DNA of 36,720 nucleotides from a virus. The notes under the pieces were generated by a model, which saw nothing but the letters and a program-made list of their open reading frames with translations, did no database searches and was not told where the DNA came from. Positions 1 through 36,720 of the stretch are shown here, piece after piece. Position 1 is the stretch's first letter. Each line of letters begins with the position of its first letter. The DNA is taken from positions 1 to 36,720 of the IMG/VR virus record IMGVR_UViG_3300029258_003252; one strand, written 5' to 3'. Made by a program: the position numbers and the translations under genes.

Positions 1-421
1 CCCACACGTCCATTTGGGAATCCATAGGCATTTCTTCCCATCCTTCGCCCTCGATTTCATCCATGTAAATGGGGAAATAGTTCCTACGGAAATAATTCCG
101 GCCAGCGGGCAATGGGAAAAGTTTGGGAATATCGTTTTCCAACAGAAATTCTCCTCTAGGAACAGCCCTCTCCCCATACATCATCTCAATCAGAATCTTT
201 TCGGCTTCTTCTTTTGATTTGGCGATAACGTAATCGATTTGATTGGTGTACATTTTCAAAGGGTACTGCGGACAGTCTTTGAAGGGCTCAAAAGCCGTAC
301 TTAACCGTTTAGGTAAATACCAAATCCCCTCGCACGGACAGTTATCATTTAAAATCAATAGAGGAAGCACCGCTGCGGCTCCCGCCGCAGCGGTGCCTTT
401 TAGAAAGTCTCGTCTGTTCAT
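1..421 (-). CDS. Tat-signal protein, paralog 1 (runs off left edge)
   Basis: The frame is open from an ATG at 421 to the window edge, giving 140 codons with no stop. The N-terminus MNRRDFLKG followed by a run of Ala/Gly and VLPL is a classic twin-arginine (Tat) signal: RR-x-F-L, hydrophobic core, short c-region. The exported part shares no motif I recognise; it is mixed acidic/aromatic. The next gene has an almost identical leader, so the two arose by duplication or leader swapping. Expected location is the periplasm or cell envelope. The function is unknown. Confidence 0.75.
   Translation of the reverse strand, partial: MNRRDFLKGTAAAGAAAVLPLLILNDNCPCEGIWYLPKRLSTAFEPFKDCPQYPLKMYTNQIDYVIAKSKEEAEKILIEMMYGERAVPRGEFLLENDIPKLFPLPAGRNYFRRNYFPIYMDEIEGEGWEEMPMDSQMDVW
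367..396. repeat. Perfect hairpin inside Tat leader, copy A
   Basis: 13-bp arms GCACCGCTGCGGC / GCCGCAGCGGTGC flank a 4-nt loop. They encode the Ala-rich core of the Tat signal, roughly 25 nt after the start codon. The same element occurs in three other Tat genes. Confidence 0.9.
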
Positions 422-422
422 T

Positions 423-1085
423 CTAATGTTTCTTTCGCATAATGTACAACGTTTCTTCGGCCCATGCATGGCAAGCACGATGGCACCAACTTGGAGGATG
501 TATTTCCATAATTATGGCATCTGTCGCAAATACCTCTCGGTATTGAAATGATCCTTTGTAATGCGGGTCATAGAAAGTGTTCTCCGGTGTTGTCATTGAG
601 AACGATCCAGGCAAGATTTTTACACGATGAAACCAATTCGTATTGCAACAAGGCCCAGTCTCCTCTTTGTAGCCATAACTCACCCAAGTGTTATAGAAAA
701 TCAGGTCATGTTCTTCTCGATTGTACCACCAATCGAGCAAGCAATTTGCTGTTGCGGCCCTCTTCATTCCCTGATGTTCGGGCAGCTTCCATTCTATATT
801 CATGATCTTATTGGAACTAGGGAAAGGGCCTCCATAGCCACAAGCGATCCAACCATATCCAAGAACATAAAATCCACTATAAAATCCTTTAGGATCATGT
901 GGGTAAAGCCACTCGGGCGGCCTTGGAATATAAATTTTGGGCCTATATCCTGGCGGATTGTCATGCCACGGCCCCGGCTTCTTCTCTGGGATGGCCTTTT
1001 GAGGTTCCTCGGGCAAAATCGATAGAGGAAGCACCGCTGCGGCTCCCGCCGCAGCGGTGCCTTTTAGAAAGTCTCTTCTATTCAT
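423..1085 (-). CDS. Tat-signal protein, paralog 2
   Basis: 220 aa. It starts MNRRDFLKG plus an Ala/Gly core and LPLSI, so it is a Tat export substrate. The mature part is rich in Trp, Tyr, Pro and His, with several Cys (CC at about 148 and two later), and reads like a small extracytoplasmic domain, but I recognise no family. The stretch RAATANCLL is matched by RAATVNCLL in the 2027-2275 protein, so the two are paralogs beyond the leader. The gene sits 1 nt upstream of paralog 1 in the same direction. Confidence 0.8.
   Translation of the reverse strand: MNRRDFLKGTAAAGAAAVLPLSILPEEPQKAIPEKKPGPWHDNPPGYRPKIYIPRPPEWLYPHDPKGFYSGFYVLGYGWIACGYGGPFPSSNKIMNIEWKLPEHQGMKRAATANCLLDWWYNREEHDLIFYNTWVSYGYKEETGPCCNTNWFHRVKILPGSFSMTTPENTFYDPHYKGSFQYREVFATDAIIMEIHPPSWCHRACHAWAEETLYIMRKKH
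1031..1060. repeat. Perfect hairpin inside Tat leader, copy B
   Basis: Identical 13-bp arms and 4-nt loop to the element at 367-396, in the same place relative to the start codon. Confidence 0.9.
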
Positions 1086-1093
1086 ACTTCACC

Positions 1094-1237
1094 TCATCCA
1101 GCGAACTTCTTTTCAAAATCGAGCCCGGCTGCTTCTGCTAGGTCCTCAACTTCGACACGATGACCTTGTGTAACAAGCATACCGTCTTTGTATAGTCCTT
1201 CCCAGCAATCGTCGTTTACCAGTACGAATTTACTCAT
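1094..1237 (-). CDS. Small hypothetical protein (47 aa)
   Basis: The ATG at 1237 is preceded by a strong GGGGGAGAAAG ribosome-binding site and overlaps the end of the upstream Tat gene by 8 nt. The product begins MSKFVLVNDDCWEGLY and is acidic and soluble. A longer reading upstream of this ATG lies inside the neighbouring gene and has no ribosome-binding site. No family recognised; translation is probably coupled to the Tat gene. Confidence 0.7.
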   Translation of the reverse strand: MSKFVLVNDDCWEGLYKDGMLVTQGHRVEVEDLAEAAGLDFEKKFAG

Positions 1238-2015
1238 TCTTTCTCCCCCATTCATAGAATAAAACCATTTGAGGGCGGATAGGATTGCAAAAGGGACCAA
1301 AGGAACCACCACCTTCAACCGACACCAACCCAAAGCAATAGAAGTAAAACGGCAGGCCATCCCTCCCGTATTTTATATCGTAGTCTATTTTTCCCTGGAT
1401 GTCTTCTACGAGAAAATCAACAAGTTCCGCACAGTCCTCGCCTTCTTGGCTGAGACTGTGGAAGTGCGTCAGCAGTTCATGTATGCCACGTCCCCATTCC
1501 TGACATTGAACGAATTTTGCAAGTGGGCTTTTAAGCCATAGTTTATTAAAGTTATGTTTTTCATATGGGACATACAGAAGGCTGGGGGTTTTTGCATGTA
1601 AACCAGATCGAATGTTGGGATATTCTAGCTTCGGGACTATTCTTCGAATCAGAGGAATGCTGACTCTTTTAAACTGACCCATGTGGATTGTTGCTGCAAC
1701 GTCGTTATAGGGCGACCCCTCGTTCCAAAGACGTTGGTTCTCCAAAGCAAGAACAACCGTTGGCTTCTGGTGTTCGGGTAGCCCTTTAAGAAGCCCGGTC
1801 CCATCCCAATTTTTCATTAAATACGCCGCCCACTCTTTGTCTGAGGCTTGGGGATCGGGGCGAACGTCTATCTGTTTTTTGACTCCCTCAAGGTTCTTCT
1901 TAGTCAGCCCTGGGGCTGTTTTTTCTGTAGCTTCTTTTCCAGGTGAACTTGAAGCCAAAAGCGGTAAACCCAAACCCAAAGCCCCAGCTTGTCCGATAAA
2001 CTCACGACGTTTCAT
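1230..2015 (-). CDS. Tat-signal protein, paralog 3
   Basis: 261 aa from the ATG at 2015, chosen because AAGGAG lies 7 nt upstream and because it places MKRREFIGQAG, a Tat motif, at the terminus. The leader is LGLGLPLLASSSPG. It lacks the GC-rich hairpin seen in four sister genes. The mature protein has a charged linker followed by a mixed domain with two Cys. I recognise no enzyme motif. Its 3' end overlaps the next small gene. Confidence 0.8.
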   Translation of the reverse strand: MKRREFIGQAGALGLGLPLLASSSPGKEATEKTAPGLTKKNLEGVKKQIDVRPDPQASDKEWAAYLMKNWDGTGLLKGLPEHQKPTVVLALENQRLWNEGSPYNDVAATIHMGQFKRVSIPLIRRIVPKLEYPNIRSGLHAKTPSLLYVPYEKHNFNKLWLKSPLAKFVQCQEWGRGIHELLTHFHSLSQEGEDCAELVDFLVEDIQGKIDYDIKYGRDGLPFYFYCFGLVSVEGGGSFGPFCNPIRPQMVLFYEWGRKNE

Positions 2016-2026
2016 GTTAATTCTCC

Positions 2027-2275
2027 TTATTGCCATGTATTTTTCGGTCCAGCATTCTCGACCAAACAGTGATGGCCGTAACGCTTTACATGATACTGCA
2101 TACGGAAGCGGTTCAAGGTAGTGAAAAAGTCGAAGGCCTCACCTTTATTCACCAAGAGCAAACAATTTACTGTTGCGGCCCTCAAAGCAATCCAACCTTT
2201 TTCAAAAATCGATAGAGGAAGCACCGCTGCGGCTCCCGCCGCAGCGGTGCCTTTGAGAAAATCTCTTCTATTCAT
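2027..2275 (-). CDS. Short Tat-signal protein, paralog 4
   Basis: 82 aa from the ATG at 2275 (MNRRDFLKG, Ala/Gly core, LPLSI). After the leader comes WIALRAATVNCLL, which matches part of paralog 2, so this looks like a shortened copy. The frame is also open upstream to 2431 and there encodes a CxxC-containing segment (YYCMECGKKF). If translation began there the Tat signal would be internal, so I prefer 2275, although its ribosome-binding site is only moderate. Confidence 0.6.
   Translation of the reverse strand: MNRRDFLKGTAAAGAAAVLPLSIFEKGWIALRAATVNCLLLVNKGEAFDFFTTLNRFRMQYHVKRYGHHCLVENAGPKNTWQ
2221..2250. repeat. Perfect hairpin inside Tat leader, copy C
   Basis: The same 13-bp arms and 4-nt loop as copies A and B. 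Confidence 0.9.
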
Positions 2276-2387
2276 CTGGAAGGGTCCTTGTTTCTTCAGT
2301 TTTCTTTTTGGTAACCGATTTCTTTGGATTGTGATTTTTGACGGTTGATTCAAATCCATTTTCCGAATCTCGTCCGGTGTAAATTTC

Positions 2388-2711
2388 TTACCACATTCCA
2401 TACAATAGTAACCATGCAATAGCCGGACCAAACGGAATTAAAATATGCGTGAATATGAAATGAGGAATACCTGGAAGCGTTTTTGCCAGTTCTACATTCC
2501 CATGCACGTAATCCAATCTCCTCTTTCGTCCTCCGGGGAGAATCCAAGTGATTTCTTCGTATAGTAGCGGAAAATGGAATAGCCAAGGATGTCGCATAAT
2601 AGTTCCACCATTAAGGAAACACTCAAGACCATACCAAAAATACCAGAATAAGATTCCTGCTGCTAGGGCAATCCATAACATGACATGTCCCAACCAAGAA
2701 TCAATTACCAT
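2388..2711 (-). CDS. Small membrane protein
   Basis: 107 aa. There are two hydrophobic segments: LGHVMLWIALAAGILFWYFW near the N-terminus and a C-terminal stretch ending in WLLLYGMW. The middle is charged and loop-like. Its ATG overlaps the stop of the upstream Tat gene (…KYGN stop), so the two are translationally coupled. It is probably an inner-membrane protein; no family recognised. Confidence 0.7.
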   Translation of the reverse strand: MVIDSWLGHVMLWIALAAGILFWYFWYGLECFLNGGTIMRHPWLFHFPLLYEEITWILPGGRKRRLDYVHGNVELAKTLPGIPHFIFTHILIPFGPAIAWLLLYGMW

Positions 2712-3513
2712 ATTTCAATTCCCAATTAAAGCAAATAGAAGTGCGGACATACCTGAAACAAGTTTTATCTGTGGAAGAGATATAGATCCTTCCCGATGGA
2801 AGGAGATTCAATTCCACCTCGCCCCAAATAAATTTTGAAGAATTTTCAACAACAGCATCTTCCGATTTAAGATAACCCAAAGTCTTTTTGCACTTGAACG
2901 CTTGAGTGGGGCCATAATTTTTTATCCAGGGCAAATCTTGAAAAAACTCTTCTGCATTTTCAATTTTATTGCTAGGAGTGCTTGCAAAAGGAAAGAACTT
3001 AATCACACGAAGTTCCTTGGGATTCTCTCCGCAGCGATATTCCCAACCCTCGGCCCAAGGACCGTCTTCTTCGCCGGGACCGTCATAGCAAAATGTTTTG
3101 GCCTGTCGCCAAATCGTTTCCTTTATAAAGGTATCGAAGTCCTTTCCTTCGAAAGGCCCCGGCCTTTTCCTTCTCCACCACTTAGCGGCTTGAATGACGG
3201 CATTGTGCAGATTCTCCGCAACTCCCGTGAATGTGTCCTGAGACTCATCTATCATCACCCATTCTCCCTGTCGTCCCGAGGGCGGTTTAATTGATCCTAT
3301 GGAGCCACTGTGGATTGAATAACCATGCATAACTTGCCAAGCGGCATGACAAACTGTGTTATCATACCTCACTCGCAAAGTGTGCTTTTCCTCGTCGGTA
3401 AGATCCTCCGAAGTTTTAAGTCCGGTAATTGATTCAGACTTCTTTTCAGAAACCAAAGGTATTCCCGCCAACGGCAAGAGAGCCGAAGCCCCCAAAAATT
3501 CACGACGATCCAT
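2701..3513 (-). CDS. Tat-signal protein, paralog 5
   Basis: 270 aa. It starts MDRREFLGASALLPLAGIPLV, a Tat leader of different sequence from the hairpin-bearing ones. The mature part is Trp-rich and acidic with scattered Cys, and I recognise no catalytic motif. It lies downstream of the dehydrogenase gene with a 13-nt gap and is coupled to the membrane protein behind it. It may form an envelope-directed module with the other Tat proteins. Confidence 0.75.
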   Translation of the reverse strand: MDRREFLGASALLPLAGIPLVSEKKSESITGLKTSEDLTDEEKHTLRVRYDNTVCHAAWQVMHGYSIHSGSIGSIKPPSGRQGEWVMIDESQDTFTGVAENLHNAVIQAAKWWRRKRPGPFEGKDFDTFIKETIWRQAKTFCYDGPGEEDGPWAEGWEYRCGENPKELRVIKFFPFASTPSNKIENAEEFFQDLPWIKNYGPTQAFKCKKTLGYLKSEDAVVENSSKFIWGEVELNLLPSGRIYISSTDKTCFRYVRTSICFNWELKYGN

Positions 3514-3526
3514 TTTAGGCTCCTAT

Positions 3527-4657
3527 TCAAGAAAGACTTCCTGGTTCCAACTTCCAGGAGATATCCTCGCCCACATGACTATTGATACAATACAACAACC
3601 TTTGGCAGGCATCAATATCAATATCGGCGTAGGTGGGAACAACTTGATCGTCCAGTTTCCCTTGGGCCATAAGATGGGCAACGGCGGCAGTTGGGAAAGA
3701 CGTGGCCATTTGCATGGCGGTCCATTTTTCATTGGCCTTGATGGTGGTAACGACTTGAGCCGACAATCCGTCTGAAGTAGTGTACCGGATAACCATGTGG
3801 ATGAGATCTTGTTTTGTGGGTGGACAAGCCGATTCAAGCATTTTCTTTAATTGGGAAGCCGATTCGTAGCTAAGACCGGAAAGGCCACAATCGTCCATGA
3901 GAAATCGCATATAGTCATTATGGCCGGTATAACGAATCGTCTTGTATTGGCAGTGTTCCACACCTTGGGCTTTCATCGAATCTAATGTTGATCCAATACC
4001 TCCCTTGGTATGAAAAGCCTCATGCTCCATTCCAAGTTGTTCTAGGCCGGTGAGAGCATCCACTTCAATAATCTCGCCTTCACGAAGAACCCGACATTTC
4101 CCCGCATATTCGTTGATGAGCCCATAGGGACTGAAAACCAAATTATAATTGAGGCGGTTGCCCTTCATTTGCGGAAGACCACCGCAAAAGAGATAGATCG
4201 CTGTGAGGCCGGGATTTTTTCTAGCGATTTTCTCAGCAAGCATGTTGAGATAGCCAGGAGCGAGGCCGAGATCGGTAAAGACCGGAAGCGTTGCTTTTTC
4301 TAAAGCGTACCTTTGAATTTCTTGGGAAACTTGGGGGTTGCCGCCCAGATCACAATATCGCATTTCATGATCGATGCAAACTTTCGCAATAATTTCATTT
4401 GCTCGAAAAGGAGCGGCGGAAATGACAATATCGAAATCCTTGATAGCCCGACCATGACAGGCTTCCGTTTGTACAATAGAGGGAAAATTCGCTAAACTGG
4501 TTCGATGGGGTTTTAATTGCAATTCTCCCCATCTCGCCTTGTAAGCCTCTAAAGCTGCGGCATCGGGTTCAAAAACAATAACTTCGTTATCTAGTTTTTG
4601 CATTGCATAGGCGATAGCCTGCCCCATCCAGCCACATCCTACAACCACCGCTTTCAT
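3527..4657 (-). CDS. Saccharopine dehydrogenase-like NAD(P)-dependent oxidoreductase
   Basis: 376 aa. The N-terminus MKAVVVGCGWMGQAIAYAM is a Rossmann fold with GxGxxG at residues 7-12. The segments DFDIVISAAP and RYCDLGG are typical of the saccharopine dehydrogenase / lysine 6-dehydrogenase family, and LGLAPGYLNMLAEKIA marks the substrate-domain boundary. Family members oxidise or form C-N bonds at lysine-like substrates; the substrate here cannot be read from sequence. The length is normal for the single-domain type. A sigma70-like promoter and a strong AGGAGGAAT ribosome-binding site lie directly upstream. It is probably an auxiliary metabolic gene. Confidence 0.85.
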   Translation of the reverse strand: MKAVVVGCGWMGQAIAYAMQKLDNEVIVFEPDAAALEAYKARWGELQLKPHRTSLANFPSIVQTEACHGRAIKDFDIVISAAPFRANEIIAKVCIDHEMRYCDLGGNPQVSQEIQRYALEKATLPVFTDLGLAPGYLNMLAEKIARKNPGLTAIYLFCGGLPQMKGNRLNYNLVFSPYGLINEYAGKCRVLREGEIIEVDALTGLEQLGMEHEAFHTKGGIGSTLDSMKAQGVEHCQYKTIRYTGHNDYMRFLMDDCGLSGLSYESASQLKKMLESACPPTKQDLIHMVIRYTTSDGLSAQVVTTIKANEKWTAMQMATSFPTAAVAHLMAQGKLDDQVVPTYADIDIDACQRLLYCINSHVGEDISWKLEPGSLS

Positions 4658-4688
4658 GTTTACCTATTCCTCCTAAATAATATTGGCA

Positions 4689-4717
4689 TTTGTAGAGAAA
4701 AAAGCGAATTTTGTCAA
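4689..4717 (-). promoter_or_regulatory. Sigma70-type promoter for the dehydrogenase gene
   Basis: On the minus strand a perfect -35 TTGACA is followed after exactly 17 nt by a near-consensus -10 TACAAA, about 30 nt before the dehydrogenase start codon. This is the clearest host-type promoter in the window. Confidence 0.7.
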
Positions 4718-4837
4718 CACTAACCTTCGAAGAGTGGGTCGAATATCAAAATTACCTGGACGAAAGCAACAGGTTACTAGGCAAAATTTCGATTATTGAA
4801 CCTCCCGAACAACCTGAATCCTCTAGATTAACCCCCA

Positions 4838-5122
4838 CTAGTCTACAATATTGAGGCCACTTGGCGGAATCACAATTCCGCTCCCGAATTGAGCATTATA
4901 AGCATTCTTGATCTCATCATCCGGGTCGTCTTTGTAAATGACGTGTTCTTTCGGAATCTCGATCTTCTCCCCTTTAGAAAAGGGATTGAGGGGACCCATC
5001 CCAATTCCCTCTCGGGTGGGCAGGATTCTAACTGGGTGTTTAAGGACATATCTCTCGTTTTCAAATGACATTTCCGCCAACACATCTTCACCGGTAACTA
5101 GCTTGAGAAATTTGATATTCAT
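4838..5122 (-). CDS. Small Sm/LSM-like phage protein
   Basis: 94 aa starting MNIKFLKLVTGEDVLAEM, then LKHPVRILP and a C-terminal region of short beta-strands. The pattern 'K-L-x-T-G-E-D-V-x-A-E … L-x-x-P' is that of a small conserved protein of T4-like phages, especially cyanophages, for which an Sm/Hfq-like barrel is predicted. I base this on resemblance, not alignment. It could bind RNA, which would fit a genome rich in small RNAs, but that is inference. About 180 bp without a gene separate it from the dehydrogenase start. Confidence 0.6.
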   Translation of the reverse strand: MNIKFLKLVTGEDVLAEMSFENERYVLKHPVRILPTREGIGMGPLNPFSKGEKIEIPKEHVIYKDDPDDEIKNAYNAQFGSGIVIPPSGLNIVD

Positions 5123-5150
5123 GATTCCCTTTCTTTTACTCTATTAGAGC

Positions 5151-5975
5151 ATGAACGAATCGATTTACAATCATTTTAGCAAATGCTACAAAAATTACAA
5201 GACCTATCTAGATCTAGGCGACATGGCTTATTCTAAAGAAGATTGGGAACAGGCCGTTTGGTGGTATCAAATAGCCAATTTTAACTGCCAGAGGACACTA
5301 GATGGCTGGGACAAGCTAGCAATGGCTCTACACCACACTGGGAATAATAGAGCCGCAGCAGAGGCCGTCAGGGCCGCTCTAGCGTATGATATGCCCTCTA
5401 GCCGGTACAAACGTCTAAAGAAGAATCTGACCGTATTTGACCCCAAATACGTCAATTCCGATCCAGAATATTACGATGAGTTTTGGGCGAGCAAACCCAA
5501 TATGAAGAGTTTGGAGAAAATCCGAATCGAAAAAATGGCCGAAATGATCTCCGAAGACAAAACAGTCCTAGATATTGGCTCGGGACCCGGATGGATCAAG
5601 GATTATCTTGATGAGGATGTCAAATATCTAGGTGTGGATTTCTCCCGAGTGGCCCGCAAGATGGTAGAGGAGCGTGGCGGGCTTTCGGCTGCCAGCATAG
5701 ATGACGTAAAAGAAAATAACTGGGACGTAGTCATTCTGGCCGAGATTTTGGAACATATCGAAGATGATGTTGGCTATCTAAAAGATGCTGCTGTCAAAGT
5801 CCGGGAAAACGGCTGTCTCCTAGTTAGTGTCCCTCGCCACAAGATCATGGACGACCCAGCCCATGTTCGAGACTATACTGCCGAGGAATTTGACGAAAAA
5901 TTAGAAATGGTAGGTGAAATCGTTGAAAGTTTCTCCTTAGAGAGATGGGAAATCCGAAAAGTCAAGGTGAGCTAG
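5151..5975 (+). CDS. TPR-like plus class I SAM methyltransferase
   Basis: 274 aa. Residues about 20-90 look like two TPR helical hairpins (AYSKEDWEQAVWWYQIA, RAAAEAVRAAL). From about 135 there is a Rossmann methyltransferase: VLDIGSGPGW (139-148, the SAM loop), YLGVDFS (acidic end of strand 2), and VVILAEILEHIED, the motif IV region of Methyltransf_11/23 types. The substrate is unknown. It is one of few rightward genes, divergent from the Sm-like gene. Confidence 0.8.
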   Translation: MNESIYNHFSKCYKNYKTYLDLGDMAYSKEDWEQAVWWYQIANFNCQRTLDGWDKLAMALHHTGNNRAAAEAVRAALAYDMPSSRYKRLKKNLTVFDPKYVNSDPEYYDEFWASKPNMKSLEKIRIEKMAEMISEDKTVLDIGSGPGWIKDYLDEDVKYLGVDFSRVARKMVEERGGLSAASIDDVKENNWDVVILAEILEHIEDDVGYLKDAAVKVRENGCLLVSVPRHKIMDDPAHVRDYTAEEFDEKLEMVGEIVESFSLERWEIRKVKVS

Positions 5976-6091
5976 AAAGGCAGACTAAAAAGCCAGCAAT
6001 AAAAGGCCCAAAGCAAAAACCCAACCACAATCACGACAAAAAATGGCAACGCTTCCTTCAGTATTTTCACGTTACTAATATAGATATTAAC

Positions 6092-6424
6092 ATGAAAAAT
6101 TTCAAACAATTTTTAGTCGAAATAGACGAAATTCTATTCGAACAGGTCTACGATCCAGGGAAAGAACAGTCTCAAGCGAGCATGTGGGCCCAGCAGGACA
6201 AAGATTGGAAGAAACTGAAAGATCTAATCGCTCAGTTAAATGAAGATGATCCTGCGGCCAGTTGGGATGTAAGGATCAGTCGAGACGTAGAGGAATACGA
6301 ACATCCAAGAGATTCTGACCAATTTGAATTAGTAAATGCCGGGGAAGTTGTTACAACTGGAAGTCTGGATGAATTGATGCGAAGGGTGTATCAAATCGGC
6401 AAAGAACAGGGAAGTTTTTGGTAA
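6092..6424 (+). CDS. Small protein with capsid-targeting-like N-terminus
   Basis: 110 aa from the ATG at 6092. The frame extends further upstream but overlaps the methyltransferase gene. This start gives MKNFKQFLVEIDE, resembling the capsid-targeting peptide of T4 internal proteins (MKTYQEFIAEA) and four other proteins in this window. The rest is acidic and helical with no known domain. If the resemblance holds, the protein is packaged in the head and its N-terminus is cut by a prohead protease. Confidence 0.6.
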   Translation: MKNFKQFLVEIDEILFEQVYDPGKEQSQASMWAQQDKDWKKLKDLIAQLNEDDPAASWDVRISRDVEEYEHPRDSDQFELVNAGEVVTTGSLDELMRRVYQIGKEQGSFW

Positions 6425-6649
6425 TCAATCCCAACCCATATCTGGATCGTACCTTCTGCTTTCTTTTTCTCCACAATTTCTACATTCTCGCTCTTGAACG
6501 AAGTCGTGGCCTTCCTTATCTTGCCACATATCCCATTCATGCGAACATCCATTCCTAGCCACCATTACTAGAACATAACAAACCAAACCAATGATTACCA
6601 GTCCTATTGCATAACCAAATGATTCAATCTGAGCTAAAATCAAGTTCAT
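6425..6649 (-). CDS. Single-pass membrane protein with zinc-ribbon tail
   Basis: 74 aa. One transmembrane helix (about residues 10-32, IGLVIIGLVCYVLVMVA) is followed by a small domain with C-S-H and C-x2-C (ECRNCGEKE), a probable metal-binding knuckle. The start overlaps the end of the upstream membrane gene by 26 nt. No family recognised. Confidence 0.65.
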   Translation of the reverse strand: MNLILAQIESFGYAIGLVIIGLVCYVLVMVARNGCSHEWDMWQDKEGHDFVQERECRNCGEKESRRYDPDMGWD

Positions 6650-6962
6650 AATTTGTCTCCATCCAACTATCTCGGGAAAACAGTCTTTGTACAGATACTC
6701 CGTTTTCAGTGCCGTAAATCAAATACAAAGTCCCATCAACTTCAAAAATATAACCCGCCTTATTCTCGATAGATGGAAACTCCAATATAATCTCAACATT
6801 TTGTGCCGAGGGAATCCAATAAGAGGCGGCGGGTTCGCAGCTAACTCTTAGATTGACCATAACCAAAACCAAGAAAAGAGTGATGGTTGAAAAGATGGCT
6901 GAAAACGTCCACATAATCGGTATCCAATTTTTCACTTTTTCTCCTAACGGGATTTTATCCAT
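6624..6962 (-). CDS. Single-pass membrane protein
   Basis: 112 aa. A cytoplasmic start with LGEKVKNWIP is followed by a transmembrane helix at about 17-40 (WTFSAIFSTITLFLVLVMV) and a soluble, beta-rich C-terminal domain of about 70 residues. It looks like an N-in/C-out anchored protein. It overlaps the HNH gene upstream by 8 nt. Unknown function. Confidence 0.65.
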   Translation of the reverse strand: MDKIPLGEKVKNWIPIMWTFSAIFSTITLFLVLVMVNLRVSCEPAASYWIPSAQNVEIILEFPSIENKAGYIFEVDGTLYLIYGTENGVSVQRLFSRDSWMETNYELDFSSD

Positions 6963-7426
6963 ATTCTAATATCATTTTAAACTGTTCTTGCGATTTACTT
7001 CTCTTCTGCTGATTGCAATCTTTACAAGACAAAACCAAGTTCGCCTTTTTGCTTGATCCACCCCTGGATTTAGGGATCACATGATCGATTGTGCTGTCAC
7101 AGAAACGAAGCTTCTTTTTACAATAGTAACATCTTGGGTCTTGCCGCCAGAGGTTAAATCTGTGTTTAGAAATTTGTTTTTTCCCAGGAACACAGTCCAC
7201 ACATTTGTCGGGATCGAAATGTTCTTTTTTGCAATTAGAACAAATTAAGATTATACCCTCTTGGTCGGACCCGAACAAATCTCGCATTCTGTAAATCCAG
7301 TTTTGTGTGACAACAAAGGCAAAACTGTTGTTGAACAATCCTCATAATTCGCTTCAACATTCGTTGGCCCGGATTGTCTGGAATCGCGAACCAAGTTTGG
7401 TTGAGCCATGGTTTACTCGCCATCAT
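6955..7426 (-). pseudogene. HNH endonuclease, broken by a single-base frameshift
   Basis: Two overlapping frames make one gene. The first (from 7426, MMASKPWLNQTWFAIP) carries FCLCCHTKL, one half of a zinc ribbon. The second carries ICSNCKKEH, the other half, then CYYCKKKLRFCDSTIDHVIP and NLVLSCKDCNQ, a complete HNH motif. The switch falls at the GGG run at 7270-7272, and removing one G restores a continuous protein. The start overlaps the stop of the upstream gene. It is either a decayed nicking/homing enzyme or a sequencing indel. Confidence 0.7.
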
Positions 7427-7787
7427 TTGCCTCTTGGTTTTCGATGCAACTCTGGCAAAGGGTAGAAAAGCGGTGGGAGGGACTTTCCCATTCCTTACCT
7501 TCTGCCCCACATATCTGACACGTCCTGGTTGATTCCTCTTCGGCGGCCTCAATCCGTTCCTTGGCTTCATCATTGGCATTATCGTGCAAAACACGCAGTT
7601 TGCCAAACTTTTGCTTGATTTGCATAATGTGAAGTTTGAGGTAGTGATCCCAAGCAATTTTTTCTAGGTCCTCGACAAGTTTTACAATGATTTGATCCCA
7701 TCCCTCGGGCCAGTCGTAAAACATCATTTTAGACGGCATTAGCCATCTATGGTTCTTAATTAGCTGCTTGAAGGCTTTTCTCTCCAT
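7413..7787 (-). CDS. Hypothetical protein with CxxC zinc site
   Basis: 124 aa. The helical N-terminal part (KAFKQLIKNHRWLMPSKMMF … WDQIIVKLVEDL) is followed by a probable zinc ribbon, CQICGAEG plus LCQSCIENQ. This architecture is common in phage hypothetical proteins; no named family. It is divergently arranged from the rightward gene at 7846 with about 58 bp between. Confidence 0.7.
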   Translation of the reverse strand: MERKAFKQLIKNHRWLMPSKMMFYDWPEGWDQIIVKLVEDLEKIAWDHYLKLHIMQIKQKFGKLRVLHDNANDEAKERIEAAEEESTRTCQICGAEGKEWESPSHRFSTLCQSCIENQEANDGE

Positions 7788-7845
7788 GACCTACTTATAT
7801 CAAAAAGCATTGGATAAATCAAGGTAGAAAGGGCTAAATATCCAT

Positions 7846-9303
7846 ATGAGCGACTTCAGGAATTGGTTAATATTCGATGAGGCGAGCGTAGGCTATGCAA
7901 TTGCGGGCTTGGGCAGAGAACTATGCATTCTCCTAGAAGCCAGGAGAAAAAAGGGAAAGAGAGATCCTCAACGACAACTATTCGCTCCTGAAACAGAGGC
8001 AGAAGAAGCAGAAAGAATCAAAAAACACCAAATACCCCCAGAAGAAAGAGAAAAACCGGAAATTTGGGAACCGCCGATGCCCGAAGAAGAGGAATCATGC
8101 CCTATTACGCCGCTAAGTGGTTATGCTAAACACATCGGGGCTATTCAGGCTTTCGCAATGGCCAATCCTGAGAACTTTGCACAGGTCATGATGTTCTCGC
8201 CATTGTCGGCAAATGTTCCTTTCCCAAAACACTGGGATAACTTCTATATGTTGATGACAATTTTGAAACATCAATTCCCAGACAAAGTGACGCCTCAAGA
8301 GATCGATCAAGTGGCAAAAGCATTTGGAGATTACCAATATGCCATGCCACACACGATCTCAGGATGGAAAGTAGATACAATTGCGGACATCTGGAACAAT
8401 AGGCATAAGCTATATACCAGATTGCCTAAAGTCGCTCGAAAAGGCGACGACGCAGACCTGATAAGAGAACTAGTAAAAATCAAGGGTATCCAGCCTGTAA
8501 AAGCCGGATTTATGGCTCAATTGCTTTTTGGCAGAGCCGGGTGTATCGACACGCACAACGTCGATATCTATCGGCACGTTTTCCCAGAACTGAAAAAACT
8601 TATGCCGAAAGGCAGTGGCGAAGATCCCTGGAACGTGGTTAAAACCAAATTGGCAAAAGGGGCTCCCCCAGAAAAAATCCAACGATACATCAAACTCCTA
8701 AAAGAACTTGAAAAAAGAGGCATAGGAACACAACAGCTTTGGGATGTTTGGGTTGACTTCGTTGAAAGCTTCTATGAATACATGAATCAATACGGAATCG
8801 GGCCTTATGCTAAGTTGGGACAAGCAATAGATCCCGAAGACCCTCACTACAAAGAATTGGTTGGCAAAGAAGTTTTGAAGCAACCACCCGCAGGACGAGA
8901 GGGAGGCAAACCAGCCCTTATTCCGGTGATCGGCAAAGGAGGAATGGGAGCAAGTGCTACCCATTTGCAATTAGATCCTGATGAAATGTATCGTCAACTT
9001 TATCGAATGTATCGAATGGGCATACCCGCGAGCCAAGCCGCTGCATCCATTCCTTTCAAGCGACTCGGAGGAAAAGAAGGAGAACCTTTGGAAAAGGCCA
9101 TAGGAATGGGTAGAGAACCTAGCTTACTTCACTACTTTGGAAAAAGCGGTGAAGAATTAGACCCCGACTTCGTAAGATGGATTATAAAAGGACAACTGGC
9201 GAAGGGGGGAAGAGATAGAGAAAAAGAAGAGCGATTGAAAAAGGCGGCCAGAAGAAAGGCTGAATTAGAACGCTATCGCGGAGGATTATTTGGTGAGTGG
9301 TAA
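7846..9303 (+). CDS. Large protein with capsid-targeting-like start and HhH-like core
   Basis: 485 aa. It begins MSDFRNWLIFDE, a capsid-targeting-like N-terminus. A charged linker of about 100 residues follows. The core has VKIKGIQPVKAGFMAQLLFG followed by GCIDTHNVDIY. The first resembles the helix-hairpin-helix of endonuclease III-type glycosylases and the second is a conserved 'G-C-I-D-T-H-N' seen in T4-like cyanophage proteins of unknown role. A basic C-terminal tail has many Lys/Arg. It may be a virion-packaged DNA-acting protein; activity not proven. Confidence 0.6.
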   Translation: MSDFRNWLIFDEASVGYAIAGLGRELCILLEARRKKGKRDPQRQLFAPETEAEEAERIKKHQIPPEEREKPEIWEPPMPEEEESCPITPLSGYAKHIGAIQAFAMANPENFAQVMMFSPLSANVPFPKHWDNFYMLMTILKHQFPDKVTPQEIDQVAKAFGDYQYAMPHTISGWKVDTIADIWNNRHKLYTRLPKVARKGDDADLIRELVKIKGIQPVKAGFMAQLLFGRAGCIDTHNVDIYRHVFPELKKLMPKGSGEDPWNVVKTKLAKGAPPEKIQRYIKLLKELEKRGIGTQQLWDVWVDFVESFYEYMNQYGIGPYAKLGQAIDPEDPHYKELVGKEVLKQPPAGREGGKPALIPVIGKGGMGASATHLQLDPDEMYRQLYRMYRMGIPASQAAASIPFKRLGGKEGEPLEKAIGMGREPSLLHYFGKSGEELDPDFVRWIIKGQLAKGGRDREKEERLKKAARRKAELERYRGGLFGEW

Positions 9304-10571
9304 TGGGTTTTAAACAATGGTTAGAACAATCAGAACGGAATCCCTTCGATGATTTCTTTGAAAGAATCAAGCGACACGTTCTGCAAAATATGCGAGTTAA
9401 GCCGGGTCGTGCTGGATTCTCATTTCCCCAGTCCTATGAGACTTTCATGTCTTTTGCTGAACCGGAAACAATCTCGATGCAAATGCCTACTCGACCAATG
9501 GCTCTGGCAGCGAATAAATATCCCGAACCAATTTTGGAGGCGAAGACCAGAACTTACGCTGTAAAAAAAGGAATTGGAGCGGAGAGGGCATTAAAAGGCT
9601 CTCTTGCATCTTTGGGCTATACACAGCCACCATGGGTGAACTGGCCAACTATTCAAGCTGTTGTATCTGAAAAATTCGGGAAAATCGCCAGTCCATTAGG
9701 TTTACTTTTCGAAATAGAAACCTTCCTCTACTTCATCGAAACAATGGGACTCAAAGATAGAGAAGAGGAAGAGGCGGTGCCTTCTGTGGATTACTTCAAA
9801 AGCCTTAGGGAAAAACATCAAGTGCAAATAAAGCAAGCTCTCGCAAACCCAGATCATCAGAGAATTGCGTTCTTTGCCACAAGAACTCATGCACAAGATT
9901 TGGCTAACGATATGTACAAAAGATCGAAAGCTGTGCTGAAATGTTCGCCAGATGCAGTATCGTTCAGTGGTGGCCTTACAAGCCGTTCCGATCCAGCGGA
10001 TATTTCCCTGATTTGCAGTAAAGTCATGCAACAGCTTGGATGGAGTGTCAAATACACTAGCAGAGCGGAAATCAAAATGGCCGATGTCTCCGATAAGAAA
10101 GCCTATGCTTTGTTGCGTGGTCGATCTCCAAAGCGTTTTACACAAGAAATGGCCCAAGCAAAAGAACAATGGAATGAACTAGATGATTTTACAGCGTGGA
10201 GAGATCCGTTACTTGACTATTTAGAAGAAGCAGCCAACGAATACTTCGATTCGCCACATGCTCCGAAACGTTTTGCCAAGTTACTTAACACAATCATCAG
10301 CCGAGGATACAAAACACTTCCTGCAATTAGAAAATACACCAGCGGAATGAGGGGCGGAGCAGGATGGTCACCAGCGATTAGAAAAGACTTCAATATCAGA
10401 CAACAGAAGTTGGTTGGGAAAGATACCGCCACTGTGGACGTTCGAAGAACAGACGCTCAACTAATCATCCACTACCGTGGCGATTCCCGATTTGGAACAA
10501 AAATCATTTTCCATCCCTGGACAAATGACGATATCAAAATTGATGTGAGCAATCTTACTTCAGAACAGTAA
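9303..10571 (+). CDS. Large virion-type protein, possible nuclease fold
   Basis: 422 aa from the ATG at 9303, which overlaps the stop of the previous gene and gives MGFKQWLEQSERNPFDDFF, again capsid-targeting-like. A Met two codons upstream is possible but spoils the motif. Around residue 220 the pattern SDPADISLIC … WSVKYTSRAEIK could be the D-x(n)-[SD]-x-K core of a PD-(D/E)xK nuclease, but I cannot confirm it. It is co-transcribed with the 7846 gene. Probably a head-packaged protein. Confidence 0.55.
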   Translation: MGFKQWLEQSERNPFDDFFERIKRHVLQNMRVKPGRAGFSFPQSYETFMSFAEPETISMQMPTRPMALAANKYPEPILEAKTRTYAVKKGIGAERALKGSLASLGYTQPPWVNWPTIQAVVSEKFGKIASPLGLLFEIETFLYFIETMGLKDREEEEAVPSVDYFKSLREKHQVQIKQALANPDHQRIAFFATRTHAQDLANDMYKRSKAVLKCSPDAVSFSGGLTSRSDPADISLICSKVMQQLGWSVKYTSRAEIKMADVSDKKAYALLRGRSPKRFTQEMAQAKEQWNELDDFTAWRDPLLDYLEEAANEYFDSPHAPKRFAKLLNTIISRGYKTLPAIRKYTSGMRGGAGWSPAIRKDFNIRQQKLVGKDTATVDVRRTDAQLIIHYRGDSRFGTKIIFHPWTNDDIKIDVSNLTSEQ

Positions 10572-10764
10572 TATCCTTGACACACCAACTATATGGCACT
10601 TCATCCAAAATCTCGTCGTCGGTTAATCCCTCTATTTGATCTGGAATCGCTTGCTTGAGCCATTCAATATAAATCTCTTCCGCTATGTCTCCCAGGTCGA
10701 GTTCAACAACCGCTTCAACACAACCGGTCGCCACGTCATGATCTGTGATAACTAAAACCTTCAT
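10555..10764 (-). CDS. Small acidic hypothetical protein
   Basis: 69 aa, strongly acidic, starting MKVLVITDHDVATGCVEA. It overlaps the convergent gene end by 17 nt and its start overlaps the stop of the next upstream small gene. No family recognised. Confidence 0.6.
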   Translation of the reverse strand: MKVLVITDHDVATGCVEAVVELDLGDIAEEIYIEWLKQAIPDQIEGLTDDEILDEVPYSWCVKDITVLK

Positions 10765-10925
10765 TTTGCCTCCGCAACAAATTGTCTTTGATCGTGCATT
10801 ATACGAGGAAGCTCCAAAATCGCCTTATCCGGTATATTGGGGAAAAAGGCCTTTTTGATTTTAGATATCCACTCCGCTGGAACTTCCTCGTCTTTAATGC
10901 CCACCGAAAGATGCCAAAATTTCAT
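10761..10925 (-). CDS. Small hypothetical protein next to IS end
   Basis: 54 aa from MKFWHLSVGIKDEEV, with AGGG 6 nt upstream. The open frame continues upstream (…LDHQGN) right to the IS605-type right end at 10979, so the element may have cut off the original N-terminus. No family recognised. Confidence 0.5.
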   Translation of the reverse strand: MKFWHLSVGIKDEEVPAEWISKIKKAFFPNIPDKAILELPRIMHDQRQFVAEAK

Positions 10926-10986
10926 GTTTCCCTGATGGTCCAGACTAAAAACAATGTTTAGTACCTTAAGTATTGCCGGTGACGTA

Positions 10987-11006
10987 CCACGGGGCAAGCC
11001 CCGTGG
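10987..11006 (-). ncRNA. Right-end hairpin / putative omega-RNA 3' end
   Basis: CCACGGGG and CCCCGTGG flank a 4-nt loop just outside the tnpB stop. In TnpB systems the guide (omega) RNA comes from the tnpB 3' end plus this right end, and the bases beyond 10979 would serve as guide. Only the hairpin is directly visible. Confidence 0.55.
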
Positions 11007-11011
11007 CTTCC

Positions 11012-12238
11012 CTAGTTCACTGACTCCAACTTGCTTGCCTTAATCCCATCAATGTTAGTCAACAGATTAAGTAAAGTAGAGGTTGAAATCTCCCTAGCCT
11101 TAAAATCCCTGTCGTCCACAGGTATTTGTTTCATTGCTTCTTGCTCAATGCAAAGTGCAGATTTAATGTCTCTATCGTTAACATATCCGCATTTGCATGA
11201 GTAAGTGCGTTCACTCAAAGTTAACTTTTGTTTACTTCCACAACTTGGACATAGTTGAGTTGAAGGAAAGAAGCGATCTACCATGATTGGTGTATGAGAT
11301 TTGTGCTTCAAATCTCCGATGATTCCACCAATACCAGTGTATTGCACCTTCTTTCCATGATTACCACTATGCCAAGCATGTATACTCTCGTCTTGGAAAC
11401 AAACATACTTAAAACAACGAATAATTGCGTTGACTATCTTATGGCGTATGTCGCTTCTTTTGTTTGTCAAACGCTCATACTCTTTTTGTCTTTTTCTTCT
11501 ATCTTGCTCTTTCTTTTTGCTTCTCGGTCTTCCTTTACGCATAATCCTACGATCAAGACGTTTGATACGCTTGCTCGTAGGAACTTGAAACTCAACCTTT
11601 GTTCCATCGCTGAATATCAATTGTGTTTCACATCCAAAATCAATGCCAATGCTTGTATTAGGGATTTCTACTTCTTGCTTGTCTTGGTAAGTTGTGACAT
11701 TGATATAAAAGTCTTGACCTTTACGCACAAGTGTAGCACAAGCAATGTCAGAGTTCTCAGGTATTTGCTCAATACCATTAACCTTCAACCATTTTTTTAG
11801 ACCTTGTACTCTTACTCTGTTCCCTTTGAGGAAAAATGTTTTATTGTATTGAACAAGTGGTATAGAATTTACTTCACTCTTAAATTTAAGTCGTCCTACT
11901 TTATATCCTTTTTCTTTTCTTGATTTCAACGAACGTAATGATCCCCAAAGCCTCGTTCTGATGCTTTGCTTCATTTGACCTTTGAGGACATTTAACTTTC
12001 TTGTCTCAAATTCATCACCTACTTTGACAGGAACTTCACGAACAGTAGTATCAATTTCATCTACAGCATCAAGAGCAAGGCAGTGATTGTAGAACCACTT
12101 GGCTTCTTTGAACATATTGGACAAATGATTGATTGCAAACTTGGAAAGGTGCGAGCGATCAATCTTCAACTCAAACACTTTGCAAGTTTGATTTTCTCTT
12201 TTTTGTCTTGTGAGTTTTCTGCTAGTAAATCTGTCCAC
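11012..12238 (-). CDS. tnpB: TnpB RNA-guided endonuclease
   Basis: 408 aa, the normal TnpB length. Domain order is an N-terminal wedge/REC region, RuvC-I with SIGIDFG (Asp200), RuvC-II with FQDESIHAW (Glu284), a zinc finger CPSCG … CKCG (330-350), and RuvC-III NDRD (354-357). All catalytic acids are present, so it should be an active RNA-guided DNA nuclease that cuts empty donor sites and maintains the element. Its AT-rich, A-heavy codon use differs somewhat from the neighbours, fitting a mobile origin. Confidence 0.95.
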   Translation of the reverse strand: MDRFTSRKLTRQKRENQTCKVFELKIDRSHLSKFAINHLSNMFKEAKWFYNHCLALDAVDEIDTTVREVPVKVGDEFETRKLNVLKGQMKQSIRTRLWGSLRSLKSRKEKGYKVGRLKFKSEVNSIPLVQYNKTFFLKGNRVRVQGLKKWLKVNGIEQIPENSDIACATLVRKGQDFYINVTTYQDKQEVEIPNTSIGIDFGCETQLIFSDGTKVEFQVPTSKRIKRLDRRIMRKGRPRSKKKEQDRRKRQKEYERLTNKRSDIRHKIVNAIIRCFKYVCFQDESIHAWHSGNHGKKVQYTGIGGIIGDLKHKSHTPIMVDRFFPSTQLCPSCGSKQKLTLSERTYSCKCGYVNDRDIKSALCIEQEAMKQIPVDDRDFKAREISTSTLLNLLTNIDGIKASKLESVN

Positions 12239-12327
12239 GTAATTATATAGTTAATACACTAACAATTTTCGTGAACAAAATGAAAAAAATTTTCTCCACT
12301 ATGGCGGCTTACATCCACGACCCAAGG

Positions 12328-12397
12328 GCTGGCACTTTCGTTCGTCTCGCTTCGCTCAACTCACTCTCAGTGCCAGCATTTTTGCGTTGCAAAAATG
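12328..12397. repeat. IS605-type left-end hairpins
   Basis: GCTGGCACT (12328-12336) pairs with AGTGCCAGC (12369-12377) around a core of GCTTCGCTC-like repeats. It abuts a second hairpin, CATTTTTGC / GCAAAAATG (12377-12385 / 12389-12397). Similar left-end cores occur at 30061-30167 and 31034-31091. Confidence 0.65.
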
Positions 12398-12501
12398 TCA
12401 TGGTTTTACGCCACCGATTATAACGATCAAAGTAGACGATCCCGCTCTGATTCTTGATTGGGCAGAATTTTTGAGTTTGGTGAAGCCAGTGCTTCACTAT
12501 T

Positions 12502-12704
12502 TTAATATTTCTTGCGTGGACGGCCTCTTTTTAAACGCACGTCCAATCCACATTCTCTCGCAATCCCCTTGGCACATCAAGTTTATCTGCGATTTCACAA
12601 CCATTACGATTTGTCAAAATCAGTTGAGCGAGAATTTTAACCGTGTCCGCTCGCCGTGCTGTGGGCTTTCTTGTAATTTCGTACTGGGCCGCTATATGGT
12701 CCAC
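12502..12704 (-). pseudogene. Helix-turn-helix-like small protein, frameshifted
   Basis: The GTG at 12704 has AAGGAG 4 nt upstream. Frame 1 gives DHIAAQYEITRKPTARRAD … NGCEIADKLDVP and then runs into a stop at 12531. A neighbouring frame continues KGIARECGLDVRLKRGRP and ends at 12502. Adding one A to the AA at 12569-12570 joins them into one protein of about 68 aa with an HTH-like middle and a basic 'RGRPRKK' tail resembling an AT-hook. It could be a DNA-binding regulator. Either a real lesion or an assembly indel. Confidence 0.5.
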
Positions 12705-12737
12705 ATGACTCCTTGAGGATCTTCTTGGCGGCGGATG

Positions 12738-13367
12738 TCAAACGGGTTTTCGTCCATCTTTCCATCTTACAAAATTGTGTTGGTTTGCTTCTTCTATAAT
12801 GCTTTCGGGACAACGACTAATACCAATCGATTCAACCATTGTCCGATTGATACCAGCCAATTTAATATTATTGCACGGATTCCGACTGATACCAACCAAC
12901 CCCCAACATACTTTGGCATCCATACAAGCGTCCCAAACAAAAATGAAATCCTCTCGATTCAACCAACCATACGAAATACAGGATTGAGTCTGTCCTTTGG
13001 GTAATTCAACCCCCTCAAAAATCTCATCCAAATTAACGATGTCCGACTTGTCATCATTAAACCGAATTATTGGAAACTTTTTCCCCTTCCACTTGATTTT
13101 TCCGTCTACTTTGATGGAATTTTCTTGCCAACCGGGTATGGAACCATACTTTGGCATAAAATGCCTGTGCTTCTTGCAATCAGGGCAAATATAACTGGGT
13201 AGAATGGACCGCCCCATGCCGGGAAGAGTCATTCTTTCATAGACCCCAGCGTTACCCGAACCGCAAGAACAATACTCGATCTTTGGCTCTTTTTTGGAAA
13301 CCATTGCAGGAAGCACCGCTGCCGCTGGAACAGCGGCAGCGGTGCCTATAAATTCTCGTCTGTTCAT
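12738..13367 (-). CDS. Tat-signal protein, paralog 6
   Basis: 209 aa. MNRREFIGTAAAVPAAAVLPAM is a Tat leader. The mature part opens with a Cys-rich region (YCSCGSG … ICPDCKKHRH), a likely zinc or Fe-S site, followed by WNxRED-like and Trp/Cys-rich stretches. The start has GGAG and overlaps the stop of the small gene upstream, so the two are coupled. It lies 9 kb from the main Tat cluster but keeps the leader hairpin. Confidence 0.8.
   Translation of the reverse strand: MNRREFIGTAAAVPAAAVLPAMVSKKEPKIEYCSCGSGNAGVYERMTLPGMGRSILPSYICPDCKKHRHFMPKYGSIPGWQENSIKVDGKIKWKGKKFPIIRFNDDKSDIVNLDEIFEGVELPKGQTQSCISYGWLNREDFIFVWDACMDAKVCWGLVGISRNPCNNIKLAGINRTMVESIGISRCPESIIEEANQHNFVRWKDGRKPV
13313..13345. 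repeat. Perfect hairpin inside Tat leader, copy D (compensated)
   Basis: 15-bp arms (13313-13327 and 13331-13345) with a 3-nt loop. Relative to copies A-C the arm sequence changes (GCTGCGGC to GCTGCCGCTG) and the other arm changes with it, so pairing is kept although the encoded residues differ. Confidence 0.9.
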
Positions 13368-13370
13368 ATT

Positions 13371-13553
13371 TTACTCCTTTGGCCCGCATTTTCCGAGGCT
13401 TAACTCTCCTTTGTGTTTCTTGATCTTGAATGCAAGGTCGTATTCTAGGTCTTGTCCATTAGCTTCACCGCCCCTCATTGTTATCAGTATTAGAATCAGT
13501 TCTGCCTCGGCGGATCTTCTTTCTTTTTTGAGCCGATTTTGCATCCTTTTCAT
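13371..13553 (-). CDS. Small basic hypothetical protein
   Basis: 60 aa, MKRMQNRLKKERRSAEAEL…, with a basic N-terminus and mixed tail. Its stop overlaps the ribosome-binding site region of the Tat gene downstream, which suggests one transcription unit. No family recognised. Confidence 0.5.
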   Translation of the reverse strand: MKRMQNRLKKERRSAEAELILILITMRGGEANGQDLEYDLAFKIKKHKGELSLGKCGPKE

Positions 13554-13617
13554 CCTTCATTCAAAAAAGTCAAAAAAGACCACATACTTAAAATGCTCGG
13601 CGGCTCTTGGATAGTCT

Positions 13618-13848
13618 TCAATCTTCATCAAAAATCGTAGCTCCTATTCTAACCAGGGCTTCCTTAAGCACAGAATCCACAATCTCCTGATTCAATGGCG
13701 GCTTCCCTTGAAAATTCATCATAAAATGCATTCTCCCATCTTTTTCCGCCGCTATAGAGACCTCGATATCATGATAACCCCTTTCCTCAAAAACCTCACG
13801 AACAGCGGCGGTAAGCTGATCGGCCATTGCTATCGTTTGATTGTCCAT
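13618..13848 (-). CDS. Small hypothetical protein
   Basis: 76 aa, acidic, with an alpha/beta pattern (TAAVREVFEERGYHDIEVSI … MHFMMNF). It looks like a compact two-layer fold. It lies 2 nt from the upstream gene's stop. No family recognised. Confidence 0.6.
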   Translation of the reverse strand: MDNQTIAMADQLTAAVREVFEERGYHDIEVSIAAEKDGRMHFMMNFQGKPPLNQEIVDSVLKEALVRIGATIFDED

Positions 13849-13850
13849 TA

Positions 13851-14072
13851 CTACTCTTCTTCCTCCAGAATAGTGATTTTATCCTGCTTTTGATAAACAA
13901 ATGACCGGTTGGTATTAAGATAAAATGTAGAACCTTCACAATTCTTAAAGGCCAGAGCCCGATTTATCATCTTACGTAATTTTAGAAGGCCCTCTCGATT
14001 TGTTCTAATGACATGTTCAAGGCCATCTTTGTCTTGGTGACGAGAACACAACACTATTGGCTTTCTGTCCAC
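13851..14072 (-). CDS. Small hypothetical protein
   Basis: 73 aa, MDRKPIVLCSRHQDKDGLEHV…. It overlaps the end of the HAD-like gene by 19 nt. Mixed charge, with a C-terminal cluster of Glu. No family recognised. Confidence 0.55.
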   Translation of the reverse strand: MDRKPIVLCSRHQDKDGLEHVIRTNREGLLKLRKMINRALAFKNCEGSTFYLNTNRSFVYQKQDKITILEEEE

Positions 14073-14385
14073 GGCTGGTCTCTCTTTCGTTTTATAGCTT
14101 TGATCGGATCATCATCATACAGGAATCTTGGTCTGGTGCAATAGGTAATTAGACGATATTGAAAGGGAAGTGTTTCCAAAAGCTTCACCGTGTTCTCTAC
14201 CGACCATTCCCGCCCCGCATCTTGTGGTCCTCGCATGGTAATAAAAATGATCTGATCGCCTTGATCGGCACATTTAAAAAGCATCTCCTTAGCTCCAGAG
14301 AGCCATTCATTGGTATGATGTTTTAGGAGTGTGCCGTCGAGATCAAAGATGTAGCTAAAAATAACGCAATCGCTAAGTAAATCAT
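14054..14385 (-). pseudogene. HAD-like phosphatase, start out of frame
   Basis: The continuous frame holds YIFDLDGTLL (HAD motif I with both Asp) and IIFITMRGP (motif II Thr) and ends PRFLYDDDP, a possible motif III/IV region, as in small phage HAD or polynucleotide-phosphatase proteins. No in-frame ATG exists. The good AAGGAG-ATG at 14385 is one frame off, in MIYLAIALF. Changing the T5 run at 14357-14361 to T6 joins them. Either a frameshift lesion, an indel error, or a rare start codon. Confidence 0.55.
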
Positions 14386-14420
14386 CTTTTTGCTCCTTAA
14401 TCAGAAGTAAATTCCATACA

Positions 14421-14696
14421 TTAGTGTTCCTTAGAAAGCAATTTCTGGGCTATAGCCAATTGTACGGATTCGACCTTGCCATAGGGATGTTTCTCTATGA
14501 CGAGAGCAACAGCTTCGTCAGGATCGGAAGCAACAACAGGAACTATCACAGGACCACGCACACTAATGCCGCGAAGAGTAACGCAGTAGAGCATCTTTAG
14601 TTTGGCATTATAGAACCACCCAATCAAGAGTAAGCCAAAAAGGAAGCCTGAGAAAAAGGCTCCAAAAAAGCAAATGGCAACCACGATTGATGTCAT
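14421..14696 (-). CDS. Small membrane protein
   Basis: 91 aa. The first 35 residues form a hydrophobic anchor (IVVAICFFGAFFSGFLFGLLLIGWF). The rest is a small soluble alpha/beta domain (SDPDEAVALVIEKHPYGKVESVQLA). Its start overlaps the stop of the gene upstream by 4 nt. Unknown function. Confidence 0.65.
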   Translation of the reverse strand: MTSIVVAICFFGAFFSGFLFGLLLIGWFYNAKLKMLYCVTLRGISVRGPVIVPVVASDPDEAVALVIEKHPYGKVESVQLAIAQKLLSKEH

Positions 14697-14962
14697 CGAT
14701 CTAGTCTCTCGTAAGCGTCGAGAACCATCCGTTGAACCGCCTCGGGGACTGCGGGACCATTAGGACAAACTTCGCCTGCCACACAAATTTCACCAACCAT
14801 GCATTCCATGTTAATTTCGCCAGTTGTCAATTCTTCGATTTCAAATCTACAACCAGCCTTGAGGAGAACGCGGGCTTTCTCTTCGATTGGATCGGGCATA
14901 TCAATTTCCACGGCCTTTCGTTCCCCATTTGGCCGTAGAAACTGGATAAAGGGAATACTCAT
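14693..14962 (-). CDS. Conserved small phage-type protein
   Basis: 89 aa, MSIPFIQFLRPNGERKAVEI … LKAGCRFEIEELTTGEI. I recognise this layout from hypothetical proteins of large phages, but no function is known. It contains a Cys-rich stretch (MECMVGEICVAGEVCPNGP). Coupled to the membrane protein downstream. Confidence 0.65.
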   Translation of the reverse strand: MSIPFIQFLRPNGERKAVEIDMPDPIEEKARVLLKAGCRFEIEELTTGEINMECMVGEICVAGEVCPNGPAVPEAVQRMVLDAYERLDR

Positions 14963-14987
14963 TTTATTTTCGCCTTCACAAGAAGAA

Positions 14988-15290
14988 TCAATGTTTAAAC
15001 CAATGAGTTGCTAGCCCCTGTTGTGCTTTCTCGACAGCATCTCGCATAGCCCCAACGATCATATCTTCTACAAACTCAGGATCGCTCGCCAACTTAGCAC
15101 ATAAATCTCTATCTATTTTGCAGGATTTTGCTCGACACATGCCATTTACGACAACCTCTATAATCCCTCCACCCGACGAGCCTTTGTACTCTTTTTTGGC
15201 CTGCTCGTCAATGTGAAATTGAATCGGCTGCGGCAATTGGCCAGAGAAACCTCGGAGAACCGATTCGATACCTTCACCCAAATTATCCAT
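14988..15290 (-). CDS. YbaB/EbfC family nucleoid-associated protein
   Basis: 100 aa from the ATG at 15290 (AAGGAG 6 nt upstream). The core GGGIIEVVVNGMCRAKSCKID followed by FVEDMIVGAMRDAVEKAQQ closely matches the YbaB/EbfC strand-strand-helix, whose members form dimers that bind DNA non-specifically. The N-terminal helix is shorter than in bacterial YbaB. Next to recR/dnaX in bacteria, here alone. Possibly taken from a host and used to compact or protect phage DNA; the last point is inference. Confidence 0.8.
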   Translation of the reverse strand: MDNLGEGIESVLRGFSGQLPQPIQFHIDEQAKKEYKGSSGGGIIEVVVNGMCRAKSCKIDRDLCAKLASDPEFVEDMIVGAMRDAVEKAQQGLATHWFKH

Positions 15291-15352
15291 CTTTTTCTCC
15301 TTGCCTATGCTATTGAGATCCCTGTAAAGGCCAAAATACACTCATTTAGATC

Positions 15353-16210
15353 ATGGACAAATATGAACAACATCTCAAAACTGAACAAGAACTACATAAG
15401 TTCGTCAGATTGTTAACCTTCCTGTTCTGTAGAAGATGCTATGATCGAGGCTGCATTATTCCTCCAAAAGGTCGTCATAACAATGGACAAATCTACGATG
15501 AATTAGCAAAATTTCCATTAGTTCTAAACAATTTGCTAGATGGTTTTATCTCAGCATTTTTCGCAACCAGAGAAATGAACCATGAGGCAATCAAACAAGC
15601 AAGGCCAAAACAAAAGAGCGATGCGTCATTTGAAAAATTCTTAGTGGAGCATCTTGCCAAGGGCAAAATTGAAGAACCCGCATTCTTTCGAGAAAAAATC
15701 CGCCCCGTCCTTGTGGAACTCTTTGCGGGCAGATATGATATTTGGATTCGCCATGGTGCAGAGAAAATCAAACGCACCGGCAAGCTCCATTTCCAGAAAA
15801 CCGAAAAATTTCCTGATATTACGATTGTAGACTACATCGCTGTTGAGACCGGAAGGCTGTTTTCCTACAACCAAAATCCTTGCATCTTCGATCACAGCCG
15901 AAGATTCCAGCCGCAAGCGTTTGTCCGTTTGAAGAAATTGAAAAAGCGAGGCATCAAATTGCTGCCAGTATATCACAAAAGAGATGCAGGAAAAACCGAA
16001 CTTCTGAATGAGGGAAGGGATCACCTTTGTATGAGTGACAATTTGCCATGGGATGATTGGATTTTTCTATACGATATCGCTATGATTGTCACAAAATGTG
16101 ACAATCCAAAAGAGGTAATTAGTGAAACGGTAGGCATTTCTATAAATTTGGCCTTAGAAATCCTCCAAATTACCGATAAAATCATTCAGACAACTAAGCT
16201 TCTTTCCTGA
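15353..16210 (+). CDS. Hypothetical protein (285 aa)
   Basis: Rightward gene with no recognised domain. It is rich in Lys and aromatic residues, with CRRCYDRGC near residue 25-33 and a central region FPDITIVDYIAVETGRLFSY. It might be nucleic-acid related because it is very basic in the middle, but there is no motif to support that. It is divergent from the ybaB-like gene and overlaps the end of the TylF-like gene by 17 nt. Confidence 0.6.
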   Translation: MDKYEQHLKTEQELHKFVRLLTFLFCRRCYDRGCIIPPKGRHNNGQIYDELAKFPLVLNNLLDGFISAFFATREMNHEAIKQARPKQKSDASFEKFLVEHLAKGKIEEPAFFREKIRPVLVELFAGRYDIWIRHGAEKIKRTGKLHFQKTEKFPDITIVDYIAVETGRLFSYNQNPCIFDHSRRFQPQAFVRLKKLKKRGIKLLPVYHKRDAGKTELLNEGRDHLCMSDNLPWDDWIFLYDIAMIVTKCDNPKEVISETVGISINLALEILQITDKIIQTTKLLS

Positions 16211-16829
16211 AAAACGCTTGTCCTCCTGGTTGATGTCTGAAAAAATCCGAACATAAATGATGCTCTGCTAGAAACTCGTCGCAAGCTTTCCGCACACCGG
16301 GAAAGGCCAATTCGGGAATTTTCTTTTTGTAAAGCCAGTAATCATCAATCAACGCGATGGCCCCCTTCGACATTCTTGGATAAACATACTTCAAACTATC
16401 TCTAATTGACTCATATAAATCGCCATCTAAGTATGCAAAACATATCTTGTCGGGTAGTTGAGTGGACAAAGTGTCACAAAACCATCCCTTGCAAATGACA
16501 GGCAGTTTTAGATCAAATTTTAAAAAGGTTTTCAATACAACCTCTTCATCTACCGCAAATGCCCCCTCACGAATCAAGGCCCCTTCCCCGTCCACTTCTT
16601 TGGGAGCCGGAAGACCTTCGAATGAATCATACAGATAAAGCTTCTTATCGGTAATCTCCCATTTATCCATAATACACTGCAACAGAGCCCCAGCTTTCCC
16701 TTCGTTACAACCTATCTCCACAACATCGCCTTGAATCGATAGGCAATTCTCAAACAATTTTTTGAGGGTAAGTGGCCGACCCTGAGCCATCATGCAACGG
16801 TCTTGAAGTAAAGATTCTAGTGTATCCAT
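16194..16829 (-). CDS. TylF-type O-methyltransferase
   Basis: 211 aa. GDVVEIGCNEGKAGALLQ is the SAM-binding loop, KLYLYDSFEGLPAP is the TylF/MycF signature, and FAYLDGDLYESIRDSLKYVYPRMSKGAIALIDDYW holds the two metal-binding Asp residues of this family. Members are Mg-dependent sugar O-methyltransferases. In a phage it could modify host surface glycans or a glycan cofactor. The length is close to the family core. Confidence 0.85.
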   Translation of the reverse strand: MDTLESLLQDRCMMAQGRPLTLKKLFENCLSIQGDVVEIGCNEGKAGALLQCIMDKWEITDKKLYLYDSFEGLPAPKEVDGEGALIREGAFAVDEEVVLKTFLKFDLKLPVICKGWFCDTLSTQLPDKICFAYLDGDLYESIRDSLKYVYPRMSKGAIALIDDYWLYKKKIPELAFPGVRKACDEFLAEHHLCSDFFRHQPGGQAFFRKEA

Positions 16830-16843
16830 ACTCTCATAAGAGT

Positions 16844-17536
16844 ATGAAAAAAGAAATACTTAGGTGGCAGACCAAGCAAGGACCCCGGAAGTCATATCGC
16901 GTGACTGATGGAAATTACAACAAAAAACTAATCGCCAATCCATTTGTGGCCGAATTTGACGAAGGACAAAATCACGAAACATGGAAACGAATGACTGGCG
17001 ATTCCATCGGTTATCCTGGTTGGACGCTTTTATACAATATTGCCCTCACATGCATGAACCCAGATCGCTTCAATATCTTCATAGAGACAGGCACTAATTG
17101 GGCTTTTTCAGCAATCATGATAGGACAAGCTATCAAAGACTGTCCTTTTGCCGAAGGCAGATGTCATACCATCGAAATCAATGAAACAACACACAAAATA
17201 GCTGAACGACATATAAAGAGAGCAGGGTTGGAAGATTATGTGACATGCGAACTAGGCAACTCGCTAGAAGTTCTTTCCAAGTTGCTCGATGGCCCAGTCA
17301 GCTTCGCTTTCCTCGATGGCAAACACACTTGCGAGCATGTCCTGGCGGAATTTAAGCTGATCTTTCCTTTCCTAAAACCCGAAAGCATAGTGATGTTTGA
17401 CAACACACACAAAACAGACCATAAGCCTTTCGTTTGCCATGCCCTAAAACAGATAAAAAAAGAATACGGCGGAAACCTAATCAACTTCAACTTCGTATCC
17501 TGGGGACTGCCCGGTATAGCCGCTTGGCAACGATAA
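16844..17536 (+). CDS. Class I SAM methyltransferase
   Basis: 230 aa from the ATG at 16844. The earlier Met lies inside the divergent gene. FNIFIETGTNWAFSAIMIGQA is the SAM loop, CHTIEIN ends strand 2, and VSFAFLDGKHTCEHVLAEFKLIFPFLKPESIVMFDNTH is the motif IV-V region of the Methyltransf_24 / cephalosporin-hydroxylase-like group. Probably glycan or small-molecule O-methylation, like its divergent neighbour. The 3' end overlaps the next gene by 60 bp tail to tail. Confidence 0.75.
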   Translation: MKKEILRWQTKQGPRKSYRVTDGNYNKKLIANPFVAEFDEGQNHETWKRMTGDSIGYPGWTLLYNIALTCMNPDRFNIFIETGTNWAFSAIMIGQAIKDCPFAEGRCHTIEINETTHKIAERHIKRAGLEDYVTCELGNSLEVLSKLLDGPVSFAFLDGKHTCEHVLAEFKLIFPFLKPESIVMFDNTHKTDHKPFVCHALKQIKKEYGGNLINFNFVSWGLPGIAAWQR

Positions 17537-18034
17537 ACACAATGCCGCGTCAATAATCGACAACCCCCAAAGATGGACATCCCACTCGGGCCGCACCTTA
17601 CGATAAAAGTAATCCAACTCAGGACCATCTTTGTACTTGGTAATGTCCATGGCCGACCATTCTTTCCAATCAGGATATCTTCTTAATTCTATCCTGTCGC
17701 CAACGATTAAATCAGTCTCTTCAGAAGGGTTGCGGTGAGTGTAAGTATCAGGCAACAAATCGACGAAATCGAAAGCCAGCTTTTCATCATGCGAGTATTT
17801 GTCCGCATGACAACGGTAAAAGTCATGAACCAAACTTGAGGCAACCAACTCTATTAAATAGTCGCCCCGATTCTTCGCATTTTCAAAAGCAAAATAACCA
17901 ACTAGAAAGCCATGCAACAAGCCATGTTCTGTGTCTAAAATCCACCTGTTGATGTAGTCACGCGGAATGTCTTGAGAAAGAAGGGGTTCGGTTAGCCTAA
18001 TGATTGATCTGTATTCCTCGATTCGGTCGAACAT
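17477..18034 (-). CDS. HD-domain-like hypothetical protein
   Basis: 185 aa. The pattern HGLLHGFLVGYFAFE … ASSLVHDFYRCHADKYSHDE is like an HD-superfamily metal site (H … HD … with later acids). Family members are phosphohydrolases. Assignment rests on this pattern alone. It overlaps the convergent methyltransferase. Confidence 0.5.
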   Translation of the reverse strand: MFDRIEEYRSIIRLTEPLLSQDIPRDYINRWILDTEHGLLHGFLVGYFAFENAKNRGDYLIELVASSLVHDFYRCHADKYSHDEKLAFDFVDLLPDTYTHRNPSEETDLIVGDRIELRRYPDWKEWSAMDITKYKDGPELDYFYRKVRPEWDVHLWGLSIIDAALCLSLPSGYTGQSPGYEVEVD

Positions 18035-18037
18035 CCG

Positions 18038-18553
18038 CTACTCTTCTTGAAAAGTTGCAATGATTTCATCCCAATTCACAAAGTCAAGATCAACCTTATA
18101 AGCCCCTATTTGATCGACCGACTTCTTGCGACGAGATACATACTTCTTGAAACGTTCAATGGGATTTTTCATGCGAGCATATTTTCGAAGAGTTTCATGA
18201 TGAATGCGTTCGTTGTTTGCCCATAAAGCGACGGCCCAAGTATCCCAATTCGTCCATCCTTGATATTCGCCTCGCGGTTTAGGATCGGGAACAGTAGGAA
18301 CTGCTGACCAAAGAACCGCTCCCAACGCTTGTCCTAGCTCTTTTTGGGCCTCTCGGGAGGATGGCTCCTCTTCAGCTTTTTTCTTGGCTCGCTCTAAGTC
18401 CTTTTCTGCCTTCTCTTTACGGTAATAATAATCCCTCCAGTATTTGGGATCTAAATGCATTCTCTTGGGATCTTCAAACAGACCTTCGGGTTCTCCCCGC
18501 CAACCAGGAACAAGACTGCTGTAATCCTCACTCAACCATGCTCTAAAGTCCAT
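18038..18553 (-). CDS. Capsid-targeting-like start plus 'WTNWDTW' domain protein
   Basis: 171 aa from the ATG at 18553, one base after the stop of the small gene upstream. It starts MDFRAWLSEDY, the recurrent capsid-targeting-like motif. A coiled-coil rich in Lys/Glu (EKAEKDLERAKKKAEEE) follows, then GWTNWDTWAVALWANNE, a short domain seen in many phage proteins of unknown function. Probably a virion or internal protein. Confidence 0.65.
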   Translation of the reverse strand: MDFRAWLSEDYSSLVPGWRGEPEGLFEDPKRMHLDPKYWRDYYYRKEKAEKDLERAKKKAEEEPSSREAQKELGQALGAVLWSAVPTVPDPKPRGEYQGWTNWDTWAVALWANNERIHHETLRKYARMKNPIERFKKYVSRRKKSVDQIGAYKVDLDFVNWDEIIATFQEE

Positions 18554-18554
18554 A

Positions 18555-18731
18555 CTACCCCGCCATAGCCAATTGCTGATAATGCTCCCAGCATAAACCA
18601 TTTCGCATTTTATATTCCTTTGGACTCATGTAATGGTCACAACCCTCAATTTTGCATTTTATCGCCGCAGGCATGGAACCATCTTTTCTCCTTCGACTTT
18701 CGTCAAGTTGCAGCCATTCTTTAAAATCCAT
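18555..18731 (-). CDS. Small zinc-knuckle protein with capsid-targeting-like start
   Basis: 58 aa. The ATG at 18731 has GGAGG 5 nt upstream. It starts MDFKEWLQLDESRRR, nearly the same N-terminus as the next gene. The rest has CKIEGCDHYM … LCWEHYQQL, a likely Cys/His metal knuckle. Stop and next start are separated by one base. Confidence 0.7.
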   Translation of the reverse strand: MDFKEWLQLDESRRRKDGSMPAAIKCKIEGCDHYMSPKEYKMRNGLCWEHYQQLAMAG

Positions 18732-18765
18732 GATACCTCCCGATCTACTGTATATAGCATGAAAA

Positions 18766-18798
18766 AGCCCCTTTTGCCGCTTTGCGGCAAAAGGGGCT
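18766..18798 (-). terminator. Intrinsic terminator after the SRP RNA
   Basis: AGCCCCTTTTGCCGC and GCGGCAAAAGGGGCT flank a 3-nt loop, followed on the minus strand by TTTTT. It sits directly after the SRP RNA. Confidence 0.85.
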
Positions 18799-18805
18799 GA
18801 ACATA

Positions 18806-18892
18806 GCCGATGGGAGCCCCCGGAAACGACTGCTTATGGCTGCTACCTTTCGGCCCTGACCAGATTCACAAGTCTCCGTGACTCCCACCGAC
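18806..18892 (-). ncRNA. ffs: Signal recognition particle RNA (4.5S-like)
   Basis: About 87 nt. The apical domain reads GGTCAGGGCCGAAAGG then TAGCAGCCATAAGCAG, matching the universally conserved SRP domain IV (E. coli GGUCAGGUCCGGAAGG and AAGCAGCC), including the GNRA-type cap and the asymmetric loop. The outer stem GTCGGTGGGAGTC pairs with GGCTCCCATCGGC. It follows 1 nt after the CDS at 18894 and ends in its own terminator. The RNA binds Ffh to target membrane proteins. Its presence here is unusual for a phage. Confidence 0.85.
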
Positions 18893-18893
18893 C

Positions 18894-19328
18894 TTAGTTG
18901 TTTTCTTCAAACCGATAATAGGCAGGAGGAAATCCTTTCCTAGTTATTTTAGTGTTTTCTCCCAGATAAGGAGCAAGACTTTTTTCCATATCCGCCTCTG
19001 TTTTTCCATATGTGAAGAGAAAATCAATTTGCTTGGTTTTGTTGAGAATCCCGTGTCCGCTTCTAAGTTCTTTGATTGCATTGTCGTCCAAGACCAAACA
19101 AAAAGCCACTTGTTCTTTATCTATCTCCAAGGTATTCATTGCAGAGCGAAAATTCTCATCGTCTATGACGATGAGAATTTTCCTGGGATCATCAAGTTGT
19201 ACTTCGGAACATTGAAAAACAATGGGTCGGCCTTTTTGAAGCTCATGGAGATTCATTTCGCTGAAACCAATCCCAACAAGCTTTTTAAGGCCACAATCTG
19301 AGTTGATTGTTCCTGAAAACTTAATCAT
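18894..19328 (-). CDS. Hypothetical protein upstream of SRP RNA
   Basis: 144 aa, MIKFSGTINSDCGLKKLV…, an alternating alpha/beta protein with ILIVIDDENF and VAFCLVLDDNA strands. No family recognised. It shares a transcript with the SRP RNA, whose 5' end starts at its stop codon. Confidence 0.6.
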   Translation of the reverse strand: MIKFSGTINSDCGLKKLVGIGFSEMNLHELQKGRPIVFQCSEVQLDDPRKILIVIDDENFRSAMNTLEIDKEQVAFCLVLDDNAIKELRSGHGILNKTKQIDFLFTYGKTEADMEKSLAPYLGENTKITRKGFPPAYYRFEENN

Positions 19329-19334
19329 TCTTAT

Positions 19335-19494
19335 TCAATCCATAGTGCAAATCAAAGAACCGCCCCGTAGGCAGGATTCAGTTTTATGTCGTCATTTGTC
19401 TATTGGCCCCTACCATGCCTTAACGGGCTGCTCACCCCCCTCGACAAATTTGGGTTGCATCCTCGGAAGTGCAAGCGGGCAATGCCCTCCTTCC
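19335..19494 (-). ncRNA. Candidate structured RNA, weak RNase P resemblance
   Basis: No plausible protein in any frame. On the minus strand there are nested helices: GGAAG/CTTCC around GGGC/GCCC, and TTTGTC/GACAAA around a 40-nt domain. The 3' part has AGA..AATGAC … ACTGAATCCTGCCTAC, which matches the conserved 3' core of bacterial RNase P RNA (AGAUGAAUGAC … ACAGAACCCGGCUUA) at most positions. I cannot find the matching 5' core, so this could be a minimal or decayed RNase P RNA, or something else. Confidence 0.3.
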
Positions 19495-19632
19495 TTAAGC
19501 AGTGATGTCCTGACCTTCCTCACCGTGGTGCGACGACTCAGGCGGTTCTTCTGGGTTAATGATTACTCCGTTTTCTTCCAACCACTTCACAATTTTTTGT
19601 TCATATTCCACATGATAAATGGCATCATACAT
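19495..19632 (-). CDS. Small protein (45 aa) coupled to ThiF-like gene
   Basis: The ATG at 19632 overlaps the stop of the E1-like gene (ATGTATGA). The product begins MYDAIYHVEYEQKIVKWLEEN and ends in an acidic, His-containing tail. No GG terminus, so it is not an obvious ubiquitin-like protein. Role unknown. Confidence 0.6.
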   Translation of the reverse strand: MYDAIYHVEYEQKIVKWLEENGVIINPEEPPESSHHGEEGQDITA

Positions 19633-20296
19633 GCCAGGACCAGCCACTATCATATTTACCAATCTTTAGGTCCTTCAAGGTGACGCACCAACTACGCCTT
19701 CGCGGCTTCTTTGCCAAAAAGAAATCAACGATTTCCTCGCAAGTGATTCCGACCGTGAGCATAATCAGATTTCTTGCCAAGGGATAGTCACATACGTCGT
19801 CGTCGTTGTCTTGAGGAACACTATAGACTTCATCCCACGCTACCTCTCCATATTCCGCGTGTAATCCAGCATGTAGGCATGGAATCTTCTGTATTTGACA
19901 GAAATCACGCACCAACTGCCGGGATTTCGTGTTGTCGAACCCGTCAATAACCAACTCGCTGTTTCTGAGGAATTTCTTCGCGGTTCCACTAGTAAGTTCT
20001 TTGAAAAACACATCGACTTCCACCCCTACCGCATCAAAGACATGCCTTTGAACAGCAATCGCTTTGAAGGCACCAATATCCTTTTCGGTGAAAGTCTGGG
20101 TATTGATGTTGTGTGTTTCGACTCGATCCATATCGATAACGCGAAGATACGAAAAGCCTTGGCGAGCCAAGTTTTCGACCAGATTGCTACCGATGGCACC
20201 GGCACCACACACGGTTACAAGCCTACCCAGCTTCTTCGTTAGATCCTTACCTCTCAGGATCTCTTCATGGTGGAACTTAGTCCTCACACCGCTCAT
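19625..20296 (-). CDS. ThiF/MoeB/E1-like adenylyltransferase
   Basis: 223 aa. VTVCGAGAIGSNLVENLARQG is the ATP-binding Rossmann loop (GxGxxG, 31-37), VIDMDRVETHNINTQTF holds the Asp and Arg/Asn of the family, and SELVIDGFDNTKSRQLV the conserved D-x-x-D-N. The zinc CxxC pairs of MoeB are missing. E1-like proteins adenylate the C-terminus of ubiquitin-like or sulphur-carrier proteins. It is coupled to a coiled-coil protein and a JAMM protease upstream, a combination known from prokaryotic ubiquitin-like systems. No ubiquitin-like partner is visible. Confidence 0.85.
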   Translation of the reverse strand: MSGVRTKFHHEEILRGKDLTKKLGRLVTVCGAGAIGSNLVENLARQGFSYLRVIDMDRVETHNINTQTFTEKDIGAFKAIAVQRHVFDAVGVEVDVFFKELTSGTAKKFLRNSELVIDGFDNTKSRQLVRDFCQIQKIPCLHAGLHAEYGEVAWDEVYSVPQDNDDDVCDYPLARNLIMLTVGITCEEIVDFFLAKKPRRRSWCVTLKDLKIGKYDSGWSWHV

Positions 20297-20514
20297 TTCT
20301 TCTCCTTAATTTTTCTTGTTGACGGATCAAACAGTCTTCTTGTCAAAATAGCTATATGTTTCTGGTCGATTTCTTCTAACTCTTTTTTCAGTCTTATGAT
20401 CTCATCTTTTTGAGCGATTACCTCTTTAAGAGCAAGAAGTTCTTCTAGTTCTTGAGCCCTGACAACCGATTTGCGTAGTCGTTTCTTGAGGGATTCCACT
20501 TCCCATTGGTGCAT
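20293..20514 (-). CDS. Coiled-coil protein between JAMM protease and E1
   Basis: 73 aa. Residues about 5-55 form a heptad-rich helix (SLKKRLRKSVVRAQELEELL … IIRLKKELEEID). The start overlaps the protease stop and the stop overlaps the E1 start, so the three genes form one translational unit. It might be a scaffold or adaptor for its two partners. Confidence 0.6.
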   Translation of the reverse strand: MHQWEVESLKKRLRKSVVRAQELEELLALKEVIAQKDEIIRLKKELEEIDQKHIAILTRRLFDPSTRKIKEKK

Positions 20515-20906
20515 TACTTCATCTCCTTCCGAATAAGTCCTGGAATCCGTCCAATGAAAATGTTGCCGAACCGTCTGATCCAGCCAACTACGTGTTTCTT
20601 TTCATCATCAACAAACCAATTAGCCTTCAGGCCATTGATTCCTTTGATGACACAAACCAAAGGTTTGCCAAAGCATACCGTCCACGCCCCCATGGTTGCG
20701 TAGTCGGTCGCACTTGGACTTGCGGCCATTTGCGGATGTGTATGATAGAAACCAATAACATCATGGTACTTTTCGTCACGATCCATAACCTGAATTGGAT
20801 CGAAATGTACTCCGCAAGGTGAGCCTTCATTGTACCAATGACCGACTCCCCACCAATATCGCCCGCATCGGCCTCCGATGAGAGCTAAGTATGTTTCATT
20901 CGTCAT
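20514..20906 (-). CDS. JAB/MPN (JAMM) metalloprotease
   Basis: 130 aa. The motif H55-T-H57-P followed by seven residues to S65-A-T-D68 is a perfect JAMM zinc site (HxHP-x7-S-x2-D), with VIGFYHTHP as the usual preceding strand. Such proteases cut isopeptide or peptide bonds after ubiquitin-like tails; phage versions also occur in tail assembly. Paired here with an E1-like enzyme. Confidence 0.85.
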   Translation of the reverse strand: MTNETYLALIGGRCGRYWWGVGHWYNEGSPCGVHFDPIQVMDRDEKYHDVIGFYHTHPQMAASPSATDYATMGAWTVCFGKPLVCVIKGINGLKANWFVDDEKKHVVGWIRRFGNIFIGRIPGLIRKEMK

Positions 20907-21273
20907 CTTCTAATTCGTCCAAAATTTGATTTACTTGTGCGTCTAATCTCTCCGCAACTCTATCTCCTCCATCCGCCAAAGCCCTCAACAGGGCCATACA
21001 CAAAAATCTTGCATCGCTAGGGAAAAAGGCAAGTCTTACTATTCCATCAGGAAAAGTCTGGACCGTGCCCGCACATCCCAATTCTCCTGCGGTAGCTTGA
21101 AAATAATCTAAATATTCGACAACAATTTTCGCCGCATCGCTGGGCATTTCATATTCATTAAATTCACGAACCTTCAGCGGCGGCCCTTGAGACCTAGCAC
21201 GATAAACCCGCCCAGGCTTGTCTTTTTCAATATGAAATGCAACGGGAGTTGCCTCTTGCCATTCTTCATTCAT
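20896..21273 (-). CDS. Hypothetical protein upstream of JAMM protease
   Basis: 125 aa from the ATG at 21273 (MNEEWQEATPVAFHIEKDK), which overlaps the stop of the small gene upstream. Contains a beta-rich half and a helical acidic C-terminus (NQILDELEDDE). It overlaps the protease start. No family recognised. Confidence 0.6.
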   Translation of the reverse strand: MNEEWQEATPVAFHIEKDKPGRVYRARSQGPPLKVREFNEYEMPSDAAKIVVEYLDYFQATAGELGCAGTVQTFPDGIVRLAFFPSDARFLCMALLRALADGGDRVAERLDAQVNQILDELEDDE

Positions 21274-21364
21274 CTTTGCGACCTCTTGCCTGCCGAGGAC
21301 CGACTGTTCCATACCCTCCAACCCACGCCTTAATCGCCTTGGCGACGTATTTTTTTTCACTCAT
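21266..21364 (-). CDS. Very small protein (32 aa)
   Basis: MSEKKYVAKAIKAWVGGYGT…, basic. Its start overlaps the stop of the gene upstream and its stop overlaps the next start, which is the main reason to believe it. Low complexity; no family. Confidence 0.4.
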   Translation of the reverse strand: MSEKKYVAKAIKAWVGGYGTVGPRQARGRKDE

Positions 21365-21707
21365 CAATCGCCTCAATTACACTTTTCTTAGTGGCTTCCT
21401 CAAGATCCTCAAGACGCTTCAAAGCCTTTTGAAGTTTGTCACTATCTTCTCGGGTCAAATAATGCATACTAAGGAATATCGGCATCCCATTGATACTAAT
21501 TCGCTGCTGATCGTAGTATTCATAAAAATGCACACACCCTCTGTCTATCAAATTTTTGATGGTTTTTTCTTTCATGAGAGCCAAACACATGAAGACGATG
21601 TGAAGACTACGCTTCATTTCGGATTTGGTCATCATCCATGTGCCAAAGACCTTTCCAGCATAAACGTCCTTCGCCAGTTGTGCTAGTGCTTCGTTTATCA
21701 TTGTCAT
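21357..21707 (-). CDS. Hypothetical protein
   Basis: 116 aa from the ATG at 21707 (MTMINEALAQLAKDVYAGK), with AGGTGG upstream and the start touching the upstream stop. Helical. RKLLREDSDKLQ-like C-terminal helices suggest a small bundle. No family recognised. Confidence 0.6.
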   Translation of the reverse strand: MTMINEALAQLAKDVYAGKVFGTWMMTKSEMKRSLHIVFMCLALMKEKTIKNLIDRGCVHFYEYYDQQRISINGMPIFLSMHYLTREDSDKLQKALKRLEDLEEATKKSVIEAIDE

Positions 21708-22528
21708 CACCACCTATTCCTTTCCTCCGATTCCCTCATGACACCCACCAAGCTTTGCAGATCGAATCGTCGATCCTGGCCATCTAGACAAATGCCAGCA
21801 GAAGACACCTCCAGAGTATCCCGATCCACGGTACTCCTGTGTCGCCTTCCATCAACCTCATATTCTATCGTATAAGTGCCCGACCTTTCAACATAACTTC
21901 GGTAAGTAGCTCCACCACGTTCTAGGGCCGATTTGATCCGCTCTTCTTCGCGGTCCTTCTTCGACTCAATGTCCCTAGTGTGGACAATCAAGTAAGCTAG
22001 CCTCTCCTCTTTACTTGCTCCAGTCACCTTAATCTCTTTAGGTTCTGCTTCCTCCGAGAGCATGTCTCGCAAGGTGGTGGCAATCCGAGGGCTTCGGAAT
22101 GACGAAGTTCCATCGAACCAAAAGTTAGCTCCATCGAAACGAACATCAATCGTGTCGAAAATCTGTACCTCTTCCGGCAGCAGAATTGGCACCTGTCCTT
22201 CAATTTTAACTCTGGTATCGGCCTGATTCGCTGTGATCGCTAGGACGCGATCTCCACGTTGGCATACGATCATCGCAAACCTGGGGTATAAGTCTAAGTA
22301 TTCTCGTCGCTCGCTCAAGGTCGGCTCCCTACGAAATCGAGCCGACTTCTGGTCTATTGCTTGAAAAATTCCCCAGCCCTCGAAATTACGAGGACGCACA
22401 CGCAACGTAACAACGACCCCGGCAATGCGTACCCTCACCGGTCGGCCCCGCAAAACGGGGCTTAGAAATTCTGTATTGAAGAATTTCTCTTCTTCAGCGG
22501 CCAGCTTGTTGAAAATGTCACGATTCAT
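21707..22528 (-). CDS. Hypothetical protein (273 aa)
   Basis: Start at 22528 (MNRDIFNKLAAEEEKFF) with GGAG 8 nt upstream; an earlier Met lacks a ribosome-binding site. The N-terminal half is beta-rich (RGRPVRVRIAGVVVTLRVRP … VPILLPEEVQIFDTIDVRFDGANFWFD), the C-terminal half charged and helical followed by a small beta sheet (TYTIEYEVDGRRHRSTV). No named domain. It may be a structural or accessory protein. Confidence 0.6.
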   Translation of the reverse strand: MNRDIFNKLAAEEEKFFNTEFLSPVLRGRPVRVRIAGVVVTLRVRPRNFEGWGIFQAIDQKSARFRREPTLSERREYLDLYPRFAMIVCQRGDRVLAITANQADTRVKIEGQVPILLPEEVQIFDTIDVRFDGANFWFDGTSSFRSPRIATTLRDMLSEEAEPKEIKVTGASKEERLAYLIVHTRDIESKKDREEERIKSALERGGATYRSYVERSGTYTIEYEVDGRRHRSTVDRDTLEVSSAGICLDGQDRRFDLQSLVGVMRESEERNRW

Positions 22529-22871
22529 TTTTTCTCCAACCTGAATTACGATCAATTCCCGCCGCATCCAATGCTTCAATAATTTCTTTTCTTAATTCCC
22601 GCATTTTTTCTATCATCCACTCCTCGCTTCCTATCCACTCTTTCACGACCCGTGCTTTGGCAAGCTCGTCATCATCCAAAAGACTGTTCTCGATCACATC
22701 CAAATAGGGCAATCGTTCCTCTGCGTTCCTAATCATCGTTCCAGCCAGATCCAACCATCCATGTTTGTCGATCAGTATTCCCCAATCTTCATCTTCGATG
22801 GCTTTCCGCATTCGTGAAAAACCACACTCGACAAACTCAATGGTTTTTTCCCTAATGCTTTCGATACTCAT
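22518..22871 (-). CDS. Hypothetical helical protein
   Basis: 117 aa, MSIESIREKTIEFVECGF…, all-helical and acidic, ending in NSGWRKNES. It overlaps the next gene by 11 nt and follows its upstream neighbour by 3 nt. No family. Confidence 0.6.
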   Translation of the reverse strand: MSIESIREKTIEFVECGFSRMRKAIEDEDWGILIDKHGWLDLAGTMIRNAEERLPYLDVIENSLLDDDELAKARVVKEWIGSEEWMIEKMRELRKEIIEALDAAGIDRNSGWRKNES

Positions 22872-22874
22872 ACG

Positions 22875-23531
22875 TCAATTCTCCCTAAACTTGGGTCCAA
22901 CCACATAGGGCTCAATTTTTCCATGTTGGAACGGCTCGGATTCGTACCAAAGACTATCCGCCCCAGGAGTATCCCACCCTTTGTATTTCTCCATCAACTC
23001 CTTCTGGTAATCGTTAAACCTTGGTTCTTGCTCAGTGATATTCTTCACCATCCACAAAAACTCTGATTCAAAAAACTTCGCTCTCTCATTGCAGTCTTTG
23101 CGACCATCAATAATCTGGCTGTTTTCAACCCGTACTATTCTGTTATTCCAAAAATCTCTCGCCTGACTCATTGCGAAAACCATTGCACCAATGTAGTAAA
23201 TAGCGTCTTCGTCACATCGTTTTTTAAAATCAGTAGGAACAAAAATCACCGCTTTTTGAGATTTTGGATTGGCTGGGTTGATGACCTCGGCCATAAACGC
23301 TACGTTCGGTCTCTCGGCAATCGCACAAGGAGTAATGTTATTCCCAATCAAATCCCAACCCAAAGCAGCTAAATCGTTGATTCTTTTGTTCGGAGTGAAC
23401 TGTGGTTTTTTCAAAACATCGACCAATATGGTTACTGTTTTAGCTGCCGCAGCCTCTTGCATGGCAATCGGACTGTGGGGCGGCAAATCTTGCACATTCA
23501 TCCTCTCGAACGAATCAAATATCGACATCAT
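22875..23531 (-). CDS. Hypothetical protein (218 aa)
   Basis: MMSIFDSFERMNVQDLPPHSP…. The start may be either of the two first Met codons. An alpha/beta N-terminal domain and a C-terminal region rich in Trp/Tyr (KYKGWDTPGADSLWYESEPF). No motif recognised. Start overlaps the upstream stop. Confidence 0.6.
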   Translation of the reverse strand: MMSIFDSFERMNVQDLPPHSPIAMQEAAAAKTVTILVDVLKKPQFTPNKRINDLAALGWDLIGNNITPCAIAERPNVAFMAEVINPANPKSQKAVIFVPTDFKKRCDEDAIYYIGAMVFAMSQARDFWNNRIVRVENSQIIDGRKDCNERAKFFESEFLWMVKNITEQEPRFNDYQKELMEKYKGWDTPGADSLWYESEPFQHGKIEPYVVGPKFREN

Positions 23532-23698
23532 ACTTCCTGTATGGGATATTGTTTGGCTATCTCCAACAACCTTGGGTCTAGACTTTCAAAAATAACCAAA
23601 TGTTCGCCATAGCTAACCATGTAGACAATCTCCTGCTGAATCAAATCTCCAGCAAAATTTTCTGCGTCTATTTTAAGCAATTTAGCCTTCCGTATCAT
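23528..23698 (-). CDS. Small hypothetical protein
   Basis: 56 aa from the ATG at 23698 (MIRKAKLLKIDAENF), which overlaps the stop of the gene upstream (ATGATA/TGA). Beta-alpha pattern; no family. Confidence 0.55.
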   Translation of the reverse strand: MIRKAKLLKIDAENFAGDLIQQEIVYMVSYGEHLVIFESLDPRLLEIAKQYPIQEV

Positions 23699-29604: not shown

Positions 29605-29808
29605 TTAATGGTTTTCGATTTTTGATATTATTGCAGACCAGATATCAGCAAGAAGTTTTTCTTCCCGTTGTCGGTTGATTTCAGGGTCCATGTGTTGAGG
29701 CGTATCCAAATTGATTTTCAGTTTGATATCATGTTCGACTATAGGATCGCCATCTGCGTCTATTTTTATAGGGCTACTCACAACACTAATTTCAAATTGC
29801 GTTTTCAT
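29605..29808 (-). CDS. Small hypothetical protein
   Basis: 67 aa, MKTQFEISVVSSPIKIDADG…, with AAAGGAG 8 nt upstream. Beta-strand start then a helical end (REEKLLADIWSAIISKI). No family recognised. Confidence 0.6.
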   Translation of the reverse strand: MKTQFEISVVSSPIKIDADGDPIVEHDIKLKINLDTPQHMDPEINRQREEKLLADIWSAIISKIENH

Positions 29809-29854
29809 TTTGAATCTCCTTTAAGTCGAGGCAGATATAACCTGGGATACTGGC

Positions 29855-29947
29855 TCACTGGTCGTCAACCGGCAACCTAACCATTTTTCCATCGACAAAT
29901 TTGTAGTTCTTGTAATAGTCGTATCTGCCCCAATTCTGACAAAGTGA
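29855..29947 (-). pseudogene. C-terminal gene remnant next to IS remnant
   Basis: An open stretch without a start reads NWGRYDYYKNYKFVDGKMVR and ends LPVDDQ. It looks like the true C-terminus of a lost gene cut by the IS605-type remnant just upstream. A competing frame from 29968 (MKYLSKQSSHFVRIG…, about 50 aa) has a good ribosome-binding site but a less protein-like composition. Confidence 0.4.
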
Positions 29948-30060
29948 CTAGATTGTTTAGATAAATATTTCATAATTTCCTTTAGTTTATATAGTTTTTA
30001 AAATCGTCTTTTGGTAGATTGATACTATATAGTGGCTTTTCACCATTTTTATCCTTCTTG

Positions 30061-30480
30061 CGGCGTGAAAACCCCTACCAATTCTGAAAGAGAATTGGTT
30101 GGTCATTAGCGAAGCGACCGTAGGGAGCGAGCATGACCAGCCCTTTAGGGTAGGGGATGAAACGCCGTGAGCTAGAAATATACTCAAAAATGAGTAGAAC
30201 TTAACTATAATATATTTCCTGAATTTGTGAAGTAAGAGAGTGTGCCAATGACTGATGTTGTCCATGCCTAGCCTTTGAAATACAAGTTCTTGTATCTGAA
30301 CTAATTGCCGTGAAAACCAAGCGGAACAACAATTCATCAGAAAGAAATACAATTTTCAATACAAATACCGCAGGAAGTGCGGGAATTTAAGCCTGTGGAC
30401 TTGGTGTAAGACTTTCGATTGAGAAAGCAACTGAGGGTGAAGCAGGAAGCCCCGACCCTTTAGGGTCGTGGGTACTTCAC
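30061..30480 (+). mobile_element. IS605-type remnant with tnpB 3' scar
   Basis: The left end has nested inverted repeats: CGGCGT/ACGCCG, CCCCTACC/GGTAGGGG, ACCAATTCT/AGAATTGGT, TGGTCAT/ATGACCA, around an AGCGAAGCG core. The right end is the hairpin CGACCCT-TT-AGGGTCG followed by GTGGGTACTTCAC at 30480. The last 110 bases read like a degraded TnpB C-terminus (NTAGSAGI, ACGLGVR, EAGSPDPLG) plus omega-RNA scaffold. No transposase frame survives. Confidence 0.6.
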
Positions 30481-30490
30481 GAGTCAATAT

Positions 30491-30625
30491 ATGTCACAAT
30501 TAGAAACTTTTCTACGTAAAAATAAACAATACAACTTAAAAATTGCTGTGGTTGGCGATACTATGATTGATGAGTATTATTCGGTACGAGCAGATCGAGT
30601 AAGTCCTGAATTTCCGATCCCCGTA
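30491..30625 (+). pseudogene. Truncated HldE/RfaE-type sugar kinase (N-terminal fragment)
   Basis: Starts MSQLETFLRKN, then KIAVVGDTMIDEYYSVRADR and VSPEFPIPV, the unmistakable N-terminus of PfkB-family heptose kinases (HldE). After about 45 codons the similarity stops dead and the frame runs antisense through another gene fragment. It starts 10 nt after the IS remnant's right end. The rest of the kinase is absent. Confidence 0.75.
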
Positions 30626-30714
30626 TCGCAATGCATGAATCCATTGGCTTCAGCAATCTCAATTTCAACTAAAGCCTTTCTTAACTGCTCGGCATTTACT
30701 ATGACTTCAATCAT
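30626..30714 (-). pseudogene. Truncated small gene abutting the kinase fragment
   Basis: From the ATG at 30714: MIEVIVNAEQLRKALVEIEI, AEANGFMHCDTG. It then changes abruptly to antisense kinase sequence and stops at 30577. The start overlaps the stop of the upstream gene, so it was once a proper operon member. The break is near 30625. Confidence 0.6.
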
Positions 30715-30994
30715 TAGTTTTCCTTTCAAGTGACTGTAAGTCTTCGCTAAGATAATCGACAATTTGGGCCAATTCGGTAAGTTTGTTTAAAATCAATTCG
30801 TTGGTTGCCTCCATAACCAATCCACATCTCCCGCACTTAATCGGTTCTCCTACTGATTTTCCAACCACTAAGTAATCAACGGGATGGTGACAAAGCGACT
30901 GAAAAATTGCTCGACAAGCATCGCAGCCCTTACCACCGTCACATTTAGGCGGACAAATGCCTTTGTAGTGTTTTGCATTCTTACATTCTTTCAT
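30707..30994 (-). CDS. Cys-rich zinc-binding protein
   Basis: 95 aa from 30994 (MKECKNAKHYKGICPPKCDG). Motifs CPPKC, CDAC and CGRCG suggest two zinc sites; LCHHPVDYLVVG lies between. The C-terminal helix is a coiled coil (LAQIVDYLSEDLQSLE). No clear ribosome-binding site, and the IS605-type remnant begins about 40 nt upstream, so the true N-terminus may be lost. Confidence 0.55.
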   Translation of the reverse strand: MKECKNAKHYKGICPPKCDGGKGCDACRAIFQSLCHHPVDYLVVGKSVGEPIKCGRCGLVMEATNELILNKLTELAQIVDYLSEDLQSLERKTND

Positions 30995-31033
30995 AAATTT
31001 TGGCGGCAGGAAACCTCTACATTTCACAGAAAT

Positions 31034-31323
31034 GTTTGACCTGTGAGCGTTATTGCGAGCGTAGCGAGCAATCATGCGAACTAGGTCAAACCCTTGTGGG
31101 AGGAATGCCGCCCTCCTTAAAATATTGTAAATTACTGACTAATATAATGTGTACTGTTATGCCACGCACTACCTTTGAGTAGAGAACGGTTGAATAACAT
31201 AAATTTGTTAAGTACACTATTTGGACGCTATATGCTATCCAAATACGGCTGTCGTCAATCAAGTGCTCTTTAACTACAAGTTAGATCGAACAAGTCCCTC
31301 CCCTTGTGGGAGGGGTAATTGAC
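31034..31323 (+). mobile_element. Short IS605-type remnant (MITE-like)
   Basis: Left-end hairpin GTTTGACCT (31034-31042) / AGGTCAAAC (31083-31091) around a GCGAGCGTAGCGAGC core. Right-end hairpin CCCTCCCC-TTGT-GGGAGGGG and terminal GTAATTGAC at 31323. About 290 bp with no coding sequence. Same end style as the tnpB element at 11-12.4 kb. Confidence 0.5.
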
Positions 31324-31368
31324 GTTAGTCAATATATCCCGAAAAGAAATTCTTTGCAATAGCAAAAG

Positions 31369-31443
31369 CAGCGGCGGCACGAATCGAACGTGCAACGTCA
31401 TGGCTCAGAACCACGCTCCAGTACCAATACCGGACCCACCGCT
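31369..31443 (-). tRNA. tRNA-Gln(CTG)
   Basis: Acceptor AGCGGTG/CGCCGCT, anticodon arm CGTGG-TTCTGAG-CCATG (CTG), T-arm GCACG-TTCGATT-CGTGC, discriminator G. Confidence 0.9.
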
Positions 31444-31449
31444 AAAGAG

Positions 31450-31524
31450 CAACCGAGATACGAATTGAACGTATGACAAACAGGGTCAAAACCTGCCTCC
31501 AGTACCAACACCGGACCCTCGGTT
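31450..31524 (-). tRNA. tRNA-Gln(TTG)
   Basis: Acceptor AACCGAG/CTCGGTT, anticodon arm GCAGG-TTTTGAC-CCTGT (TTG), T-loop TTCAATT. Its D-arm matches that of the neighbouring Gln tRNA, so the two are duplicates with diverged anticodons. Confidence 0.9.
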
Positions 31525-31527
31525 AAG

Positions 31528-31620
31528 CTGTGGGGAGAGGGCTTGAACCTCCATACCGATTCTCATCGGAATACACGAAGTTAACAGCTTCGCCGCTTAC
31601 CAACATTAGCGTACCCCACA
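31528..31620 (-). tRNA. tRNA-Asn(GTT) with long variable arm
   Basis: Acceptor TGTGGGG/CCCCACA, anticodon arm CGAAG-CTGTTAA-CTTCG (GTT), T-arm GGAGG-TTCAAGC-CCTCT. The variable region is 23 nt with a 5-bp stem (CCGAT-GAGA-ATCGG). Asn tRNAs normally have a 4-5 nt variable loop. Confidence 0.85.
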
Positions 31621-32160
31621 TTAAATCAGGCCATATTGTCTAGCCCATTTTCTTACAGCATTATCGCTGACTTTGTATTTCCTTCCTATCGCACACCAAT
31701 TTCCTATTTCTTGAATCTCCCTTTTCAACTTTGCCTTAGAAGGACGCTCTGCCTTCCTTTGAAAAAGTCTGACACAAGAAACTGAACAAAACTTATACTT
31801 ATTTCCTGGTGGTGTAAATTCTTTCTTACATTGCGGACATTTCCGTTTGGTAACGACCTTTTTCTTTACTGCTTCCATTCTTAATTGTCGGCTTTCTTGT
31901 ATCAATTCATCGTGGGTTTCCGCATGACAATTTCTACAAAGCATATCGCACTTATCCACTTCCTTTTTCAACCTTTCATAACTCCAACTTTTCCCTCCAA
32001 TCGTGAAGTCCTTTTCCTCTGAATTTCGATGGTGAAATTCAAAAACAGAAGGAATCAATTTATCGTAGCCACACCTTTGGCATTTACCGCCTTTGTATTC
32101 AACAAGCTTTAATTTAGTTCTATTCCGCCAATTCATAACGGCTATTGATTTTCTATTCAT
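31621..32160 (-). CDS. HNH homing-type endonuclease
   Basis: 179 aa; GAGGAGAG lies 2-9 nt upstream of the ATG. HNH core: KCQRCG (C27/C30), EFHHRN (His 43-44), CDMLCRNCHAETH (C75, C78, H79, H83). A second Cys4 finger follows (CPQC … CSVSC) and a C-terminal HTH-like segment (GNWCAIGRKYKVSDNAVRKW). This layout is that of free-standing phage homing nucleases. Its stop codon touches the 5' end of tRNA-Asn. A paralog lies at 32528-33115. Confidence 0.85.
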   Translation of the reverse strand: MNRKSIAVMNWRNRTKLKLVEYKGGKCQRCGYDKLIPSVFEFHHRNSEEKDFTIGGKSWSYERLKKEVDKCDMLCRNCHAETHDELIQESRQLRMEAVKKKVVTKRKCPQCKKEFTPPGNKYKFCSVSCVRLFQRKAERPSKAKLKREIQEIGNWCAIGRKYKVSDNAVRKWARQYGLI

Positions 32161-32219
32161 TACTCTCCTCGATTAACTGAATTAGTTAATCTAAAAGAAT
32201 AATAATTCGAATTTTTCAA

Positions 32220-32291
32220 AGGCAGGCTTGGGAATCGGACCCAACTTTCGCACGTTAACAGCGTGCCGCATCACCAGTTTGCTTGCCTGCC
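32220..32291 (-). tRNA. tRNA-Asn(GTT), class I
   Basis: Acceptor GGCAGGC/GCCTGCC, anticodon arm GCACG-CTGTTAA-CGTGC (GTT), T-arm TTGGG-TCCGATT-CCCAA (T54 kept, C55 instead of T). Third Asn(GTT) in the window. Confidence 0.8.
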
Positions 32292-32292
32292 G

Positions 32293-32362
32293 CAAGCCCG
32301 CCAGGATTCGAACCCGATTCATCTGGGTTGGAGCCAGAGACCTCTCCCAGGAGGACGGACTT
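32293..32362 (-). tRNA. tRNA-Trp(CCA)
   Basis: Acceptor AAGTCCG/CGGGCTT, discriminator G, anticodon arm TCTGG-CTCCAAC-CCAGA (CCA), T-loop TTCGAAT. Confidence 0.8.
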
Positions 32363-32368
32363 GTAAAG

Positions 32369-32442
32369 TGGTAGTTCCGAGAGTCGAACTCGGCTCAGAA
32401 TCCTTATCAGGGATTCCAGGGCATACCGGCCCGTCAACTACC
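32369..32442 (-). tRNA. tRNA-Ile(GAT)
   Basis: Acceptor GGTAGTT/AACTACC, anticodon arm AATCC-CTGATAA-GGATT (GAT), T-arm CCGAG-TTCGACT-CTCGG. Confidence 0.9.
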
Positions 32443-32445
32443 AAA

Positions 32446-32534
32446 GGGGGCAAGACGGGGATCGAACCCGCACGGTCGCAATGACCTCCTGATTCACAGT
32501 CAGGCTCGGCTAACCAGTATCCGACTCCTACCCC
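32446..32534 (-). tRNA. tRNA-His(GTG) with long variable arm
   Basis: 8-bp acceptor GGGGTAGG/CTTGCCCC as in His tRNAs with G-1, anticodon arm CCTGA-CTGTGAA-TCAGG (GTG), T-arm GCGGG-TTCGATC-CCCGT. The variable region is 16 nt and folds as GGTC-ATTGC-GACC, which His tRNAs normally lack. The 5' end overlaps the HNH stop codon. Confidence 0.8.
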
Positions 32535-33115
32535 ATATTAGCTCGCTTTTTTGCCCAGTAACCTCTTCTGGGTTCTAATTTTATGCCAAGCGATTTACAT
32601 CTTTTTTTTACAGCATTACCCGTTACGCCAAACATTTCTCCTATTTTCTCATAGGGCTTTTCTGTAATTAGCTTTTCCATTTCCTTTTTTGTAACATGAA
32701 ACTTCCTGGAGGATGTTGCCGCACATGCGACCGAACAATACTTATGCAATTTATATTTCTCTTCACCACACACAGGACATTTATCAAATTCCTTTTTTCT
32801 TAATTTGATAACATCAGCATACTCCTCATTAAAACGTGCATAATTCTTTGGTAGTTTCGTCACCCCCGCATGAATTTCTCTATGGCATCGACAACAAACA
32901 ATTGTGCATTTTCTTGCCTCCTCGACTATTTTTGACCATGCATAACCATTACGCATAGCTTTATGAAGAGCATGATCTTTTTCGCCAGGATCGACATGAT
33001 GGTAATCTAACGCCGCTATGGTTTTGGAGTAACCACAAATTGTGCATTTTCCACCAAATGCCGCCGCTAAATTTTCTCGGGCTTTTTGCCTCCAAGTTTT
33101 CTTTCTGTCTATCAT
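32528..33115 (-). CDS. HNH homing-type endonuclease (paralog)
   Basis: 195 aa from the ATG at 33115 (MIDRKKTWRQK), GAGG 6 nt upstream. KCTICGYSK, DYHHVDPGEKDHALHK and CCRCHREIH form the HNH site; CPVCGEEKY … CSVACA is the second finger; the C-terminus KIGEMFGVTGNAVKKRCKSLG is an HTH. Same architecture as the gene at 31621. It runs 7 nt into tRNA-His. Confidence 0.85.
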   Translation of the reverse strand: MIDRKKTWRQKARENLAAAFGGKCTICGYSKTIAALDYHHVDPGEKDHALHKAMRNGYAWSKIVEEARKCTIVCCRCHREIHAGVTKLPKNYARFNEEYADVIKLRKKEFDKCPVCGEEKYKLHKYCSVACAATSSRKFHVTKKEMEKLITEKPYEKIGEMFGVTGNAVKKRCKSLGIKLEPRRGYWAKKRANMG

Positions 33116-33183
33116 TTGAACCTCTTTAGTTGTTATGGCATGATGTGCCATAATTAACTTAGTAAGGCTCAAACAAATTTTAG

Positions 33184-33251
33184 AGCAGCCACGGAGAATT
33201 GAACTCCGATCTCCAGTATGGCAAACTGACGTACTACCATTGTACGCTGCC
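33184..33251 (-). tRNA. tRNA-Gly(GCC)
   Basis: Acceptor about 6 bp (GGCAGC/GCTGCT region), D-arm GTAC-AATGGTA-GTAC, anticodon loop TTGCCAT (GCC), T-arm CGGAG-TTCAATT-CTCCG. A mismatch at the base of the acceptor. Confidence 0.75.
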
Positions 33252-33262
33252 TGAGGCTATTT

Positions 33263-33281
33263 AACCAAATTGTCAAAGAAC
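33263..33281 (-). promoter_or_regulatory. boxA-like antitermination site
   Basis: Minus strand AGTTCTTTGACAATTTGG, a near copy of the site before the RNA array, 12 nt upstream of tRNA-Gly(GCC). Same NusB-S10 boxA resemblance. Confidence 0.5.
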
Positions 33282-33395
33282 TACCGCAACGATTTTCCCT
33301 TTACCACGAAGAAACTTCAAAGCCTCTTCATAGGAACAATCGCCTTCTTTCAATACCCAAGTTTCCTCGGGCGAAATTGCCATTAAATACCACAT
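33273..33395 (-). CDS. Small protein between tRNAs
   Basis: 40 aa. MWYLMAISPEETWVLKEGDC and SYEEALKFLRGKGKIVAVVL; an internal Met at residue 5 is an alternative start. Protein-like composition (strand, helix, strand). It fills the gap between tRNA-Thr and tRNA-Gly and its end overlaps the boxA-like site. Confidence 0.5.
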   Translation of the reverse strand: MWYLMAISPEETWVLKEGDCSYEEALKFLRGKGKIVAVVL

Positions 33396-33398
33396 AAG

Positions 33399-33472
33399 AG
33401 CTAGCGGAGGGAGTCGAACCCAATCTTAATCTTGTTTACAGGACAAGTGCATAACCGTTCTGCCACGCTAGC
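33399..33472 (-). tRNA. tRNA-Thr(TGT) with C33
   Basis: Acceptor GCTAGCG/CGCTAGC, anticodon arm CTTGT-CCTGTAA-ACAAG (TGT), T-loop TTCGACT. Position 33 is C where almost all tRNAs have U; Y1 shows the same change. Confidence 0.8.
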
Positions 33473-34031
33473 ATTCTCCAGCTTCCTCAAGAAGCTTCTT
33501 CGCCTTTTCTATCTCTTTCGCCTTCTTAGTTTCCTTTCTCTTTTTAGCGGCTTCGGCCCTTCTCTTCTTTTCGGCCCCCAACCTCTTCACTTCCTTATCG
33601 TAAGCCGCCCTTTGTTCCTTCGTCATCAATTTCTTCAACGAGGTCTTTGTGACTTCCTGGGCGATCCTGATGCCCTCTTTCGCCAAACAACCGGCATCCA
33701 TAGTATCCAAATCAAACTCAACCATTCTGCCGTAAGAATTGTCCTTATCACAGTAGAAAAACTTCTTCCCCGCCACCAGCCTCTTTTCTCTATCCTCTAT
33801 ACTCGTCAAGTTCACCCATCCCAAATTCTTCAAAGCCTGGATCGCTTCTCGGTCACCGTTCTTGACCATCGAAACCAAGACATTGACAAGATCCTGCTTC
33901 AAAGCATAGTTTGCCGTTTGGGCGAGGCCACCCAGACTTATGTCCTGAATAGTTAAAGTGGGTTCACAAGAACATTCGTCATAGCACCTACAATCGTCCT
34001 CAGCCTGTACTAAAATCAACTTGTAACTCAT
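33468..34031 (-). CDS. Hypothetical protein with basic coiled-coil tail
   Basis: 187 aa from the ATG at 34031 (MSYKLILVQAEDDCRCYDEC). Cys-rich start (CRCYDECSCEP), a middle alpha/beta region, and a Lys/Arg/Ala coiled-coil end (KRRAEAAKKRKETKKAKEIE). Its stop lies inside the first bases of tRNA-Thr. Possibly nucleic-acid binding; unproven. Confidence 0.6.
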   Translation of the reverse strand: MSYKLILVQAEDDCRCYDECSCEPTLTIQDISLGGLAQTANYALKQDLVNVLVSMVKNGDREAIQALKNLGWVNLTSIEDREKRLVAGKKFFYCDKDNSYGRMVEFDLDTMDAGCLAKEGIRIAQEVTKTSLKKLMTKEQRAAYDKEVKRLGAEKKRRAEAAKKRKETKKAKEIEKAKKLLEEAGEC

Positions 34032-34048
34032 GATTTCGTTCCTTTCAG

Positions 34049-34129
34049 AGACAGCGGGCGGATTCGAACCGCATGACCACTGATTTTGCAAACCAGCCCC
34101 TTCACCATCAGGGATTAGGTTCCACTGTC
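34049..34129 (-). tRNA. tRNA-Cys(GCA)
   Basis: Acceptor GACAGTG/CGCTGTC, anticodon arm CTGGT-TTGCAAA-ATCAG (GCA), T-arm TGCGG-TTCGAAT-CCGCC. The D region is longer than usual (D-stem CCT/AGG with a 15-nt loop, or CCC/GGG). Confidence 0.8.
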
Positions 34130-34136
34130 AAAGAGC
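34124..34136 (-). promoter_or_regulatory. boxA-like sequence between two tRNAs
   Basis: Minus strand TGCTCTTTGACAG spans the 3' end of tRNA-Gly(TCC) and the 5' end of tRNA-Cys. It matches the boxA core but is made largely of tRNA sequence, so it may be coincidental. Confidence 0.3.
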
Positions 34137-34207
34137 AGACGATGGGATTTGAACCCACAACCATCAGATTGGAAATCTGAGACTCTGCCAATTGAGTTAC
34201 GTCTGCT
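34133..34207 (-). tRNA. tRNA-Gly(TCC)
   Basis: Acceptor AGCAGAC/GTCTGCT, anticodon arm TCAGA-TTTCCAA-TCTGA (TCC), T-arm GTGGG-TTCAAAT-CCCAT. Confidence 0.9.
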
Positions 34208-34422
34208 TATTCATATTCATAAAATCCCATTGCCTCCGATTCATGAACTAATTCTTCCTGACAATATTCCTGCAATTCCCTCAGAGCCTCCCTCGCCAGA
34301 TCAGACTGATCTTTTTCAAAACAACAACATTCGGAAACCGAAGCCGAAGAATTACATCCTTCAACATGACCGAAGTCACGAATCTGTTCTAGCAAATAAA
34401 AGACTTTTTCAAGGTGGCTCAT
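34207..34422 (-). CDS. Small acidic protein with Cys cluster
   Basis: 71 aa, MSHLEKVFYLLEQIRDFGH…, with SECCCFEKDQ in the middle and an acidic end. Start overlaps the upstream stop and the stop codon touches tRNA-Gly. No family. Confidence 0.6.
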   Translation of the reverse strand: MSHLEKVFYLLEQIRDFGHVEGCNSSASVSECCCFEKDQSDLAREALRELQEYCQEELVHESEAMGFYEYE

Positions 34423-34601
34423 TTTAGCTTCTCTATTTCTTCCTTTAGGCTTTTTATCCAGCGTTTTGGCCTTGACTCTTTTAACCCAGCAAGATGCAAA
34501 AGTCGCTCTTTTTTTTCGGGATCAGGGTCGTAGTGTAATTCCCTTCCCCTTTGATATTCTCTCAAATGCCTTACTTTAGCGTCTTTTTCTTTTTCGTTCA
34601 T
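34419..34601 (-). CDS. Small charged helical protein
   Basis: 60 aa from the ATG at 34601 (MNEKEKDAKVRHLREYQRGR) with GGGAGG 5 nt upstream. Highly charged and helical. It follows tRNA-Lys(CTT) directly. No family. Confidence 0.6.
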   Translation of the reverse strand: MNEKEKDAKVRHLREYQRGRELHYDPDPEKKERLLHLAGLKESRPKRWIKSLKEEIEKLK

Positions 34602-34613
34602 TTGCCTCCCAAG

Positions 34614-34696
34614 TAGGGCCGAGAGGAATCGAACCTCCATTGCGGTTTCCCGCCCGGATTAAGAATCCGGTGCATTACCTTGTCTGCCACGACCCC
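34614..34696 (-). tRNA. tRNA-Lys(CTT) with long variable arm
   Basis: Acceptor GGGGTCG/CGGCCCT, anticodon arm CCGGA-TTCTTAA-TCCGG (CTT), T-arm GGAGG-TTCGATT-CCTCT. The variable region (15 nt) forms GCGG-GAAA-CCGC, abnormal for Lys. Confidence 0.85.
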
Positions 34697-34859
34697 GTAT
34701 TGCTTCAAGCTTATTTGAAAGGGTATCTTGCTTTCGCTTATGTCCTTTCTTCGGCTTAGAACGGGGCCGGGGCTTGGAACGCATAGACTCCTGCCACTCG
34801 GCCATTTCTCCAGCAGTCTCAAACTGCTTCGTTATTCCTCTTATAGTAAGTTCAAACAT
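34659..34859 (-). CDS. Small basic protein overlapping tRNA-Lys
   Basis: 66 aa from the ATG at 34859 (MFELTIRGITKQFETAGEMA), coupled to the upstream stop. A basic middle (KPRPRSKPKKGHKRK). Its last 13 codons are encoded by the 5' part of tRNA-Lys(CTT), a 38-nt overlap, so either it has grown into the tRNA or a shorter ancestor lost its stop. Confidence 0.55.
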   Translation of the reverse strand: MFELTIRGITKQFETAGEMAEWQESMRSKPRPRSKPKKGHKRKQDTLSNKLEAIRGRGRQGNAPDS

Positions 34860-35079
34860 CGTTTTCTTCGTCCTCGTCGTTAATCCCACATTCTTTCACT
34901 TGATCCCAAAGTAATCCTCCGTGTTCCCAATCCCCCGCTTCCAAATATGCACAATATCCATTTTCTTGATAGGGCTTGTCTTCATTCAAACTCCACCAAG
35001 GACACTTGCCTCTGCCTCTTGCATATCTATAGCAATAGGGTCCTGGCGGTATGTGTTTTTCCATTTCTTTCTTGTTCAT
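34852..35079 (-). CDS. Small Cys/Trp-rich protein
   Basis: 75 aa from the ATG at 35079 (GAGG 4 nt upstream). MNKKEMEKHIPPGPYCYRYA … GKCPWWSLN … GYCAYLEAGDWEHGG, a small likely metal-binding protein of a type common in large phages. Acidic tail. Confidence 0.6.
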   Translation of the reverse strand: MNKKEMEKHIPPGPYCYRYARGRGKCPWWSLNEDKPYQENGYCAYLEAGDWEHGGLLWDQVKECGINDEDEENDV

Positions 35080-35104
35080 TTTCCTCACAATTTGTCATTT
35101 CTAG

Positions 35105-35377
35105 TGACCCCTGTGGAACTCGAATCCATAACCTTCGGATTAACGTGCCAACTACAGCTTTCGCTGCCCTTTCGGTTTGTGGCCTGGACTTTCCCTTAAC
35201 CCTCGTCTTTACGTTAGGGTTCCGCCTGTCAAGTCTCTACACCTTCCTGTTTCCAGGCTTGGCTCGGGATTGCCATTTTACAGGGTTCCCCGAATTTAAG
35301 CGGTTCTACTTTTTGGGTTTCCCCAAAAGCACTCCTATTCGAAGTCCGATGCTCTAACCAAATTGAGCTAAGGGGTC
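35105..35377 (-). tRNA. tRNA-Lys(TTT) interrupted by a group I intron
   Basis: 5' exon (36 nt): acceptor GACCCCT, D-arm GCTC..GAGC, TCGGA-CTT. 3' exon: TTAA-TCCGA, variable AGGT, T-loop TTCGAGT, AGGGGTC, discriminator A. The spliced anticodon loop is CTTTTAA (TTT), so the intron lies inside the anticodon between U34 and U35. Confidence 0.85.
35144..35341 (-). ncRNA. Group I self-splicing intron (198 nt)
   Basis: Shows the conserved P/Q pair (AATGGCAATCCCGAGCCAAG), the R region (GGTGTAGAGACTTGACAGGC) and S (AAGGGAAAGTCCAGGCC), plus an internal guide GAGT that pairs with exon ACTT giving the U·G at the 5' site, and a terminal omega-G. It resembles the small IC3 introns of bacterial tRNA-Leu/Arg genes. 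No endonuclease gene inside. Confidence 0.85.
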
Positions 35378-35381
35378 CGAA

Positions 35382-35454
35382 TGAGGTCGCCGGGCCACGA
35401 TCCCGAACTGGTAGGGTAAAAGCCTACTGTGCTGCCAAATTACACCACGACCCC
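35382..35454 (-). tRNA. tRNA-Lys(TTT) with unusual T-loop
   Basis: Acceptor GGGGTCG/CGACCTC, D-arm GTGT..GCAC, anticodon arm GTAGG-CTTTTAC-CCTAC (TTT). The T-loop is ATCGTGG instead of TTCRANY, although its stem pairs. It may be decaying, as the intron-bearing copy lies 4 nt away. Confidence 0.7.
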
Positions 35455-35500
35455 AATCTAAATTTCAGGGCCATGCGTTTCAATCTCGTTCTGTTCATTC

Positions 35501-35680
35501 TCATTTCATTTCTCCTATAGGGATTGCTTCTCCTCTAGTCTCCTCTAGTATTGTAGGGGTCGAACACAAAACTGGTCGCCCGCACTTTGGACAAACAGCT
35601 AAGGCATGGGCAAATCCCCATCGATCTATTTCCACAATTGCCCGTGGCTCGACTTCTCCATGTTGTGAGCAAGTATACAT
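35501..35680 (-). CDS. Small zinc-ribbon protein
   Basis: 59 aa, ATG at 35680 with GGAGGGAG 5 nt upstream. MYTCSQHGEVEPRAIVEIDR … CPKCGRPVLC. Two Cys pairs (C4, C38/C41 and C47) suggest a small metal site. Immediately downstream of the next small zinc protein. Confidence 0.65.
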   Translation of the reverse strand: MYTCSQHGEVEPRAIVEIDRWGFAHALAVCPKCGRPVLCSTPTILEETRGEAIPIGEMK

Positions 35681-35694
35681 AAATCTCCCTCCAA

Positions 35695-36720: not shown

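Follow-up and report, generated by a model that had tools for sequence, protein, structure and literature searches.

A palindromic Tat-type leader with co-varying arms in genes of one huge-phage lineage

Introduction

Covariation between the two arms of a hairpin is commonly read as proof that an RNA structure is under selection. In two reports, DNA template switching is described as generating and maintaining hairpins (PMC8794818) and as homogenising arms and inverting spacers in coding DNA, with nonsynonymous effects (PMC8604942). Perfect inverted repeats within protein genes, with both arms encoding functional residues, are described from the mitochondria of Nematomorpha (PMC6649704), and the lambda Red and Rad52-like systems are described as relaxed recombination through which phage modules are exchanged at limited homology (PMC2327257, PMC3945230). 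Here we describe a set of phage leaders that resembles each of these systems in part, and in which the covariation lies within coding DNA and alters amino acids.

Results

The analysed window is a stretch of 36,720 nucleotides (positions 1 to 36,720 of the IMG/VR virus record IMGVR_UViG_3300029258_003252), and it holds four minus-strand hairpins inside Tat-type leaders, at the places and with the stem lengths (13, 13, 13 and 15 bp) that a first-pass annotation had given. Three of them (367..396, 1031..1060 and 2221..2250) are identical, with 13 perfect Watson-Crick pairs and the 4-nt coding-strand loop GGGA; this type, S1, is carried by the leader MNRRDFLKGTAAAGAAAVLP, and its three copies, linked by descent or recombination, do not count as three independent observations. 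The fourth hairpin (13313..13345, type S5), in the leader MNRREFIGTAAAVPAAAVLP, has a perfect 15-bp stem whose inner pairs differ from those of S1, and a 3-nt coding-strand loop, UUC. Counted from the A of ATG, the stem starts at +26 in the S1 type and at +23 in the fourth copy, in agreement with the earlier estimate of about 25 nt after the start codon, and across stem-bearing leaders the start is nearly constant (+23 to +27). The loops vary (GGGA, UUC, GAG or 10 nt), and the fold z-scores of four stem leaders range from -4.7 to -5.8. Pfam PF10518 (TAT_signal) matches all four hairpin leaders (E = 1.1e-8, 2.2e-9, 6.2e-9 and 5.3e-4), three above the curated cut-off of 22.7 bits and the fourth, at 20.2 bits, below it. 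The RRxF motif and Gly/Ala-rich h-region of the stem leaders likewise fit Tat signal peptides, and in each of these leaders the Tat-type h-region is coded by perfectly complementary arms.

The genes behind the leaders, all on the minus strand, differ. Hairpin 1 covers codons 9-19 of an ORF that runs from 421 to the left end of the window (2..421; the 5' part of a gene, 140 aa, cut by the contig end), the body being homologous to that of G003_309 (69% amino-acid identity over 154 columns). Hairpin 2 occupies +26..+55 of a 220-aa gene with a TAT_signal match (423..1085). Positions 433-1085 are 95.3% identical in DNA to G002 30367-31019, and the DNA upstream of the gene (1099..1237) is 97.8% identical to G002 6715-6853, which sits upstream of a different gene, G002_6657. 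Hairpin 3 lies in the leader of an 82-aa gene (2027..2275), where positions 2205-2295 are 100% identical to G003 289-379; the G003 body matches the gene at 421 instead. Hairpin 4 belongs to a 209-aa gene (12738..13367), a partial homologue of G002_9595, which has a 14-bp stem of its own, and a homologue search with this body returned a single relative, on an 84.5-kb contig. A TnpB-like gene is present at 11012-12238. Two further leader genes, MKRREFIGQAGALGLG (1230..2015) and MDRREFLGASALLPLAG (2701..3513), have a longest stem of 4 bp each and fold z-scores of -0.01 and -0.73, and are internal counter-examples. The S1-S3 leaders precede six groups of bodies that blastp does not link to one another at E 1e-3; one leader fronts several body families that lack detectable similarity.

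We collected RR[DE]F leaders from the window and three related phage contigs, 24 in total and 22 distinct once the G001 leaders identical to those of G003 were merged. A stem of at least 11 bp is present in 14 of the 22 distinct leaders (15 of 24 overall) and absent from the other 8 (9 of 24), some of which adjoin stem-bearing genes in the same arrays. No stem of this length occurs in 99 bacterial leaders of similar peptide (100 loci, one of which gave no new distinct region) or in 17 other viral leaders. When the peptide was held fixed and codons were resampled from clade usage, the probability of a stem at least as long was approximately 0.0003-0.003 across stem leaders and 0.016 for an 11-bp stem; it was 0.0024-0.0027 for the three S1 copies in the window, 0.00055 for the fourth, and 0.00025-0.0018 for each of the variants S2-S6, values that are not independent. 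The codon resampling and the control leaders rule out chance from Ala-rich coding as the whole explanation, and the earlier view that the stem is more than a by-product of the peptide stands. The 81-nt leader had no match in phage or plasmid collections. The leader pattern with AAAGAA gave five stretches in viral_contigs, all on the same three contigs; five more distant relatives had no such leaders, a 390-kb relative had one exact leader, which is stemless, and LR756511.1 had no exact match and four with one mismatch. A leader with the identical peptide and codons that destroy the stem, which the first-pass annotation had named as contrary evidence, was looked for, and the exact peptide pattern gave no stretch in genome_contigs. 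The nearest case is G002_31524 (TSAAVGAAAM, longest stem 4 bp), which has a different peptide.

The compensatory change with altered residues proved to be real and to extend beyond the pair of hairpins in which it had been noticed. An alignment of six stem variants shows five pairs altered in both arms, one further pair that stays paired through G.U or A-U, and one that is broken. These changes alter residues, a Thr-to-Ile change being matched by Val-to-Met in another leader. Three of the five double changes (C-G/A-T, G-C/C-G and T-A/G-C) combine two transversions and pass through no G.U intermediate, the pattern that one-step copying would give. Over the 13 inner columns 77 of 78 cells are paired, which only 4 of 720 arm permutations reach. 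G.U occurs only at the outermost stem position, where five of the six variants have a sense-strand G.U or A-U pair, and never in the core. In the nine S1 copies, none of the 11 stem codons varies synonymously, compared with 8 of 12 flanking codons (Fisher P 0.0013). Two comparisons made by eye are suggestive only or weak: the palindrome at G002 40427 differs from its counterpart in the window (G000) by two changes in one arm and four in the other, and the loops UUC and GAG are each one base off the reverse complement of the other.

Perfect palindromes are also present in other genes of these contigs. One of 16 bp with a 3-nt loop (19148..19182, minus strand) falls on codon 48 in an ORF (18894-19328) that is unrelated and has no Tat leader, and non-leader coding palindromes are scattered in their gene positions. 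Perfect coding stems of at least 13 bp number 5 against 0.05 expected, and among 12-bp coding windows the observed and expected numbers are 15 and approximately 0 for perfect stems, 10 and 1.9 with one mismatch, and 33 and 23 with two; single mismatches include four G.U and two A.C, with no strong excess of G.U. Bacterial control DNA (609 kb) has 5 perfect coding stems of 12 bp or more where 0.67 would be expected, which makes the phage excess one of degree. The phage contigs (116 kb) have 5 stems judged coding (P 0.013 versus the control), a comparison in which 5 of 10 long phage stems were excluded on visual inspection as resembling terminators in spurious ORFs and the bacterial five were left unpruned. 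Leaders carry stems far more often (14 of 22) than the remaining coding DNA does.

In two gene-body exchanges the junction maps inside the leader. In the gene at 423..1085 the upstream DNA is of the G002_6657 type (114/116 identical) and the body of the G002_31019 type (192/194), with the switch between +25 and +60 (+26..+59; 1027..1060, minus strand), an interval that contains the hairpin. G003_309 joins upstream DNA and leader of the type of the gene at 2027..2275 to a body of the type of the gene at 2..421, with the switch between +21 or +65 and +72. The match of 1099..1237 to the DNA upstream of G002_6657 is evidence, from sequence comparison, for a probable exchange of bodies behind the leader. 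Because leaders have exact runs of 34-63 nt in common, both junctions could be assembly errors. Common assembly k-mer sizes are close to this length and the records are metagenomic. We nevertheless consider it improbable that the exchanges are chimeras of assembly at a repeated leader (the palindrome itself would be real in any case), given that separate contigs (n = 2) show different exchanges and that in the first the parental leaders share only a 34-nt run and upstream synteny is kept.

Discussion

On our best reading, the hairpin is how a palindromic leader common to many genes of one huge-phage lineage shows itself. Our tentative explanation is that the arms of this leader stay complementary mainly through DNA template switching and that recombination spread it. 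During replication the nascent strand would jump between the arms as templates and copy one onto the other, so that a change in a single arm would either be lost or come to stand in both arms, where it looks like compensation. The block of 34-59 nt common to leaders may serve as homology for recombination that exchanges gene bodies behind it, which would spread the palindrome and keep its middle uniform. A palindromic Ala-rich h-region would cost little, since GCN repeats, read as their reverse complement in a shifted register, again encode Ala. An RNA function would not be required; a stable mRNA stem would be a consequence and may secondarily affect expression. The arms are paired almost throughout, G.U being limited to the outermost pair, and three of the five double changes lack a wobble intermediate, as expected of template switching. 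No close pair of sequences brackets a template-switch event in a leader, and none was observed from ancestor to descendant. Template switching alone leaves the synonymous contrast between stem and flanks unexplained, so recombination or selection must be added. The sample is one lineage of metagenomic contigs with possible misassembly.

A less probable alternative, though one to be taken seriously, is a selected mRNA hairpin, in which a stem of approximately 13-16 bp after the start region would control initiation, the early phase of elongation or the stability of the mRNA, and the compensatory changes would stem from selection for pairing. The amino-acid-changing covariation, the constant stem start, the low fold z-scores, the synonymously invariant stem and the outermost sense-strand G.U or A-U pairs are all consistent with it, but a selected structure should be found in every functional homologue, and 9 of the 24 leaders on these contigs, including neighbours of stem-bearing genes, have no stem of at least 11 bp. 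In addition, the loops differ, the core is devoid of sense-strand wobble, similar palindromes occur in other genes, and no Rfam family matches at the hairpins. The covariation is seen across few independent variants. The data do not lead to the first-pass inference of apparent selection for pairing: template switching, as described in PMC8794818 and PMC8604942, gives the same pattern with no selection on RNA, and these contigs have perfect palindromes in unrelated genes too. Among the possible mRNA roles, the ribosome pause for Tat targeting that it suggested is the least likely: Tat export is described as strictly post-translational (PMC7317946), the ribosome would arrive at a stem at +26 with the signal peptide still to be synthesised, and many leaders of the same kind, some of them neighbours in the same arrays, are stemless. 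As a whole, the earlier interpretation is partly supported.

The junctions bear on two related ideas. In a leader-anchored cassette system, which we think improbable, crossovers would recur at the palindromic Tat-leader block and swap bodies of exported proteins between loci and phages, the palindrome being kept for promoting exchange. Slightly more doubtful still is a dedicated recombination site, a cruciform or hairpin cut by a resolvase or hairpin nuclease, kept because shuffling exported proteins is useful. The leader holds both of the mapped junctions, one of them exactly at the hairpin, and one leader precedes many body families, but there are only two events, and since the leader is the sole homology there, ordinary homologous recombination predicts the same junctions. 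Any shared sequence would host crossovers, and a promoting role of the palindrome is hypothetical; no link between a nuclease and the palindrome emerged, and the Y1 (HUH) transposase PF01797 is absent from all five contigs, which are incomplete. The last result also led us to reject a REP/RAYT or IS200/IS605 hairpin. An antisense terminator was rejected as well: by eye, the plus-strand T-run after the stem (CTTTTAGA) is not kept in other variants. Coincidence followed by descent, with one ancestral leader palindromic by chance and later variants drifting under an Ala-rich constraint, is strongly disfavoured. A stem of at least 13 bp given the peptide is not astronomically rare (P approximately 0.002) and nine copies share the S1 sequence, but the stems of S2-S6 have stayed perfect or nearly so through paired changes, the arm permutations seldom match the observed pairing, and no control leader reaches 11 bp.

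Residue-changing covariation, together with palindromes in unrelated genes of the lineage, makes these leaders a clean natural test of template switching versus RNA selection. They would in addition illustrate a way for huge phages to shuffle predicted exported proteins behind one leader.

Among known systems, bacterial leaders with Tat signal peptides (PF10518) are similar in peptide and, unlike most of the phage leaders here, all 99 had no stem of at least 11 bp. Integron attC sites, which are associated with an integron integrase, are imperfect hairpins with extrahelical bases, whereas the stems here are perfect. The mosaicism of lambda Red and Rad52-like recombination (PMC2327257, PMC3945230) shares exchange at limited homology; here the shared block is intragenic, at the boundary of signal peptide and body, and palindromic. 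The Nematomorpha palindromes reach 284 bp and occur in many mitochondrial genes (PMC6649704), whereas those described here span 30-34 nt, belong to one leader type and have co-varying copies. Template-switch hairpins, as described by Monttinen and Loytynoja (PMC8794818) and Abraham and Hazkani-Covo (PMC8604942), are alike in their perfect stems, proposed here too to arise and persist by arm-onto-arm copying, in multi-base compensatory changes and amino-acid changes in coding inverted repeats, but they come from rRNA, microRNA loci and scattered yeast genes, whereas here one palindrome is found across many phage leaders and may have been spread by recombination.

Results

In the window, an IMG/VR virus record of 36,720 bases, four hairpins lie on the minus strand where the first-pass annotation had placed them, all with perfect stems: three of 13 pairs with a 4-nt loop (367-396, 1031-1060 and 2221-2250) and one of 15 pairs with a 3-nt loop (13313-13345). 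They form codons 9-19, or 8-18, of minus-strand leaders, in all four of which Pfam TAT_signal is recognised (one below the curated cut-off), and the stems begin at +26 or +23, in agreement with the proposed distance of about 25 nt from the start codon. An exact-pattern scan found the hairpin in three further IMG/VR contigs of 17.2, 84.5 and 50.8 kb (G001, G002 and G003; the window is G000), and G001 is 99.99% identical to part of G003 across 17,235 nt. A 510-aa conserved protein (window 25820-27352, minus strand; weak VWA match) shares 58% identity with a protein of the 595-kb uncultured phage LR756511.1, which places the window in a huge-phage group.

Searching the four records for M[NDKE..]RR[DE]F starts gave 24 leaders, named here by contig and start position, and 15 of them (14 of 22 when distinct leaders are counted) carry a perfect stem of at least 11 bp. 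The stem sequence S1 is common to nine copies; S2-S6 differ from it in stem pairs or loop and still have stems of 13-15 bp (14 in S4), and G002_33771 represents a seventh type, with an unrelated 11-bp stem. With stem pairs numbered from the outer end, comparison of the six variants S1-S6 bears out the earlier claim of compensatory change: five pairs (columns 3, 4, 5, 12 and 15) are changed on both sides, column 1 is G.U or A-U, and one pair is broken (S4, column 2). Over 13 columns, 77 of 78 cells are paired; of the 720 ways to permute the 3' arms, 4 give pairing as good. Of the five double changes, three cannot have passed through a G.U intermediate, being double transversions, and the paired change in S3 replaces both residues (Thr by Ile, Val by Met). 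Synonymous variation affects 0/11 stem codons versus 8/12 flanking codons across the nine copies of S1 (Fisher 0.0013).

When codons were sampled at clade frequencies under an unchanged peptide, stems at least as long as the real ones arose with probability 0.002-0.0027 (S1), 0.00025 (S2), 0.0018 (S3), 0.00055 (S4 and S5), 0.0008 (S6) and 0.016 (the 11-bp type). Control leaders, whose peptides were selected by a narrower pattern than the one used for the clade, showed no stem of at least 11 bp, either among 99 distinct leaders from bacteria that encode similarly Ala-rich peptides (from 100 loci; longest 10 bp, in a GC-rich genome) or among 17 unrelated viral leaders (longest 9 bp).

Several other features were noted. 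Two hairpin-leader genes, in G001 (L154 3160-4203) and G002 (L155 4524-5630), join a Tat leader to a head-protein-like body, whose C-terminal part matches phrog_138 (major head protein) at E 5.3e-9 in the first and 3.4e-11 in the second; the L155 protein has no PDB sequence match. The window encodes a full-length small bacterial SRP RNA (RF00169; 18803-18892, minus strand; 49.9 bits, gathering score 40) that keeps the conserved GGUCAGG...AGCAGCC core, is followed by a 15-bp terminator-like hairpin (18766-18798) and was found in one of ten related records searched. It would be remarkable for a phage to carry an SRP RNA next to many genes for exported proteins; a literature search gave no paper on this, judging by title and opening of the abstract. 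Intergenic perfect hairpins of the CCCCTTTTCGCC-loop-GGCGAAAAGGGG-like family, probably bidirectional terminators, occur at window 18766, 25762 and 35873 and in stretches of G002 (L155-L159) and G003 (L160-L162). A group I intron (RF00028; 35163-35352, minus strand; 57.9 bits) lies in the tRNA-rich region. The window also has a TnpB/Cas12f-like gene (11012-12238, minus strand; PF07282, PF01385), and no Y1 transposase is detectable in the five contigs searched. The G002 contig end (L159 2999-4523, contig 82999-84523) shows dense tandem-like self-similarity (75-80%).

Discussion

We explain the palindromic leaders by a DNA-level account, in which the Ala-rich h-region would tolerate palindromy, template switching would homogenise the arms, and the shared leader would recombine, bringing the palindrome to new genes. 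Subject to assembly, exchange junctions are seen at two leaders. For G000_1085, the gene and the DNA before it resemble two separate genes of G002: the upstream DNA is identical at 114/116 positions to that preceding G002_6657, the body at 192/194 to G002_31019 over +71..+270 (95.3% over 659 bp), and the switch falls between +25 and +60, an interval made up of the hairpin (+26..+55) and four more bases. G003_309 has a start and leader of G000_2275 type (91 nt, 100%) and a body of G000_421 type (99/105 over the first part), switching between +65 and +72, or from +22 to +71 if the G000_421 base at +65 is a private change. Six body groups stand behind S1-S3 leaders, with no blastp link among them at E 1e-3. 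Such junctions could possibly be misassemblies at the repeats. Elsewhere, aligned G000 and G002 pieces of unrelated function are often 70-78% identical and some 90% or more, mixed levels which indicate that mosaicism is general. Recombination would account for the uniform stem middle.

Selection on RNA is the main rival to this account, and we consider it rather unlikely. The stem is absent from 8 of 22 distinct leaders, which sit in the same arrays as stem-bearing ones, and two stemless leaders tested fold no better than shuffles. The suggested ribosome pause during Tat targeting fits poorly because Tat export is strictly post-translational (PMC7317946). Besides the stems and their paired changes, these contigs hold an excess of coding palindromes: non-leader coding DNA has five stems of at least 13 bp, against 0.05 expected under synonymous permutation, in different genes (codons 48 of 145, 87 of 131, 352 of 381, 54 of 139 and 18 of 165, the last of which lies in an ORF that is itself doubtful and may be terminator-like). 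There, perfect pairing is enriched far above near-perfect pairing, with no marked G.U bias, in small numbers from overlapping windows; bacterial control loci have a weaker excess (stems of at least 12 bp, 5 versus 0.67 expected in 609 kb). The palindromes in other coding DNA and the enrichment of perfect pairing point to a DNA process that makes perfect palindromes, named template switching between inverted-repeat arms in the literature (PMC8794818, PMC8604942), and we infer that it caused the paired arms.

In open papers on template switching, palindromes in coding DNA, gene shuffling in phages and Tat leaders of phages, covered mostly through titles and abstract openings, we found no signal-peptide leader described as palindromic. 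The individual ingredients are already known; their combination appears to be new.

Follow-up and report, generated by a model that had tools for sequence, protein, structure and literature searches.

The window analysed in this work, that is, the whole stretch of 36,720 nt, was a fragment without end repeats from the IMG/VR virus record IMGVR_UViG_3300029258_003252 (G000 in the comparisons below). Thirteen tRNAs were called in it by ARAGORN, all of them on the minus strand, and three of these, of the Asn, His and Lys isotypes, carried an additional hairpin in the variable region, which joins the anticodon stem to the T stem. The features concerned were the following:

31527..31620, minus strand: long-armed tRNA-Asn(GUU) (ARAGORN, Rfam 45.9 bits, fold, 18-member family)
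31553..31575, minus strand: variable arm of this tRNA-Asn, GUA-NN-stem-loop-stem-UAU, 23 nt (alignment, pair counts, position from the sequence)
32220..32291, minus strand: second tRNA-Asn(GUU) of the same array, with an ordinary short variable loop (ARAGORN)
32446..32534, minus strand: long-armed tRNA-His(GUG), G-1:C73 encoded (ARAGORN, sequence; Rfam tRNA 22.9 bits); the ARAGORN call was 32446-32532, and the end at 32534 includes the encoded G-1
32472..32487, minus strand: variable arm of tRNA-His, A-GGUC-AUUGC-GACC-GU, 16 nt (ARAGORN; 15 of 16 nt identical in G001)
34613..34696, minus strand: long-armed tRNA-Lys(CUU) (ARAGORN, Rfam 54.0 bits, fold)
34639..34653, minus strand: variable arm of tRNA-Lys, GCGG-GAAA-CCGC-AAU, 15 nt (identical in G003; 5 nt instead in G001)
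28371-28440, 33184-33250 and about 34049-34124: further tRNA-like genes

Textbooks assign a long variable arm to three bacterial isotypes, in which it is used by synthetases to distinguish tRNAs. The preliminary description of this DNA, according to which only Leu, Ser and Tyr tRNAs of bacteria normally have such an arm, was right in this respect, although tRNA-Sec is a fourth. The arms of 23, 16 and 15 nt with a hairpin that it had reported on tRNA-Asn, tRNA-His and tRNA-Lys were also recovered, since all three genes were called by ARAGORN at coordinates agreeing within 1-2 bases. The hairpin sequences in the variable region were (U)GUAUUCCGAUGAGAAUCGGUAU for Asn, AGGUCAUUGCGACCGU for His, where the region measured 16-17 nt, and GCGGGAAACCGCAAU for Lys. 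A variable region of at least 10 nt with a stem, as in class II tRNAs, was thus present in all three, but none had a class II isotype (Leu, Ser or Tyr): the anticodons were GUU, GUG and CUU, and the discriminator base N73 was the cognate one.

Single-strand folding yielded the cloverleaf plus the extra hairpin for tRNA-Asn (z -2.6) and tRNA-Lys (z -2.7), and the better fold without the extra stem for which the preliminary description had allowed was not obtained for these two; the hairpin also formed in tRNA-His, but there the minimum was not a cloverleaf (z -1.4). The scores against Rfam divided the genes in the same way, Lys and Asn scoring above the tRNA gathering score of 29 and His below it. 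The tRNA-Sec model fitted the His gene better (29.1) than the tRNA model, still below the tRNA-Sec cut-off. When only the variable region was shuffled, an equally good hairpin appeared in 1.8% of the shuffles for Asn, 13% for His and 0.1% for Lys. The His fold is the weakest of the three, and the case for its arm rests on conservation in a relative because of the 13% of shuffles that match its hairpin. It is the low score and the fold of this gene that would speak for artefacts or pseudogenes; nevertheless, the covariation, the conservation in independent contigs and the occurrence of the same feature in isolate genomes make that explanation extremely improbable.

The covariation came from at least 18 phage tRNA-Asn of the window type, which shared the arm given above. 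Compensatory changes were observed at each of the three upper arm pairs, where 77% of the cells were paired in an alignment built without structural information. For the tRNA-Asn structure as a whole, the covariation score was 0.77, compared with 0.10-0.16 when the partners were slid. The acceptor, D, anticodon and T stems covaried as well; the GUU anticodon, the U1-A72 pair and G73 were invariant, and the arm base GUA...UAU was nearly so. In this family GUA may alternatively pair with UAU, which would leave no 3' gap and give a more Ser-like arm. The Asn arm is supported by covariation across these 18 tRNAs and, together with the His arm, is conserved in G001; hence, the idea that the arms are remnants of inserted modules, raised in the preliminary description, found no support.

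Three larger contigs were compared with the window. A conserved protein (25820-27352) led to the 84.5-kb contig G001 (73% identity) and the 390-kb contig G002 (63%), and the window protein at 33468-34046 led to the 527-kb contig G003. These sequence matches relate the window fragment to phages as large as 527 kb. Megablast with 25-36.7 kb of the window revealed no close relative among deposited phages, and blastn with the three long-armed tRNAs returned two weak matches. The tRNA order of G001 largely equalled that of the window and included the long-armed Asn and His genes. An RtcB RNA-repair ligase was encoded in G003 and a T4-Rnl1-like RNA-repair ligase in G002; as to cognate phage synthetases, no match to the class II Asp/Lys/Asn synthetase family above the cut-off was found in G000-G003, with one sub-threshold match in G002.

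A clear difference was observed for tRNA-Lys(CUU). The gene at the same place in G001 had a 5-nt variable loop and no arm, and its first 26 and last 25 nt were identical to those of the window gene, so the two genes differ only within the anticodon arm, the variable region and the beginning of the T stem. The 15-nt arm of the window was found unchanged in G003, which carried further long-armed tRNAs (Asn, Lys(UUU), Cys and Glu(UUC)) and whose Leu, Ser and Tyr tRNAs formed a cluster separate from these. In G002, a long-armed Lys(CUU) lay next to a short Lys(CUU). The comparison of the Lys, Asn and His genes of G000-G003 thus shows that arms are acquired, dropped or swapped and that the remainder of the tRNA stays. 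Such gain and loss at one locus, with Lys long in G000 and G003 and short in G001, is in line with the main rival explanation, according to which these are cognate tRNAs whose hairpin grew by drift or recombination and does nothing, since phage tRNA copies are redundant and purifying selection on their length would be weak. Two further observations favour it: the tRNA-Thr slot in the T5 genus was short in T5 and long-armed in APCEc03, with flanking proteins 80-82% identical, and a short tRNA-Asn(GUU) coexisted with the long-armed one in the window, G001, G003 and phiKZ. We regard neutrality of this kind as a serious possibility, though short of probable; the covariation of the Asn arm across 18 diverse phages and its nearly invariant GUA...UAU base count against it.

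Two HNH endonuclease genes lay next to the long-armed tRNAs of the window:

31621-32160, minus strand: HNH endonuclease gene directly 5' of the long-armed tRNA-Asn
32528-33172, minus strand: HNH endonuclease gene directly 5' of the long-armed tRNA-His

The arms were considered as scars of these genes, and this was rejected, as both arms are present in G001, where the next upstream tRNA follows after just 2-8 nt and no HNH gene lies in between.

The survey of extra-arm tRNAs in phages that had been proposed brought others to light, including phiKZ (Asn) and T5-like coliphages (Thr). With patterns that favour tRNAs with GGTA and GGTTCRANTCC, long spacers were found in viral contigs in 34 Lys stretches and at least 120 Asn stretches, and most of the Asn loci were called by ARAGORN as long-armed tRNA-Asn. 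When the spacer was left unbiased (12-34), 5 of 81 viral Asn(GUU) matches (about 6%) were long; for viral Lys, 5 of 83 matches had a spacer of at least 21, not all of them confirmed as Lys by ARAGORN. Applied to 398 Pseudomonadota genomes, the pattern for long Asn hit the chosen centre, a Massilia genome whose long-armed Asn lies on another contig than its three Asn genes with a short loop, as well as one sequence that by eye does not read as tRNA-Asn. The pattern search thus detected a long-armed tRNA-Asn in 0 of the 397 Pseudomonadota genomes besides the chosen centre, whereas the short form matched 47 of 60. The long-armed Asn is strongly enriched in viruses relative to bacterial genomes and looks like a phage adaptation. 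Additionally, 101 records matched at least 80% of a long-armed T5-like tRNA-Thr query, of which APCEc03 was checked. Many of the genome-contig matches were archaeal tRNAs, which by eye appear to contain introns and were excluded from the arm counts.

Grouped by position 36, arms occurred in 41 of 954 tRNAs with A or U and in 7 of 606 with G or C (p = 0.0003; 0.014 without Ile(UAU)), a split that is exploratory, chosen after the data had been seen, and drawn from non-independent sequences at loci selected with patterns for Asn, Lys and Arg. The excess with A or U is a lead only; as a difference in arm rate between isotypes, it would count against neutral growth. Separately, 13 of 51 tRNA-Ile(UAU) in the broad scans were long-armed (loci L110, L127, L136, L260, L262, L478, L537, L563, L586, L605, L621, L623 and L630), with an arm of 19-26 nt and a conserved loop motif (C/U)AGAU.

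The long-armed tRNAs of the survey kept the cognate N73, with G in 84 of 87 Asn, A in 11 of 13 Lys and U in all 7 Cys. Likewise, the window tRNA-Lys combined its CUU anticodon with A73 and the window tRNA-His its GUG anticodon with G-1:C73, while the tRNA-His of G001 had C73 but U at -1. Most non-canonical arms left 3-4 unpaired nt before the T stem, compared with 1 in Ser, 1-2 in Leu and about 3 in Tyr; the geometry is Tyr-like and not unique, because Tyr also leaves 3 nt on the 3' side. These features bear on an identity switch, in which the arm would recruit SerRS, LeuRS or TyrRS and another amino acid would be inserted at Asn, His or Lys codons, on the model of the nematode nev-tRNAs. SerRS recognizes a long arm together with G73 (PMC7609411), and tRNA-Asn has G73. 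Nevertheless, the invariant U1-A72 of the Asn family, A73 in Lys, U73 in Cys, C73 with G-1 in His and, Tyr aside, the longer 3' junction make such a switch very unlikely. The altered synthetase recognition suggested in the preliminary description, in the sense of charging by these three enzymes, is accordingly disfavoured by the cognate discriminators and terminal pairs. The Asn, His and Lys genes are, on their sequence, most likely genuine cognate tRNAs rather than mischarged Ser, Leu or Tyr tRNAs or debris.

As to a possible origin of the arms from class II tRNAs, with the variable region masked the nearest neighbours were class I in 122 of 157 cases, neighbour isotype being unreliable according to the controls. 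Compared with sets matched in size, the arm sequences pointed to no particular class II isotype as their source, which is a further point on the side of neutral growth. The stretch GUCAUUGCGAC was common to the His arm of the window and T5 tRNA-Tyr, a lead at the level of coincidence and possibly due to chance.

Other RNA-related features lay nearby. The protein at 25820-27352 (minus strand; 63-73% identity to G002 and G001), which combines helical repeats with a VWA domain (DKSSSM), gave Ro60/TROVE structures as its 13 best Foldseek matches (E 1e-8 to 5e-6), at a TM of about 0.3 and from a query model with a pLDDT of only 54, as well as two weak PDB profile matches, both to TROVE proteins (E 0.18), and no match to the Pfam TROVE profile. 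By its predicted structure it matches Ro60/Rsr and is termed Ro60-like here. A conserved RNA element adjoins this gene in the window (27700-29120, minus strand), G001 (about 46-49 kb) and G002 (about 20-24 kb), with the consensus RACUYGGAC-stem-GNAA-stem-GUCCCCUAC...GCUUACAAAC and no matching Rfam family. In tRNAs that are complete apart from it, the element is found within the D-loop, immediately ahead of G18-G19; alternatively, it is permuted around tRNA-like bodies:

28991-29120, minus strand: element-bearing tRNA-Phe
28471-28610, minus strand: element-bearing tRNA-Arg(UCU)
27852-27974, minus strand: element-bearing tRNA-Asn(GUU)
27751, minus strand: element permuted around an Asn(AUU) tRNA-like body
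28371, minus strand: element permuted around a Ser(UGA) tRNA-like body

The element may be a Y-RNA module that has been fused with tRNAs or, alternatively, an intron or processing element of a new kind, and is perhaps more novel than the arms. Its presence, with the Ro60-like gene, a few kb from the long-armed tRNAs raises a non-translational role, as ligands of a phage ribonucleoprotein, for example the Ro60-like protein, or as decoys for tRNA-cutting enzymes, the latter having been proposed for phage tRNA-Tyr (PMC13096335). We consider such roles unlikely, given that the Ro-associated element is absent from the long-armed tRNAs, which retain the anticodon loops, discriminators and stems of tRNAs used in translation.

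The Ser(UGA) gene at 28371-28440 (minus strand) had a short variable loop, the reverse of the long-arm finding. The window also contained a tRNA split by a group I intron (35104-35380, minus strand; Rfam 57.9 bits), for which joining after U34 would give the anticodon UUU (Lys), a match to the small bacterial SRP RNA (18803-18892, minus strand; 49.9 bits) and a TnpB/IS605 OrfB-like protein with a Cas12f1-like domain (11012-12238, minus strand).

The reading that we prefer, tentatively and by analogy, is that these are genuine, isotype-true phage tRNAs with an added hairpin, kept as a poor substrate for host tRNA-cutting defences. The long-armed tRNAs would be transcribed and processed, would receive their amino acids from the AsnRS, HisRS and LysRS of the host, each acting on its cognate tRNA, and would decode normally; to our knowledge, none of these enzymes requires a short variable loop. 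The arm may then, with less certainty, hide the phage tRNA from defence nucleases, in analogy with T5 tRNA-Tyr, and after the host tRNAs had been cut the phage would still translate Asn, His and Lys codons. The RtcB and T4-Rnl1-like ligases fit phages facing tRNA damage. Counting against this shield, the Lys arm is absent at the same place in G001 and is dispensable there for that reason, the His gene falls under the Rfam cut-off, and long arms also sit on isotypes for which we know of no nuclease. Neutral growth explains the pattern of presence and absence almost as well, and both are rated nearly equal. It is also possible, though we lean against it, that a structural class of tRNAs, in which class I isotypes received a hairpin in the variable region, evolved repeatedly in phages to protect in general against bacterial immunity that cuts tRNAs; this class would extend across the isotypes Asn, Lys, Thr, Met, Cys, His, Glu and Ile(UAU) in many phages, including phiKZ and T5 relatives.

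If phages routinely arm other isotypes and those tRNAs work, they would provide a natural test of tRNA identity rules, and a protective effect of the arm against tRNA-cutting defences, should there be one, would give a testable answer to why phages carry tRNAs of their own. Since examples already exist in model phages (phiKZ, T5 relatives), experiments are within reach.

The arms share with class II tRNAs a hairpin in the variable region and differ in isotype and discriminator, in a 3' junction longer than that of Ser and Leu, and in having no sequence link to any class II isotype; tRNA-Tyr, like most of the non-canonical arms, has a stem of 3-4 bp that is preceded by 1 nt and followed by about 3 nt. 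The nematode nev-tRNAs, which are eukaryotic, also combine a long variable arm with a non-class-II anticodon, but they are charged with leucine in vitro, whereas the phage discriminators are cognate. The phiKZ tRNA-Asn (AF399011, 269557-269645) is likewise a long-armed Asn(GUU) with G73, accompanied by a short tRNA-Asn elsewhere in its genome; its arm is GGC-GAAA-GCC instead of GUA...UAU, and it was deposited plainly as tRNA-Asn. Allo-tRNAs and selC-type tRNA-Cys likewise bear a long variable arm on unusual isotypes (PMC7609411) but have tRNA-Sec-like longer acceptor and anticodon stems, unlike the 7/5 acceptor/T stems found here for Asn and Lys. Cleavage of tRNA-Tyr by retron-Eco7 and by Septu takes place in its variable region (PMC11555353, PMC13096335), and T5 tRNA-Tyr has been reported to escape retron-Eco7 through its distinctive variable loop (PMC13096335). 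T5 tRNA-Tyr is a canonical class II isotype, whereas the arms of the window are on Asn, His and Lys, for which resistance would follow by analogy. The anticodon nucleases invoked in the preliminary description are a plausible counterpart and belong to the reading preferred here, the nearest published precedent being the variable loop and not the anticodon; that phage tRNAs counter tRNA-cutting defences was also argued by van den Berg et al. from anticodon-loop mutations (PMC10264068). In our literature search, which covered few subscription papers, no published description of such arms on phage Asn, His or Lys tRNAs was found. The arms seem to be an overlooked variant rather than a wholly new molecule, because the genomes of phiKZ and of T5-like phages have been publicly available for a long time, with these genes annotated simply as tRNA-Asn or tRNA-Thr.
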